56,903 nucleotides of DNA from Rhodoglobus sp. (GTDB lineage: Bacteria > Actinomycetota > Actinomycetes > Actinomycetales > Microbacteriaceae). A model generated the notes under the pieces. That model saw only the letters and a list, made by a program, of their open reading frames with translations. It was not told the origin of the DNA and searched no databases. Position numbers and translations under genes: made by a program. The stretch spans positions 1-56,903 of the forward strand of contig JAODLY010000039.1 of the NCBI GenBank assembly GCA_025464445.1, in the 5' to 3' direction. Shown here piece by piece: positions 1-56,903 of this stretch (its first letter is position 1; every line of letters begins with the position of its first letter).

Positions 1-556
1 ACGGGCGCAGCGCCCAGCCGTCGTGGTTGAGCGCGATCTCGTGCGGGGTGCCGGGGGTGTAGCCGGCGAGATCCTCGGCCGGCCAGCCGAGCTTGAGCAA
101 CTCCTGCTTGAGCTGTCCGCGAGCCCATGCCTGCACCACGTAGCTGTTGGGCCCTCGCTTCTCGAAGAGCAGCGCTGCGACCTTACGGGCCCTCGAGATC
201 TCGGCGAGCACGGCCGGGTCGGTCGCGGTGAGCGTGAGGGCACCGTCATCCGCGCGCTCGATCACGAGGCGGCCATAGCGGCCGACGGTCTCGGTGATGT
301 CGACGACCACAGACTGCGGGATCGCGAACTTCGAGTATTTCGTCAGCGTCGCGAGCATGTCACCGGCGTCGTGTCCGGCGGCGCGGGCGTTCCACAGCCC
401 GAGCCGCGTGATGCGGTAGGTGTGGATGTGCTCGGGAGCCCGTTCGAGCTCGGCGAAGACGGCGAGGTCGTGGCGGGCATCCTCGGCGTCAGGGTGGGCG
501 ACTTCGAGCAGCACCGTGCGGTCGCTCTGCACGATGAGGGGGCCGTTCGTGGGCAT
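1..556 (-). CDS. DNA repair helicase XPB (3' part cut off by window edge)
   Basis: The frame opens at ATG 556 and runs leftward off the window, so only about 185 N-terminal residues are present. It begins MPTNGPLIVQSDRTVLLEV and continues with the compact N-terminal domain (EDARHDLAVFAELERAPEHI, then the ITRLGLWNARAAG stretch) that precedes the SF2 helicase core in actinobacterial XPB/ERCC3-like helicases. The helicase motifs themselves would lie outside the window. It is the second gene after the 621-aa helicase-associated protein on the same strand, 53 bp downstream, the usual actinobacterial pairing. The assignment rests on the N-terminal domain and the neighbour. Confidence 0.8.
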   Translation of the reverse strand, partial: MPTNGPLIVQSDRTVLLEVAHPDAEDARHDLAVFAELERAPEHIHTYRITRLGLWNARAAGHDAGDMLATLTKYSKFAIPQSVVVDITETVGRYGRLVIERADDGALTLTATDPAVLAEISRARKVAALLFEKRGPNSYVVQAWARGQLKQELLKLGWPAEDLAGYTPGTPHEIALNHDGWALRP

Positions 557-609
557 CCTTACAGCCTAGATGAGGGCGGCCGAGGAGCCTGCGACCGAGG
601 TCTTCTGGC

Positions 610-2475
610 TTAGCTGGCTGGTCCGACGGAGACGATGTTCGCCAGCGGCAGCGTGCGCTCGATGTCGGCTTTGCGATCGCGGGCGCGAAGCCGTCCGCCG
701 GCGACGCTCGCCGGTTCCAGCTGGTAGTCGACGTCGGTGCCGTCCGGCATCCTGACGGTTACGGTGAGGGCGACTTTGCTTTTGATCGCGACATCGAGCT
801 GGCGCGACAACCACGCTTTTCCGGTGACCTCGGGATCGGACGAACTGGCGAGCCTCAGCTTTTCGACGAGACCGATCGCGGAGTCGCCCGCAACCTGCGC
901 GCTCTGCCTGCTCGCTCGCCGGCGCGCGAGCACCACGACCTCGCCAGCAGCGTTCTCGGCGGCGACCGGGTAGCGTGCTTCGCTCAGCGTCCAGAAGACG
1001 AGTTCGATGTCGAAACGGGTGACCAGGCGATCGCCGGAGCGTGCAAGCCCGAGCGCCGCGAGGCTGTGGTCGACGAGCATCGTGCGAAGCAGCGTGCCAT
1101 CGGTTGAGCGCACGTAGCTGCGCGCCGAACCGTCTTCGAGCGCCCCCACGCGCACGAGGCCGTAGCGGTCGGCGGCCTCGCCGAGCAGGTACTCGAGAGG
1201 TTGTGGGATGCCCGTGAGCGAGATCCCCGCGAGAAACTCCCTGATCGAGCCCGCCGTCTCCCCTCCGGCCATCGCACGGTAGATGGACGCGGTGGACACC
1301 CGGTAGCTTGACGCGAGCGCGCGTGCCTCCACGTCGGCCATGGTGCGCAGCCGGGCGTCGATCCGGGGTGCGAGGGGACCCGGTGAAACCACCGACAGGT
1401 CGTGTTGCAGGTACACCTGCTCGACCTCAGCCGGGAAGAGGGTGGCCATTGCGGGGGCCGCCGCTGCCGCGCCGTCCATCAACAGGGCGATGCCGGGGGT
1501 GCTGGGAACCTGGGCCGAGGTGATTCCCAACAGTTCGGCATCCCGGGTATAGACGCGCACCCGCTCGCGCATCCATTCGCCGCCGGCCGGGAAAAGCCAG
1601 TTGACGAAGTCATCGAGCCCGTCGCCCCAGGTGGCATGCGCGCGCGAGGCGAGAATGCCGCGGATGTCCGCGGGCAGGCGCTCGAGCCATGCCCCGGCCA
1701 GCAGCGACCAGCGTTCGCCCGACGATCCCACGATCCAGTCAGAGCTCGAGCCTGTCGGCATCCAGCGCCCCGAGTCGAGTGCGGCGAGGCCGGCCCGTGC
1801 GGCGATCTCGAACAGGCCGGGTACCCGGTCGAGGTCGACGCCCATGGCCGTCGCGAGGCGCTTGCTGTCTGGCAGGGCCACTCCGCCGCGGGCGAGTTCG
1901 CGTGCGGATTCGTGCTGCAGTTCGGAGATCAGCTCCGAGATCTGGGTGGTCGTCGCGAATGCGTGCTCCGCGGCGAGGTGATCGGTGAACTTCGCGTCGA
2001 CCTGGCTGACAGCTGCCAGCGCCGCGGGGGCTGCGGCGGTGGCGAGCTCGTCGAGTGAGGGCAGCCCGAGCTCCGGCCAGGTGGCCAGTTGCTGGGTGAC
2101 CGATGCCGGCACCACGTACAGCCCGGACTGCTCGGTGACGAGAGCGAGTCGCGCGGCCTCGGCGAGGTGTGCGTCGAGGGCGGGATCGGGCGCGCCCAGC
2201 GCCGTCAGTCGCGCCGCGACATCCTGCGTGGCGGCCGGGCCCAGCTCGCTGAGCGCAGCGAGCGCGGTCAGCGCCGGTCGGTCGAGGCGCCCCAGCGCGT
2301 GCTGCACCGAAGCGGGATCCAGTAGCGCCTCAGCGAGATCGAAGAAGTCGCCGATTCCCGATTCCCGCAGCTCGCGGGCACCGAGCAGCTCAGCCAGCTG
2401 CGTGTCGCTGAGCGAACGCAGCTGTCCGGCCAGCGCGAGGGCCGAGTCGCTAGTTGCGGGCATCCCTTGCTTCAC
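610..2475 (-). CDS. Helicase-associated (XPB/Ssl2-like domain) protein
   Basis: A 621-residue protein rich in Ala, Leu and Arg without Walker motifs. The N-terminal third contains repeated winged-helix-like segments (for example LSDTQLAELLGAREL and LDRPALTALAALSELG). The C-terminal part resembles the helicase C-terminal-like domain that in actinobacteria is annotated as XPB/Ssl2-like helicase-family domain. It lies just upstream of the XPB gene and is probably co-transcribed, suggesting a partner of that helicase; this is inference. I take GTG 2475 as start because the next in-frame ATG (2463) follows GGG directly and has no room for a ribosome binding site. It overlaps the upstream small membrane protein gene by 26 bp. 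Confidence 0.75.
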   Translation of the reverse strand: MKQGMPATSDSALALAGQLRSLSDTQLAELLGARELRESGIGDFFDLAEALLDPASVQHALGRLDRPALTALAALSELGPAATQDVAARLTALGAPDPALDAHLAEAARLALVTEQSGLYVVPASVTQQLATWPELGLPSLDELATAAAPAALAAVSQVDAKFTDHLAAEHAFATTTQISELISELQHESARELARGGVALPDSKRLATAMGVDLDRVPGLFEIAARAGLAALDSGRWMPTGSSSDWIVGSSGERWSLLAGAWLERLPADIRGILASRAHATWGDGLDDFVNWLFPAGGEWMRERVRVYTRDAELLGITSAQVPSTPGIALLMDGAAAAAPAMATLFPAEVEQVYLQHDLSVVSPGPLAPRIDARLRTMADVEARALASSYRVSTASIYRAMAGGETAGSIREFLAGISLTGIPQPLEYLLGEAADRYGLVRVGALEDGSARSYVRSTDGTLLRTMLVDHSLAALGLARSGDRLVTRFDIELVFWTLSEARYPVAAENAAGEVVVLARRRASRQSAQVAGDSAIGLVEKLRLASSSDPEVTGKAWLSRQLDVAIKSKVALTVTVRMPDGTDVDYQLEPASVAGGRLRARDRKADIERTLPLANIVSVGPAS

Positions 2476-2731
2476 GACCCCGACGCAGGCCGCTGACCAC
2501 TATCAGGACGATCATGAGCACGAGGCCGATCGGCAGTCCGATCGCGGGCAGGATGATGACCGTCGGCCATGGCGGGGTGCCGAAGTCCTTTATCCCGGCC
2601 GCCGTGGCGATGATCACGATGATGAAGCAGAGAATCGACAGCCCGATTGCCGACGCGATCATGAAAGCAAGGATGCGCTCGCCGCGGTTCGCGGATATCG
2701 GTGTGTTGCTCGCCGGGGTCTCTTTTGCCAC
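2450..2731 (-). CDS. Small two-helix membrane protein
   Basis: 93 residues with two predicted membrane segments: residues about 22-45 (ILAFMIASAIGLSILCFIIV) and about 57-82 (VIILPAIGLPIGLVLMIVLI), then a basic tail (GLRRGREARDARN). Such short proteins are common next to XPB-type helicase genes in Microbacteriaceae and have no established function. Its 3' end overlaps the helicase-associated gene, so the three minus-strand genes probably form one transcript reading 2731 to the left edge. No enzymatic motif is visible. Confidence 0.7.
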   Translation of the reverse strand: MAKETPASNTPISANRGERILAFMIASAIGLSILCFIIVIIATAAGIKDFGTPPWPTVIILPAIGLPIGLVLMIVLIVVSGLRRGREARDARN

Positions 2732-2811
2732 GGACTAAGGATACGGCGGTCTGGCTTGCCCGGCCGCCGCGTCCTCTAGTCTTGTTAGACCACCCATAAG
2801 GAGTACCCGCG

Positions 2812-3195
2812 ATGCCAACCGGCAAGGTCAAGTTCTACGACGACGAGAAAGGCTTCGGCTTCATCAGCTCAGATGACGGCCAGGAAGTCTTCCTTCACGC
2901 GTCCGCGCTTCCGGCCGGAACTACCGGCGTGAAGGCGGGAACCAAGCTCGAATTCGGCATCGCCGATGGCAAGAAGGGGGCGCAGGCGCTCTCCGTTCGT
3001 GTGCTCGAGGCGCCACCGTCGCTGGCCAAACTCAACCGCAAGCCCGCTGACGACATGGCCGTTATCATCGAGGACCTCGTCAAGCTCATGGACGGGATCG
3101 GCGCGAACCTCAAGCGCGGACGCTACCCAGACAAGGCCCACAGCTCGAAGATCGCCGCGATGCTGCGCAAGGTCGCGGACGAACTGGATGCCTGA
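2812..3195 (+). CDS. Cold-shock-domain protein with C-terminal helical extension
   Basis: 127 residues. Residues 1-66 form a cold-shock domain with RNP1 (KGFGFI) and RNP2 (VFLHAS) motifs, which bind single-stranded RNA or DNA. Residues 67-127 are an extra, probably helical, region (MAVIIEDLVKLMDGIGANL, then a Lys/Arg-rich stretch) absent from the usual 67-residue CspA proteins but typical of one actinobacterial subgroup. The ribosome binding site AAGGAG sits 9 bp before the ATG. The last 8 bases overlap the DUF3027 gene start, so the two are translationally linked. Confidence 0.92.
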   Translation: MPTGKVKFYDDEKGFGFISSDDGQEVFLHASALPAGTTGVKAGTKLEFGIADGKKGAQALSVRVLEAPPSLAKLNRKPADDMAVIIEDLVKLMDGIGANLKRGRYPDKAHSSKIAAMLRKVADELDA

Positions 3196-3697
3196 CTCAG
3201 CGGTGCCCTCGCCTTCGCCGTATGAGGCCCTGGCTCGCGACGCCCTCCTCGAGATCACCGGCGCCGACACGATAGGTGCATACGCGGGACAGGTCGACGA
3301 GGGCAACGACGCGGTGTCCGTGCTGTTCGATTCGGCCCAGCCCGGCTACCCCGGCTGGAGGTGGACGGTCTCCATCGCGCACGTCGAGGGCGAGGAGCCG
3401 ACCGTGCTCGAGACAGAACTCATGCCCGGCGAAGGCGCATTACTCGCGCCGGATTGGGTGCCGTGGTCAGACCGGCTCGCCGACTACAAGGCCGCTCAGG
3501 AACTCGCCGGCGATGCTGACGACGAAGCGGACGATGACGACCCCGACGATGACGACGACATCGCCGATGACGAGTCGGACGACGAGGATGACGAACTCGA
3601 CGAAGACGACGTGCTTGGCAACGATGTGCTGCACGGGGGAGACCTCGACGGTGTCGACATCGACGACCCGGATGACGAGTCGGAGAAGACCTACTGA
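3188..3697 (+). CDS. DUF3027 family protein with acidic tail
   Basis: Starting at ATG 3188 inside the end of the cold-shock gene, this encodes 169 residues. The N-terminal 95 residues match the DUF3027 signature (ARDALLEITGADTIG, PGYPGWRWTVSIA, ELMPGEGALLAPDWVPW). From about residue 105 the chain is almost entirely Asp/Glu (runs such as DDEADDDDPDDDDDIADD), a highly charged, probably disordered tail. Function is unknown; the family is actinobacterial and recurrently follows a cold-shock-type gene, so a role alongside that RNA-binding protein is plausible but unproven. Confidence 0.85.
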   Translation: MPDSAVPSPSPYEALARDALLEITGADTIGAYAGQVDEGNDAVSVLFDSAQPGYPGWRWTVSIAHVEGEEPTVLETELMPGEGALLAPDWVPWSDRLADYKAAQELAGDADDEADDDDPDDDDDIADDESDDEDDELDEDDVLGNDVLHGGDLDGVDIDDPDDESEKTY

Positions 3698-3705
3698 TCT
3701 AGTCG

Positions 3706-3939
3706 CTACTCGTGTCGCCAGTTCGTGTACAGCAGTGCCACGAGGCCGAGCGCGAGGCCGGCGACGCAGGTCCACAGCCACCAGGCGTGACCAGCAGATG
3801 TCAGTGGCGCGATGAACGCGATGACGATGGCGAGGCCGGCCACCCACAGGGCGATGCCGATGAGGATGGCCTTGCGGTCGTCCGTTTTCACCGGGGTCGG
3901 GTCGGGCCGCCGCTCGGAGTCCTTCAGCCACAGTCGCAC
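3706..3939 (-). CDS. DUF2530 family membrane protein
   Basis: 77 residues with two membrane helices (ILIGIALWVAGLAIVIAFIA and WWLWTCVAGLALGLVALLY) separated by a short polar loop, preceded by RPDPTPVKTDDRKAI, which is the hallmark of DUF2530. It is convergent with the DUF3027 gene, ending 8 bp from it. Function unknown. Confidence 0.8.
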   Translation of the reverse strand: MRLWLKDSERRPDPTPVKTDDRKAILIGIALWVAGLAIVIAFIAPLTSAGHAWWLWTCVAGLALGLVALLYTNWRHE

Positions 3940-4014
3940 GACTACAGGCTAGCGAACCGCGGCGCGGCTGCGCCCTCGCGGGTGCGGCGGACGTCTCCAA
4001 TTCGTTCCCGCGCG

Positions 4015-4051
4015 TCAGCACATTAGTCAGGGGTCCTCACAAATGTGCTGA
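4015..4051. terminator. 10-bp perfect inverted repeat downstream of serC
   Basis: TCAGCACATT at 4015-4024 pairs with AATGTGCTGA at 4042-4051 across a 17-base loop. It lies between the end of serC (4143) and the start of the DUF2530 gene (3939), both on the minus strand. It could end serC transcription, but there is no clear T-run, so an operator is also possible. The remaining bases of 3940-4142 show nothing else recognisable. Confidence 0.35.
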
Positions 4052-4142
4052 TTCCCACGATGGGGCTGCGGCACCCGGCTCGATGGTGGCGAGGCCCGAC
4101 CGGAGGCGGTGCGCCGACCCAGCGAAGGCCCCGAGGCCCGGG

Positions 4143-5985
<1,843 letters not shown>

Positions 5986-6152
5986 GAATCTCCCGGGAAT
6001 CTGCCAGCGTCCTTCCTGAGGATGACATCGCCCGCGTCCTCACGTACACTCGCTAAGTCCTCGTAGACCAGAAATGCCGGTCAAGGACCCTCGGATGAGC
6101 GTCTCGTTAACCCGTCTCATCTGCGGTACGTGCGAATATACGAAACGGATGG

Positions 6153-6184
6153 GGCAGCAACCTAGGGCTGCCGAGGCGCAGGAG
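6153..6184 (+). promoter_or_regulatory. Hairpin and strong ribosome binding site before NlpC/P60 gene
   Basis: GGCAGC (6153-6158) and GCTGCC (6167-6172) form a 6-bp hairpin ending a few bases before the AGGAGG ribosome binding site at about 6180-6184, which fixes the TTG start at 6195. The 209-bp leader 5986-6194 has further complementary pairs (GATGAG 6094-6099 with CTCATC 6116-6121). A structured leader is common for actinobacterial cell-wall hydrolase genes, but I could not match it to a known riboswitch class. Confidence 0.4.
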
Positions 6185-6194
6185 GTCAGATCTC

Positions 6195-6914
6195 TTGGCA
6201 AAAGTAGGACAAAACATTTCCCGACCCGAGCACCCACCACGCTCCCTCAAGACCAACAGGTCCAGCATTCTCAGCCTCGCGGTGACCGCGGTCATCGTGC
6301 CAGGGCTCTTCGCGACAGTCGCCTTGCCGGCATACGCGTTCTCGCCCGCCTCCACCACGAAGGCGGCGGTCGCCGCCCAGACACTCCAGACGACGAAGAA
6401 GGTGAACGCGCAGTCGGTAGCCGCGGCGCCAGAGGCCGCGCCGGTAACCATCGCGCGGGACTCGTTCACCACCACCTCCGCCGCGGAGATGGAGCGCGCA
6501 ACGCTTGCCGCCGCCTATTCCGCATATAGCGGTCCCACGGTGTCGGACTACCTGGCGAACCCCCCGTACCCGAACTTCGACCTCGGGCAGGTCGCGGCCG
6601 TCGCCCAGCAGTACCAGGGCGTTCCATACGTCTACGGCGGCTCTGACCCGTCCGGCTTCGACTGCTCAGGGTTCGTGATGTTCGTGTACGCCCAGTTCGG
6701 TGTCTCGCTTCCGCACTCCGTCTCGGGCAGCGCTGCCGCCGGAGTTGCCATCTCACGGGACGCCGCCCTGCCGGGCGACATCGTCATCCTGCCCGGTCAC
6801 AGCGGTATCTACCTCGGTGGCGGCATGTTCATCGACGCACCGGATTACGGTCGCGTCGTCGAGGTGCGTCCCATCTACGAAGACGACTACTACATCGTGC
6901 GCGTGGGCATCTGA
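6195..6914 (+). CDS. Secreted NlpC/P60 (C40) peptidoglycan hydrolase
   Basis: 239 residues from TTG 6195, supported by AGGAGG nine bases upstream. A basic N-terminus and hydrophobic segment (SILSLAVTAVIVPGLFATV) ending LPAYA form a signal peptide to about residue 48. A linker with the motif IARDSFTTTSAAE follows. The C40 domain occupies residues about 130-239, with the catalytic Cys in DPSGFDCSGFVMF (about 156) and His in LPGHSGIYLG (about 201). Family members cleave D-Glu-diaminopimelate or related bonds in peptidoglycan stems, in separation or remodelling of daughter cells. The linker motif recurs in the CHAP protein nearby. Confidence 0.92.
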   Translation: MAKVGQNISRPEHPPRSLKTNRSSILSLAVTAVIVPGLFATVALPAYAFSPASTTKAAVAAQTLQTTKKVNAQSVAAAPEAAPVTIARDSFTTTSAAEMERATLAAAYSAYSGPTVSDYLANPPYPNFDLGQVAAVAQQYQGVPYVYGGSDPSGFDCSGFVMFVYAQFGVSLPHSVSGSAAAGVAISRDAALPGDIVILPGHSGIYLGGGMFIDAPDYGRVVEVRPIYEDDYYIVRVGI

Positions 6915-6945
6915 TCCCTGCCCGCCGCCCCATCACTGGCGAGTC

Positions 6946-6974
6946 TTGGAAAGTTGACGCGTCAAACCTAAGGT
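6946..6974 (+). promoter_or_regulatory. Putative promoter of candidate small RNA
   Basis: TTGGAA (6946-6951) and TAAGGT (6969-6974) are 17 bp apart, a sigma-A-like arrangement; a TTGACG at 6954-6959 overlaps. This lies just after the NlpC/P60 gene and before a structured stretch that ends in a strong terminator. The overlapping CTAAGGTAACCT also resembles half of an iron-regulator box, but the other half is poor. Confidence 0.4.
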
Positions 6975-6980
6975 AACCTG

Positions 6981-7151
6981 TAGCTCTTGGTGTTCCTCGT
7001 GGACCGGAGAGCTGGTATGTGCAGTAGTCGAAGCATCCAAACCGTGGATGCGCGCGCCTACTTCTACATACGGCACAGCAGTCTTGAGCGCGTGAGCAGT
7101 CGCGCCCTCGAGCAGAAATAGGCATCGTCTTCGACGGTGCCTTTTTTGTTT
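6981..7151 (+). ncRNA. Candidate structured small RNA of unknown family
   Basis: The 316-bp gap 6915-7230 holds no convincing gene. From a promoter-like site it contains a 6-bp hairpin GCATCC/GGATGC (7033-7051), a GCGCG/CGCGC pair around 7088-7105 and then a perfect intrinsic terminator (7121-7151). This gives a discrete unit of about 170 nt. An open frame runs through it without a clear ribosome binding site, so a leader peptide is an alternative. It could also be the attenuated leader of the downstream HNH gene. I do not recognise a known RNA family. Confidence 0.45.
7121..7151 (+). terminator. Intrinsic transcription terminator
   Basis: GGCATCGTC (7121-7129) pairs completely (one G-U) with GACGGTGCC (7133-7141) around a three-base loop, followed by TTTTTTGTTT (7142-7151). 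This is a textbook rho-independent terminator, unusual in strength for so GC-rich a region. Confidence 0.9.
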
Positions 7152-7230
7152 GCCTGCACCTCCTGACCGCGGGAATCCGGGGAGTCGAACGCCTGCAAGC
7201 CGTGCAGGCTCTTTCGAGAGGACAAGCATT

Positions 7231-7728
7231 GTGCGCACACTTGTGTTGAACGCGGGATACGAGCCGTTGGCCGTCGTGTCCTTCAAGCGAGCGCTCGTGC
7301 TCGTCATGAACCAGAAGGCGACGATCATCGCCGCTGATGTGGAGCATCCCGTCTGGGGATCTGCCGGCGCGTGGGATCGGCCATCGGTGATCATCCTGCG
7401 CAACTATGTGCGCATCCCGAGCGGCCGGCATGTGCCGGTGTCGCGCCGGGGCGTGCTGCGCAGGGACAACCACCGCTGCGGCTACTGCGGCGGCTCGGCG
7501 AACACGATCGACCATGTGCTGCCGCGTTCGCGTGGAGGCAAGGACAGCTGGGAGAACCTGATCGCCTGCTGCCTGCGCTGCAACAACATCAAGGGTGACC
7601 GCACCCCGTCGGAGATGAACTGGCAACTGCGGATGACCCCGCGACCGCCCCACGGCACGACCTGGCTGGTGCGGGGCGTCGAGCGAGCCCTCCCGGACTG
7701 GGAAGAGTACCTGGCACCTGCGGCCTAA
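7231..7728 (+). CDS. HNH endonuclease family protein
   Basis: 165 residues from GTG 7231 (ribosome binding site GAGAGGA about 9 bases upstream; conserved start VRTLVLNAGYEPLAVVSFKR). The HNH core lies at residues about 80-130: CGYCGG, TIDHVLPRSRGGKDSWEN and CLRCNNIKGDRTP, giving two CxxC zinc pairs and the His-Asn-His type metal site. This is a widespread actinobacterial single-domain HNH protein; its cellular role is not established, and it is not obviously linked to a mobile element here. Confidence 0.9.
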   Translation: MRTLVLNAGYEPLAVVSFKRALVLVMNQKATIIAADVEHPVWGSAGAWDRPSVIILRNYVRIPSGRHVPVSRRGVLRRDNHRCGYCGGSANTIDHVLPRSRGGKDSWENLIACCLRCNNIKGDRTPSEMNWQLRMTPRPPHGTTWLVRGVERALPDWEEYLAPAA

Positions 7729-7826
7729 CCCTCGGAAACGCGCGTTACCTTCCCGTGACAATTAGACATGGTTTGGTATATCGCGTAGCCTCGATGAGGT
7801 CCCGGGAACCCGGAGGGGAACAAATT

Positions 7827-8957
7827 GTGGTTGATGTAGAGCCATCCAAGGATATGGATGACCTGTTCGGCTTCGGTGTCCCTGATTCCGGTCCTGCTTC
7901 CTCGGTTTTCTCAGGCCTCGAGCCGCAGGGCCCGACCCTCGCTCCCTCCAATCCAAGTGCCCGGGATGCCGCGCCGGCAGCCCAGCACGGCTCCCGTCGC
8001 GCGGCTCGCGAAGCGGAGGGGAACCGCTCCACCCCAGACGACGCGGAGCCCCAGGAGATCGTTCCTTCGAACGTTCCCAAGCGTCGCCAGAAGGCTATGG
8101 CGCGTTCGGCACGGGACCGCCAAAAACTGTCCAGGCCGTCGAGCGACAGGAAAGCTGTCGCCCAGGCCACCCGCGAACTCGGCTCGGTCGGGCCCGCCGC
8201 ACGCAAACTGAAGCGGGCAGAGCTCGCGGTCATGAACGCATCCGCCCCCAAGCCGCCGCGCAAGAATCCGCTCAGCGTGCTCCTGACCATGGCCGCCGTC
8301 GGTGGCATGTTCGCCGTGGTCGGCCTTCCCGCATACGCCCTCGCCCCGCCGGTCGTCAAGCCCTCCAACACGACGGAGGCCGACGTGCAGTCGATCCTGG
8401 TCAGTGCGGATGCCGCCCCCCTGGCCGTGAGCCGCGATGCGTACCATGCCACCACCCAGGCCGAACTCGACCAGATGTCGAAGGATGCCCTGCGCGCCGA
8501 GCAGGACGCGGCCTACAACGCATCCGGCGCCCGCGGCTTGGGCGACGACTACCCCTGGCCCTACGAGCTCATGGAAGGCCAGGGCGGCAGTCTCTCCCCC
8601 CTCAACTACTACTACCGCGAATGTGTCGACTTCGTGGCCTGGCGCCTGAACCGTGACGCCGGTTCGTATTCCGCCCCGTTCAAGTGGGTGTGGTCGAACC
8701 TCACGCCCTTCGGCGGTAATGGCGGCCAGTGGGAATACAACTGGGAGCAGCACGGCTGGCCGGTCAGCGACACCCCGATCAAGGGTGCAGTCGCCTACAC
8801 CGGCGGCAACCACGTCGCGTACGTGAAGTCGCTCAACGCCGACGGCACGATCACGATCGAGGAGTACAACTACATCCACGGCATGTACGGCCAGCGCACG
8901 CTGACTCCCGCCTCGATCGTCGCGGCCGGCGGCGCGTTCCTCTACCCGCCCCCCTGA
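7827..8957 (+). CDS. Secreted CHAP-domain peptidoglycan hydrolase
   Basis: 376 residues from GTG 7827, set by GGAGGGG eight bases upstream. A long polar, Arg/Ala-rich N-terminal region of about 145 residues precedes a single hydrophobic segment (residues about 147-172, ending GLPAYA). This is an unusually long cytoplasmic extension for an export signal and could make it a membrane-anchored protein. The linker LAVSRDAYHATTQAELDQM resembles that of the NlpC/P60 protein. The C-terminal CHAP domain (about 235-376) has the nucleophile in YYRECVDFVAWRLN and the His in GGNHVAYVKS, expected for an amidase or endopeptidase acting on peptidoglycan. Confidence 0.9.
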   Translation: MVDVEPSKDMDDLFGFGVPDSGPASSVFSGLEPQGPTLAPSNPSARDAAPAAQHGSRRAAREAEGNRSTPDDAEPQEIVPSNVPKRRQKAMARSARDRQKLSRPSSDRKAVAQATRELGSVGPAARKLKRAELAVMNASAPKPPRKNPLSVLLTMAAVGGMFAVVGLPAYALAPPVVKPSNTTEADVQSILVSADAAPLAVSRDAYHATTQAELDQMSKDALRAEQDAAYNASGARGLGDDYPWPYELMEGQGGSLSPLNYYYRECVDFVAWRLNRDAGSYSAPFKWVWSNLTPFGGNGGQWEYNWEQHGWPVSDTPIKGAVAYTGGNHVAYVKSLNADGTITIEEYNYIHGMYGQRTLTPASIVAAGGAFLYPPP

Positions 8958-8988
8958 TCTCGCGTGGTCCACTAAACTCGGACCGCCA

Positions 8989-9060
8989 GCCTCTGTAGCT
9001 CAATGGAAGAGCAGTTCCGTCCTAAGGAAACGGTTGGGGGTTCGAGTCCCTCCAGGGGCA
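8989..9060 (+). tRNA. tRNA-Arg (anticodon CCT)
   Basis: Acceptor stem GCCTCTG (8989-8995) pairs with CAGGGGC (9053-9059), D-arm GCTC/GAGC, anticodon loop GTCCTAA with CCT, and T-arm GGGGG-TTCGAGT-CCCTC. The anticodon stem has one mismatch at its base. CCA is not encoded. The last 19 bases plus one flanking base are repeated at 9251-9270. Confidence 0.95.
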
Positions 9061-9134
9061 CGAAATTGAAGAAGGCCGCTGGAACCGCTGGTCGAGCTTG
9101 TCGAGACCTCCGCCAGCGGCCTTCTTCAATTTCG
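9061..9134. repeat. 22-bp perfect inverted repeat after tRNA-Arg
   Basis: Positions 9061-9082 are exactly complementary to 9113-9134, with a 30-base centre that itself contains GGTCGAGCTTGTCGAGACC, a small palindrome of a type scattered through Microbacteriaceae genomes. The arms contain GAAGAAGGCC/GGCCTTCTTC. It can act as the terminator of the tRNA, and forms the left half of the 189-bp element described next. Confidence 0.85.
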
Positions 9135-9250
9135 TACTCGTGGGTGGCACCTCGAAGCACGGGGGTCCCCGGCCCGCAGTCCGCCGCAGTGCGCTCCGGG
9201 ATGCCGCGGCTCCCGTTACTGCGCACTGTGGCGGCGGCACGGCTGGGGCG
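9062..9250. mobile_element. 189-bp palindromic element inserted at tRNA-Arg 3' end (copy 1)
   Basis: This segment lies exactly between the end of the tRNA gene and a copy of its 3' end. The left half is the 22-bp inverted repeat. The right half (about 9151-9250) is a long imperfect hairpin: GGGGGTCCCCGGCCCGCAG and CCGCCGCAGTGCGC on one side, GCGCACTGTGGCGGCGGCAC and GGCTGGGGCG on the other. The same plan, with the same length of 189 bp, follows tRNA-Ala(CGC) at 36370. No coding potential. Calling it mobile is inference from the duplicated tRNA ends. Confidence 0.6.
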
Positions 9251-9270
9251 TCGAGTCCCTCCAGGGGCAC
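9251..9270 (+). repeat. Copy of tRNA-Arg 3' end (att-like)
   Basis: TCGAGTCCCTCCAGGGGCAC here is identical to 9042-9061, the T-loop to acceptor end of tRNA-Arg(CCT) plus one base. Such duplications are left by tRNA-targeting recombination, or as target duplications. No integrase gene lies nearby. Confidence 0.85.
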
Positions 9271-9379
9271 CGTCGAAGATCGCAGCACAGTAGACAGAGC
9301 GTTCGACTCCCCCCGTTAGGGGGTACCTGCCCTCCCGCCCATCCCGATACTGTGAAACGCCTGTGCATAAGCAGGGCGC

Positions 9380-9415
9380 GGCCTTCGTGACGCGTTGGGA
9401 CGAGCAACGAAGGCC
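9380..9415 (+). promoter_or_regulatory. Inverted repeat over the ribosome binding region of the giant surface-protein gene
   Basis: GGCCTTCGT (9380-9388) pairs perfectly with ACGAAGGCC (9407-9415); the ATG is at 9421. The only purine-rich segment usable as a ribosome binding site (CGAAGG) is in the right arm, so in RNA the stem would hide it. A separate small hairpin (CCCCC GTTA GGGGG) is present at about 9311-9325. The 150-bp leader holds no gene. Confidence 0.4.
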
Positions 9416-9420
9416 TTGCC

Positions 9421-12400
9421 ATGAACTCTGCTCGCGCCAGCGCCGCCGATGTCCTGGCTACCCTGCGGTCGGTGGCGCGTGTCTCTCTGGCCTTGCTGCT
9501 CAAGGTCGCGCTGCTGACGGTTGTCGGGCTCATCGCTCTCGTCGTGGCCATCGCCGTCTACGCCGGACTCGTCGGGCCCGCCGTCTATGCCCAGGTCGCC
9601 GACCTGGCAGTCTCGATCGAGTCCCTGTCCCTCGTCGCCCTGGCCACGGCAACACCGCTGCTCATCATCGCTCTGGTGGTGAGCGTGATCTGGGTGGGGG
9701 CGGTGATCCTCGCGGCGAACGCGAGGGCTGCCGGCAGGAAGGCATCCCTCGCCCTGGCCCTGCCGCTTGCCACTCGTCGTGTGCTCCCCGCGATCGCGGT
9801 CTTCGCGATCTGGTCGCTGGGCGTCGTGGTCGCGTTGGCACTCACACCGGTGTTCGTGTTGGTCGGCCTCGTCGGTCTGGCCCTGACCCCGCTGGCTCGA
9901 CGCTCTTCAAACCGCTGGCCGCGCATCCGGACGCTGGTCGCGCTGGCGATCCCCTTCGGCGTTGCCTTCCTTCTTCTGGTCAGGTGGAGTCTCGCCCTTC
10001 CGGCGGTGTGGATCGACCGCCGCGGTATCCGCTCGGCACTTCGCGAGAGCTGGGAACGGGTCGAGGGCCGCACAATCAGGGTCACGGTCGTGCTCGCTGT
10101 GGTGCTCGCCGTCACGCTCGGCCTGACCCTGGGTGCGCAGGCCCTGACCGCGCAGCTGGGCGCCAACGCCGACCTGGTCGGCAGCCTGGTCACCCTCATC
10201 CTCGCCGGCCCGCTCCCGTTCGTCGCATCGACCGTCCTCTATCGCCCGGGCAAGGACGGTCGGGATGCCGCAAAGGCGGTCACCCCGCGCGAGCATGCCA
10301 CGCGGCGCAGGGTCGCCGCGCTCCTGGTCGGCACGCTGATCCTGCCGGTCGCCATCGTCGGGGGAGTATCTTCGCCCGCCAGCGCAACGGGTTCGACCGC
10401 CGTCTCCTTCAGCATCGAGGCGGAGTCGTCGCCGATCACCGCCGGCGTTCCCGTGATCATCCATTTCAGGGTGACGAACGCGGTGACCGCGGAGGGGGTG
10501 CAGCCGACGGGGACGCTCGACATCTCGGTCGATGGCGTGCCGCTACCGGGTCCGTTCGTGCCGCAGAGCTTCGGGAGTTCTTCGTACCAGCTGACCCAGA
10601 CGTTCATAGCGGGCAGCCACCTCATCGCGGCTCACTACTCGGGTGATGGCATGTATGTGGCGGCGGATGCCGACGTCACCCTCATCGTGGGGGCGGGTCA
10701 GACCAGCTCCACCGCCCTGACCGTCACGCCTTCGACCCTGGTCTTCGGTAACGACGCGACGCTGAAGGCGACGGTCACCTCGGCGTCGACTCCGACGGGT
10801 TCGGTCGAGTTCTTCTGGGCGGACGGGGTGGGCGCCCCAGCATCGCTTGGCACCACGCCCGTGGACGGCCTGGGCGTGGCAACACTGGTCTCGACGACGA
10901 TCCCGCCGGGCTCGCACGACGTCACGGCGGTGTACTCGGGGGATTCGACGATCACTTCGTCACAGTCGACTGTCGTGCCCGTGACCGCCAGCAACGCCAC
11001 CACCACGATGACCCTCAGCGTCTCGCCCGCCTCGCCGAGTGCGGCGGGCGCGCCTCTGACGGCGACCGTCACGGTCGCCGCGACGGACAGCCCCGCCACA
11101 CCGGTGGGCACGGTCTCGCTCTACCTGATCGGCGCGGGCACCCTGCTCGCCCAGGGTCCGCTGGCCGGCGGCACCGTCGATCTCGCCTTCTCGCTCGACC
11201 CCGGCCTGCGAGGCCTCGACGCGGTGTTCACTCCCGGCACCGGTTTCGCGGCGACCGACACCGTGGGCGCCCACATCGTGTCCGCCTTCGCCGCAACCGT
11301 CGCGCTGGGCGCCTCGGCGTCGAGCACAGTCTTCGGCGAGCCGGTCGAGTTCACCGCCACCGTCACTGCCGGGCCGAACCCGGGTGGCACGGTGACCTTC
11401 GAGGCGCAGCCGGGCACGGGCGGCCCGATCGCGCTGGGCTCGTCGCCGGTGGATTCGAGCGGCGTGGCATCCTTCTCCGCTGCTGCGCTCGCGGTGGGCA
11501 GCTACGACATCGTCGCCAGCTACTCGGGCTCGGCGACCGCCGAGGCCGGCACGTCGAGCGCCGTGGCGCACACCGTGGCGAAGTCCAACGTGGACGTGAC
11601 GGTGTCGCCGAGCACGACGACCCCGGCCTTCGGGGATGACGTCATCGTGACCGTCACGGTCGCTGCGGCGAGCCCGGGCGCGGGCACCCCGTCGGGCACT
11701 GTCACCCTGTCGCGTGATGGCACGGTAGTCGAGTCGAAGAGCCTCAACTTCGCCGGGGTGGCGACCTTCACGGTCGCCGGCGGCGGTTGCGGCGACCGCC
11801 TGCTCAGCGCCGCATACGCGGGTGACGCGGGTTTCGGCACCGGCGCAGGCCAGGTGCACCTCACGGTCGCGAAGCAGGCGACGAGTGTCAATGTGTTCGG
11901 CGCGCAGTTCCGCAGCGAGACTTACGGGGCATCCCAGACCTTCGCCGGTTCGGTGATCAGCGATGACCCGACACCGAGCGGCACCTTGCAGCTCTGGGTG
12001 GCCGGCACCCATGTCGCCGACGGCACGCTGAACGGCACCGGTGGGTTCTCGATCACCACCGATCGCATCCCGGTGGGTGCAACCCTGAGCAATGAGGTGT
12101 GGATCTCCTACCTCGGCGATGGCAGCTTCGAGCCGAGCGACAGTCACAACCCGACCCATGTCGTTTACCTGGAGATGGTGAAGGCATCATCGACGCCTAT
12201 CGTGACGATCGACCCGACCGCTGTAGGGATCGGCAGTTCGGTGGTCATTTCGGCGACGCTCGCGACGCCCGGAGCCGGACCGACTGGCACCGTCACGTTC
12301 TCGACCCTCGCCGGCGGGGTTATCGGCAGCTCCAACGTGGTCGGCGGAGTAGCCACCCTCCCGTGGACGGTCAACGCGACCCAGACTCGAATCACCGCCG

Positions 12401-15400
12401 TGTACTCGGGTGACGGCAACTTCGCGACGACCACTTCGGCGGCCCTCGTCGTCGACGCCGACCGCGCCGCGGCCAACGTCGTCGTCACCGACCCCGGCAC
12501 GCTCGAGTACGGCACCGTGTTCTACCTCACGGCAACGACCACCATCGGCGACGGCTCGACCGCCGCCGCCGATGTCGACTTCAGCACCGTCAGCGGAATG
12601 GTGATCGCCGACGACGTGCCCACGGTCGCTGGTGTCGCCAAGGTGCAGGTCTGTGCCGGTGACGCAGCGGGATGCCCGGCCGGCATCCCACAGATCGGCC
12701 TGGCCGACCAGGGCATCCTTGCTGCGTACCCGGAGTCGGGAACCAACCTCGCGGGCCTCTCCAGCCCGGTCGCGTATCACGTCGTCGACGCCCAGACCAC
12801 GACGTCGCTGGGTGTCACCCCCACGGCGATCGTGCAGGGCAGTGCGGTATTCCTCACGGCGACCGTGTCTTCGGTAACCTCGTCGGCCACTCCCAGCGGC
12901 CATGTGAGCTTCTACGCTGTGACCCCGGTGTCGGGTGGCGGCGCGGAGTCGTTCCTCGTGAACGCGACGCTCGTCGGGGGCGTCGCCACCGCTGAGACCC
13001 AGTCGGGCAATGGGCTGACCGATATCCGCTGGCCCGCCGATGCGATTATCGCGAGATACGTGCCCGATGGAGCGCCGTTCGATGCGAGCAACGACAGCGT
13101 CGCCGTGACGGTCGGCCGACTGGCGACAACAGTCGACGTCTTCGTGGGCGCGGTGACCGCCTTCCAGCCCACGTTGGTGCAGGTAACCCTCGGCCACGCC
13201 GGCGGCTCCACCGCCGACTTCACCGGCAAGGTCACGGTCACCGCCGACAACGGCGCGACCTGCGAGGTGTTCGTGGCCGCGCCCGCCCACGGAGCGAGCT
13301 GTTCGATCGCCTGGAACAGCGTGGGCGCGCACAGCTTCACGGCCACTTACTCGGGCGACGTCGTCTACGAGGCCGGCTCGAGCGTCTCGACGCCGGTGAC
13401 AGTCGGCAAGGCGACTCCGGTGCTCGGCGCCAGCGTCACCTCCCCGGTCACCGTCGGCCAGACGGCCACCGCCACCTGGATCGTCTTCGACCCGACTGCG
13501 ACCGGAACGGTGACGGTGTGGGGCGACGGCATCCAATGGTGCGTCGCCGCACTGGCGGCAGGGTCCTGCACGGGAACCTTCGGGCCATCCTCTGCGGCTT
13601 CGAGCCCGGTATCCGTCATCGTGCGGTACTCGGGCGACAGCACCTGGAACCAGGTGCAGGATGACCTGCTGGCGATCGTGACCGGATGCTTCGTGCCCGA
13701 CGTCTACGCAACGAACCCCAGCCTCGGCACGGTGTCCATCGACACGCCCCCGAACTGCGGAGTGAGCGGATATACCGGCGGCACAAGCATCACCGTCACG
13801 GCGCATCCCATCGCGCCGAACGAACTGCTCACCTGGCAGAAGTTCGTACCGGGCAGCCCCGGCCTCGTGCTCGCCGCGACCACCACCACCACGTCGTTCA
13901 CCATCACGAGCGACACGAACACCTGGGTGCATGTCGCCACATTCGGCCTGCCGTGCTACCCGATCACGGCCCAGGTGACCGGCAATGGATCGCTGCTCAC
14001 CATTCCGGACACGAACTGCACGAGCACCGGGGGGACGCGCGGCTTCCTGCTGGGCACGCGCGTCAGCATCTTCCCGAACCCATCGGTGAATCCCACCTAC
14101 GGCGACAAGGACGTCTTCTACTTCTTCGGCAACGTGGCGGGGGCGGTCGTCGACCGGGTGGGCACGGCAGATCCGAAGGTGAGCCTGACCATCGCCGGGC
14201 CGACAACGGTGCCGATCATGTTCGGTCCGCGGTGCCGCGTGGTCACTGTGCTCTCCGATCCGTCGGCGACGGGCGATGTCGGGTCTGTGCTGACTCCGCC
14301 GACCTGTTTCTCGCCCCTGGTCCAGGGATTCCTCCCCGGTGACTCCGTCACGGTATCGATGGTCTACGCCGACACGTCGCACGTGCTCTCCGGTTGGACG
14401 ATCGACAGCGTCGCCGCTCCCGCGCTCGGCCGCCAGGCGACCCCGACGATCAACGTCGACTACGACGACATCACCGTGCGTGCGACCACGGCCGTGTGCT
14501 TCGCTCTCGACGTGAAGGTGGACGGCGCGCTCGACAACAAGTCGGACCCGATCGGCTATGTGACTGCCGACCCCAAGCCGAATTGCCCCGACCACGGCCC
14601 CAGATACTTGGCGAACACTGTCGTCACCCTCACTCCCGTGGTCGGAGCCGCCGGCACCCGCTTCACCGGCTGGGATGACGACTCCACGACGGCCGCGGTT
14701 GCCGCGGCGGCGGGGCCGATCAGCTCGGCATCCAAATCCTTCCTGCTCGATCGCGACCTCACGGTCGCCGCCGGGTTCTACACCGAGGACTCCTGCTCGC
14801 GCCTCTCCCTGTTCGGCACCGGCAGGAACCTGGTGAGCCTCGACTCCACCGGATGCGGCCCGGGGTTCTACTACGACACCCAGAAGCAGTGGGCCGCCAG
14901 GTTGAAGCAGGATGCTTCGACCCTCTGGGGGTCGAAGTACCTCAGCACCATCAGCGTCACGACCCCCAGCGACCTTCCCCTCAACATCTACGCGGGCATC
15001 CGGGGCGAGACTCATGGATGCTTCGGAACGCAGGGCACTCCTGGTCCGGCCTCCGGCACCGGCGCGACGCAGTACTACGGTCCGCTCACCCGTCCGAGCG
15101 CCGATTGCCGCGTTGCCGGTGATATCACCCTGACGGTCGAGGCCTGCCAATCGCTGATGGCAGCGCCGGAGTTCACGATCGATGGTGACGCCTCGGGCCG
15201 CCGGTACTCGTCGGACGAGCTGCCTGGCACCATCAACATGAAGGACCCGACCACCGGCGAGTTCGGGTCATACAGCCTCAGCGGTTTCAACTGGGTCGAG
15301 GCGGTCAGCGTCATCGTCGGCGCGGACTCTCTTACCTATGACGCGCTGGATCCGGGCCCCTGTCGTGAGGTAGGCAACGCGTTCCCGGTCGGCAAGGACA

Positions 15401-16377
15401 TTGCGATCTACGCCCTCGGTCCCGGCGACAGTTTCATTTTCAACGGCTGGAGCGGCTACGGAGACGGGCTGGTCGAGGCGAATCCCGTGCTGCGCACCAG
15501 CGACCTGCAGCGCGTGATGACCGTAGTTCCGAGCTACACCTTGAGCTGCCACACCGTGACCTTCGGTGAGGGGATCAGCATCATGGGCGACGCGCCGCGC
15601 TGCCCCGGTAGCGCCGAGGGCGACAACTCGTTCATCACGGGAACCGCGATCCAGGTGAAGGCCGACTTCAAGGTGGGCAGTCGCGAGCTCACCGGGTTCG
15701 TCGCCGGCTACGTGAAGGACCAGGTCACCGAGGACAGCAGCACGAAGGAGCAGAGCGCGTGGGTGCTCGTCGACGGTGACAAGTCCGTGCGCGCCGAATA
15801 CCTCACCAAGACGCAGCTCGTCGGGCACATCATCGGTCAGGGCGGCAAGATCATGGCGGGTGTGCTCGCGATCGTCGCACCCATGGCGCTCGGTATCCTG
15901 TTCCCGCCGGCCGGCGTCCTGTTCGCCGTGCTGGCCGCCGCGGCCGGCATCGCCAGCCTCATCCCCGGAGGGGACAGCGTGGCCGCGGTGTTCGACCTGG
16001 TCAACCCCACCAAGATCACGACCTGCGCCGCGCAATGGGCGTTCACCAATCACGCCAACCCGACAGGCAAGGCAAATGTCGGCGCGATCATCAAGACGGT
16101 GAACAACATACGAAAACTCACCAGCAGTACCGAAGTCGTCACCAAACCGGTGGCGGACCTGCGCTCGGTGCCCGGGTCTACCGGCGCACTGACCAAGGGG
16201 CTCGCCAACCTCGCAAAGGGCATGAAGGTGGCCCTGGGCGCCGCGGCGCTCGGGTACAGCCTGTACTCCGCGGGGGTCGGCAACGCAGACGTCAGTACCG
16301 CCCAGTCGACCGACGAGCTGCGGGACACCGCGACGATGACCACGTGCCTCAACGAGCAGTGGCGCGCGGCGACCTAG
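9421..16377 (+). CDS. Giant polytopic membrane / Ig-like repeat surface protein
   Basis: 2318 residues in one open frame. Residues about 1-325 carry at least five to six membrane segments and a stretch (WIDRRGIRSALRESWERVEG) like the membrane domain found in GDPD-type and related proteins; a last hydrophobic segment ends SSPASA. Residues about 330-1420 are some eleven Ig-like repeats, each closing with a variant of AVYSGDGNF (bacterial Ig-like group 3). Residues about 1420-2130 are six or seven further repeats, each bringing a Cys pair (for example CFVPDV...NCGVSGYTGG, and FTGWDDDS). A hydrophobic region (GVLAIVAPMALGILFPPAGV) and a polar tail close it. Probably an adhesin-like cell-surface fibre; role unproven. 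Confidence 0.85.
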   Translation: MNSARASAADVLATLRSVARVSLALLLKVALLTVVGLIALVVAIAVYAGLVGPAVYAQVADLAVSIESLSLVALATATPLLIIALVVSVIWVGAVILAANARAAGRKASLALALPLATRRVLPAIAVFAIWSLGVVVALALTPVFVLVGLVGLALTPLARRSSNRWPRIRTLVALAIPFGVAFLLLVRWSLALPAVWIDRRGIRSALRESWERVEGRTIRVTVVLAVVLAVTLGLTLGAQALTAQLGANADLVGSLVTLILAGPLPFVASTVLYRPGKDGRDAAKAVTPREHATRRRVAALLVGTLILPVAIVGGVSSPASATGSTAVSFSIEAESSPITAGVPVIIHFRVTNAVTAEGVQPTGTLDISVDGVPLPGPFVPQSFGSSSYQLTQTFIAGSHLIAAHYSGDGMYVAADADVTLIVGAGQTSSTALTVTPSTLVFGNDATLKATVTSASTPTGSVEFFWADGVGAPASLGTTPVDGLGVATLVSTTIPPGSHDVTAVYSGDSTITSSQSTVVPVTASNATTTMTLSVSPASPSAAGAPLTATVTVAATDSPATPVGTVSLYLIGAGTLLAQGPLAGGTVDLAFSLDPGLRGLDAVFTPGTGFAATDTVGAHIVSAFAATVALGASASSTVFGEPVEFTATVTAGPNPGGTVTFEAQPGTGGPIALGSSPVDSSGVASFSAAALAVGSYDIVASYSGSATAEAGTSSAVAHTVAKSNVDVTVSPSTTTPAFGDDVIVTVTVAAASPGAGTPSGTVTLSRDGTVVESKSLNFAGVATFTVAGGGCGDRLLSAAYAGDAGFGTGAGQVHLTVAKQATSVNVFGAQFRSETYGASQTFAGSVISDDPTPSGTLQLWVAGTHVADGTLNGTGGFSITTDRIPVGATLSNEVWISYLGDGSFEPSDSHNPTHVVYLEMVKASSTPIVTIDPTAVGIGSSVVISATLATPGAGPTGTVTFSTLAGGVIGSSNVVGGVATLPWTVNATQTRITAVYSGDGNFATTTSAALVVDADRAAANVVVTDPGTLEYGTVFYLTATTTIGDGSTAAADVDFSTVSGMVIADDVPTVAGVAKVQVCAGDAAGCPAGIPQIGLADQGILAAYPESGTNLAGLSSPVAYHVVDAQTTTSLGVTPTAIVQGSAVFLTATVSSVTSSATPSGHVSFYAVTPVSGGGAESFLVNATLVGGVATAETQSGNGLTDIRWPADAIIARYVPDGAPFDASNDSVAVTVGRLATTVDVFVGAVTAFQPTLVQVTLGHAGGSTADFTGKVTVTADNGATCEVFVAAPAHGASCSIAWNSVGAHSFTATYSGDVVYEAGSSVSTPVTVGKATPVLGASVTSPVTVGQTATATWIVFDPTATGTVTVWGDGIQWCVAALAAGSCTGTFGPSSAASSPVSVIVRYSGDSTWNQVQDDLLAIVTGCFVPDVYATNPSLGTVSIDTPPNCGVSGYTGGTSITVTAHPIAPNELLTWQKFVPGSPGLVLAATTTTTSFTITSDTNTWVHVATFGLPCYPITAQVTGNGSLLTIPDTNCTSTGGTRGFLLGTRVSIFPNPSVNPTYGDKDVFYFFGNVAGAVVDRVGTADPKVSLTIAGPTTVPIMFGPRCRVVTVLSDPSATGDVGSVLTPPTCFSPLVQGFLPGDSVTVSMVYADTSHVLSGWTIDSVAAPALGRQATPTINVDYDDITVRATTAVCFALDVKVDGALDNKSDPIGYVTADPKPNCPDHGPRYLANTVVTLTPVVGAAGTRFTGWDDDSTTAAVAAAAGPISSASKSFLLDRDLTVAAGFYTEDSCSRLSLFGTGRNLVSLDSTGCGPGFYYDTQKQWAARLKQDASTLWGSKYLSTISVTTPSDLPLNIYAGIRGETHGCFGTQGTPGPASGTGATQYYGPLTRPSADCRVAGDITLTVEACQSLMAAPEFTIDGDASGRRYSSDELPGTINMKDPTTGEFGSYSLSGFNWVEAVSVIVGADSLTYDALDPGPCREVGNAFPVGKDIAIYALGPGDSFIFNGWSGYGDGLVEANPVLRTSDLQRVMTVVPSYTLSCHTVTFGEGISIMGDAPRCPGSAEGDNSFITGTAIQVKADFKVGSRELTGFVAGYVKDQVTEDSSTKEQSAWVLVDGDKSVRAEYLTKTQLVGHIIGQGGKIMAGVLAIVAPMALGILFPPAGVLFAVLAAAAGIASLIPGGDSVAAVFDLVNPTKITTCAAQWAFTNHANPTGKANVGAIIKTVNNIRKLTSSTEVVTKPVADLRSVPGSTGALTKGLANLAKGMKVALGAAALGYSLYSAGVGNADVSTAQSTDELRDTATMTTCLNEQWRAAT

Positions 16378-16422
16378 CTGCCAGAAGTTGCCAGGTGTCG
16401 TTGTCCGGGCTTCAATGAGGCT

Positions 16423-16785
16423 ATGCAGATTAAACGACAGATCGTTGTGTTCGACACCGCAGACCTGGCCGCCGAGAGCACGTTCTGGGCTGGGCTGTTG
16501 GGAGGCACCGTGGAGGCCGAAGACGACTGGCACACTGTCTACGTTGACGGCGAACCGCGCATGGGATTTCAGCTCGCGCCCAACCACATCCAACCCGATT
16601 GGCCGGACGGCCAGCCGCAACAGATTCACCTCGATCTCTATATCGACGACATCGCGACGGCCCACGACGAGGCGATCGCCCTGGGGGCGAAGCTGCTCAA
16701 GCCCGCGGACGACGCCGTGTCGGGCCACGGATTTCAGGTGTACCGAGACCCTTCCGGGCATCCCTTCTGCCTCTGCTGGCCCTGA
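16423..16785 (+). CDS. VOC-family (glyoxalase/bleomycin-resistance-like) protein
   Basis: 120 residues with the paired beta-alpha-beta-beta-beta modules of the VOC fold: FDTADLAAESTFWAGLLGG at the start, QIHLDLYIDDIATAHDEAIALGA in the middle and VYRDPSGHPFCLCWP at the end. The His and Glu/Asp metal positions are only partly visible, so substrate cannot be named. It follows the giant surface-protein gene by 45 bp and converges on the YVTN-protein gene. Confidence 0.85.
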   Translation: MQIKRQIVVFDTADLAAESTFWAGLLGGTVEAEDDWHTVYVDGEPRMGFQLAPNHIQPDWPDGQPQQIHLDLYIDDIATAHDEAIALGAKLLKPADDAVSGHGFQVYRDPSGHPFCLCWP

Positions 16786-16817
16786 GCGGCTGGGTCGCAG
16801 GCATCGAAGCGGTGGGG

Positions 16818-18911
16818 CTAGCTCGAGCGAAGGCCTAACCGATGGCGTCCGCGCCGAGTGCGGGCCCCGAGCAGGCCAATGCCTGCGACGAGGGCGCCCA
16901 GCGCCCACGGCACCAGCCAGAAAGCGATGGAGCCGCCCGTCAGACCCAGAAGTCCCGACTGAAGGGGAGTGACCTGGATCAGCGTGCTGCCGCTCGCGCC
17001 GCCGACGGTCGCGGTCAGGAGGTGCGGCGAAGCGTGGGTGAAGGTGACCTGGGAGCCGACGATGAGGTCGGTGGAAACGTTGCTGGTGATCACGGCTGCG
17101 CCGCTCACATCCCACGTGTTGCCGTGGGAGTCCTGCGCCGACACTGTCACCGTGATGGTGTCGCCCTGATTCGGGGTGGCATCCGAAGGGGTGATCGTGA
17201 GGGATTGCGCCACCCCGCGCGTGATCGTGATGGTGACGTCGAAGGTCGCAGTGCCGTTGGCGTCTGTGACGAGGAGGGTGACCGGGGCTGCCCCGAGAGG
17301 CCCGGTCGGAATGCCAGAGATGATCCCGGTGCCAGGGGCGAGAGCGAGCCCGGCAGGCAGGGCGCTGCCGGTTACCGAATAGCCTGCAACCCCCGTGATC
17401 GTCGGAGTCCAGGTGAACTGCGCGTCCAGCGGGGCGTCTGCAGCTGACGGCCCGGTGATCGTCGGGAGCGCCAGCCAGTGGGCCGTGAGCGCCACGGGGG
17501 CGGTGACGGTGTCTGTGCCGAACGACCAGCGAGTGCCGCCGTTCCACCAGCCATCGAACGCGTAGCCGGCGAGAGTCGGGGCGGATGGCGCCGTCGCCAG
17601 CTGGCCGGAGGTGACGGTCTGCACGGTCGGGGCGGGGGTGCCACCGGTAGCGTCGAAGCTGACGCTGAAGGCCGGCAGTGCAATGTCGAACGTGACGGTC
17701 AGGTCCGCGAATCCGTTGTCGTTGGTCGCTCGCAGTGTGACCGGGTAGCTCCCGGCCGTGGTTGGCGTGCCGCTGATCACCCCCGCGGTAAGGGTTAGCC
17801 CGGGCGGCAGTGCGCCGGACTGCTTGCTGACTGCCACGCCAGACCCCGTCACGGTGGGGGTGAACGAGAATGACGTTCCGCGGATTCCCCCGGCAGGTGT
17901 GCCCGTGATCGTGGGGAGGGTGTTGTCGAACGAGAAGACGGAGACAGTGCCGCTGAGGTTGTTGGTGACGTATGCAAGGGTGCCGTCCGGTGTGAACGCC
18001 ATGATGCGCGAACCGGTTCCAGAAGCGAGGGAGGTGAGCAGGGTCTGGGTGGTCGCGTCGATGACCGCCACCGTGCCGCCCTGGGTCGGCACATAGACCC
18101 GCCTGCCGTCGGGGCTGAAGGTGACGCCCTCGGGTTTTGAACCGAGGGTGAACGTGGTTCCGACCACGTTGGTGGTCGTATTGATGATCGACACTTTGAG
18201 CCCGTTGACCCGGCTGACGTACAGCGAGGCCCCGTCCGGGCTGACGGCCAGGCCGTACGGCACGCCGGTCAGGGTGATGGTCGTGCTCAGGGTCGACGTC
18301 GCCACGTTGATCACGGAGACGCTGTTACCGCCGGCGCTTGCGGTGCCGTTCGCGACATACGCCTTCGTACCGGCCGGGTTGAAGGCCACCGCCACGGGGG
18401 CGAGGCCGACAGTGACGGTGGCGGAGACCGTGTCCGTGGCGGTGTCGATGACCGAGACGCTCGCACTGCCGCTGTTGGGCACGTAGGCCTTGCTGCCATC
18501 TGGGCTCATCGCGATGAAGAAGGGTGCCGTGCCCACGGTGATCGTCTTGATGGTGAGGCCGGTCGAGATGTCGACGACGGCCACAGTGCGGTCGGCGTAG
18601 CAGGGCACGTAGGCCTTTGTCCCATTCGGGATAAACGCGATCCCCATCGGGCCGGCCGTCGTGCCCGTGCTGCACACCGTGATCGGTGTTTGCAGGACGC
18701 CCGTCGCGCGATCCACGACGGCCACCCTGTTCGTGCTGTTGATCGCGACGTAGCCCAGGGTGCCGGCCGGGTTGAAGGTGACGCCGACCGGACTCGTGCC
18801 GACGGTGATCGCGGTGCCCGCCGTGGCGATCCCGGCCGACGCCGGGAAGGCGACGAGTACCGAACCTGCGAGTAGGCCCAGCACAGTCGCGACGACGACT
18901 GCTGCCCTCAT
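16818..18911 (-). CDS. Secreted YVTN beta-propeller / Ig-like repeat protein with C-terminal anchor
   Basis: 697 residues. Signal peptide 1-28 (ending FPASA). Residues about 30-345 are seven or eight YVTN-type blades (AYVPNSGSASVSVIDTATDT, GVTFSPDGRRVYVPTQGG). Next come a putative Ig domain (about 350-420, LPPGLTLTAGVISGTPTTAG), an InlB-B-like repeat (about 425-490, VSFDATGGTPAPTVQTV, GYAFDGWWNGG), and two more Ig-like domains. A C-terminal membrane segment (FWLVPWALGALVAGIGLLGA) is followed by a basic tail, so the protein is probably anchored with its repeats outside. It shares the Ig and repeat vocabulary of the giant protein beside it, suggesting a joint surface function. Confidence 0.88.
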   Translation of the reverse strand: MRAAVVVATVLGLLAGSVLVAFPASAGIATAGTAITVGTSPVGVTFNPAGTLGYVAINSTNRVAVVDRATGVLQTPITVCSTGTTAGPMGIAFIPNGTKAYVPCYADRTVAVVDISTGLTIKTITVGTAPFFIAMSPDGSKAYVPNSGSASVSVIDTATDTVSATVTVGLAPVAVAFNPAGTKAYVANGTASAGGNSVSVINVATSTLSTTITLTGVPYGLAVSPDGASLYVSRVNGLKVSIINTTTNVVGTTFTLGSKPEGVTFSPDGRRVYVPTQGGTVAVIDATTQTLLTSLASGTGSRIMAFTPDGTLAYVTNNLSGTVSVFSFDNTLPTITGTPAGGIRGTSFSFTPTVTGSGVAVSKQSGALPPGLTLTAGVISGTPTTAGSYPVTLRATNDNGFADLTVTFDIALPAFSVSFDATGGTPAPTVQTVTSGQLATAPSAPTLAGYAFDGWWNGGTRWSFGTDTVTAPVALTAHWLALPTITGPSAADAPLDAQFTWTPTITGVAGYSVTGSALPAGLALAPGTGIISGIPTGPLGAAPVTLLVTDANGTATFDVTITITRGVAQSLTITPSDATPNQGDTITVTVSAQDSHGNTWDVSGAAVITSNVSTDLIVGSQVTFTHASPHLLTATVGGASGSTLIQVTPLQSGLLGLTGGSIAFWLVPWALGALVAGIGLLGARTRRGRHRLGLRSS

Positions 18912-18991
18912 TGGCGCCTCTCGTAGTGATGCTGCTCGAACACTACCCCCGATCGTGGGTCACCCAGCACCGAGTGGCTCGTGCGCTGCCG

Positions 18992-19753
18992 TCACTCCTC
19001 GAGGTGCTGGTGCGATGCGGTGAACGTTATCGAATCCGCGGTCACGCCGACGAGGCCGAGATTGACTCGCAGTAGCTGCGGCGGCAACTCGTTACCGGGA
19101 GGCGGCGTGGGGGCGAGGAGGGAAATGCCGACGCCGCCGAGCAGGGTCGCGGTGAGAGAGTCGACGTAGACCTGCACGTTTCCCTTGAGCTCCATGCGGG
19201 TCGCATTCGACACGAGCGAGGGCCCCGTCGCCCTGCGCACGTCGAGCAGGAAGTCATCGATGACGATGTCGTCGGCCATGAGCTTGAACACGGGCACCTC
19301 GCTGCCGTCGACGAGGCGCACGAGCACCACGCTGACGGCTCGCAGTCCCGTGAACGAGATGGATGAGCCGCCGAGCTGGGCCGCCGGCAGCGTGAACGTG
19401 GGCGCGTTGGGATCGAGCACGGGGATCACCGGCAGCGCGGGTGTCGCGGGGTCGGCATCCGTCGCGCCGCCGAGCAGATTACCGACGACGCCAGGAACGT
19501 CGATGGGTGGCGGTGATGGGGCTGAGCCACCCGGGTCGCAGCTCGCGAGCAGGGGCAGACATAGGGCGCTCGGTTCGGCGGGCGCCGCCCCGATGCCGCC
19601 CAGGGCGACCACGAGCAGCAGCGCGATGGTGCCCTTGCCGGGCGTTCCGCGGCGGCGGCCGGTTATGACCGGCTCCGGACTAAAGGGCGCGGCCCCGAGA
19701 CCGATGTCGTTGCCGGTGGAATTGTCGGGGCGTCGGACGCCTTCGGTGCCCAC
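18992..19753 (-). CDS. Secreted or anchored protein of the DUF6230/DUF6114 gene set
   Basis: 253 residues from GTG 19753. A hydrophobic segment at about residues 42-58 (TIALLLVVALGGIGA) follows a basic patch RRRGTPGKG, like a signal anchor. A Pro-rich linker leads to a domain of about 120 residues with alternating hydrophobic strands (SISFTGLRAVSVVLVRLVDG, MELKGNVQVYVDSLTATLLG). I do not recognise the fold. It overlaps the DUF6114 gene by 91 bases in another frame; no later good start exists upstream of the signal segment. Co-transcribed with DUF6114 and DUF6230 genes. Confidence 0.65.
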   Translation of the reverse strand: MGTEGVRRPDNSTGNDIGLGAAPFSPEPVITGRRRGTPGKGTIALLLVVALGGIGAAPAEPSALCLPLLASCDPGGSAPSPPPIDVPGVVGNLLGGATDADPATPALPVIPVLDPNAPTFTLPAAQLGGSSISFTGLRAVSVVLVRLVDGSEVPVFKLMADDIVIDDFLLDVRRATGPSLVSNATRMELKGNVQVYVDSLTATLLGGVGISLLAPTPPPGNELPPQLLRVNLGLVGVTADSITFTASHQHLEE

Positions 19754-20199
19754 GACACCGTCAGGACACCACCGATCGCGCCGAGCAACATCCCGACGAA
19801 AAATCCGCCGAGGTTGACGCCGATGAGCGAATACACCGAGACGACGAGGGAGATCACCCCGTAGAAGATGCGATGCACGGGCATGGCCACGGCGAGGATG
19901 CCGAGCACGACGAGCATGATCGGGATGACGGTTGCCTGGAATCCTTCAATGCCGACCTGCACGTGGATGTTGCCGACGTCGAGTTGCCCGGAGAAGAACA
20001 TCTCGATACCGGCGAGCACGGTGAGCAGCCCGCCGACGAACGGCCTGTTCCTGCGCCATGCCTTCAAGCCGGTCGAGGCCGGGGCGGATTCGCGCGCTCG
20101 CCCGACCGCGGCGCCGGCCTGCCGCGCCCCGGAGGCCACCCGGCTGGCTGTGGCGCGTAGCCGGCCACCCGCATTCGCCGCCCACCCTCGGAGTGTCAT
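19663..20199 (-). CDS. DUF6114 family membrane protein
   Basis: 178 residues from ATG 20199, whose A is shared with the stop of the DUF6230 gene (TGATG overlap), indicating translational coupling; ATG 20208 is an alternative. A polar N-terminal region is followed by AWRRNRPFVGGLLTVLAGIE, the DUF6114 signature, then a short polar loop and three more hydrophobic segments (VIPIMLVVLGILAVAMPV, FYGVISLVVSVYSLIGV, GGFFVGMLLGAIGGVLTV). Function unknown; in Actinobacteria the gene typically follows a DUF6230 gene, so the products may act as a membrane complex. Confidence 0.85.
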   Translation of the reverse strand: MTLRGWAANAGGRLRATASRVASGARQAGAAVGRARESAPASTGLKAWRRNRPFVGGLLTVLAGIEMFFSGQLDVGNIHVQVGIEGFQATVIPIMLVVLGILAVAMPVHRIFYGVISLVVSVYSLIGVNLGGFFVGMLLGAIGGVLTVSWAPKASDAPTIPPATTSVSGPRPLVRSRS

Positions 20200-20795
20200 C
20201 AGAAGCATCCCGTCGATCCATCCGTGATCTGCACGTGCATGCCGTTGAGGGTGAACACGGCAGCCTGGGTCGACCAGGCGGTCTGCTGCAGGCCGACGAT
20301 CTTTATCGTGTCCGAATCCTGGGCGAAGTCGCCCGCGCCACCCTTGGCGCCCGTGTTGACTGTGGATGCGTCGACACCGATGCGGATGTTGCCGAACGTC
20401 GAGTCGCCCTTAAGGTCTGTCATCCCGATCTGGAGGCCGGTCGCCGTCGCCGGGTTGCCGCCGCCGCCCGCAGTGATGAGCAGGCCGACCTTTCCCAGCG
20501 GGGTGTCTGTGATGACCGACTGGCAGAGGTCGGCAAGACTGGCGGATCCGATGTTGGCGATGGCGACGGGATGCTCGACGCCGGCCGTGTCGGCTGTGGT
20601 GCCCGCGTACTGGGAGAAGCTCGTGCCGTCGAGGAGGGACGCGCTGATCTGGAACTGGCTGCCGGAGACGGCGAACGACACCGGTACGGCGCCGTTGGCG
20701 ACTCCAGCCATGATGACGGTGCTGACCACCGCGACGGGTACCGCCGCGAGCAGGATGCGTCCCGCGTGTGTTCCCGTGAGCTTTCGGAACTTCAT
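20199..20795 (-). CDS. DUF6230 family secreted protein
   Basis: 198 residues from ATG 20795, set by AAGGAGG six bases upstream. An N-terminal signal segment (HAGRILLAAVPVAVVSTVIM) precedes a predicted beta-rich domain (VPVSFAVSGSQFQISASLL, IGMTDLKGDSTFGNIRIG) with two Cys that may form a disulfide. The family is known only from Actinobacteria and always near DUF6114. First gene of a three-gene operon divergent from a TetR regulator. Confidence 0.85.
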   Translation of the reverse strand: MKFRKLTGTHAGRILLAAVPVAVVSTVIMAGVANGAVPVSFAVSGSQFQISASLLDGTSFSQYAGTTADTAGVEHPVAIANIGSASLADLCQSVITDTPLGKVGLLITAGGGGNPATATGLQIGMTDLKGDSTFGNIRIGVDASTVNTGAKGGAGDFAQDSDTIKIVGLQQTAWSTQAAVFTLNGMHVQITDGSTGCF

Positions 20796-20855
20796 TGATC
20801 CTCCTTGACCATGCCAGAGGGGGTTTCTGGCCGCTCCGACTGCGCTTGTTGACAG

Positions 20856-20873
20856 TCGTTCTAATAAGAAGGA
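20856..20873. promoter_or_regulatory. Candidate TetR operator between DUF6230 and tetR-type genes
   Basis: TCGTTCTAATAAGAAGGA matches its own reverse complement at 14 of 18 positions. It sits in the 152-bp divergent region, next to TTGACA at 20849-20854. TetR-family proteins usually bind such palindromes beside their own gene. Confidence 0.35.
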
Positions 20874-20947
20874 CTCGGAATCGACCGAGCTATGACGCCG
20901 GTTTTCGAAAGTTTTTCCTGCGGATTTGCGGCCGTTATGCTCGCACA

Positions 20948-21541
20948 ATGGAAGCGGATCGGCGCACCAGGCTGGCCCCGGATGAGCGGCGTGCCCAGCT
21001 CGTTGCTCTCGGGGTGGCCGCGCTCGTGGATAGGCCCCTCGAGTCGCTCACGCTCGAGCTTCTCGCGGAGCGGGCGGGTGTCTCGCGCGGCCTGCTGTTC
21101 TACTACTTCGGATCCAAGCAGGCACTGCACCGTGTCGTGGTCACTACCGCACGCGACAGCATGCTTCGGGCGACGGAGCCGGTGCGCGCGCTGCCGCCGC
21201 TCGACCGCCTGCACGACACCCTCACGAGGATCGTGCAGTTCGTGCGCGACCACGAGGGCACCTTCTATTCGCTCGTGCGCGGCGCGGCCAGCGGCGACCC
21301 CGAAGTGCGTGAGGTAGTCGAGCAGGCCAGGGCGTTGCAGGCCGAGCGGGTGATAGCGGTGTTCCTGGAGATGGGGGTACCGGATTCGGAGTTGCTGCGC
21401 ATCGCCCTGCGCTCCTGGGTCGCATTCGCGGAAGAGGCTCTTGTCGAGAGCGCACTCAATACCGAGATGTCAACGAAAGATGTCGTCTCGTTTCTCGAGC
21501 GCAGCGTCAAGGCGGTCGCGGGGTCCGTGCATCCCGCCTGA
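20948..21541 (+). CDS. TetR-family transcriptional regulator
   Basis: 197 residues. The N-terminal helix-turn-helix (RAQLVALGVAALVDRPLESL, ELLAERAGVSRGLLFYYFGS) is typical of TetR proteins; the remaining about 140 residues are helical ligand-binding type (IVQFVRDHEGTFYSLVRGA). Divergent from the DUF6230-DUF6114 operon, so it probably controls that operon. In Actinobacteria this arrangement is recurrent. The ligand is unknown. Confidence 0.9.
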   Translation: MEADRRTRLAPDERRAQLVALGVAALVDRPLESLTLELLAERAGVSRGLLFYYFGSKQALHRVVVTTARDSMLRATEPVRALPPLDRLHDTLTRIVQFVRDHEGTFYSLVRGAASGDPEVREVVEQARALQAERVIAVFLEMGVPDSELLRIALRSWVAFAEEALVESALNTEMSTKDVVSFLERSVKAVAGSVHPA

Positions 21542-21909
21542 CAGCGGCGCACGGGTCTGACACGACCGCTCGGCTGGTGCTGCCGCCCGCGGCCTCCGCT
21601 CCGGCGGACGCCGGCGGTGGAGACGCGGGACGCCGGCCGCGGGGGCCGCGGGAGGCGGTCTGCAATCGAGACGGCACTGATGGCCCTCAGCGCCGGATCG
21701 AAGGGCCATCTGGCCCGACTCGATGCGCGAATCTTGTCAGGTTGATGTCCTCCCGCGGTTCCTGGTGCTGCCGGTTCACACCCGTTCGATGGTTCCCGGA
21801 GTGCACAGATCCGGTCACTCCCACAAGAATCACAGTTTGATAACGCAGGGTGGGAGGTGCCCGAAGAAGTACGCGCGGCTCGCTGCGCCAGATCCGCGGA
21901 GTTACTGCT
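21542..21909. other. Gene-free stretch between TetR and M23 peptidase genes
   Basis: No gene is supported here on either strand; the open frames have shifting composition and no ribosome binding sites. 21590-21660 is extremely G+C-rich with local self-complementarity, compatible with a termination signal for the TetR gene. The part from about 21800 is less GC-rich and could carry the promoter of the peptidase gene (for example GATAAC at about 21839). No repeats or known RNA. Confidence 0.4.
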
Positions 21910-22596
21910 GTGCCAGCATCCCGAGCCCGTCATGCCTTGAGTCGTGAGATTCGCCAAACCCTGTGGCGCCAAACGCCGAAGCGGCCCGAGTCGGGTTATC
22001 GCAAACTCCTGCCGGTAGCGTCGGTGCTTGTGATCGCGGGAATGACCTGCATTTCCGCACTTCCGGCGAGTGCCGACGTATTCACCCAGACGGTGGTGCC
22101 CGTCTACGAACCGCAGGCGTACGCGGCCGGCGACTTCGTCATCCCGCCGATCGACAGGGACAGTTTCGCGATCGGGCAGTACTACGCGGTGCAATGGCCG
22201 CTTCCGGTGTCGACGCCGATCAGCGACGGCTACGGCTACCGCTCGTGTGCGGGGTGCTCGACCTTTCACGAGGGCATCGACTTCACGCCGGGCAGCGGCT
22301 ACCCGATCGAGGCGGTCGCCGACGGCGTGGTCGTCGAGTCCACCTTCGCCGGCGCGCTCGGCCAGCACGTGATCGTGCGGCACGTCATCGACGGCGAGAC
22401 AGTGCTCAGCATCTATGGCCACATGCAGGCGGGTTCGAACACCGTCTCGGTCGGCGACACGATCACGCGCGGTGAGGTGCTCGGGCTCGTGGGGAGCACC
22501 GGCCAGTCGACCGGGCCGCACCTGCACTTCGGCATCCAGGTCGGTGGCGGCCTGATCGACCCATACCCGTGGATGCTCCAACACGTCAACTCGTGA
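21910..22596 (+). CDS. Secreted M23 (LytM-type) metallopeptidase
   Basis: 228 residues from GTG 21910, with GGAG eight bases upstream; earlier in-frame starts lack such a site. Signal segment (LLPVASVLVIAGMTCISALP) ends PASA. The linker contains VIPPIDRDSFAIGQYYAV, again the RDSF-type motif of the two other hydrolases in this window. The M23 domain (about 95-228) has HEGIDFTPGSGYPIEAVADG, IYGHMQ and TGPHLHFGIQ, giving the zinc ligands HxxxD and HxH. Expected to cut peptidoglycan cross-bridges, or to be a scaffold where catalysis is lost; here the residues are complete. Confidence 0.92.
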   Translation: MPASRARHALSREIRQTLWRQTPKRPESGYRKLLPVASVLVIAGMTCISALPASADVFTQTVVPVYEPQAYAAGDFVIPPIDRDSFAIGQYYAVQWPLPVSTPISDGYGYRSCAGCSTFHEGIDFTPGSGYPIEAVADGVVVESTFAGALGQHVIVRHVIDGETVLSIYGHMQAGSNTVSVGDTITRGEVLGLVGSTGQSTGPHLHFGIQVGGGLIDPYPWMLQHVNS

Positions 22597-22659
22597 TTGC
22601 AGCGCCCCGGGGGTAGAGCCACACTGGGGAGAACCGGTAATCGTCAAAGGAGACTCGTC

Positions 22660-23088
22660 ATGGCTGTGACCCTCAACCCCTACCTCGGCTTCCGCGGTGA
22701 TGCGCGCGCGGCGATGGAGTTCTACCACTCGGTTTTCGGTGGCGAACTCACGCAGAGCACGTACGCCGAATTCCACGCCAGCGAAGATCCCACTGAGCAG
22801 GACAACATCATGCACTCCCAGCTTGTGGCGCCGGGCGGTCTCACCCTCATGGCATCGGACACGCCGAACTCGATGGCGTACACGCCAGGGGACAACTACT
22901 CGATCTCGCTCAGCGGTGGCGCGGAAGACGATGACGAACTCAGGGGCTACTGGGACAAGCTCGTCGTCGGTGGCGAGATCACAGCGCCACTCGTCGTCGC
23001 GGCCTGGGGCGACGCCTTCGGCATGGTCAAAGACAAGTTCGGCGTGCTCTGGCTGGTGAACATCGCAGGGACGCCAGCCGCAAGCTAG
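22660..23088 (+). CDS. PhnB-like VOC-family protein
   Basis: 142 residues from ATG 22660 (AAAGGAG upstream). Sequence features NPYLGFRGDARAAMEFYHSV, FGGELTQSTYAEF, and a C-terminal WGDAFGMVKDKFGVLWLVNI are those of the PhnB/3-demethylubiquinone methyltransferase-like VOC group. Members are mostly of unknown substrate. Followed 18 bp downstream by the SDR gene, probably in one transcript. Confidence 0.88.
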   Translation: MAVTLNPYLGFRGDARAAMEFYHSVFGGELTQSTYAEFHASEDPTEQDNIMHSQLVAPGGLTLMASDTPNSMAYTPGDNYSISLSGGAEDDDELRGYWDKLVVGGEITAPLVVAAWGDAFGMVKDKFGVLWLVNIAGTPAAS

Positions 23089-23106
23089 GCCCAATAGGGT
23101 GAATCC

Positions 23107-23901
23107 ATGGATTTACACCTGGCGGGCAAGCGAGCGATCATCTCGGGCGGAAGCCGCGGAATCGGCTATGCGATAGCCGAGGCGCTCGCGGCCGAAGGCG
23201 TCGACATCGTGCTCTCCGCGCGCGGTGAAGACGTTGTGGATGCCGCGGCGCGCCTTGCGGCATCCAGCGGGCAGCGCGTCTTCGGTATCCGCGCCGACGC
23301 CGGCGACGATGAGTCGGTGCGAGCCATGGTCGCGACGGCGGTGGACCGGCTCGGCGGGGTCGACATCCTGGTGAACACGGCGGCGACGCCGTGGAGCGCC
23401 GACAAGAACGTCTCGGCGATCGAGAGCGGCGACGAGCTCATGCGCGGCGAGTTCGAGGTGAAGGTGCTCGGCTACCTGCGCACCGCCCGCGCGGTCGCAC
23501 CGCACATGATCGGGCAGGGCTGGGGCCGCATCATCAACATCAGCGGTCTCGGCGCGCGCAACGCCGGCTCGGTCGCGCAGACCGTGCGCAACGTGGGCGT
23601 CTCCGCGATCACCAAGAATCTCGCGGATGAGCTCGGCCCGAAGGGCATCAACGTGACTGTCGTGCATCCCGGACTCACCCGCACGCCCGCGATGAGCGAA
23701 CGGCTCACGGCGCAGGCTCGCGAGCAGGGCACCACCATCGAAGAGCTCGAAGCAGGGATGACGCACAACTCGGTAAACCGCATCATCGACGCGTCGAACG
23801 TGGCCGATGTCGTCGCATTCCTGGCCTCGCCGCGCAGCATCGCCATCACGGGTGACGCGATTGCCGCGGGCGGAGGGGTTCCCGGCCCGATCTTCTACTA
23901 G
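23107..23901 (+). CDS. SDR-family protein lacking the usual catalytic Tyr and Lys
   Basis: 264 residues with the Rossmann motif SGGSRGIGYAIAEALAAEG and the NAG-like segment DILVNTAATPW, so it should bind NAD(P). After the conserved Ser (IINISGLGARNAG) the normal YxxxK is replaced: aligned to GSVAQTVRNVGVSAITK, Gln stands at the Tyr position and Asn at the Lys position. The following LADELGPKGINVTVVHPGLT is conserved. Either this SDR subgroup uses other residues or it has lost reductase activity. Probably co-transcribed with the PhnB-like gene. Confidence 0.88.
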   Translation: MDLHLAGKRAIISGGSRGIGYAIAEALAAEGVDIVLSARGEDVVDAAARLAASSGQRVFGIRADAGDDESVRAMVATAVDRLGGVDILVNTAATPWSADKNVSAIESGDELMRGEFEVKVLGYLRTARAVAPHMIGQGWGRIINISGLGARNAGSVAQTVRNVGVSAITKNLADELGPKGINVTVVHPGLTRTPAMSERLTAQAREQGTTIEELEAGMTHNSVNRIIDASNVADVVAFLASPRSIAITGDAIAAGGGVPGPIFY

Positions 23902-23904
23902 CAC

Positions 23905-24120
23905 TCAGCCGTACGTCGGGTCGACCGTCTGGGCGACGAGGAAGTGCCAGCCGATCCACCACCAGAACACGACGATGGCGACCCGTGCCGTTCGGGTGGC
24001 CATGACGCGATCGAGCAGGTCGCCGATCGGTGCGAGGCGATCGCGGTCGCGTTGGCTGAGGACGCCCATCACGGTGATCGCACCCGCGCAGAGCACGAAG
24101 CCGATGGCGCTGACGATCAT
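23905..24120 (-). CDS. DUF6186 family small membrane protein
   Basis: 71 residues from ATG 24120, overlapping the stop of the upstream membrane-protein gene (ATGA). Two hydrophobic segments, IVSAIGFVLCAGAITVMGVL and VAIVVFWWWIGWHFLVAQ, flank a basic loop SQRDRDRLAPIGDLLDRVMA. The terminal WWWIGWHF pattern is typical of DUF6186. Last gene of a three-gene coupled set; function unknown. It converges on the SDR gene with three bases between them. Confidence 0.75.
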   Translation of the reverse strand: MIVSAIGFVLCAGAITVMGVLSQRDRDRLAPIGDLLDRVMATRTARVAIVVFWWWIGWHFLVAQTVDPTYG

Positions 24121-24689
24121 CGGGTCGTCGCCCTGCGCAGCAGGAACACCCCGCCCAGCACCCAGGCCGTGACGAACACCACCCGCGCCGCTGGTGCGTC
24201 CAGCAGCGGATTGACGAGGTCGGAGAGCGCGGGGTACGCGGTGCGCCCGCCGGGGCGCACAGTGCCGAGGATGTACATGCCCAGTTCCCACAGGCAGGCG
24301 GCGGCCCCGGCGGCCGACCATGCGATCCCGGCACGCACGGTCGCGCGGGTCCACGCCACGCCGCCGTCCTTCGGGTTCGGCCAGGCGAACGCGACGGCGG
24401 CGAGGCCGACGATCACGACGGCCGCGCCGATGAGGATCCCGTGCCGGGGCGCGAGGATGAGCACCCCCGCCACCGGCACGAGGGTCGCGATGAGCAGGGC
24501 GGGGTGGGGTGCGCGCCGGGCGGATTCGACGCGGGGCAGCCAGCCCGCGGCATCCAGCAGCAGGGCGACGACGATCACGGCGAAGACACCGGCGTCGACG
24601 TATGCACCGCGGAAGACCTGCACGGCGCCAATCGCGGCGAGGATGAATATCCACGCCGCGACAGCAACCTGCGCCCTGCGGACGGTCAC
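24117..24689 (-). CDS. Polytopic membrane protein of unknown function
   Basis: 190 residues with about six membrane segments (for example VAAWIFILAAIGAVQVFRGA, AGVFAVIVVALLLDAAGWL, LLIATLVPVAGVLILAP, GAAVVIVGLAAVAFAWP). GTG 24689 overlaps the stop of the coiled-coil gene upstream (GTGA), and its own stop overlaps the DUF6186 start. No catalytic or transport motif is visible. Confidence 0.75.
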   Translation of the reverse strand: MTVRRAQVAVAAWIFILAAIGAVQVFRGAYVDAGVFAVIVVALLLDAAGWLPRVESARRAPHPALLIATLVPVAGVLILAPRHGILIGAAVVIVGLAAVAFAWPNPKDGGVAWTRATVRAGIAWSAAGAAACLWELGMYILGTVRPGGRTAYPALSDLVNPLLDAPAARVVFVTAWVLGGVFLLRRATTR

Positions 24690-25966
24690 GGCCCCGGGTG
24701 GCTGCCCATTGTGTCGTACCTGGCCAGGGCGTCGGCGTCGCGCGCGAGGGTGACAGAGCGTCGCACGGCATCCAGGGCCTCGACGGGGTCGGTTTCGGCT
24801 TTCGCGATCACGAGTTGCCGTTCCGCCTCGGCGAGCCGGGTGCGGGCATCCGCTCCTCCGCCGTAGCGGCCGATGTAGTCGCGGGCTGCCGAGATCTGGC
24901 TCGTCACCGAAACGAGGGTGCCGGCATAGGCGGCCCTCGCGTGCTCGAGGCGCTGGGCTTCGTTTCGCGCGGATGCCAGCGCCGCGTCGAGCGCGGCGAT
25001 CGCGTCGCCGAGGCTGTCGAGTTCGGCCACCGGGTCGGTCGGGCCCGTGCGCTTCGCGGGGAGGATCGCCTCGACGCCCGCTATCGCGTCGATGATCGCT
25101 GCGCCGGTGTCGGCATCCGGGGCCTTATCGCGCTCGGCTTTGGCCTCGACGAGGTCGGCGGCCGTCTTGCTTCGGAGGGTTGCGAGTGCGTCGTCCGCCG
25201 CGGCGAGGTCGCGCGCCGTGCGGTCCACTGCGTCGAGCAGTTGGTCGGCGTGCTGCGCCGCGCGACCGGCGTCCTGCAGGATGCCCGAGACGTCGCTCAC
25301 CCCCTGCTGCGAGATGCCGGGCTCGGCGGCATCCGCGGATTTGGCAGCGTCGGCAAGCAGTTTCTGCGCTTCGTCGGGATTCTGGGAGACCGCGGCGAAT
25401 GTCGTCGCAGCATAGTTCTTCGTGAGGCCTGCAATCGTCGCTCTCGCGCCGTCGAGCCGGGAGGTTGTCGCGGCGATGCGCGCGCGCACGTCGGTGAGCG
25501 TTCCCGCCGCATTCGCTTCGAGGGCGCGCAGGTCGCCGAATGTCTTGTCCTGGCCGCTGAGCATGGCGTCGGCCTGCTCGCACAGGGCGATCACCTGCAG
25601 CGTCCATTCGCGCGCCTGTTGGTCTGAGTCCGGGTACGCGTCGTCGAGGGACTGCTTCAGCCGAAACGCCTCGGTCACCTTCGCGCGGGCCGCGGCGATG
25701 GCGTCAGCGTAGGTTCGCGCCTTGTCCGCGCCGAACTGGGCTATCGCGTAGCCGAGCTCGTCGTCCGCGTCGCGCAGGCCATCGTCGAGCTTCACGAGCA
25801 GGCTGCCGGCACGACGGCCCAGCGCCGCGATGGAGTTGTCGCTCGATTGCTCCAGATTGCGGTCCCCGCGCCGGCGGAACAGCATCACGAACCCCACGGC
25901 GACGAGGGCGGCAACCAGCACCACGAGTGTCACGACGCCGACCGCGATGCCGGTGACCACGTCCAT
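24686..25966 (-). CDS. Single-pass coiled-coil protein
   Basis: 426 residues from ATG 25966. One membrane helix near the N-terminus (AVGVVTLVVLVAALVAVGFV) is followed by FRRRGDR, so the bulk is probably cytoplasmic. The remaining 390 residues are Ala-rich amphipathic helix with heptad character (for example TYADAIAAARAKVTEAFRLK, GARATIAGLTKNYAATTFAA), resembling the C-terminal coiled-coil half of actinobacterial TPM-domain proteins without the TPM domain. Function unknown. It leads the coupled set with the two membrane proteins. Confidence 0.75.
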   Translation of the reverse strand: MDVVTGIAVGVVTLVVLVAALVAVGFVMLFRRRGDRNLEQSSDNSIAALGRRAGSLLVKLDDGLRDADDELGYAIAQFGADKARTYADAIAAARAKVTEAFRLKQSLDDAYPDSDQQAREWTLQVIALCEQADAMLSGQDKTFGDLRALEANAAGTLTDVRARIAATTSRLDGARATIAGLTKNYAATTFAAVSQNPDEAQKLLADAAKSADAAEPGISQQGVSDVSGILQDAGRAAQHADQLLDAVDRTARDLAAADDALATLRSKTAADLVEAKAERDKAPDADTGAAIIDAIAGVEAILPAKRTGPTDPVAELDSLGDAIAALDAALASARNEAQRLEHARAAYAGTLVSVTSQISAARDYIGRYGGGADARTRLAEAERQLVIAKAETDPVEALDAVRRSVTLARDADALARYDTMGSHPGP

Positions 25967-26050
25967 GGCCGCTAAGTCTACGGGTCGGCAGTATCCGAAA
26001 CCCGCCCGCATTTGCGGGGAATCAGCCGGTCACGCGCTTAAGGTTGCCTC

Positions 26051-29000
26051 GTGTGGCGTGCCGACAAATTTTCCGACGGCTTCCTCGTCGAACCGGAGCT
26101 CATTGAGCCAGAGGAGCAGCACACGCACGCCCAGGCGCAGGTGACGGCACCCCACGCGATCAGCTTCGGCGAGCCCGGATTCACTGCAGGCAACGCCGCA
26201 GAGCCGGTGTGGGCGCAGTGGCGCGCCGAGCTTGCCCGCCTCGGCGGCACCAGCCCCCTGCTGCACTTCGACGACTCCCCGCGCACGCGCATCGAGCTGT
26301 CCACCACGCACCCTGGCGGCCTCGCGCAGTTCATCACCGGCAAGACCACGCTGCTGTCGAACCTGATTCGGGATGACCTCGCCCTGCGCAATGCGAAGGT
26401 GGCGGCATCCGCGATCGCAGCCAAGGGGCTCGAGCTGTCCACCGCCCGCGGTATCGACTCCATCCACCTGGGCATCGGGATCGCCGAGTGGCGCACCGCC
26501 GGCATCGACTACCGCTCGCCCGTGCTGCTGCGCCCGCTCGCCATCCGCCGCCACGGGCGTGACTTCGAGGTCAAACTGCGCGGTGCGGCTTTCCTCAACC
26601 CGGCATTCGCAGCCGCGCTCGACGAGCATTTCGGCCTGCGGCTGGATGCCGACTCGTTCGTCGCACTCACCGACGACGACGGCACCTTCAAGCCCAACCC
26701 GGTGATCGACAGGCTGCGCGGCCTCACCTCCCATCTCGAGAGCTTCAGCGTGAGCCCACGGCTTGTCGTCTCGTCGTTCCTCGACGTCGCGACCGCGCTG
26801 GTGGCCGACGCGCACGACCTCGCGCACCCGATGCTCGATGCTCTCGCGGGCAACGCTTCGGCCCGCTCGGCGATCGCGGAGTCCTACGCACCGGTCGCGC
26901 CGGTTCCCGCTGACGAGCGCACCCCGCAGACCGACGGCTTGCTGCTCGATGCCGACGCCGAGCAGGAGAACGTCATCGCGCAGATCGCCGCGGGCAACTC
27001 CCTCGTCGTTCGCACCCTCCCCGGCACGGGAGGCACCCAGACGATCGTCAACGCGATCGGCACCCTCGTCGCCCAGAACAAGCGCGTGCTCGTCGTGTCG
27101 CCACGGCGCGCATCCCTGCAGTCGATCTCCGAGCGCCTGGGCGACATCGGCCTGCCCGGCCTCGCCGTGTCGCCGCGCACGCTGCGGCGCGACATCATCC
27201 GCTCGATCTCGCGCAGCGAGAAGGCGAAGCAGCCGAGCGTCGGCGAGGTCGACGACGCGCTGTTGCGCCTGCGCAAGGTGCTCGTCGACTACCGCGCGGC
27301 GCTCAGCCGGCCGGATGCCGCGCTGGGCACGTCAGTGCTGGACTGTGTAACCGAGCTCAGCCGTCTCGCCCTCATGCCCAACCCGCCGGCCACAACTGCC
27401 CGCCTGTCGCGCGCGACGGTGGAACGTCTCAGCACCGACCGCACCCGCGCGGCCGAGATCATGGTCGCCGCGGCCCAGCTCGGAGAGTTCAAGTACGGTC
27501 CCGGTGACTCACCCTGGTACGGCGCGCAGTTCGCGAATGGTGACGAGGCGATGCGCGCCCACGAGTACGCGAAGCGGCTCGCCGGTGACACGCTGCCAAA
27601 GCTCGTCGATGCGGCGAACGAACTCATCGCAGGCACCCACATGCGGCAGTTCCAGAACATCAACGAGCTCGGTGTCTACCTGCGGCTGCTCGTCGACCTG
27701 CGCGACACCCTCGACAGGTTCTTGCCGATGGTCTTCGACAGGTCGATAAGCGAGCTCATTGCCGCGACCGCACCGCGCAGGGACTTTCCCGACATGACCG
27801 GCGGCAATCGCCGTCGCCTCAAGAAGCTCGCGGCAGAGTACGTGCGGCCCGGCGTGCGGATCGGTGACCTGCACGGCTCGCTCGTGCGCATCCAGCAGCA
27901 ACGCATGCTGTGGCACAGGTTCGTCGCAGAGGGCGCGACACCCGAGGTTCCTGTCGGTCTCGGCGAAGTCCAACACGCGTACCAGCAGGTGGCACAAGAC
28001 CTTGGCGCGCTCGACGAGCCGCTCGGGCTTTTCGAGCGGGACAGCCAGCTCGGCTCGCTGCCGATCCCCGCGCTGGTGGCGAAGGTCGCAGGGCTCGCGG
28101 CTGAGTCCGACGTGCTGCACAACCTGCAGGAGCGCACGGCGCTCATGGCCAGCCTGCGTGAACTCCAGCTCGACCCGCTCATCGAAGACCTTGCCAGGCG
28201 GCACGTGCCTGAGGAACAGGTCGGGATCGAACTCGAGCTGTCGTGGTGGAAGTCGGCGCTCGAGGCGCTCCTCGAAGCCGATCGCGCGCTGCTCAATGCG
28301 AACACTCCCGTGCTCGACAGGCTCGAGGCCGACTTCCGCCTCGTCGACGAGGCCCACGCAGCCGGCAGCTCCCAACTGCTCGGCTGGCAGCTCGCCGAGA
28401 ACTGGAAAATCGGGCTCGTCGACTGGCCAGACGAGGCCGCGCTTCTCAAGCGGGTGCTCGCCCGCGAGGCGATAACCGCATTCGACCTGCAGACAACCGC
28501 CCCGCACCTTTCGCGCACTGTCGCGCCGGTGTGGCTGTCGTCCCCGTACGAAATCGGGGACATCATCGACACCATGCCGTTCGACGCGGTCATCCTCGTT
28601 GATGCTGGCGCGATGACCCTCGCCGAGAGCGTCGGCGCCATCCGCAGGGCAAGACAGGTCGTCGCATTCGGCGACCCGGTGACCCAGACGCCCGCGCCCT
28701 TCGATATCGCCGTGACCGACCCGTCGCTTCCGCGCGCAGTTGCGGATGACGCGCAAGACAGCGTCCACGCGGGCTCTGCGCTGGCCCGCCTGGGCTCCCT
28801 CCTCCCGACCCTCGCACTGACCCGCAGCTACCGGCCGGGCGGCGAAGACCTTGCCGAGCTCGTGAACCGCCGGTTCTACGGCGGCAAGATCCAGTCGCTG
28901 CCCTGGGCCGGCAGTTTTCTCGGCCACGGCAGCCTCGCCCTCGACTACGTCGCGGACGGCAACGGCATGCCCGATCCCGACTCCGGCGCTGTCGAGAGCC

Positions 29001-29887
29001 CGGACGCAGAGGTCGAGCGCGTCGTCGACCTCGTGCTCGACCACGCCGCCCGCAGGCCCCACGAGTCGCTCATGGTCATCACCGCATCGCCCAGGCACGC
29101 CGTGCGCGTCATGCAGGCGGTGCTCGACGAGGCGGGCAACCGGCCGGAACTCGCCGACTTCGTGATCGGCGACCGGCCGGAGCCGTTCGCCGTGTCGACA
29201 ATCGACCAGGCGGTCGCCCAAAGCCGCGACCGGGTGATCTTCTCGATCGGGTACGGGCGCACCCCCCACGGGCGCGTGCTGTCGGACTTCGGGTCACTCG
29301 GTGAGCCGGGGGGAGAGCGCCTGCTCGCTGTCGCGATGACGCGCGCTCGGCGCTCGATGGTGATCGTGTCATCCTTCCAGTCCAGCGACCTCGACGACGG
29401 TCGGATGCAGCACGGCGCTGTCGCGCTCGCCGAGATTCTCGACGAGGTGGACGCGCGGCAGTCCGAGGAGCCGGTGCCGGACGACAGCGAACCGATGCTC
29501 GTCGACCTCGCGCGGCGTCTTCAGGCCCGCGGACTGAACGTTGCGCTCGGGCATCGCGGCAAACTCGGGCTCGTGGCATCCCGGGGGGGAATGTGCATGA
29601 CCATCGAGACGGACACCGTGCTGCACGGTTCGAGCCTGCGTGAGTCGCTGCGGCTTCGCCCCGAACTGCTGCGCCGGCTGGGATGGCACTACCTGCGCGT
29701 GCACGCGTTCGAACTGTTCAGCGACCCAGACGCGGTCGCCGCCCGGGTCGCCACGATGCTGGGTGCCGACGCTGCCCCCATAACGGAGCCGATAGCCGTT
29801 GTCGACGCTGACGTGCCGCTGCCGGGCATGCTTGCCGGACCGCCGCGCGGTGGGGCCGTGCTCGCCTCCCCGCCCGACGGTGACTGA
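26051..29887 (+). CDS. Large SF1-helicase-like protein with degenerate ATPase motifs and C-terminal nuclease-like domain
   Basis: 1278 residues from GTG 26051 (AAGG seven bases upstream). A DUF4011-like N-terminal region (about 1-290) is followed by an Upf1/RecD-like helicase core. The Walker A region reads LPGTGGTQTIVNAI, with Gly where SF1 enzymes have the essential Lys, and motif II reads VILVDAGAMT, lacking the Asp-Glu. Other helicase segments are kept: ALTRSYRPGGEDLAELVNRR, FAVSTIDQAVAQSRDRVIF and LLAVAMTRARRSMVIV. The last about 95 residues (LARRLQARGLNVALGHRGKL) resemble the REase_MTES_1575 domain. Expected to bind nucleic acid; ATP hydrolysis is doubtful. Confidence 0.85.
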   Translation: MWRADKFSDGFLVEPELIEPEEQHTHAQAQVTAPHAISFGEPGFTAGNAAEPVWAQWRAELARLGGTSPLLHFDDSPRTRIELSTTHPGGLAQFITGKTTLLSNLIRDDLALRNAKVAASAIAAKGLELSTARGIDSIHLGIGIAEWRTAGIDYRSPVLLRPLAIRRHGRDFEVKLRGAAFLNPAFAAALDEHFGLRLDADSFVALTDDDGTFKPNPVIDRLRGLTSHLESFSVSPRLVVSSFLDVATALVADAHDLAHPMLDALAGNASARSAIAESYAPVAPVPADERTPQTDGLLLDADAEQENVIAQIAAGNSLVVRTLPGTGGTQTIVNAIGTLVAQNKRVLVVSPRRASLQSISERLGDIGLPGLAVSPRTLRRDIIRSISRSEKAKQPSVGEVDDALLRLRKVLVDYRAALSRPDAALGTSVLDCVTELSRLALMPNPPATTARLSRATVERLSTDRTRAAEIMVAAAQLGEFKYGPGDSPWYGAQFANGDEAMRAHEYAKRLAGDTLPKLVDAANELIAGTHMRQFQNINELGVYLRLLVDLRDTLDRFLPMVFDRSISELIAATAPRRDFPDMTGGNRRRLKKLAAEYVRPGVRIGDLHGSLVRIQQQRMLWHRFVAEGATPEVPVGLGEVQHAYQQVAQDLGALDEPLGLFERDSQLGSLPIPALVAKVAGLAAESDVLHNLQERTALMASLRELQLDPLIEDLARRHVPEEQVGIELELSWWKSALEALLEADRALLNANTPVLDRLEADFRLVDEAHAAGSSQLLGWQLAENWKIGLVDWPDEAALLKRVLAREAITAFDLQTTAPHLSRTVAPVWLSSPYEIGDIIDTMPFDAVILVDAGAMTLAESVGAIRRARQVVAFGDPVTQTPAPFDIAVTDPSLPRAVADDAQDSVHAGSALARLGSLLPTLALTRSYRPGGEDLAELVNRRFYGGKIQSLPWAGSFLGHGSLALDYVADGNGMPDPDSGAVESPDAEVERVVDLVLDHAARRPHESLMVITASPRHAVRVMQAVLDEAGNRPELADFVIGDRPEPFAVSTIDQAVAQSRDRVIFSIGYGRTPHGRVLSDFGSLGEPGGERLLAVAMTRARRSMVIVSSFQSSDLDDGRMQHGAVALAEILDEVDARQSEEPVPDDSEPMLVDLARRLQARGLNVALGHRGKLGLVASRGGMCMTIETDTVLHGSSLRESLRLRPELLRRLGWHYLRVHAFELFSDPDAVAARVATMLGADAAPITEPIAVVDADVPLPGMLAGPPRGGAVLASPPDGD

Positions 29888-30197
29888 GCAGGATCCGGCG
29901 CCGGGGCCGGACTCGGGCCCGGAGGAGTCCGGCACATCCGCCCGCCGGGCTGAGCCCGCACCGCCACCGCGGGCACCCCAGCACGCCGAGGGCCCCGTGA
30001 TGACGCCGGCCGACCCTGCACATCGTGCGGACCTCGGTGGGCCACAGGCGCCCGGCGGCAGGCCGCGCCATCGGCGCCGCGTGACGACGAAGCCGCCGGC
30101 CGGCTCCGACCCGACCCCTGAGCCGGAGACGCGGCGCCACGCCGCGAGCGAGAACGACGAGCAGCTGAAGCGCGACAAGCCGCCGCATTGGGGCTGA
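29880..30197 (+). CDS. Small disordered Pro/Arg-rich protein
   Basis: 105 residues from GTG 29880, overlapping the helicase-like gene by 8 bases and so coupled to it. Almost entirely Pro, Ala, Glu, Gly and Arg; only the end NDEQLKRDKPPHWG is distinctive, and it is a C-terminus seen in small proteins of related genomes. Probably disordered. The coupling suggests a role with the helicase-like protein; no function can be named. Confidence 0.65.
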   Translation: MTEQDPAPGPDSGPEESGTSARRAEPAPPPRAPQHAEGPVMTPADPAHRADLGGPQAPGGRPRHRRRVTTKPPAGSDPTPEPETRRHAASENDEQLKRDKPPHWG

Positions 30198-30232
30198 GCC
30201 TTGTATCCAGACGCCGTCGCGTCTTTCGGGTA

Positions 30233-30313
30233 CGAAATGCAGGAGATGTCCGACCGCTGCCCAGACAAACGCCAGCAGCTCTCGCTCTCCATGCCACGAT
30301 CTCCTGCATTTCG
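30233..30313. repeat. 15-bp perfect inverted repeat, possible dispersed palindromic repeat
   Basis: CGAAATGCAGGAGAT (30233-30247) is complementary to ATCTCCTGCATTTCG (30299-30313) around a 51-base centre. It lies between two converging genes, so it could serve as a two-way terminator, but the long centre suits a dispersed palindromic repeat better. The rest of the 150-bp gap shows nothing. Confidence 0.55.
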
Positions 30314-30347
30314 AACACCAGGAGACGCGCTCCAGGCCCGCGGCCGA

Positions 30348-31277
30348 CTACGGCAGCTTGTGCCCCGCCGCGGTGAACAGCCGGTACCACTCCTCGCTCG
30401 TGAGCGGCACGTCCGAGCCGGCCGCCGAATCCTTCACGTGCGCGGGGTTTGTGGTGCCGAGCACGACTTGCATGTTCGCGGGATGCCGCGTGATCCAGGC
30501 CACCGGGATGGCCGCCGTCGCGACCCCGTACTTGCCGGCGAGCTCATCGATCACCTCGTTGAGTTCGGGATAGTTCTCCCGGTCACCGAGGAACACCCCG
30601 TCGAAGAACCCCTTCTGGAAGGGTGACCACGCCTGCAGCGTAATGTCGTGCAGCCTGCTGTAGTCGAGGATGCCGTTGTCGCGATCGATCGACTGGTCGA
30701 GCCCCGCCATGTTCGCGGCGATGCCCTGCGCGATGAGGGGCGCGTGGGTGATGCTCAGCTGTACCTGGTTGACGACGAGGGGCTGCTTCACGGAACGCTT
30801 GAGCAGTTCGACCTGTCCGGGCGTCTGGTTGGACACCCCGAAGTTGCGCACCTTGCCCGCGGCCTGCAACGTGTCGAATGCCGCGGCGACCTCCTCGGGC
30901 TCCATGAGGGTGTCGGGGCGGTGCAACAGCAGCAGGTCGAGGTATTCGGTCTGCAGCGCGGCGAGTGATTCGTCGACCGACTCGAGGATGTGCTGCTTCG
31001 AGAAATCCCAGTAGCCCTTGCGGATTCCGACCTTCGACTGGATGACTACCGACTCGCGGTCGGCGGCCGAGAAGGTCACCGCCTGGCCGAAGCGCGTTTC
31101 GCAGCCGTGCGGTTCTGTGCCGTAGACGTCGGCGTGGTCGAAGAAGGTGATTCCGGCATCCCGAGCGGATCCGACGAGGGTGCGGATCTCTTCATCGGAC
31201 AGGCTCGAGATCCTCATCAGGCCGAGGATGATGTTCGAGGCGGTGATATCGGTGTTGGGTAGGGTGAACGTCTTCAT
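30348..31277 (-). CDS. Aldo/keto reductase
   Basis: 309 residues, TIM-barrel AKR family. Catalytic residues are visible: Asp and Tyr in TFFDHADVYGTEPHG, Lys in VIQSKVGIRKGYWD, His in LDLLLLHRPDTLMEP. Cofactor-binding end IVLGTTNPAHVKD-like segment (VVLGTTNPAHVKDS). NADPH-dependent reduction of a carbonyl substrate, unknown. Last gene of a minus-strand run with mscL, the FmdB-type gene and the cyclo-ligase. Confidence 0.92.
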   Translation of the reverse strand: MKTFTLPNTDITASNIILGLMRISSLSDEEIRTLVGSARDAGITFFDHADVYGTEPHGCETRFGQAVTFSAADRESVVIQSKVGIRKGYWDFSKQHILESVDESLAALQTEYLDLLLLHRPDTLMEPEEVAAAFDTLQAAGKVRNFGVSNQTPGQVELLKRSVKQPLVVNQVQLSITHAPLIAQGIAANMAGLDQSIDRDNGILDYSRLHDITLQAWSPFQKGFFDGVFLGDRENYPELNEVIDELAGKYGVATAAIPVAWITRHPANMQVVLGTTNPAHVKDSAAGSDVPLTSEEWYRLFTAAGHKLP

Positions 31278-31301
31278 CGTTCAATCATGCCCCCGCGAGG
31301 G

Positions 31302-31724
31302 CTACGGCGAGGTGTCTCGTGCCGCCAGCAGGTCGCGGATCTCCGCGAGCAGCTCGAGCTCGGTTGGCGGTGCGGGCGTGTCGTCCACCGTGCCTTCGTG
31401 CTTGCGCCTGAATGAGAGACGCTTGAGGTAATTGATCGGGACGATGAGGGCGAAGTAGACCACGATTGCCACAAGGATGAATTGGATGACGGCGGCGATG
31501 ACGGCCCCGAAATACATCGTCGCCGAGCCACCGGATGTTGTCGGAATCTTCACGGGAAGCGCCGTGGCGAGGCTTTCGGCATTGAACAGGGCGCCGATGG
31601 CTGGATTGAGGATGCTCCCCACTATCGCATTGACGATGCCGGTGAACGCGGTGCCGATAACCACGGCGACCGCGAGGTCGATCACGTTGCCGCGCAGGAT
31701 GAACTCTTTGAAGCCCTTGAACAT
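31302..31724 (-). CDS. mscL: Large-conductance mechanosensitive channel
   Basis: 140 residues. MFKGFKEFILRGNVIDLAVA is the standard MscL N-terminus and first membrane helix; VIGTAFTGIVNAIVGSILNP and the second helix (VIQFILVAIVVYFALIVPIN) follow; the C-terminal helix ELELLAEIRDLLAAR forms the cytoplasmic bundle. Homopentameric pore in the cytoplasmic membrane that releases solutes on osmotic downshock. A 10-bp gap separates it from the FmdB-type gene upstream. Confidence 0.96.
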   Translation of the reverse strand: MFKGFKEFILRGNVIDLAVAVVIGTAFTGIVNAIVGSILNPAIGALFNAESLATALPVKIPTTSGGSATMYFGAVIAAVIQFILVAIVVYFALIVPINYLKRLSFRRKHEGTVDDTPAPPTELELLAEIRDLLAARDTSP

Positions 31725-31733
31725 CGGGTGCTC

Positions 31734-32066
31734 CTAACTACTCGTGCTCCCCGAGGCAGGAGAGCCGCTGGTGGAGGCCGCGGGCTTTGCCGCCGTCTCC
31801 TTCTTGGCCGCCGGTGTTGCGGAGGACGACTCGGAGGACGACCCGGATCCCGACGAAGAGGAGTCAGACGACGTAGGCGACGAGGGGGTCGCGCGGGAAT
31901 CCGTGCGGTAGAAGCCGGAGCCGCTGAACGTCACGCCGACGGGGGAGAAGACCTTGCGCAGCTTGCCGCCGCACACCGGGCAGACGGTGAGGGTGTCATC
32001 CGTGAACGCCTGGTGGATGTCGAATGCGTTGTCGCATTCCGTGCAGCGGTAAGAGTATGTGGGCAA
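31734..32066 (-). CDS. FmdB-family zinc-ribbon protein
   Basis: 110 residues. MPTYSYRCTECDNAFDIHQA and TVCPVCGGKLRKVFSPVGVT give the CxxC/CxxC zinc ribbon of FmdB regulators, followed by FSGSGFYRTD, also typical. The last about 50 residues are Ser/Ala/Pro-rich and low in complexity, a family-typical tail. Function is unclear. Sits between the cyclo-ligase gene and mscL on the same strand, a frequent order in Actinobacteria. Confidence 0.92.
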   Translation of the reverse strand: MPTYSYRCTECDNAFDIHQAFTDDTLTVCPVCGGKLRKVFSPVGVTFSGSGFYRTDSRATPSSPTSSDSSSSGSGSSSESSSATPAAKKETAAKPAASTSGSPASGSTSS

Positions 32067-32084
32067 CGGGAATCCTTAGGGAAA

Positions 32085-32663
32085 TCAGAAGGCGACGATG
32101 CCGGATGGCGTGACCACGCCGTTGACGCGCTGGTCGTGCCGTTCGCTGGGCAGCCAGTCCACGAGTTCGTCGTCGAAGATCACAGCATAGACGGGTGGGG
32201 CATGCTCCATGCTTCCGAGCGTCTTGTCGAAGTAGCCGCGGCCCCAGCCCATCCGCATCCCGGTGCGGTCGACCGAGGCGGCAGGCACGACGATCAGGTC
32301 GACATCGTTGACAGCGATCGGGCCGAGCAGTTCGCTTGTCGGCGCCGGCATGCCGAAATCGTCGAGCCGCTCGTCTTCGCCGTCGTATGGGGCCCAGTCG
32401 AGCAGCCCGTCGGCGCGTGACACGGGCAGGAGCACACGGATGCCGCTGCCGCATGCCCAGTCGAGAAAGTCGCGTGTGTCCGGCTCGTCCGGGGTGGAGA
32501 GGTACGCGGAGAGGGACCGGGAGCCGAGGCCACTCGCCAGGTCGATGAGGTTCTGGGTGATCGCGGCATCCGCGGCTGTTCGCTCGGTGGATGGCGTGAT
32601 TCTGCGGCGCTCGCGGAGTTCGGCGCGCAACGCCCGCTTCTGGGTACTGACGTCGTCCGTCAT
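32085..32663 (-). CDS. 5-formyltetrahydrofolate cyclo-ligase
   Basis: 192 residues. Converts 5-formyl-THF to 5,10-methenyl-THF with ATP in folate recycling. Signatures: KRALRAELRERRRITP at the N-terminus, and the strictly conserved RTGMRMGWGRGYFDKTLG in the C-terminal half, which binds phosphate and folate. VDLIVVPAASVDRTG precedes it. Divergent from galU with 39 bp between the two starts. Confidence 0.94.
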   Translation of the reverse strand: MTDDVSTQKRALRAELRERRRITPSTERTAADAAITQNLIDLASGLGSRSLSAYLSTPDEPDTRDFLDWACGSGIRVLLPVSRADGLLDWAPYDGEDERLDDFGMPAPTSELLGPIAVNDVDLIVVPAASVDRTGMRMGWGRGYFDKTLGSMEHAPPVYAVIFDDELVDWLPSERHDQRVNGVVTPSGIVAF

Positions 32664-32702
32664 GGCCCAATTCTAGGAGGCGCGCTCCGATAGCCTGTCT
32701 TC

Positions 32703-33593
32703 ATGCCTTTTCGCATCACAAAAGCGGTCATTCCTGCTGCCGGCCTGGGCACGCGCTTTCTTCCTGCGACAAAAGCGATGCCCAAGGAAATGCTTCCGGT
32801 GGTGGATAAGCCGGCGATCCAATACGTCGTCGAGGAGGCCGTCGCGGCCGGCCTGCACGACGTTCTCATGATCACCGGCCGCAACAAGAACGCGCTCGAG
32901 AACCACTTCGATCGTGCGACGGAGCTGGAGGCGACCCTCGAAGAGAAGGGTGATGTCGACAAGCTGCAGAAGGTCGAATACTCGAATGACCTCGCCGACA
33001 TCCACTATGTGCGCCAGGGCGACCCCCGCGGGCTTGGCCACGCAATCCTGCGCGCCCACATGCACGTCGGCCGCGAGCCGTTCGCTGTGCTGCTCGGCGA
33101 TGACCTCATCGACCCGCGCGACGTGCTTCTCGAACGCATGATCGAAGAGCAGAACACGAGGCACGCTTCGATCATCGCCCTCATGGAGGTCGACCCGGCG
33201 ACCGCATTCCTCTACGGCATCGCGACCGTCGAAAACACGGGCACCCCCGATGTGGTCCGCATCACGGGGCTTGTCGAGAAGCCTCCCACCGGCACGGAGT
33301 TGTCAAACTATGCCATCATCGGCCGCTACGTGCTGCAGCCTGATGTCTTCGACGTGCTCCAGCACACCGAGCCAGGCAAGGGCAACGAGATCCAGCTCAC
33401 CGACGCGCTGCAAACCATGGCCCACGACAACATCGCGGGCGGGGTCTATGGCGTCGTCTTCCGTGGTCGCCGCTACGACACCGGCGACCGCCTCGACTAC
33501 ATCAAGGCGATAGTGCAACTCGCGGTGGAGCGGGAGGACCTCGGCCCCGAGCTGCGCCCATGGCTCAAGCAGTTCTCCGCGAACCTGGACTGA
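32703..33593 (+). CDS. galU: UTP-glucose-1-phosphate uridylyltransferase
   Basis: 296 residues. Makes UDP-glucose for envelope polysaccharides. The nucleotidyltransferase N-terminus is intact: KAVIPAAGLGTRFLPATKAM, followed by PKEMLPVVDKPAIQYVVEEA. Further conserved: VRQGDPRGLGHAILRA, FAVLLGDDLIDP, GLVEKPP, and GRRYDTGDRLDYIKA. Length is usual. The GNAT gene follows after three bases. Confidence 0.95.
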   Translation: MPFRITKAVIPAAGLGTRFLPATKAMPKEMLPVVDKPAIQYVVEEAVAAGLHDVLMITGRNKNALENHFDRATELEATLEEKGDVDKLQKVEYSNDLADIHYVRQGDPRGLGHAILRAHMHVGREPFAVLLGDDLIDPRDVLLERMIEEQNTRHASIIALMEVDPATAFLYGIATVENTGTPDVVRITGLVEKPPTGTELSNYAIIGRYVLQPDVFDVLQHTEPGKGNEIQLTDALQTMAHDNIAGGVYGVVFRGRRYDTGDRLDYIKAIVQLAVEREDLGPELRPWLKQFSANLD

Positions 33594-33596
33594 CGA

Positions 33597-34247
33597 GTGG
33601 CCTCCCCGATCCCCACCCTCACCGAAGGCCTGACCACGATCCGGCCGATAAGGCTTCGGGATGCCCGCGCTCTCGAACGCGAGCTTGCAGAGAACCGCAG
33701 CTGGCTGCGCAAGTGGGAGGCGACAAACCCGCACGGGCCGATGTCGTTCGACGTGCGTTCGAGCATCCGCTCGCTGCAGCAGAACGCGCGGGCCGGGCTG
33801 GGGCTGCCGTTCGTGATCGAGTACGACGGGCAGCTCGCCGGGCAACTGAACGTGTCATCGGTCGCCTATGGCTCGCTGTCGTCGGCGACGATCGGCTACT
33901 GGGTGTCAGAGCGGTTCGCAGGCAAGGGTGCCACCCCGACGGCCGTCGCCCTCGCGACCGACCACTGCTTCTTCGGGGTGGGCCTGCATCGCATGGAGAT
34001 CTGCATCCGGCCGGAGAACGAGCCTTCGCTGCGGGTTGTCGAGAAGCTCGGGTTCCGCTACGAGGGGCTGCGGCGGCGGTACATCCACATCAACGGCGAC
34101 TGGCGCGACCACTTCTGTTTCGCCCTGACCGTCGACGAGTTGCCGACCGGGGTGCTGCGCCGCTGGCTTGACGGCAAAGCCCCGGTGAAGGATGCGGAGG
34201 TGCCCGCGTCCGACCGCGCGAAGGCACAACGCCCCCTGGTTACCTGA
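33597..34247 (+). CDS. GNAT-family N-acetyltransferase (RimJ-like)
   Basis: 216 residues from GTG 33597. The RimJ/RimL-type pattern is clear: TIRPIRLRDARALERELAEN, IGYWVSERFAGKGATPTAVA (acetyl-CoA site), GLHRMEICIRPENEPSLRVV and EKLGFRYEGLRRRYIHINGD. Acetyl-CoA-dependent acetylation, perhaps of a protein N-terminus; the substrate is not evident. Closely behind galU, probably co-transcribed. Confidence 0.92.
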   Translation: MASPIPTLTEGLTTIRPIRLRDARALERELAENRSWLRKWEATNPHGPMSFDVRSSIRSLQQNARAGLGLPFVIEYDGQLAGQLNVSSVAYGSLSSATIGYWVSERFAGKGATPTAVALATDHCFFGVGLHRMEICIRPENEPSLRVVEKLGFRYEGLRRRYIHINGDWRDHFCFALTVDELPTGVLRRWLDGKAPVKDAEVPASDRAKAQRPLVT

Positions 34248-34299
34248 GCCCAGCGCGCGCCTACCGGCGTCGGGCCGCGCTGCTCGTACCGTAGACCCC

Positions 34300-35115
34300 A
34301 TGGAACTGACAGGGCTCGGCGGCGGCATCATGCTCGCCATCGCGGCGGCCTTGTGGATGGTGTATCTCCTGCCGAGCTGGCTCAAGAGCCGCGAGTACCT
34401 CGCGACCGAGAAGAACGCAGTTCGGCTGCAGCAGACAATCCGGGTGTTGGCGGAGACGTCGGAGATCGCCGCCCGGCAAGACATCGTGCGCCGGTTGCCG
34501 AGCGGTCCTGTGGCTGTCGGTCGACCGGCCAGGGCGATGTTCGAGACGCCCGAGAAGCGCGCCGTCTCCACAGTCCATCGGCTCAGGCGCACCCGGGTGG
34601 CCGCCACTTTCGTGCTGCTCGTGTCTGTGGTCGTCGGGCTGGTTCAGGTGATCACCATGCTCACGGGTACCGCGGCTGCCGCGTCGTGGCTTGCGCTCGG
34701 GGCATCCGGGCTCGGCGCACTCAGCTCGTTCGCGATGCTCGGCCGGCTCGCGGAACTCTCCCGCTCGCGCCGCTCGAACGTGGCGCGGCCGGCGCGTCGT
34801 ACCTCCCTGGGGCGCCGGGATGCCGCGCCGATTGCCGCGCGCGCCGACTGGACCCCTGTGGCCGTGCCCAAGCCGCTCTACCTCTCGCGCGGCGTTGCGC
34901 GGCCGGCGCCGATCGTTGACCCCACCTTCGAACTGGAGGCTGCGGCTGCCGCTGCAGAGCGTGCCCTGCGCGACACCGAGCAGCCGCCCGCCATCGCACC
35001 CAAGGCTCCGCCGCACACGGGCAGCAGGTTCGCGACGATGGGAATCGTGGATGCCGCATCCGCTCCCGCGCCGGACCTCGACGCCGTGCTCGCCCGCCGC
35101 CGCGCCGCCGGCTGA
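34300..35115 (+). CDS. Membrane protein with three hydrophobic segments
   Basis: 271 residues from ATG 34300. Membrane helices at about 5-23 (GLGGGIMLAIAAALWMVYLL), 106-128 (VAATFVLLVSVVVGLVQVIT) and 133-155. Between the first two is a helical cytoplasmic-type stretch (SREYLATEKNAVRLQQTIRV). The C-terminal part is Ala/Pro-rich. It follows the GNAT gene and precedes the flavoprotein gene by one base. No function can be assigned; similar proteins are common in Microbacteriaceae. Confidence 0.75.
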   Translation: MELTGLGGGIMLAIAAALWMVYLLPSWLKSREYLATEKNAVRLQQTIRVLAETSEIAARQDIVRRLPSGPVAVGRPARAMFETPEKRAVSTVHRLRRTRVAATFVLLVSVVVGLVQVITMLTGTAAAASWLALGASGLGALSSFAMLGRLAELSRSRRSNVARPARRTSLGRRDAAPIAARADWTPVAVPKPLYLSRGVARPAPIVDPTFELEAAAAAAERALRDTEQPPAIAPKAPPHTGSRFATMGIVDAASAPAPDLDAVLARRRAAG

Positions 35116-35116
35116 C

Positions 35117-36253
35117 ATGGCAAAGCGCACCGACTGGGATCTCGTGGTAGTCGGCGCGGGACCGGCGGGTGCCGCCGCCGCCATCGCGGCCCTTCGCGCC
35201 AGGCCGGATGCGAAGGTGCTGCTGCTCGACCGCGCCCCGTTGGGGCGCGACAAGGTGTGCGGTGACGGGATCGCCCCGCACGCCGTCGCGGAACTCGCCG
35301 CGCTCGGTGTCGACGCCGTGCGGGTCGAGGAGCACGTCGCGAGCGTGCGCCTCGTCGGCCCCGGCGGCACGGATGCCGGTGCGCTCACGACAAGCCCCGG
35401 CTACGTGATCCCGCGCGCCGAGTTCGACGAACGCCTGCTGCGCGCGGCGCTGGAGGCTGGGGCCGAGTTCGAGCTGGCCCGGGTTTCAACCCTTACCGGC
35501 GGAGTCGTCAACGAGCGCTGGCGGGCCCCCGTCGTGATCGGTGCTGACGGCAGCAACTCGGTGGTCCGCCGCGCGATCGGTGAGCCCGCCAACCACGGCA
35601 GGGCCCTCGCCGTCGCGATCCGCGGCTACGCCGCAACCCCGCCAGGCCAGCCGATCGAACTCACGATTCGTTGGGACAGCCAGCGCGCTGGCGGCCTCTG
35701 CTACGCCTGGGCGTTCCCGACGGCGCACGGCACCACGAATGTCGGCTACGGCATGTCGTCGGCTGCCCCCCACCACAACCGCGCCTACCTCGAGCGGCGC
35801 CTGGGCGAGCTGCTTCCGGAGTACGACCTCGACGGTGTCGAGCTCACCGGCCACACCCTGCCCCTCACCGTGAGGCGGCCCAGGCCCGCAGTCGGCCGCG
35901 CACTCCTGGTCGGGGATGCCGCGAGCCTCATCAACCCGTTCACCGGCGAGGGCATCTACAGCGCGATCGCCTCGGGCGCGCTCGCCGGGGCAGCCGCCAT
36001 GGGTGCGGAGCCGGGGCGCACGTATGCCGGGGCTCTCGCGTCCCGCTTCGGCCGCCAGCACCGGCAGACCACCGCGCTGTATCGCATCATCGACTTTCCC
36101 GTGGTGCTGAATACCGTCATCCGGGCGGCATCCAAAGACCCGAGGATGTTCGATCGCCTCCTCGAGGTCGGCCTCGGCGATGCGGCGTTCACGCCCGCCG
36201 ACTTCGCGCGGTTCGGGCGCTACGCTTTCGCCAACTCCCGCCCCGCCGCCTGA
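35117..36253 (+). CDS. Geranylgeranyl-reductase-family FAD oxidoreductase
   Basis: 378 residues. N-terminal FAD motif DLVVVGAGPAGAAAAIAALR; RDKVCGDGIAPHAVAEL near residue 45; VIGADGSNSVVRRAIG (second FAD motif); and RALLVGDAASLINPFTGEGI (third). These are signatures of the geranylgeranyl reductase/digeranylglycerophospholipid reductase family, which hydrogenates isoprenoid chains such as those of menaquinone, though the substrate cannot be read from the sequence. Ends 43 bp before tRNA-Ala. Confidence 0.92.
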   Translation: MAKRTDWDLVVVGAGPAGAAAAIAALRARPDAKVLLLDRAPLGRDKVCGDGIAPHAVAELAALGVDAVRVEEHVASVRLVGPGGTDAGALTTSPGYVIPRAEFDERLLRAALEAGAEFELARVSTLTGGVVNERWRAPVVIGADGSNSVVRRAIGEPANHGRALAVAIRGYAATPPGQPIELTIRWDSQRAGGLCYAWAFPTAHGTTNVGYGMSSAAPHHNRAYLERRLGELLPEYDLDGVELTGHTLPLTVRRPRPAVGRALLVGDAASLINPFTGEGIYSAIASGALAGAAAMGAEPGRTYAGALASRFGRQHRQTTALYRIIDFPVVLNTVIRAASKDPRMFDRLLEVGLGDAAFTPADFARFGRYAFANSRPAA

Positions 36254-36295
36254 TTCGAGCGCCCGACCGCGGGTGATATCCTTGCTACGCATCAC

Positions 36296-36368
36296 GGGCC
36301 CTTGGCGCAGTTGGTAGCGCGCCTCGTTCGCATCGAGGAGGTCAGGAGTTCAAATCTCCTAGGGTCCA
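36296..36368 (+). tRNA. tRNA-Ala (anticodon CGC)
   Basis: Acceptor GGGCCCT (36296-36302) pairs with AGGGTCC (36361-36367); anticodon stem CCTCG/CGAGG encloses loop TTCGCAT with CGC; T-arm AGGAG-TTCAAAT-CTCCT. No encoded CCA. Its last bases are repeated at 36559-36576 and 54556-54573, marking it as the attachment point of the accessory island. Confidence 0.96.
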
Positions 36369-36369
36369 C

Positions 36370-36558
36370 AGACGCCGGGAACGCCGCTCAGTCGAGCGGC
36401 GTTCTTTCGTTAAGCGGAGCGGCGTTCCCGGCGGCTGCGAACCCCTCGCAGCACTTTGGATGAGCAGGGGTCCCCGCCGCGCCGGTTCCGACGCGTTGCG
36501 CCTCCCTCGACTCGATGTCCGCGCTGCCGCGCAACGTGGCGGCCGTGCCGGTGGGGCA
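36370..36558. mobile_element. 189-bp palindromic element at tRNA-Ala 3' end (copy 2)
   Basis: Lies exactly between the tRNA-Ala end and a copy of it, and is 189 bp like the one at tRNA-Arg. Left half: inverted repeat GCCGGGAACGCCGCT (36374-36388) with AGCGGCGTTCCCGGC (36418-36432). Right half (36437-36557): imperfect hairpin starting GCGAACCCCTCGCAGC and GGGGTCCCCGCC, ending GCGCAACGTGGCGGCC and GTGCCGGTGGGGC. The left half differs in sequence from copy 1 but keeps the form, while the right halves are related. No coding capacity. Confidence 0.6.
36379..36405 (+). terminator. Terminator-like hairpin after tRNA-Ala
   Basis: GAACGCCGCT (36379-36388) pairs perfectly with AGCGGCGTTC (36394-36403) around CAGTC-G, followed by TTTCGTT. 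A good intrinsic terminator for the tRNA transcript, located inside the left half of the 189-bp element. Confidence 0.75.
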
Positions 36559-36743
36559 AAATCTCCTAGGGTCCACGCAAATGTTCAAACCCCGCTCAAC
36601 CAGGCTCGGATGCCAGTGATTGAGGGGGGTCTTTCAGTTCGAAGCTCGACGCGGTCGCAAAAGATACCGAGGAGATTCGAACCTCAGCAACTGCGCTTTT
36701 CTACGGTCACCGGGGCCCTAGCCGAAGAACCGCAAGGCTTCGC
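36435..36743. repeat. Left ~310-bp direct repeat of the island, containing a tRNA-Ala 3' end copy
   Basis: This stretch recurs at 54431-54740. The first 95 bases are about 80% alike, the last about 205 bases differ at only three or so positions. At 36559-36576 it contains AAATCTCCTAGGGTCCAC, identical to tRNA-Ala 36352-36369. It also contains, on the minus strand, GAGGTTCGAATCTCCTC, which looks like another tRNA T-arm remnant. The repeat runs into the 3' end of the RHH gene. Confidence 0.85.
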
Positions 36744-37093
36744 TCGATGCTCGAGTTTGAAGGAGCCTTGTCCTTGGCAGCGTCGCGGCTCAGGGGAGTG
36801 ACCTTCTTGGCGGGCTCCTTGGCGAAGATCGCCTCGATGGCGTTGCGCTTGGTTTGGGCCTCGCGCTCGATGTCCGCCCGGACCGTCTCGGCACGCTTGA
36901 GCACTTGAGGATCGGACTTGCTGCGTTCGATCCAGTCCTCCAGCGAGAGACGGATTTCTTCGGTGACACTGCGGTCGTTGAGCTGGGCGATGACGTCCAA
37001 CTGCGCTCGCAGGTCATCGGTGATGCGAACCGCAAGGGTGCGCATCTGACCTGTGGCTCCCGCGTACTGCGGGAATCCGGATGTCTCACTCAT
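36707..37093 (-). CDS. Ribbon-helix-helix-type DNA-binding or antitoxin-like protein
   Basis: 128 residues from ATG 37093 (GAGGAGG eight bases upstream). Residues about 18-55 (RTLAVRITDDLRAQLDVIAQ, LNDRSVTEEIRLSLEDWI) have the strand-helix-helix form of CopG/Arc-type proteins. The tail is Lys/Ala-rich. No toxin gene follows. The last about 12 codons lie within the direct repeat shared with the right island end, so the gene end was probably created by the recombination. Probably a remnant or orphan regulator. Confidence 0.65.
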   Translation of the reverse strand: MSETSGFPQYAGATGQMRTLAVRITDDLRAQLDVIAQLNDRSVTEEIRLSLEDWIERSKSDPQVLKRAETVRADIEREAQTKRNAIEAIFAKEPAKKVTPLSRDAAKDKAPSNSSIERSLAVLRLGPR

Positions 37094-37262
37094 GTGAGCC
37101 ACCTCCTCATTCTTGATGCGGCCGACGAACCGAATGGTTCCTCTGCAAGCCGCACGGCAATGAGGAGTGGACCTCGAATTATGCTCCGATGTGGCGCACG
37201 TTCAATATTCCGATCGCCAAATAGCTTGAGATCCTGCTGTCTTCAGCAGGACGTCCTGAGAA

Positions 37263-38123
37263 TCAGGTCACGGGCACTGGATGATCACGCCGCTTGAGAA
37301 TTACGTCGAGCTGGATCAGCACCTGATCGCGTTCGCTCGTCCACCGATCGACACCCGCGCTGCCGGGCACCAATCCAGTGAGCAACTTGTCGGAAACCTG
37401 GATCGTTGTCTCGATGGCGTAAGCGCAGTATTCGATCAGCATCTGGTCGTCGCGTTGAAGCTTCCGTTGCTTGGAATCAAAAAAGTTCCCAGTCGCCCAG
37501 CCTTGCCCATGGGCCGCCGCCGACATGCCCGAGTAGAGTTCTGGCGCCTCGCGGTAGATCTCATTCAGGAGCCGAGTCGCGAGTTCAGTGAGTCCCGTTT
37601 TCGTCAAAGACAATCCGAAGCTGACCAGGAAATCAGCAATGCGCTGTCGATACTCTGCGACGGGTACCTTTACGACGTCAGCGCTTCCGCGATGGTGGAC
37701 TTGCAGCTGGTGCTGCTCCGGGTAGCGGAGATCCGCGTGCTCTAGGGATGCATGCCGCACGAGCAGCTCATCGGCTGTCGCGCTCGACAGTATCCAGTCA
37801 GCACGAGCGAGAGCTTCAACGGTTCCTCGGGCCAATGTGGCGAGTGCGACTGTGTAGCCGTGAGTCGAGCGCGCTAGCTCAGCCAAACCTCGTCCTTGTT
37901 CGCACGCGGCAAGCAGTGCTCGTTCAAGAGCGAATCGGATGCCGTCGAGCGCGGGGTTGCCATCCCACAGACGGCTGTTCGCCCACTTCGCGTCAATTGC
38001 GCCAGCAGCCGCGAAAGCCCAGCCCTCTTCGTACGCCGTCGTCGCCAACCGAGCACTTGCGTTCATCGTCCTGAGCACCGCAGCGGTCAGCATTCGGCGA
38101 TCCCGCTCAAGTAGTTCGACCAT
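37263..38123 (-). CDS. Hypothetical helical protein next to mcrC-like gene
   Basis: 286 residues, mostly predicted helix. Notable stretches: LLAACEQGRGLAELARSTHG, LSSATADELLVRHASLEHAD and LYSGMSAAAHGQGWATGNFF. The SAAAHG segment occurs in several uncharacterised bacterial families with buried His residues. No membrane helix, nuclease or ATPase motif. It follows the McrC-type gene by 115 bp on the same strand and could be the last gene of the restriction cassette or a separate unit. Confidence 0.6.
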   Translation of the reverse strand: MVELLERDRRMLTAAVLRTMNASARLATTAYEEGWAFAAAGAIDAKWANSRLWDGNPALDGIRFALERALLAACEQGRGLAELARSTHGYTVALATLARGTVEALARADWILSSATADELLVRHASLEHADLRYPEQHQLQVHHRGSADVVKVPVAEYRQRIADFLVSFGLSLTKTGLTELATRLLNEIYREAPELYSGMSAAAHGQGWATGNFFDSKQRKLQRDDQMLIEYCAYAIETTIQVSDKLLTGLVPGSAGVDRWTSERDQVLIQLDVILKRRDHPVPVT

Positions 38124-38238
38124 GGATCAACTCTGGTCCTATCGACCGACAGGATGTCCGCGCGAAGAGAATGCGTGAGGTGCGAATGTTCGCGACGACT
38201 CGAACGAACCGAGCAGCTCCGTGAGAGCGACGCCCAAG

Positions 38239-39531
38239 CTAGTCCAGTTGCGGATCCCGCGCAGCATAGGAAATCTGACCAGACTTTGCGCCTGCAACCA
38301 AGCGATCGAACCCGTCTCGGGTGGCAAGGCCCTGCACCTGCACCTCGATCCCATCTACGGCGATGTCGTCGATGAGAACCTGGTCGAACCTGCGCCACTC
38401 GCCGGTGCTGAGGTTCGCGACAGACTTTGAGCTCGGGTAGAGCAAGACAATGTAGCGGGAGTCGGCAGCCCGCACGAACGCGAGGGACTCGTATAGGTCG
38501 CTGCTCCGAATCCGCGACGCCTTGGCCAAGTGTGTCTTGTATTTCGCATCGAGCAGCAACGTTTTTGCACCACCACGTTCGACGGTGATGTCCGGCGTAA
38601 CTTCAACGGGGCGATCCCCTCGGAAACCGAGAGTGAGCCGCGCCTGTCCCGTGACACGCCGACCAAGGTTAGAACGCCGCACGATGTGCTCACATAGCTG
38701 CTGCCATGCCTGCCAGGTCGAGAGTACGAAGCCCGGCCCGGTGAATCTTCCTGAAGTGAGATCTAGCCCGAGGCCATTCGCGACGAGCTGAGACAACTCG
38801 TAAGCCGTGTCCCAACTGCTGTAGCGCGGGGGTAGTGACGCGAAGGTCGTCGGGGTGCGTCCCTGGGGCCGGAATTGGCGGGCGCGAAGCTCGAGCTGAG
38901 CCTCAGTATCAGCATCGGATACTTCTGAAATGAGCGTCTCGAGCGCCGCGGCAAGCGTGGCGTTGTACGGGTTGCGCTTTGTCAGTTCAAGATTGCTCAT
39001 GCGGAAGCCGTCTGGTTCCGGCAGCGTCAGTGACTCCCAGTCCACGTCTCCGTCAAGTGAGAAGTCAGACCGTGAATGACGACGATAGCTCCGTATTGGT
39101 CGGCGCTGGTTCTCATCGTGCATCGAGAGTAGAGACCGAGCAATCAGTGTCGCGAGCGCGCCACGGTCTGCAACATCCGCCGTAATCTCGTCGTGCGCAA
39201 GTAAGTGGCCAGTCTGCACGAGTACCGCGAGTACGAAGAAGTCCATGCGCCAGGTCGGCGACGCCGGATCCAGGAACTTCGGCACGACTTCCAGCTCGAC
39301 GCGCTCATTCAGACGAAGGAGGCCAGCTATGCCGTCCATGCGCCATGCGCCCGCTGCGTTGACATCAATCGGATCGGCGTCGTAGCCGAACTGAGCTCGC
39401 AAGCGATCGTTCAACTCACGTAACTGAACGCCTATCTCGGCTTCCGAGACCCCGCTGGCTCGCGCGACCTCAACAGTTGTCGCAGGGCGACGTTCCAGTT
39501 CGTGGAACACCAGCCGGATGCGCTCGCTCAT
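38239..39531 (-). CDS. McrC-family restriction subunit
   Basis: 430 residues. The C-terminal half holds the PD-(D/E)xK nuclease core: EVTPDITVERGGAKTLLLDAKYKTHL, with Asp, Asp and Lys in place; RYIVLLYPSSKS follows. The N-terminal region (LRLNERVELEVVPKFLDPAS) and central segment SLPPRYSSWDTAYELSQLVA are typical of McrC. McrC couples to the McrB GTPase and cuts DNA. Its ATG overlaps the stop of the McrB-type gene by four bases (ATGA). Here it sits in a five-gene overlapping cassette with two adenine methyltransferases. Confidence 0.88.
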   Translation of the reverse strand: MSERIRLVFHELERRPATTVEVARASGVSEAEIGVQLRELNDRLRAQFGYDADPIDVNAAGAWRMDGIAGLLRLNERVELEVVPKFLDPASPTWRMDFFVLAVLVQTGHLLAHDEITADVADRGALATLIARSLLSMHDENQRRPIRSYRRHSRSDFSLDGDVDWESLTLPEPDGFRMSNLELTKRNPYNATLAAALETLISEVSDADTEAQLELRARQFRPQGRTPTTFASLPPRYSSWDTAYELSQLVANGLGLDLTSGRFTGPGFVLSTWQAWQQLCEHIVRRSNLGRRVTGQARLTLGFRGDRPVEVTPDITVERGGAKTLLLDAKYKTHLAKASRIRSSDLYESLAFVRAADSRYIVLLYPSSKSVANLSTGEWRRFDQVLIDDIAVDGIEVQVQGLATRDGFDRLVAGAKSGQISYAARDPQLD

Positions 39532-40640
39532 CCCGAGGCGATGAGGGTGAGGAGGCGATAAAGCTCGTCGGGCGCGGGGCGAACTGGTCCGTTGATTCGC
39601 CGGACCGACTGGCCAGCGAATGTTGCCTCAGTGAGTGTGTATGGGCTTCCCTCCTCCTCCGCGCGAAGCACGTCGGACACCGCGCGGGTATTCCCAAAGA
39701 ACACCTCGTTGACGTGCGCATGGATCTTGGCCCAGACGTGTTCAAGGTATTCGTTTGCTTCGGCGAGAGACCCGCCCGGCGCAACACTCGGCATCAGTGC
39801 ACCCTGCCCGAGGCGGTAGGGCTCTCCGCGGCCCATGAGAATCCGATCGTTGATCACCTCCCATGCACGAACGAGCGCTTCGTAGAGGTCGGATGGCGAG
39901 CTCGGCAATTCTGGGAGAGGGCCAGCGGCTTCGGGAAGTCCGAAGTGTTGACGAAGTACTGCAACGCTCGGCTCCAGTCGATAAGGGTAGAACCGGCGAA
40001 GGAAGGCCACGTCCAGCGGCTCGACGCTCGTGTCCGCCTCATTCATCGCCGCGAGAATGTAGACGTCATTTGGAATCGCGAACCGTTCGTGCTCGCCCCC
40101 GTCACCGAGGATCTCGAACTCCTGCGTGGTCTCAGTCAACGCGCCATTTGAGTCGAGCCGCTTGTCAGCTTCTAGCCCAACGATTGCGCTCCCAAACGCG
40201 GCAACTGCCGGACCACGGTTGATCTCGTCGATGATGACGAGCGCAGCGTGCCCGTCATGTGCGGCATGTAAAGAAGCCCGATGCAGGGTTCCGCTCGTGA
40301 CTTCGAAGTCGCCAGCTTGACCGACCTTCGGTACCAGTCCCCGCATAAAGTCCCGGTACTTGGTGTTCTGATCGAATACGGTTGGGAAGGTCTGGCGGCT
40401 AACCGTGCGGTCCGGGCTGGGAAACCAATCTGGAATAGAACTCGTCGCTGGCGGAAGCGGGATCACGCCGTAAGGGTTAGCGCCCGTATCTCCAAGCTCC
40501 CACTCGAAGAACCGGCGCACCTCGGATAGCAGACGAGACTTTCCTGTCCCGGGCGGACCGGAGATGATCACGTTCTTGCTGACAACTAGGGCGCGTAGTA
40601 CAGCTCGCGCGTCAGGGCCGATATCGCTCTCACTCGGCAT
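39528..40640 (-). CDS. McrB-family AAA+ GTPase
   Basis: 370 residues from ATG 40640, overlapping the previous gene by 11 bases. Walker A GPPGTGKSRLLSEVRRF, Walker B ALVIIDEINRGPAVAAFGSA (the McrB-specific DEINR form), sensor ILAAMNEADTSVEPLDVAFL and RRFYPYRLEP. The N-terminal DNA-reading domain of classical McrB is absent: only about 25 residues precede Walker A. The DNA-reading role may therefore belong to the 200-residue protein encoded just upstream; this is inference. Confidence 0.9.
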   Translation of the reverse strand: MPSESDIGPDARAVLRALVVSKNVIISGPPGTGKSRLLSEVRRFFEWELGDTGANPYGVIPLPPATSSIPDWFPSPDRTVSRQTFPTVFDQNTKYRDFMRGLVPKVGQAGDFEVTSGTLHRASLHAAHDGHAALVIIDEINRGPAVAAFGSAIVGLEADKRLDSNGALTETTQEFEILGDGGEHERFAIPNDVYILAAMNEADTSVEPLDVAFLRRFYPYRLEPSVAVLRQHFGLPEAAGPLPELPSSPSDLYEALVRAWEVINDRILMGRGEPYRLGQGALMPSVAPGGSLAEANEYLEHVWAKIHAHVNEVFFGNTRAVSDVLRAEEEGSPYTLTEATFAGQSVRRINGPVRPAPDELYRLLTLIASG

Positions 40641-41232
40641 GACAGAACTGCGCTCCCGAGCCGAACTCGTAGTATCCCTGCACGGGCACAAGGCTCCCGC
40701 GGCGACCGGAGTTCTTGTTCTCTGTGACCGCCAAACACGCCAAGATGGCACTCGTGATTTCCGGTGCCCAGGCGCTACTTCGCAGCTGGTCCTCGTAGGC
40801 ATACTCAACCCGAATGGACTGGTCATTGAAGAGAATAAAGAGAACGAACACTTTGCCGCGATTGGTCGCGGGAAGTCGACCACCTAGCGCCGGACTCTGG
40901 TGAATCCGCGCGATCCGATCCTCGTTTGGCCGCGACGAAGTCGGGGGCCAGTACTCCAGTTGCGTTGTCTGCGGGTTCTTTGATGCGTCGAGATAGATCA
41001 CGTCGGCCGTGCGGATAGCGGCGCCGCCTCGCCCCGTCCCAGTCTGTGTGAAGATGCGATGCATCACCGTTCGAAATGTTCGGAAGGGAACTCGCAGATC
41101 GCGCGCACCACCACCGTTCGTGCTGTCATTCGACGTCGCAGTGAGTTTCCGTAGATCGCCGGCGACTACTTCCTTGTAGACAACGAGCGTCGGTCTCAAC
41201 GATGAGCTGATCGCCACTCCTGTCCTTCCCAT
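40630..41232 (-). CDS. Unknown 200-residue protein inside the methyltransferase-McrBC cassette
   Basis: 200 residues. It overlaps the preceding methyltransferase gene by 37 bases and the McrB gene by 11, so it belongs to the cassette. Conserved-looking parts are VVYKEVVAGDLRKLTATSND, GGGARDLRVPFRTFRTVMHR and GKVFVLFILFNDQSIRVEYA. No catalytic motif is obvious. By position it could be the DNA-recognition or effector subunit missing from the short McrB. I do not recognise its family. Confidence 0.7.
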   Translation of the reverse strand: MGRTGVAISSSLRPTLVVYKEVVAGDLRKLTATSNDSTNGGGARDLRVPFRTFRTVMHRIFTQTGTGRGGAAIRTADVIYLDASKNPQTTQLEYWPPTSSRPNEDRIARIHQSPALGGRLPATNRGKVFVLFILFNDQSIRVEYAYEDQLRSSAWAPEITSAILACLAVTENKNSGRRGSLVPVQGYYEFGSGAQFCHAE

Positions 41233-43370
41233 ACATATTCGGCCGGGACGAAAGGTATGGCACCCATCTCCAGCGCGCGATCCACACGATCGGCTTCGAT
41301 CTGTGGAACATCATCGTAGAGCTTACCGAGGTCGCTTAGAACGCAGTCACGCGTGATAGTAGACGCGGACTCTCCATAGAGCGTCGGTTGTCCGCGGTCT
41401 AGAAGTGGGAAGTCATCGAGCACCAGACGCATCTGGTCAACGGTGACTCCCCACGTGAAGGCGGTAAGAGCGTCGATACGCGAGCGCAGCCTCCCGACCA
41501 AACCACGATCGACTTCGGAGTTACCTTCTGCGGCAGTGACGGCCTGCGCCAACTCGATGAGCGAAAGACCGATATCGCTCGCCGGCGTGATTTTAGGCAA
41601 AGGAAGCGCGTCGAGAATGAAGAAGTTGACGGTCGTTGTGACGACCCTGCGCAACATCCAGTCCACAACAAGCGAGTTGGTCAGGGCCAAGAACAGGCCC
41701 TCAATGGCCGGGTCTCCCTGGGGGAAGTTAAGAGTCGGCACCTTATTGCCGCATACAACACCGGCGGGCACGCGCGCTACGAGCAGGGATCGCTCGTTGG
41801 TCTGCCCAGTGATGTCGCAGAACCCGATGCGTGATCGCGAGATCCGCCCACCGGTCCCCGCTGACAGATCACTCGGTGAAATGAACCATTGCGTTTCCAG
41901 CTTGTCGCCGGAGAGTTCCTGGGGTTCCCAGATAGCGGCGCGACCCTCGCCGCTGACATAGCGCTTGGATCGCCACCGGTACTGACTGACATGCCGTCCC
42001 TCCAGCAGCGGGACGGCATCTCCAGTCTGACTTGAGCTGAACAGATGGCGGTCCAGGGTCATGTCCACTTCGCGACGATATTGCGGATGCCACGGACCAG
42101 CCAGGTCTCCCACCGTGATTGCCCTACGCGACAGGTCGGCGTATAGGCGCCACTCGGCATCTGTCTTGACCTCAGGCAACGAAAAGTCCGGGCGAAGCGA
42201 GGCAAGTCGTTCTCGCGGGATCTGGACTGCCTGCTGGGGTAGTCCACCTGTTCGATCTGCGACGCGAAGCTCGATCGCCTCCTTCTCCCCGTTTCCGATT
42301 CGAGCGGTGACCGCCAAGAATTTGAACCGAGTGTCGATTGCGAAATGCCGCGCGCGGTTCTCGATGACGGAAATGGACAACTCGCTTGATACCTCGGCCA
42401 GCTCGCGCCGGAGCATCTCGGTTCCCTGAGATCGGACGAGGCCAGCGGGAAGGAGCATCGCGACAATGCCGTCGTCGGCTGCGAGGGACAATCCCAACTC
42501 TAGGAACAGCTTGTAGAGGTCATGTTCCCCGCGCCCCTGGAGGCTTGTGTCGCCTGTGACGGAGCGGATGTAATTCAACAGCTCCGTACGCGAAGCGGAA
42601 AGGTCTATGTCGACGTCGAAGCTCTCCCCGTAGCGCCGTGACTTCCCCGCGCGCTGTGCCGACTCGTGTCGCGAGGCGCGCAACCGCTCCCACGGCGGGT
42701 TGCCGATGACGAGAGCGGCACCCCGACCGGCGAGAACGCGCCAGGCGTCGCGACTCTTCAAGCTGTCCTGGACGAGAAGCCGGTTATTGAATCCCGCGAC
42801 AGCGTCCAGGCTTGTGGTGAGGCTTGCCACCGAAAGGCGCGCGCCGCGGAGCGCCACCTCAGACAAATCGGCCCCCGTCAGTCGGTTGCGGATGACCTCG
42901 TCTCGCAGCGCGCCGTCGGGGACTTCCATCACCGCGGCGACTAGCAAAATGCCGGAGCCGCAGGCGGTATCTACCCAGATCCCGTCTGTCGAGATCTTCG
43001 GGACGCTTTGACCCGCCACAAGCTGGGCGAGCCTCCAGTCGGTGTAGTACGCTCCCGAGCTGCGCTGGTCGGCGCTCGTCAGCACCTCCCGACTCAGCGC
43101 GGAGAGCGCCAATGGGATCGGAATCCCGGTTTGGGCGATCCGCCCGAGCACGTCATCAATCCAGGCAGAGGACAGACCCGTCGGCACTGTGTTCGGTCCC
43201 GCGAAGCGCAGCCAATAGTCGGTCACCGCCCATCCGGCGTGCTGACCAGCCACCATCTCGAGCAGAGTTAGTCGCCCCGACCAGGTGCCATCTTCCAGCC
43301 CGAGCCTGCGCGCAAGCATGGTCAGTTCGGTATCTACACCGCGGAGAAGCGTTGCCTCGACACTCTTCAC
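41196..43370 (-). CDS. Type IIG/Eco57I-like adenine-specific DNA methyltransferase
   Basis: 724 residues. Motif X/I region SSGAYYTDWRLAQLV and GIWVDTACGSGILLVAAVME (AdoMet site), motif IV VIGNPPWERLRASRHESA (NPPW, N6-adenine type), motif VIII-like DGIVAMLLPAGLVRSQGTE. The C-terminal half has a target-recognition-like segment (PLLEGRHVSQYRWRSKRYV, LVVDWMLRRVVTTTVNFFIL). No nuclease motif, so it modifies DNA only. Its start overlaps the D12-type gene stop (four bases). Confidence 0.9.
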   Translation of the reverse strand: MKSVEATLLRGVDTELTMLARRLGLEDGTWSGRLTLLEMVAGQHAGWAVTDYWLRFAGPNTVPTGLSSAWIDDVLGRIAQTGIPIPLALSALSREVLTSADQRSSGAYYTDWRLAQLVAGQSVPKISTDGIWVDTACGSGILLVAAVMEVPDGALRDEVIRNRLTGADLSEVALRGARLSVASLTTSLDAVAGFNNRLLVQDSLKSRDAWRVLAGRGAALVIGNPPWERLRASRHESAQRAGKSRRYGESFDVDIDLSASRTELLNYIRSVTGDTSLQGRGEHDLYKLFLELGLSLAADDGIVAMLLPAGLVRSQGTEMLRRELAEVSSELSISVIENRARHFAIDTRFKFLAVTARIGNGEKEAIELRVADRTGGLPQQAVQIPRERLASLRPDFSLPEVKTDAEWRLYADLSRRAITVGDLAGPWHPQYRREVDMTLDRHLFSSSQTGDAVPLLEGRHVSQYRWRSKRYVSGEGRAAIWEPQELSGDKLETQWFISPSDLSAGTGGRISRSRIGFCDITGQTNERSLLVARVPAGVVCGNKVPTLNFPQGDPAIEGLFLALTNSLVVDWMLRRVVTTTVNFFILDALPLPKITPASDIGLSLIELAQAVTAAEGNSEVDRGLVGRLRSRIDALTAFTWGVTVDQMRLVLDDFPLLDRGQPTLYGESASTITRDCVLSDLGKLYDDVPQIEADRVDRALEMGAIPFVPAEYVWEGQEWRSAHR

Positions 43371-44437
43371 GCTGTTGCCGCGCTCCGGATTGGCTCGTTG
43401 ATGGCCGCGACGTTCAGCTGCACCGGCATGACCTCGATGACATATTCGCTCACAGTGTCACCGGACGCCGATGCGCGGGCATTTGGCCGGTACCGTCCGA
43501 TCTGCTGGATGGGGTGCAGAGTGACCGAACCTGCCTCGGTGAGGGCGTTGACGAGATGTGCCTGGTGGACATGCCCCTCGTTGCTATAGCTCAGGAGCAC
43601 GCGTGACGCCTTAGTTCCGAGCACCAGGCGGGTGAGCGCATCGAGCGCTCTCGTCTTATAACTGAAGTCCGAGGCTTTGGACTGCCAGGGGCGGAGACCA
43701 GTCACGCCGCCGACGTCAGGTGAATCGCCGGCATGAAGTGTTTCCAGCAAGTGGTAGTAGGCACTGTATTGGCGCTTTGTGTAGGGCGGATCGAAGTAGA
43801 CCGTGTCCTGCGTCGTCGTGGGGACAGCAAAGACGTCCTTGACGCTCGCAACCACATCAGTGGTGCGTTGAGGAAGGAATCTCGGGACAACTGACACCGA
43901 ACGAAGCGCAGTCGAGGTCCAGTCCTTCAAGAAACAACCATAGGTGCCGGAGATGTTCGCCACACCGTTGGCAGCCTGCATGAGATCGGCCAGGAGGAGG
44001 TGCTCCTCGGTGACGTCGATCTCGCCAGCCGAGTCCCATCGGCGAATCAGGCTCCTCATCGCGTCGAGCTTGGCGGCGTTCGCCTCGGTGAAATACTTAC
44101 GCTCGACCCCGCTGTGATGTTTCGAGGCGGGGCTGTACTCGGCGTGCAGGAATCCAGCATGGGGCGTCACCGCATTAAGCATCTCGACTGCACGAAAGTA
44201 TCCCCCGAGGCGCGCAAAAGAGACGTTACCCAAGCCGACGATCGCGCCGACGCTCATCGATACAGCAGAGGGAAGGGAGTCATTCACCGTGACCGCCCAA
44301 CCCCGGTTGGCCGCCACCGCTGCCACCGCGCCGGTACCGCTGAAGGCGTCAACGAAGCGCCCTCCATCAGGGGGCCCCGCCAAGTCGACTATGGCCTCAG
44401 CAACCCTCGCCTTGCTCCCGATGTAGCGGACGCCCAT
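43367..44437 (-). CDS. D12-class adenine-specific DNA methyltransferase
   Basis: 356 residues from ATG 44437; GTG 44449 is also in frame but the GAGGA site suits the ATG. N-terminal MGVRYIGSKARVAEAIV and GRFVDAFSGTGAVAAVAANR form the AdoMet pocket; the catalytic DPPY is in DTVYFDPPYTKRQYSAYYHL. This is the Dam/D12 family. First gene of the overlapping five-gene cassette. Two adenine methyltransferases with different folds suggest an asymmetric target with one enzyme per strand, or two modifications; unproven. Confidence 0.92.
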   Translation of the reverse strand: MGVRYIGSKARVAEAIVDLAGPPDGGRFVDAFSGTGAVAAVAANRGWAVTVNDSLPSAVSMSVGAIVGLGNVSFARLGGYFRAVEMLNAVTPHAGFLHAEYSPASKHHSGVERKYFTEANAAKLDAMRSLIRRWDSAGEIDVTEEHLLLADLMQAANGVANISGTYGCFLKDWTSTALRSVSVVPRFLPQRTTDVVASVKDVFAVPTTTQDTVYFDPPYTKRQYSAYYHLLETLHAGDSPDVGGVTGLRPWQSKASDFSYKTRALDALTRLVLGTKASRVLLSYSNEGHVHQAHLVNALTEAGSVTLHPIQQIGRYRPNARASASGDTVSEYVIEVMPVQLNVAAINEPIRSAATA

Positions 44438-44705
44438 CGTCTTCCTCACCTTCCGTAGATGCCAGAATCGCGGGGTTCATGACTGCCGTCACTGGTTTTT
44501 ACAACCCTAGCTTCGGTGCGCTCCGAATCTGGGCAGCGCCGCCGTGGGTGTCCAAGCATCGCCAGATACATAGAGCGCGGACGGCTCGATTCCCCGTTTG
44601 GCCGTCAGGCTAAGGCGAGCCCGTGACATTCAGTTCCAACTCGCAACGACCTGAACGGCCCATGTATCGACAGCCGCTGTCGGCCGGTGCCTCAATACTC
44701 CCTCC

Positions 44706-44879
44706 ATGACCAAGTGCCGGAAGGTGAAGTACCGCGATCGAATTGCGGCACTCCTCGCCATGGCAACAGTGCGACGTCAGGACAAGTCGCATCGCTCGAA
44801 GGTTGAGGCTCGGGCGTACTACTGCGCGGACTGCAAAGGTTGGCACCTCACCTCGAAAAATCGCTGGAGCGCCGCCTAG
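44706..44879 (+). CDS. Small Cys-Cys-Trp-His protein (copy 1)
   Basis: 57 residues starting MTKCRKVKYRDRIAALLAMA and containing YYCADCKGWHLTSK: a C-x2-C-x2-WH motif able to form a small zinc knuckle together with an N-terminal Cys. A similar 55-residue protein is encoded at 49512. Proteins of this kind occur widely in Actinobacteria and their phages, function unknown. No ribosome binding site is visible; AATACT eight bases before the ATG could be the -10 of a leaderless transcript. Divergent from the methyltransferase cassette; the region 44438-44705 shows nothing else. Confidence 0.7.
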   Translation: MTKCRKVKYRDRIAALLAMATVRRQDKSHRSKVEARAYYCADCKGWHLTSKNRWSAA

Positions 44880-45049
44880 CAAGCGCCTGAAAGGCTTTGC
44901 CCCGCTGGTCCCGGCCTAGAAAGAGGTTCGTAGCCAGTCGACGGTTATCGCCTGGCCTGGATTCCGTTCGTAGCCGTCAGTCCCCGCCGCGCTGGCAGAG
45001 TCCCCGATCGAATCGGTGGGCGTGTCTGCAGCTCGACGGATAATTGAGC

Positions 45050-46729
45050 ATGGCCATCGCAGACGATCCCGCAAGCATCGATCTGTTGGTCGTGGTCAAC
45101 GCCGATGTCCCGTCCGAGCTCCAAGCGGTCGGCTTGGCGTACTGGGATCTTCGCGGCGTCGATACCGATTCGGGTGACCCTGTCTGGACTCATCGAACAA
45201 GTGACACTGGCTTCAAAGCTTGGTCTGGAACAGCGCACTACGCAGCGGCAGCGGCAGCCACCGCGACAGCAATGGGATATCGATGCGGTACCTGCCGGGA
45301 GCCCCTAACACTCACGTCCCGTCAGGCGCTCACGGATGCGGTGCGCGGCACCCCCGTCGACTGCCGCTCCTGCAACCCATTGGCGGACGAGCGGGCCGCG
45401 AAGATCCTCGACCCGAAGTCGCTCGATGAGAGGGCCCAGCGGGCGGCCAAGGCGGATGTTGATCAGCAAACGGCAGACGAACTGCTCGGACTCGATGCCG
45501 CCCGCAAGCAAGCGATCGCCGCGAAGTACAAGGTTGGAGAGGACAGCGGTGAGTACCTGATCGACCACGCGTCGCTGCTAGCCAAGGTTGGAGCGCTCTC
45601 CGTCCTGCACGCCGTTGGCGACCAAGGTGGCCTGATCTACCCGGTCGACAACTCGGACGACACGATCGGCCCCAACTATTCATTCAGTCACGAACTGTTC
45701 CAAACGGCCTGGTACAGCGACCTTATCCAGATCCACCCGACCTCACCGGTCAACGCCTTCGTTTGGAAAGACGGTGCGACGCTCGGCGACCGTATCTACG
45801 CAAATCGTGTGCGCTTCTTCACGCCAGGGGTAGGGACGCTAGAGAAGCGGCTCGAAGACTTCGCCCGGGACCTGCGGCTGCGCATCGCCCTCCCGACAAT
45901 TTGGTCGACCGAACGCGCGGAGTTGGCTGCGCTGGCCGAGCGGATCATCGCCGAAGAGTCGGGTCGCTACTTCGTTCACATGGTGCGTGAGCACAACCTG
46001 CCTGACCTGACGGAGACACACGAAGAGGCGCTTCGGACTACGACAACGCGCGGGGCTTCGCGGTTCGCCATCGGGCATCTGTACCGAATGGCGTGGTCCT
46101 CGGCTCGTGATGCATCCAGCGCGTACCAACGCAACTCAGGTATGTCCAAAGAGAAGGCGATCACCTACGGCCTCAAGCAGCTGGAGCGCTGGGTGCAGCG
46201 GGCCACCGACGATACAACCCTGCTCAACGACCCGTTTAGCGAAGACAAGAAGAATCTGCCGCTCTCCGCGGTGACCGGCGTGGTGTTCCGCACCATCTTG
46301 GGTCTCGATCCGATGAGTGCCGGCCCCGTCGAGATCGCCGGCGCCCTCGCCGGGTCACCGGATGCTGAACTACTGCGCCAATGCGACGAGGGCATCCCTG
46401 ACCGCAACGAGCTGATCGAGTGGATTCGCACCTCGACCAGCCAGTGGGACGGTGCCTCCTTCCGCCGCACCCTCGCGCAACTCGAGGACTGGGAGCCCGA
46501 CCTCTGTGCGCCCCACTGTGCCCACGAGAGAGTTGGACGTGTGGCGAAAGAGAGTGGCCGCGTGTATGACCGGATGGTCGCGCGAGTCGGCGATACCGAT
46601 GCGGCAATCCTTACAGCCGAGGCCACCGGGGTAGCGAACGCGCTTCGGGACGGCGTTCGAACCGGCGATGCGTTGCTCGCAGAGATGGTCCGCCTGCTCG
46701 ACACCTCGTCGGATGAGTCTCCTTGGTGA
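45050..46729 (+). CDS. Unknown 559-residue protein with zinc-ribbon-like Cys pairs
   Basis: Begins at ATG 45050. Residues about 75-106 carry C-x2-C (YRCGTCREPL) and a second C-x2-C (VDCRSCNPLA), which could bind zinc. A helical middle and C-terminal part follow (EERIIAEESG-like stretches, AAYRNSGMSKEKAITYGLKQ-like region, LDDWEPDL); a CAPHCAHER segment brings two more Cys and two His. No ATPase, nuclease or membrane motif is evident. It heads a plus-strand group with EcsC-family, UDG-like and GIY-YIG genes, so a role in the same process is plausible. I do not recognise it. Confidence 0.7.
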   Translation: MAIADDPASIDLLVVVNADVPSELQAVGLAYWDLRGVDTDSGDPVWTHRTSDTGFKAWSGTAHYAAAAAATATAMGYRCGTCREPLTLTSRQALTDAVRGTPVDCRSCNPLADERAAKILDPKSLDERAQRAAKADVDQQTADELLGLDAARKQAIAAKYKVGEDSGEYLIDHASLLAKVGALSVLHAVGDQGGLIYPVDNSDDTIGPNYSFSHELFQTAWYSDLIQIHPTSPVNAFVWKDGATLGDRIYANRVRFFTPGVGTLEKRLEDFARDLRLRIALPTIWSTERAELAALAERIIAEESGRYFVHMVREHNLPDLTETHEEALRTTTTRGASRFAIGHLYRMAWSSARDASSAYQRNSGMSKEKAITYGLKQLERWVQRATDDTTLLNDPFSEDKKNLPLSAVTGVVFRTILGLDPMSAGPVEIAGALAGSPDAELLRQCDEGIPDRNELIEWIRTSTSQWDGASFRRTLAQLEDWEPDLCAPHCAHERVGRVAKESGRVYDRMVARVGDTDAAILTAEATGVANALRDGVRTGDALLAEMVRLLDTSSDESPW

Positions 46730-46926
46730 ATTCGAGATTGAGATCTCAGTAGCCCCAGCGACGGCGCGCGGGCACCTCCCGCACCAAGACCCGGCGACGG
46801 AACGACGCGTTGCGTGCTGAAGCCGATGCGCTTCGACAGGAAGCCAAGGTGAGCAACTCAGCGGGTCTGATGAGTGGCGATTCGACCTCGCGTGATCTAC
46901 TGGCACCGACCCGGAATGAGGATGCA

Positions 46927-47982
46927 ATGACCGCAGAGTTGTCTCCGTACGAGAAGCAGGCATGGGAGAAGCTCATCGCTGCCGAGCGTTCTCGACGCAA
47001 TAGCCTGCGGGTTCGCGCGACGGACAAGGTCAATGGTGCGGTGTCGACTGCAGTGGCGTTCGCGGGCGACGCGGTCAAGAAGATACCGGGCGGCGCGGTC
47101 GTAACCGACGGTATAGACGCGGGAATCAAGACCGCCCTCAGCGGCGCGGCAAAGGCCATCTTCATCCCCGCGATCGCCTCTGTCTCGGTTGACCGACGCG
47201 CGAAGCGGCTGCGCAAGCGTTACCCGGAGGTAGGCGATGCGTCGCCATTCGTGACACTCGATCTGCAGGCGCTGGATAAGGGGCGCCCACGTCAGGTCAT
47301 CCCCTTGGCGAACGCTGCGACCTCAGCGGGCGCGTCGATCGCGATCACCGGCGCGGAGGTCTCCACGACCGTCAGCGGTGGTGCGACGGCAGGTGTCGTG
47401 GCCCTTGCCATCGCCGGCGACGTCGCAGTGTCACTGGGTTTGCTCGGTCGCTCGATCGCGGAAGTCGCCGTTCACTATGGCTACGACCCCAGTGAGCCCG
47501 AAGAGGAGATCTTCCTCATGAGCGTCCTGTCGTACAGCTCAGCCGCGAGCCTGGAAGGAAAGACAGCCGCGCTCGCCGGGCTGTCGAAGCTAGCTCAGCA
47601 GATGATGCGGCAGGCGACGTGGAAGGAGCTGGAGAAGGACGTCGTCGTCAAGGCGATTCAATCGATCTTCACCAAACTGGGCCTCCGTCTCACCCACAAG
47701 CGGCTCGCCCAAGTCGTGCCGGTAGTCGGCGGCATCATCTCGGCGGGCCTGAGCTACGACATGCAGAACCGAGCCCTCCGGGACGCGAGCCGTATCTACC
47801 GCGTCCGCTACCTCGTGAACAAGTACGGCCTATCGTTCGATGAGTGGGTCCAGCGTGCGACACAGGACGCGGAAGCAGATCCCACGCTTGGCGAAGCGCC
47901 GGACGATGAGGTCATCGACATCGAGGCAGAAGTCGAGGCCGCGATTGAGGCAGATGCCGACGATGCGGAGCGCACCTCGTGA
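46927..47982 (+). CDS. EcsC-family protein
   Basis: 351 residues from ATG 46927 (GAGGA seven bases upstream). The central region is Ala/Gly-rich and amphipathic as in EcsC proteins: TALSGAAKAIFIPAIASVSV, GASIAITGAEVSTTVSGGAT, AIAGDVAVSLGLLGRSIAEV, and VHYGYDPSEPEEEIFLMSVL, which is the strongest EcsC match. KRLAQVVPVVGGIISAGLSY follows. EcsC proteins associate with membranes, function unclear; some lie in defence islands. Its stop overlaps the next start (GTGA). The 197-bp gap before it shows nothing. Confidence 0.85.
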   Translation: MTAELSPYEKQAWEKLIAAERSRRNSLRVRATDKVNGAVSTAVAFAGDAVKKIPGGAVVTDGIDAGIKTALSGAAKAIFIPAIASVSVDRRAKRLRKRYPEVGDASPFVTLDLQALDKGRPRQVIPLANAATSAGASIAITGAEVSTTVSGGATAGVVALAIAGDVAVSLGLLGRSIAEVAVHYGYDPSEPEEEIFLMSVLSYSSAASLEGKTAALAGLSKLAQQMMRQATWKELEKDVVVKAIQSIFTKLGLRLTHKRLAQVVPVVGGIISAGLSYDMQNRALRDASRIYRVRYLVNKYGLSFDEWVQRATQDAEADPTLGEAPDDEVIDIEAEVEAAIEADADDAERTS

Positions 47983-48527
47983 GCGAAGATCCGTGGTACT
48001 CAGAGCGGCGCGCCCGCTGGAAGCCGGAGCACGTTCGTTTGCTGCTCATAGGGGAGAGTGCCCCCGATGATGGAGGCGACATTGCGAATCGTCGCTTTTT
48101 CTACGCCGACAACCTCTCGGGGAAAGACGGGCTCTTCCGTGAGGTAGTTCGCGCGTTCTACAACGACCCGCCGTTGACCAGCGGGCCGAACGCGAAGACC
48201 CCGTGGCTCGAGAAGCTCAGAGACGACGGTGTCTACCTAATCGACCTGGCCGCAGTCCCCGTGAACTACCGCTCAGCGGTCGAGCGAGAAGCCACACTCA
48301 AGCAGAACGTCAACGAAACCGTGGCCCTTTCCCGCGACCTGGATCCCCAAGGCGTCGTGCTGGTGAAGCAGAACGTCTTCGACCTGCTGGAGCGACCGTT
48401 CCGCGCGGCCGGCCTTCCGCTGCTTCATGACGCCATGATTCCGTTCCCCGGTAGCGGGCAACAGAAGCGCTTCCGCGAGCGGTTCGCCGATGCGCTGGCC
48501 CGCCTCGAAGCGGAGAATAGGGTTTGA
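47979..48527 (+). CDS. UDG-superfamily-like protein
   Basis: 182 residues from GTG 47979, coupled to the EcsC gene. VRLLLIGESAPDDGG has the GE-x-P loop like motif A of uracil-DNA glycosylase superfamily proteins; RFFYADNLSGKDGLFREVVR, WLEKLRDDGVYLIDLAAVPV and VVLVKQNVFDLLERPFRAAG fit that alpha/beta fold. The activating Asp/Asn typical of true UDGs is not obvious, so it may act on another modified base or only bind DNA. Moderate certainty from motif alone. Confidence 0.55.
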   Translation: MSEDPWYSERRARWKPEHVRLLLIGESAPDDGGDIANRRFFYADNLSGKDGLFREVVRAFYNDPPLTSGPNAKTPWLEKLRDDGVYLIDLAAVPVNYRSAVEREATLKQNVNETVALSRDLDPQGVVLVKQNVFDLLERPFRAAGLPLLHDAMIPFPGSGQQKRFRERFADALARLEAENRV

Positions 48528-48579
48528 TCCGTTTCTCTGGGGCTGATCGTGGCGGACCGCATGAGAAGGTGACCATCGG

Positions 48580-49392
48580 ATGGGTTTGACGCTTGGCCCC
48601 GTCCTGCTCGATGCGGGCATCGATCCCGCGTCTGCCTTGGTGATCCGTCATGCTTATGTGAGGGAACACGAAGACAGCGGTCTGCCGGGCATCCACGCCG
48701 ACTCGACCGATGCGGAGATCATCGCCTACACGCAGAACCAGTCCGCGGACACGAAACGGTACCCAGCGGTTCCAGCTCGCTATTGGGTCGTGTTCATAAA
48801 GGAGGGCGGCGACCAGGCGCGACTCTGGTCGGTCGTAGAGAACCGCGGCGAGCTCTCGAATGACGGCATCCGACGGGTCTTCGATGTCGGGCAGTCGGAG
48901 CACATGGCGGACCTTAGAAATCGGCTCGTGATCGGGTGGCGGTCACCGCGCACCTGGTGGATGAACGCCACCACGGCTGCAACGTACCCGGTATTCGGTA
49001 TCGCTGACGCCGAGCCGATCCCATTTCCAGGCTTCGACCGTCTCGTCCTGAGCCACGTGCAGCTCCAGGCCGTGATGCGCGAGCATCGGTATGCCTCATG
49101 GCGCACGGCACTCTCATCGGTAGTGGGCATCTACCTCATCACCGATAACCGGGACGGGCGCCAGTACGTCGGCAAGGCGGACGGAGCAGAAAGCATCCGT
49201 CAGCGGTGGACCGCCTATGCGACGAACGGCCATGGCGGGAACGTCGAGTTGCGCGGCCTTGACCCGACCAGCTTCCAGTTCTCGCTACTTCGCGTCTTTG
49301 ATCCAGCGACACCTACACGCGACATCGATGCTGCGGAAAGCCACTTCAAAGACGCGCTCGGAACGCGTCGGCACGGATTGAACCGAAACTAG
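48580..49392 (+). CDS. GIY-YIG nuclease-domain protein
   Basis: 270 residues from ATG 48580 (AGAAGG ten bases upstream). The C-terminal 90 residues form the GIY-YIG domain: VVGIYLITDNRDGRQYVGKA, then IRQRWTAYATNGHGGNVELR with the catalytic Arg, and a late Glu (DAAESHFKDALGTRRHGLNR). The N-terminal 180 residues (LLDAGIDPASALVIRHAYVR) are of a type found in front of GIY-YIG domains in predicted restriction or defence proteins. Probably cuts DNA or RNA. Confidence 0.85.
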   Translation: MGLTLGPVLLDAGIDPASALVIRHAYVREHEDSGLPGIHADSTDAEIIAYTQNQSADTKRYPAVPARYWVVFIKEGGDQARLWSVVENRGELSNDGIRRVFDVGQSEHMADLRNRLVIGWRSPRTWWMNATTAATYPVFGIADAEPIPFPGFDRLVLSHVQLQAVMREHRYASWRTALSSVVGIYLITDNRDGRQYVGKADGAESIRQRWTAYATNGHGGNVELRGLDPTSFQFSLLRVFDPATPTRDIDAAESHFKDALGTRRHGLNRN

Positions 49393-49511
49393 CTTTATCC
49401 GCGAGGCATCTCGCCCCTGCTAGATTCGTCCAGACGGCGGTCCAACGGAGAATCGCAGATCTGGCCACTGCAGTGCAGGCCCCAACCCATGTCTGGAAGG
49501 GATGCATTGTT

Positions 49512-49679
49512 ATGTCTGCCTGCACCAAGAAGTCTTACTCGAGCCCCGGCGAGGCGCTCCGGGTACTTTCGATCTTGCTACGTCGCGGCTACCCGAATCT
49601 CACTGGCGTGCACCCGTGCTCCGCCTGTCACGCGTGGCACATCACGTCGAAGAAGGATCCAAGACTGACGCTCAGGTAG
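49512..49679 (+). CDS. Small Cys-Cys-Trp-His protein (copy 2)
   Basis: 55 residues, MSACTKKSYSSPGEALRVLS through HPCSACHAWHITSKKDPRLT. It shares with the protein at 44706 the early Cys-x-Lys, the C-x2-C-x2-WH core and a following TSK. A ribosome binding site (GAAGGGA) lies about ten bases upstream. Function unknown; two paralogues in one island are notable. Confidence 0.75.
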   Translation: MSACTKKSYSSPGEALRVLSILLRRGYPNLTGVHPCSACHAWHITSKKDPRLTLR

Positions 49680-49691
49680 CACTGCGGGCCG

Positions 49692-50480
49692 CTACGACTC
49701 AGTGACGACCTCGTTGGTCGACGTGTCGTCGAGTGCTCCCGGATATCCGTCCAGATAGCGCCGGTACATGACCCGTCCGCCGAAGACGTCTCGGACGTGC
49801 GTCCCGACCACGTGCTGCAGCGCTGCGGCTGGAGCACCATTGAATCCCCATCGATCCTTGCCCTCGTCCCAGGGCTGCTCGGAAGGGAACCAGTCGTCGA
49901 TCCGGTATGCCCCGCGGACGACTCCGTAGGCGACGCCGAGGCAGAACTGCGCACGGTCACGCACCCACGGCGCGATGCGCCAATGGCCGCGAGTCTGTTC
50001 GAACATCTGTTGGTCGGTCGAGTCAGGACGCCAGCCACTCTGGATCTTGACCATGATGACTGGCTCGTTGATCGGCGGGCAGGGAAGTGCTCGGTGACGC
50101 GCAACCACAGCGGGCAGCGTCGCCAGTCCTTCCGATCCCGAGTGGTGCCCCCGCACGAGGTTAGTAAGCAGATGACCGTCCGCAGCAAACCCATCGATCA
50201 CGGCCTGCTCAACGATGAAGGACGTCGCCTCGTCCTCGATCCCGGTGCGTAGAAACAGAAGGTCGACCTGGAGCCCTGCCGCTTCGATCTCGTTTATGGT
50301 CTTCAGCTTGGCGCGTTCGGACTCAGGGTCCTTACCGGCCTCGCGAACATGCGCATTGATCCGGTCACCGATGCCCTTACCGATGTAAAAGACGCGGCCA
50401 TCGCGCGGGTCCCGGAGTGCATAGACGTAATACCGAAGCACAGCGGCCACCTCGCCGGGGATTCGCACTAGGGCGGGCAT
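49692..50480 (-). CDS. LEM-3-like GIY-YIG nuclease-domain protein
   Basis: 262 residues from ATG 50480; ATG 50501 is also possible and neither has a clear ribosome binding site. N-terminal GIY-YIG domain of the LEM-3-like type: LRYYVYALRDPRDGRVFYIG, KGIGDRINAHVREAGKD, with EQAVIDGFAADGHLLTNLVR containing the conserved Glu/Asn. The C-terminal 120 residues (WRIAPWVRDRAQFCLGVAYG, GYRIDDWFPS-like) look like a binding domain. Second GIY-YIG protein of the island, opposite in strand. Confidence 0.85.
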   Translation of the reverse strand: MPALVRIPGEVAAVLRYYVYALRDPRDGRVFYIGKGIGDRINAHVREAGKDPESERAKLKTINEIEAAGLQVDLLFLRTGIEDEATSFIVEQAVIDGFAADGHLLTNLVRGHHSGSEGLATLPAVVARHRALPCPPINEPVIMVKIQSGWRPDSTDQQMFEQTRGHWRIAPWVRDRAQFCLGVAYGVVRGAYRIDDWFPSEQPWDEGKDRWGFNGAPAAALQHVVGTHVRDVFGGRVMYRRYLDGYPGALDDTSTNEVVTES

Positions 50481-50720
50481 ACAGACGAGGCTAGCGAGCA
50501 TGACTGACTTAGTGGGGCCGCTTGATGCGCTTCCGGTGACATCCAAGATCACCGCCGCGAACGACGAGTCTCCGGGATCGGGTCGCTAGGCTTCCACGGG
50601 TGGAGGGCCGGCGTCATCGGGTCGACGATGACTGACCGATCCGAGAGGTCGAATCGTCGCGAGCTTCTCATCCGAACGCTGTGGCAGAGGGCTCAATTGA
50701 GATAGCTAGCGAACGCGGCT

Positions 50721-50768
50721 GTGAGGATCGCGAATCCTGACACCGCGCTCCCTGAGGGCGTTATGCGC
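50721..50768 (-). pseudogene. 3'-end fragment of an HTH gene
   Basis: This 48-bp stretch is about 85% identical (41 of 48) to 53937-53984, the 3' coding end of the HTH gene downstream. Read on the minus strand it gives AHNALRERGVRIRDPH. Nothing else of that gene remains. The 300-odd bases 50502-50866 otherwise hold only the promoter of the TrlF-like gene. The pair of fragments brackets the TrlF module. Confidence 0.75.
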
Positions 50769-50829
50769 GGGCGGGAACCTCACCGTGTGGAATGTACCGA
50801 TGGTGTTGTTTTGATCACATCGCTTGTGC

Positions 50830-50857
50830 TTGACGTGTCGTCCGCTGCTGTCATAAT
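50830..50857 (+). promoter_or_regulatory. Promoter of TrlF-like gene, nearly leaderless
   Basis: TTGACG (50830-50835) and CATAAT (50852-50857) are 16 bp apart, a good sigma-A match. Transcription would begin at about 50864, two or three bases before the ATG at 50867, so the mRNA would be leaderless or nearly so, a common translation mode in Actinobacteria. Confidence 0.75.
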
Positions 50858-50866
50858 CAGGGGCAA

Positions 50867-53518
50867 ATGGGGACAAAAACTCACACGAAGTCGACTAATG
50901 CTTGGGCGCGATTTTGGGCAGTTGATTTGCATGTCCACACACCAGGGTCTGATGACGCCAAGGACACTGACTTCGGGTCGCCTGGAGACATCGTAAAAGC
51001 AGCAATTGACGCGGGCCTTGACGCTATCGCTGTGACCGACCACAACACTGCGGCGTGGGTCGAGCGGATGCACAGAGCGGCCGATGGCACCGATCTGATT
51101 GTTCTGCCTGGTTTCGAGCTCAGTACTCCACAAGGGCATCTACTAGGAGTCTGGGAAGAGGGCACATCTGCCGCTGTTCTCGAAGACGTCCTTATCCTTG
51201 TGGGCATTACGCGCCCCAAGTTCGGGAAGCTTGACGCTCTCACATCGAAGAGTATGAGCGAATGCGCAAAAGAGATCATGGATGCAGGCGGATTGGCCAT
51301 CGCCGCTCACGTCGACAAAGAGAAGGGGATCCTTACCCAGCCTGTACAGACACACGTCAATCAGATGCTCGCTGATCTCAACATCTCGGCATTCGAGTAC
51401 GTATGGGATGAAACCCCCGAAAAGATCGCAGCAAAGCTTGACGGTGCCCGTAACCCAGCGCTCGTTCAAAGTTCGGATGCATACGATGCAGCCCTGAGTC
51501 GACACTCTGTTACAGCCATTGGGATCCGGCGAACCTGGATCAAGGCGTCTCGCCCTGATCTTTGTGGTCTCGAATATGCCTTAGACGATCCCGACTTGCG
51601 TGTCACTCTCGTTGATCCGGCTACCCTTCCAGTCCATCCAACGATCGACTCAGTTTCAATTTCGGACGGGTTCTTAGCTGGGCTCGGCGTCGGTTTCAGC
51701 CCAGACCTCAATGTGCTGCTCGGCGGGACGGGCGTTGGCAAATCCTTGATTCTTGAAGCGATTCGCTTCGCGCTTGCACAGCAAGTCGATGGAGCAGTAT
51801 TCAAAACGATCTTTGAAGAAGTCGACCACCGTCTCGAACTCGCTCTCCGACCGGGCACAGACGTTGTTGTTGAGCTCTCCGCAGCAGGTGAGAGGTACCG
51901 CGTCACGCGGACATACTCGACCAAGGGTTCGTCGCCAGTCGTAGAACAGGACATGGAGGGCGATTGGGTAGGTATTGAACGCGTGCCTGAATCGCTATTG
52001 GCTATCGCCTCATTCTCTCAGGGCGAGATTTTGGAATACGCTCGAGCACCCGTTGGGCGCGTCGGACTCGTCGACGCTCACCTGGACCTGGCCTCGATTG
52101 ACGAACGAATTGCGGCTGCGGAGGGTGCTCTTCGCGAGAACGCAACAAAACTCGTGGGCGCCCGCAAACGGGTATCGGATCTTGTCGAGAAGTCTGCGAA
52201 AGTCGGCGACCTGAAGGAACGCGAGCGAGTTCTCTCAAATCTTTTCGACGCGGATCTTGTAAAGGCGCAAGGTCAGTGGACTAAAGAGCAGAGCACGATC
52301 TCGACTCTCTCGGAGCAGATCGACGATGTCGAGTTTGTTGAGCCAACGCTACCCGACACCGTCACGAGCAGCCTTACTCCGCCGCAACATAACAAGGAGT
52401 TCAAGCGGATCCAAGTTGCACGAACCGCTCTAGGAGATTCTGTCGATGCGGCTCGAAAGCTAATCAGTGAGAGCCATGAGAGCCTCAGAGCCACGGTCGC
52501 AGAAGTTCGAACTGGATTCGATGCCGAATTCAAGAAGTTCCAGTCGGAGCTAGACGAACAGGTAGAGAAGAGTGGCGGCACGTCACTTAGGGCTTTGCGT
52601 CGCGAGTTGGAAACTGTTCAGACCGATCTTGGAGCTGCATCTGCTGCTGCGGACGATCTTAAGAAAGTTGCCCAGCCTGCACTCCAAGCATTGACTGATA
52701 ATCGCGAGACCCTGCTTGGACAGCTAAAGCAGGCACGAGACGACCGACGTGTGTTGCGACGCGAGCGAGCTAAAGAGCTCAACGCTCAAACCGCGGGCTT
52801 TGTGAAGATCGACATCCCAAGTCACGGAGACACAACTGACTTCCGCGCTGCCCTCGAGGTGATCAAAGTTGGCTCCAACGTTCAAACTCGTGTACTCGAC
52901 CTAATTGCTGAGAAGATCCACCCTTATCAATTCGCGCGTGCCGTGTGGAGTGGGGACTCAACCCAGATCGGTACCCTTCCGGCTGGTGTCTCGGCAACAG
53001 ACATCTCTCGCCTTATCACAAACGTTGCGGACAAGAATCTCTCCGAGCAGCTCCTAGAGAGCCAGCTCATCGATACACCTGACGTCTTGAGTGTGAAGTT
53101 CAAGAAACCCGAAGGTGGCGACTATGTCAATATCGAGGACCTGTCGCACGGTCAGAAGTGCACAGCGATTCTGGTAATTCTGCTCGCGGACGGTGACAAC
53201 CCAGTGTTAGTGGATCAGCCCGAAGATGCGCTTCACGCTCCATGGATCGAGGAATACCTCGTGAATCGACTTCGCGACCTACGTGGCACGAGGCAATACC
53301 TATTTGCAACTCGTAGCTCCGGGCTTGTCGTGAGTGCCGATGCGGAGCAGTTGATCACTATGCGAGCCACGGCAGACAAGGGCGAGATCGAAGCAAGCGG
53401 GTCTCTCGAGCGGCATGACCTAAACAAGCTCGCTCTGCATCATCTTGAAGGCGGAAAGATTCCCTTCGGACGTAGGACTCGCAAACTACGCTCGTCAATT
53501 TCTGAAACGAGTTCTTGA
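50867..53518 (+). CDS. TrlF-like PHP-domain and SMC/RecN-type ATPase
   Basis: 883 residues. N-terminal PHP phosphoesterase domain: WAVDLHVHTPGSDDAKD (metal-binding HxH), AIAVTDHNTAAWVERM, and LVQSSDAYDAALS at its end. Residues about 270-300 carry Walker A (LNVLLGGTGVGKSLILEAIR). A long coiled coil covers about 400-640. The second ATPase half has NIEDLSHGQKCTAILVILLA (signature) and NPVLVDQPEDALHAPWIEEY (Walker B), then YLFATRSSGLVVSADAEQLI. This PHP-SMC fusion matches TrlF-family ATPases found in defence islands. The gene is visibly less GC-rich than its surroundings, suggesting transfer. Confidence 0.85.
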   Translation: MGTKTHTKSTNAWARFWAVDLHVHTPGSDDAKDTDFGSPGDIVKAAIDAGLDAIAVTDHNTAAWVERMHRAADGTDLIVLPGFELSTPQGHLLGVWEEGTSAAVLEDVLILVGITRPKFGKLDALTSKSMSECAKEIMDAGGLAIAAHVDKEKGILTQPVQTHVNQMLADLNISAFEYVWDETPEKIAAKLDGARNPALVQSSDAYDAALSRHSVTAIGIRRTWIKASRPDLCGLEYALDDPDLRVTLVDPATLPVHPTIDSVSISDGFLAGLGVGFSPDLNVLLGGTGVGKSLILEAIRFALAQQVDGAVFKTIFEEVDHRLELALRPGTDVVVELSAAGERYRVTRTYSTKGSSPVVEQDMEGDWVGIERVPESLLAIASFSQGEILEYARAPVGRVGLVDAHLDLASIDERIAAAEGALRENATKLVGARKRVSDLVEKSAKVGDLKERERVLSNLFDADLVKAQGQWTKEQSTISTLSEQIDDVEFVEPTLPDTVTSSLTPPQHNKEFKRIQVARTALGDSVDAARKLISESHESLRATVAEVRTGFDAEFKKFQSELDEQVEKSGGTSLRALRRELETVQTDLGAASAAADDLKKVAQPALQALTDNRETLLGQLKQARDDRRVLRRERAKELNAQTAGFVKIDIPSHGDTTDFRAALEVIKVGSNVQTRVLDLIAEKIHPYQFARAVWSGDSTQIGTLPAGVSATDISRLITNVADKNLSEQLLESQLIDTPDVLSVKFKKPEGGDYVNIEDLSHGQKCTAILVILLADGDNPVLVDQPEDALHAPWIEEYLVNRLRDLRGTRQYLFATRSSGLVVSADAEQLITMRATADKGEIEASGSLERHDLNKLALHHLEGGKIPFGRRTRKLRSSISETSS

Positions 53519-53543
53519 CGAATCGAAGTGCATAGTTCATAGT
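53515..53543 (+). promoter_or_regulatory. Promoter of the small gene after the TrlF-like gene
   Basis: TTGACG (53515-53520, overlapping the TrlF stop codon) and CATAGT (53538-53543) are 17 bp apart. The expected start at about 53550 is five bases from the ATG at 53555, and no ribosome binding site is present, again pointing to a leaderless transcript. Confidence 0.6.
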
Positions 53544-53554
53544 CGTCTCTCCCT

Positions 53555-53956
53555 ATGCCGCGCCTCACCCAAGATGACTACCTTCGCAATCACAACCTGC
53601 TTCGCCTAGATCAAGAAGCGAATGATTCTGCGTTGATGCACCTCACTCCTAACGACCAGTGGGATCTGTTCATGTACTACTTGCCTCATGAGCAGCGCAC
53701 TGCGGATGAACTTCACATCTCTCAATCTGATCCGTCGCTCGCTCACCGCGCCGGCCGGGCGCTAATGAAGCTTGCCGGGTTCAGAAAACGACTTTTGGAG
53801 TATCTCAAGACATCTCACCCGAAGAGTCGGAAGAAGGGTGCGCCGCACAAAGTTCGTGTTCTCAGCCAGGTCAATCCGGACATCGATCCGAAGACGATGG
53901 CGAAGATCCTGATCGAGATCGCTAGAGAGTGCGCGCGTGAGGATCGCGCATCCTGA
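53555..53956 (+). CDS. Small helical partner of the TrlF-like protein
   Basis: 133 residues, starting MPRLTQDDYLRNHNLLRLDQ. Helical throughout (HRAGRALMKLAGFRKRLLEY), with a Lys/Arg-rich stretch (SHPKSRKKGAPHKVRVLSQV). No recognised domain. It lies 37 bp downstream of the TrlF-like gene, shares its low GC and leaderless promoter style, and is enclosed by the same flanking repeats, so it probably belongs to the module. Its last bases overlap the end of the opposing HTH gene. Confidence 0.65.
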   Translation: MPRLTQDDYLRNHNLLRLDQEANDSALMHLTPNDQWDLFMYYLPHEQRTADELHISQSDPSLAHRAGRALMKLAGFRKRLLEYLKTSHPKSRKKGAPHKVRVLSQVNPDIDPKTMAKILIEIARECAREDRAS

Positions 53957-54302
53957 CACCACGTTCCTTGAGAGCGTTGTGCACTGGGTTGTCCGTCACC
54001 TCGAACTGCACCGCGATCTTGTGAATCGAGAGCCCACTCTCGTACAGCCGGGCGACCTCGTCCTTGTCTGTCTCACTCAACTTCGCCTGGTTGCCAAGTC
54101 GAATGGGGATGCCAGCTCGTCGCAGGTGATCCTTGACCGTTCCGCGGTGAATACCGAAGTGAGTGGCCAAGCTAGGTAACGACTGACCCCCGTGATATAA
54201 TGAACAAAGTTCATCAATCTGGCCTTGTGTGAGTTTTCGTACTCTGCCAGGGATGACACGAGTAGTTGACCTCACGGTCGGGGACGAAGAAGCAGCAAGC
54301 AT
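53922..54302 (-). CDS. Helix-turn-helix protein, like the tail of a recombinase
   Basis: About 126 residues from ATG 54302 (an earlier start at 54395 is possible). Two HTH units are visible: LATHFGIHRGTVKDHLRRAG and IHKIAVQFEVTDNPVHNALK, each preceded by a helix (QGQIDELCSLYHGGQSLPSL, SETDKDEVARLYESGLSIHK). This resembles the DNA-binding tail of serine recombinases, but no catalytic domain is present. Its 3' end is duplicated at 50721. It may be a remnant of the island's recombinase. Confidence 0.65.
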   Translation of the reverse strand: MLAASSSPTVRSTTRVIPGRVRKLTQGQIDELCSLYHGGQSLPSLATHFGIHRGTVKDHLRRAGIPIRLGNQAKLSETDKDEVARLYESGLSIHKIAVQFEVTDNPVHNALKERGVRMRDPHARTL

Positions 54303-54366
54303 TAGCAGTTCATCTATTTGACGAGTTGCCAAATTGTGATTGCAGTAACTTCGCAGTACCCCCACC

Positions 54367-54555
54367 AAAACGAAGAAGCCACACGACTGGAGCATTCAAC
54401 CGCCCAGTACATCGTGTGGCTTCTTCGTTTCTGCGAACCCTCGCAGCACCTTGGATGAGCAGCGGTCCCCGCCGCGGCGGTTCCGACGCATTGCGCCGAC
54501 CCTTGACGTGATCGTCCGCGTGACCGCGCAACGTGGCGGCCGTGCCGGTGGGGCA
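54367..54555. mobile_element. 189-bp palindromic element at right island end (copy 3)
   Basis: Taken as the 189 bp before the tRNA-Ala 3' copy. It starts with an inverted repeat of AAACGAAGAAGCCACACGA (54368-54386) and TCGTGTGGCTTCTTCGTTT (54412-54430), 19 bp perfect, followed by CTGCGAACCCTCGCAG and the conserved imperfect hairpin ending GTGCCGGTGGGGC (54554). The left arm sequence differs from copies 1 and 2. It is preceded by island sequence, not by a tRNA. Confidence 0.55.
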
Positions 54556-54740
54556 AAATCTCCTAGGGTCCACGCAAATGTTCAAACCCCGCTCAACCAG
54601 GCTCGGATGCCAGTGATTGAGGGGGGTCTTTCAGTTCGAAGCTCGATGCGGTCGCAAAAGATGCCGAGGAGATTCGAACCTCAGCAAGTGCGCTTTTCTA
54701 CGGTCACCGGGGCCCTAGCCGAAGAACCGCAAGGCTTCGC
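54431..54740. repeat. Right ~310-bp direct repeat of the island
   Basis: Counterpart of 36435-36743, with AAATCTCCTAGGGTCCAC at 54556-54573 identical to the tRNA-Ala 3' end. The last about 205 bases differ from the left repeat at about three positions. Direct repeats of this kind at a tRNA gene mark integration of the intervening about 18 kb. The stretch 54303-54892 contains no gene, only these repeats. Confidence 0.85.
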
Positions 54741-54757
54741 GGCGCCAACTTCGTTTG

Positions 54758-54880
54758 GCGAACCCCTCGCAGCACTTTGGATGAGCAGGGGTCCCCGCCG
54801 CACCAGTTCCGACGCGTCGCGCCTTCCCTCGACCCGAGGGTCCGCGCTGCCGCGCAACGTGGCGGCCGTGCCGGTGGGGC
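54758..54880. repeat. Further copy of the conserved hairpin half of the element
   Basis: GCGAACCCCTCGCAGCACTT through GTGCCGGTGGGGC is closer to copy 2 (36437-36557) than to copy 3, differing by a few bases and a small insertion. A small hairpin (GGCGCCAA, GTTTGGCG) precedes it, but no tRNA 3' copy follows. It ends 12 bases before the stop codon of the NAD(P)-binding protein gene. Confidence 0.75.
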
Positions 54881-54892
54881 CGTGCTCTGGAT

Positions 54893-55666
54893 TCACGACC
54901 AGTCCTGATTGAGTTCTTTCAGGTACTCGTGCCAGGTGCGATCACCCCGCTGGACGCCGTCACCCGCGAGGTTGTCTGCCCCACGGTAGGCGCGGCCAAT
55001 CGCCCCAGGGATGTGGATCGGCAGGCCGCGCCGGCGCCGCCCGCCGGTCGCGTCCGCATATGCATCGGCTAGCTGCCGGACGTTGAGAACCTCCGGTCCG
55101 GCGATATCCCCGACGCGGCCACCGGGGGCGCCGAGTGCGATCTCCGTGAGCCGGGCGGCGACCTCGTCGACCTGGACCGGTTCGAAGCGCAGGCCTCCGG
55201 GCGTCGGCAGCAGGGGGAGCTTCGCCATGCCCCGCACTATGGGCAGTAGGAATTCGTGTAGTTGCGCAGCGCGCAGCACGGTCCACGGCACACCCGATTC
55301 GGCGACCGCGCGCTCGGCCTTGGCTTTCGCGCGAAAGTAGCCTATGGGCATCCGGTCGGCTCCGGTCACGGAGATGAGGATGAGGTGCCGCACACCGGCA
55401 GCCTTCGCCGCGGTCGCGAGGTTCTTGGCTGCGATGTCGTCGCCCTTCGCCCCGCCGGCGAGGTGCAGCACGACCTCCACATCGTCGAGTGCTTCGACGA
55501 GTCCCCGCCCGGCGACGGTGTCGCCTTCGACGTGCCGGATGCCGGGCTCGACCGCGCGAGGATGCCGGGAGAGTATCCGCACATCGCGGCCCGCCTCACG
55601 TAGCATCGGCACCACACGGCTGCCGATGGTTCCGGTGCCGCCGGTCACGAGTATGGGTGCGTTCAT
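54893..55666 (-). CDS. NAD(P)-binding epimerase/NmrA-like protein
   Basis: 257 residues from ATG 55666 (AAGGA eight bases upstream; two nearby ATGs are less well placed). ILVTGGTGTIGSRVVPMLRE is the dinucleotide-binding motif; VEVVLHLAGGAKGDDIAAKN, HLILISVTGADRMPIGYFRA and VPWTVLRAAQLHEFLLPIV are typical of NmrA-like atypical SDRs. Such epimerase-type genes are regular partners of ECF41 sigma factors. An exact ECF41-type promoter precedes it on the minus strand. Confidence 0.88.
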   Translation of the reverse strand: MNAPILVTGGTGTIGSRVVPMLREAGRDVRILSRHPRAVEPGIRHVEGDTVAGRGLVEALDDVEVVLHLAGGAKGDDIAAKNLATAAKAAGVRHLILISVTGADRMPIGYFRAKAKAERAVAESGVPWTVLRAAQLHEFLLPIVRGMAKLPLLPTPGGLRFEPVQVDEVAARLTEIALGAPGGRVGDIAGPEVLNVRQLADAYADATGGRRRRGLPIHIPGAIGRAYRGADNLAGDGVQRGDRTWHEYLKELNQDWS

Positions 55667-55683
55667 TGTCATTGTCCTTTTCA

Positions 55684-55710
55684 TGTCACAACCGAGGGTG
55701 TTCCCTCGTC
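55684..55710 (+). promoter_or_regulatory. ECF41-type promoter for the sigma-factor gene
   Basis: TGTCACA (55684-55690), 16 bases, then CGTC (55707-55710). This is the published ECF41 consensus. Transcription would begin around 55717, leaving a 28-base leader with GAGGAG seven bases before the ATG at 55745. Indicates self-regulation of the sigma factor. Confidence 0.85.
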
Positions 55711-55718
55711 GACATGGT

Positions 55719-55745
55719 GACGTTCGACACCGAGGAGATGTGACA
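55719..55745 (-). promoter_or_regulatory. ECF41-type promoter for the epimerase-like gene
   Basis: Read on the minus strand: TGTCACA (55745-55739), 16 bases, CGTC (55722-55719), the same spacing as the plus-strand site. It drives the NAD(P)-binding protein gene, with a leader of about 45 bases. Its -35 region overlaps the first codon of the sigma-factor gene. Confidence 0.85.
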
Positions 55746-56617
55746 TGACCGATCCAAGAATTCTCGCCCGCCGGTTCGAGACCGAGCGGCCACGGCTCCG
55801 CGCCATCGCGACGAAGCTGCTCGGATCTGCGGACGACGCCGCCGACGCGGTGCAAGAGACCTGGCTGCGACTGCAGCACTCGGACGCCGACGGCATCGAC
55901 AACCTGGGCGCCTGGCTCACCACGGTCGTATCGCGGGTGAGCCTCGACCTCCTGCGAGCGCCACGCCGGACACGCGAGCGTTCGTGGCAGGTCGAGCCGT
56001 GGCGGGATGAGCCGATCGCGGTCTCAGCGGACCCCGCGGAACTCACCGCCCAGAGCGATCAGGTGAGCGTGGCGCTACTCATCCTCCTGGAGACGCTGAG
56101 CCCTGCGGAGCGGATCGCATTCGTGCTGCACGACATTTTCGATCAGCCGTTCGACGAGATCGCGATCGTGCTCGATCGCTCCCCGGATGCCGCGCGGCAG
56201 CTCGCCTCACGCGCGCGTCGGAGGGTTCGCGATGCAGACGAGCCGCCACGCCCGAGTCGCGAGCGGGGTCGGCGCATCGTCGAGGCGTGGCTGGCCGCGG
56301 CCCAGGACGGAAATATCGGTGCCCTCCTCGCGCTGCTCGACGACGGCGCTGTTCTCCACGCCGACTACGGCACCACAACGCATTTCGTCGAAGGCGCACG
56401 ATCCATTGCAGAGCAGGCGGTGCTGTCGGGCCGGCTGGCAGCCCATTCGGTCCCGATCCTCATCGATGGCCGGCCGGGTGTCGCAGCCGTGATGAACGCG
56501 CGCGTTGTGTCGATCATGAGTTTCGACATCGAGGGCGACCGGATCGTGGAGCTCGAGGTGCTCGCGGACCCGAAACGCCTCGAGGCTCTCGGAGTGCACG
56601 AGATCATCAACGCATAG
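55745..56617 (+). CDS. ECF41-type RNA polymerase sigma factor with SnoaL-like C-terminal domain
   Basis: 290 residues. Sigma-2 region: ETERPRLRAIATKLLGSADD and DAVQETWLRLQHSD; sigma-4 region: LETLSPAERIAFVLHDIFDQ, PFDEIAIVLDRSPDAARQLA. From about residue 175 a SnoaL-like domain follows (RIVEAWLAAAQDGNIGALLA, LDDGAVLHADYG, DGRPGVAAVMNARVVS). ECF41 factors use this domain as a built-in regulator instead of an anti-sigma factor. The divergent epimerase-like gene and the two consensus promoters agree. Confidence 0.95.
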   Translation: MTDPRILARRFETERPRLRAIATKLLGSADDAADAVQETWLRLQHSDADGIDNLGAWLTTVVSRVSLDLLRAPRRTRERSWQVEPWRDEPIAVSADPAELTAQSDQVSVALLILLETLSPAERIAFVLHDIFDQPFDEIAIVLDRSPDAARQLASRARRRVRDADEPPRPSRERGRRIVEAWLAAAQDGNIGALLALLDDGAVLHADYGTTTHFVEGARSIAEQAVLSGRLAAHSVPILIDGRPGVAAVMNARVVSIMSFDIEGDRIVELEVLADPKRLEALGVHEIINA

Positions 56618-56676
56618 GCGAAGTAGTCGACGCCAGTGGTAAATCTCCGGCGGCGAAAACCGGTCTTGTCTCAAGT

Positions 56677-56692
56677 GTTAGCATCGACTAAC
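56677..56692. promoter_or_regulatory. Small inverted repeat upstream of VOC gene
   Basis: GTTAG (56677-56681) and CTAAC (56688-56692) form a 5-bp inverted repeat with a 6-base spacer in the 111-bp gap between the sigma-factor and VOC genes. TTGACA at about 56704 follows. It could be an operator; evidence is thin. Confidence 0.3.
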
Positions 56693-56728
56693 GTAAGCGT
56701 GAGTTGACAAAGACGAAGGGAGAGCGAC

Positions 56729-56903
56729 ATGGGATACCCCGTCGCAATGTTTGAGATCACGAGCCCCGACCAGGAGCGCGCGAGCAAGTTCTACGCAAAG
56801 CTCTTCGGCTGGGGCGTCCAGTCGAGTCCCGGCATGGATGACTACGCACTTGTCGATACCGGCGCCGGCCCCGACGCGATCGGGGGTGGAATCGGCCCGG
56901 CGC
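56729..56903 (+). CDS. VOC-family protein (cut by window edge)
   Basis: Only the first 58 residues are present, from ATG 56729 (GAAGGGAGA upstream): MGYPVAMFEITSPDQERASK, then FYAKLFGWGVQSSPGMDDYA. This is the N-terminal module of glyoxalase/bleomycin-resistance-type VOC proteins. Substrate unknown. Confidence 0.85.
   Translation, partial: MGYPVAMFEITSPDQERASKFYAKLFGWGVQSSPGMDDYALVDTGAGPDAIGGGIGPA

Follow-up and report, generated by a model that had tools for sequence, protein, structure and literature searches.

In the genome of Rhodoglobus sp. (Microbacteriaceae), a tRNA-Arg gene is followed by a gene-free stretch that closes by repeating the last 20 bases of that tRNA, raising the question of whether such segments belong to a family of elements fitted to tRNA genes, and of how they came to lie there. 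From the window (the whole stretch of DNA analysed, 56,903 nucleotides, part of contig C44 in a 2.84-Mb genome), the original prediction was a non-autonomous element family specific for tRNA 3' ends, or one that brings a fitted tRNA end with it. This proposal is largely supported: the conserved hairpin of the element occurs in 117 places in 15 of 27 genomes of the genus, the element is polymorphic in occurrence at tRNA-Ala(cgc), and the majority of copies are fitted to the tRNA that they follow. The accompanying idea of a fixed 189-bp element found no support.

Each unit has the order X, T, X', H, X (Table 1). X stands for the 3' end of the tRNA (T-loop onward), T for a terminator palindrome, X' for an inverted and imperfect repeat of X, and H for the right-hand hairpin, which is conserved but imperfectly paired. 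At tRNA-Arg, the repeat of the last 20 bases that had been noted 189 bp downstream is exact, and the perfect 22-bp inverted repeat behind the tRNA was also found as described. The tRNA-Ala unit has a like plan, with an 18-base copy of the 3' end at 189 bp; the equal length, which had been taken as a shared property, is a coincidence, because the span from tRNA end to the start of H ranges from 39 to 228 bp. The hairpin of a third unit, predicted at 54367, does end in the tRNA-Ala end; what is missing is a tRNA ahead of it, and the unit closes an 18-kb stretch that starts at the tRNA-Ala unit (54431-54740 is 95% identical to 36435-36743). A fourth H had been missed.

Table 1. Features of the tRNA-associated units in the window (positions in nucleotides)
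Feature	Position	Strand	Remarks
tRNA-Arg(CCT)	8989..9061	+	X1 (last 20 nt) = 9042-9061
Terminator palindrome behind tRNA-Arg	9061..9134	+	22-bp perfect arms 9061-9082 / 9113-9134
X' of tRNA-Arg unit, imperfect inverted copy of tRNA 3' end (..GGTGGCACCTCGAA..)	9135..9161	+	by eye
Hairpin H of tRNA-Arg unit	9162..9250	+	covariance model match, 61 bits; copy belonged to training set
X2 of tRNA-Arg, exact 20-nt copy of 3' end	9251..9270	+	
tRNA-Ala(CGC)	36296..36369	+	X1 (last 18 nt) = 36352-36369
Palindrome from within tRNA-Ala 3' end through terminator	36362..36444	+	28-nt arms, 89% complementary
Remainder of X' region ahead of H, tRNA-Ala unit	36445..36466	+	by eye
Hairpin H of tRNA-Ala unit	36467..36558	+	covariance model, 84 bits
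X2 of tRNA-Ala, exact 18-nt copy of 3' end	36559..36576	+	
Cargo between two H-X modules	36577..54367	.	
Third unit: perfect 19-bp inverted repeat and X' region	54368..54461	+	inverted repeat at 54368-54430
Third hairpin H	54462..54555	+	covariance model, 73 bits
X2 of tRNA-Ala once more, after third H	54556..54573	+	
Fourth hairpin H, without tRNA end behind	54788..54881	+	covariance model, 66.8 bits

The left palindrome holds the tRNA's own terminator, with arms extended back into the tRNA end. The left inverted repeat is not a separate element; it is the terminator, enlarged by a stretch that repeats the tRNA end in inverse orientation. In 71 units, the median length of the inverted repeat that is anchored at the end of the tRNA is 18 nt (range 7-30), while the same measure at 30 tRNAs of an H-free genome (G005) gave a median of 8 (range 5-27), the two ranges overlapping and the searched stretches differing in length. 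X' aligned to its own tRNA with a mean score of 17.4 in these 71 units (permuted mean 12.55, maximum 13.35), and it matched its own tRNA above all other tRNAs in just 16 of them. The sequence adjacent to tRNA-Ala(cgc) varies from species to species, but in the units seen it looks self-complementary by eye. The loop of the tRNA-Arg palindrome contains GGTCGAGCTTGTCGAGACC, a REP-like sequence present at many further places in the genome.

A covariance model of H was built from 24 copies, which necessarily match it themselves; the E-values that it gives are rough. With E up to 0.01, it located the 117 places mentioned above, far more than the few copies in the window, and left 12 of the 27 genus genomes without H. 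Under stricter filters (E up to 1e-4), matches were found in 22 of 249 genomes of the family and in 17 of its 85 genera, the window's genome included. An exact pattern of one H class, run against a collection of 84,980 species, retrieved 7 stretches: six labelled as Microbacteriaceae, Salinibacterium, Amnibacterium or Rhodoglobus and one from an uncultured actinobacterium. By sequence, H divides into two main classes, with either GCCGGTT or CAGTC next to its internal loop, and its loop comes in two sizes.

Our main count used 110 of the 117 H; among the other seven, four have a tRNA just upstream. A same-strand tRNA or tmRNA lies 39-228 bp upstream of 74 of the 110, and these cover 24 tRNA kinds by ARAGORN label, tmRNA counting as one, the label Pro(tgg) being doubtful and the Met label spanning several tRNAs. 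The suggested check was for a hairpin followed by the tail of its own tRNA: over 18 positions, the bases after H match that tail at 17-18 in 48 of the 74, at 14-16 in 9 and at 13 or fewer in 17, while only 0.4% of non-cognate pairings reach at least 17. The own tail outscores every other isoacceptor in 52 of 74. At the junction, H ends in AG (33), CG (31), AT (8), CA (1) or CT (1), and in 57 of the 74 it is followed directly by TCGA or TCAA. The window's genome carries 13 tRNA-linked H for 46 tRNA genes and another genome, G021, carries 14 for 45.

Chance was gauged by a census of 3'-end copies of at least 11 nt within 600 bp downstream of tRNAs, set against shuffled sequence. Such a copy follows 7 of 30 tRNAs examined (of 45) in G021 (shuffled mean 0.77, maximum 4), 6 of 30 in the window's genome (of 46, two of them with hardly any or no sequence downstream; shuffled mean 0.49, maximum 3) and 0 of 30 (of 46) in the H-free G005 (shuffled mean 0.3, maximum 2). 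Four of the six copies in the window's genome stand directly behind H and the other two do not.

The remaining 36 of the 110 H have no tRNA within 400 bp; where longer stretches around such H were inspected, 8 of 11 hold a tRNA further off. H without any tRNA end occurs in loci L075, L203, L207, L210 and L214. Short-loop H in other genera of the family (L203, L207, L210, L214, L225) have no tRNA within about 1.5 kb. In L075 and L160, and also in L161 and L152, H lacks the tRNA end and is followed by AGCGAAACC; by eye, the L075 copy sits inside a REP-like repeat.

Selection maintains the base pairing of H on the tRNA-sense strand. In an alignment of 107 H, itself fitted to the model, 92.9% of cells are paired as compared with 82.1% when shuffled; cells changed on both sides number 243 (63.7 shuffled), and the covariation score is 0.335, compared with 0.134 for shuffled and at most 0.066 for slid versions. 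Changes on both sides affect 16 of the 23 base pairs of H. The terminal loop varies among copies. G-U cells (242) far outnumber A-C cells (19), and a duplex palindrome should treat both alike, so a single tRNA-sense strand, RNA or DNA, appears to be the form seen by selection. Speaking against this, five full sites folded singly as DNA were not clearly better than shuffles (z 0.34 to -1.77).

Several observations, among them the 12 genus genomes without H, support mobility of the units. At tRNA-Ala(cgc), examined in 25 genus genomes, the unit is present, decayed or absent depending on the species, so relatives do not all carry the same segments at the same tRNA. Leaving the two tmRNAs apart, both H classes occur at 11 of the 15 tRNA labels found in at least two genomes (11 of 16 with tmRNA included). 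Arrays at one tRNA combine unlike H, either of different classes (L121, L130) or of different sequence within one class (L186, L179), and are thus not the product of simple recent tandem duplication. Tandem copies exist as well, near-exact in L072 and with the second copy cut short at tRNA-Arg(tct) of G022. Part of the family is nevertheless old and inherited, since H are somewhat more alike across species at the same tRNA (0.691 versus 0.626 otherwise); for 19 of 74 copies the most similar H belongs to the same tRNA, compared with a mean of 4.2 and a maximum of 13 under permutation.

The proposed comparison with empty sites succeeded in so far as unit-free relatives exist at tRNA-Ala(cgc); it yielded no base-exact filled/empty pair, because downstream flanks seldom align. 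Five tRNA-Ala(cgc) loci used as queries gave no useful alignment of their downstream flanks to other loci. The gene downstream of the tRNA-Arg(tct) unit in G022 does align (69% and 65%) behind the like tRNA in G000 and G005, which are without the unit there and differ from G022 in spacing and intervening DNA. A DNA search with 36370-36620 found no phage or plasmid source, and pattern scans of viral contigs gave 0, 1 and 0 stretches, the single one (L306) looking by eye like the edge of a prophage with host DNA in it.

While many units are gene-free, with 135-203 bp from tRNA to copy, some modules border cargo (the window, L178, L226 and L228), with defence-type genes in the first three. The 18-kb cargo of the window encodes McrBC-like, AAA, Eco57I-like and D12 methylase, EcsC, GIY-YIG and PHP/AAA (Ppl/AriA-like) proteins, with PADLOC matches for 5 of the 10 proteins scanned. 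L178 (tRNA-Arg, about 9.6 kb) carries a DNA methylase and a PDC-S19-type protein, and L226, which lies at tRNA-Pro and has three H, carries a CAP12-type TIR protein; in the L177 cargo, PADLOC gave no match in three proteins. The cargo of L178 and L228 ends in nearly the same T-X'-H-X as the tRNA-adjacent unit. In L226 the third H nearly repeats the tRNA-adjacent T-X'-H-X, and the second shares just the last bases before H. At cargo ends, small genes for HTH proteins adjoin H and are encoded on the opposite strand (window 53922-54395; L178 1088-1723; L177 2589-2942 and 8265-8588); all four match HTH_38, the window gene and both L177 genes below the cut-off, and we regard these HTH_38-like genes as a lead and not as a result.

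Three further observations bear on possible islands at tRNA genes. In G013, a genus genome without H, positions 2400-2835 of L029, behind tRNA-Ala, are 94% identical to about 36781-37216 of the window, which suggests, from the sequence match, an exchange of island content. L029, L041 and L171 share a GAAGGCTTACTAGAA-like motif immediately downstream of X2, or of the tRNA end itself, at tRNA-Ala and at tRNA-Arg; it perhaps marks an island end. In G000, the stretch C55 40434-102215 is possibly one large island: it contains an integrase-like gene at 99544, a tRNA (tail TTCGAATCCCCTTGGATCC) and, about 56-62 kb off, two H that carry the end of this tRNA.

No enzyme gene was found in the gene-free units, which are too short, at 135-203 bp, to hold one for an integrase. 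The tyrosine recombinase family PF00589 is represented in 27 of 27 genus genomes. Of the three such proteins in the window's genome, the two high-scoring ones are probably the Xer pair; PF00589 had no match on the window's contig, nor in 15 cargo ORFs, and its matches elsewhere do not separate IntI from other integrases. Among 19 further integrases, from 10 of the 15 carrier genomes, no extra integrase common to carriers was evident.

The reading we favour, to which we give an even chance of being right, is that the units are mobilisable tRNA-anchored cassettes, gene-free or sometimes gene-carrying, inserted at the T-arm through recombination that uses a single-stranded, folded site. A unit would enter by site-specific recombination at the T-arm, bringing a new tRNA 3' end and terminator and displacing the old 3' end beyond H; the tRNA would stay intact since the cassette supplies its new 3' end. 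Single-stranded X'-H-X would fold into the att site to be recognised, as with integron attC, by an enzyme acting in trans. We infer that H is the recombination site and that a tyrosine recombinase is the most likely enzyme. A bolder extension, which we put forward tentatively as possible, is a pan-tRNA cassette system in which one machinery would read the T-arm of tRNAs and tmRNA together with the folded single-strand hairpin, self-complementary cassettes would swap in identical 3' ends, and more than a quarter of a genome's tRNA genes would serve as platforms collecting phage-defence genes on cassettes without integrase.

H could instead be the conserved right end of tyrosine-integrase islands or their satellites, the gene-free units being remnants after gene loss. 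An integrase gene does adjoin the tRNA in L182, L185, L241 and L244, with H-X at the far end; an integrase C-terminus (below Pfam's cut-off) stands right behind the first H-X of L226; and X2 would itself be a T-arm-like site. In L180, L182, L183, L185, L241 and L244, however, a tRNA 3' part, the second one in L180, L182, L183 and L185, stands ahead of the terminator and is followed by T-X'-H-X, so that these islands seem to have entered upstream of a pre-existing T-X'-H-X. Compensatory base pairs would not persist in mere remnants, a single H family serves 24 tRNA kinds, and we judge the island origin unlikely, while still a serious contender. It is improbable that H-X is a non-mobile RNA element, produced along with the tRNA or downstream of it (in processing, as a decoy, or in control by 3' ends), with X2 kept by selection or gene conversion. 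The sense-strand G-U bias, the compensatory changes, the place behind tRNA and tmRNA and the fit of X' to X would all suit such an RNA. Against it stand the terminator-like palindrome between tRNA and H, the 12 H-free genus genomes, the frequent shortening of X2, and the arrays, cargo borders and switches of H class at one tRNA. In addition, Rfam gave no match to H in the whole window (gathering cut-off) or in four loci (E up to 1), and in the four loci nothing besides tRNA rose above gathering.

Very little probability attaches to a single-strand transposase (IS200/REP type), a TnpB guide RNA or a reverse-transcriptase element, even if a hairpin with a matching 20-nt tail recalls omega-RNA or primer-binding-site layouts. 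Searches of the 27 genus genomes led us to reject HUH/REP, TnpB guide RNA and a resident reverse transcriptase: Y1_Tnp (HUH transposase) and the TnpB-type PF07282 (Cas12f1-like_TNB) were each found in 0 of 27, and RVT_1 (PF00078) in 6 of 27, including 3 of the 15 carriers and not the window's genome. Least credible of all are old duplicated terminators with chance tRNA copies. The left palindrome does hold the tRNA's terminator, which is kept in some congeners; the copy is nonetheless tRNA-specific at 24 kinds and absent at the 30 tRNAs examined in G005, and the census against shuffles together with the own-tail fit rules this origin out.

For the way in which integrase-free cassettes gather behind tRNA genes, a conserved hairpin placed precisely where the tRNA end is repeated is a concrete candidate for the attachment site and would explain the intact tRNA. 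A hairpin followed by a tRNA end can moreover serve as a marker for finding islands, and in this family both the base pairing and the fit of the tRNA end are conserved across 24 tRNA kinds together. We found no earlier description of a hairpin-plus-tRNA-end unit in the open-licence literature, and the unit may be an undescribed way to slot DNA behind tRNA genes.

Islands and prophages with tRNA-targeting tyrosine integrases are flanked by a direct repeat of the tRNA 3' end, with the T-loop as the crossover zone. The present units share the repeated 3' end at both ends; unlike such islands, the minimal unit has no integrase and one hairpin family serves all 24 tRNA kinds, although some nearby islands do carry an integrase. 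REP/RAYT repeats are likewise small intergenic hairpins in many copies, whereas H lies mostly behind tRNAs with a fitted end and the 27 genomes have no Y1 transposase match. Integron sites recombine at an R box with the core GTTRRRY; the junction here is not an R box, H ending mostly in AG or CG. Also unlike integrons, the units have a T-arm anchor instead of attI, a tRNA-sense fold bias and a site that carries the tRNA end. No intI was identified, although PF00589 matches do not distinguish it from other integrases. A folded hairpin at the cassette end resembles attC in form only: as the available text of PMC2727003 presents attC, the likeness extends to an imperfect hairpin, a variable terminal structure, unpaired interruptions, structure kept over sequence, one site per cassette, and arrays.

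Tycheposons, bordered by a tRNA and xerD, are comparable as tRNA-bordered, cargo-carrying elements, and the available part of their description in PMC10872708 does not include the hairpin. Besides integron attC sites, the closest published parallel is with additive flexible genomic islands, in which, according to the portions available, cassettes pile up behind a tRNA and are flanked by direct repeats of its 3' end; the repeat is the last 20 nt of tRNA-Lys in Methylophilaceae, and in Actinomarinales the ends of cassettes repeat a portion of the tRNA (PMC10872708, PMC7771536, PMC4119200). The window, L178, L226 and L228 have such tRNA-anchored cassettes with tRNA-end repeats. Unlike additive flexible islands as described in those portions, they are marked by a conserved hairpin, by a gene-free fitted unit, and by one family that serves many kinds of tRNA.
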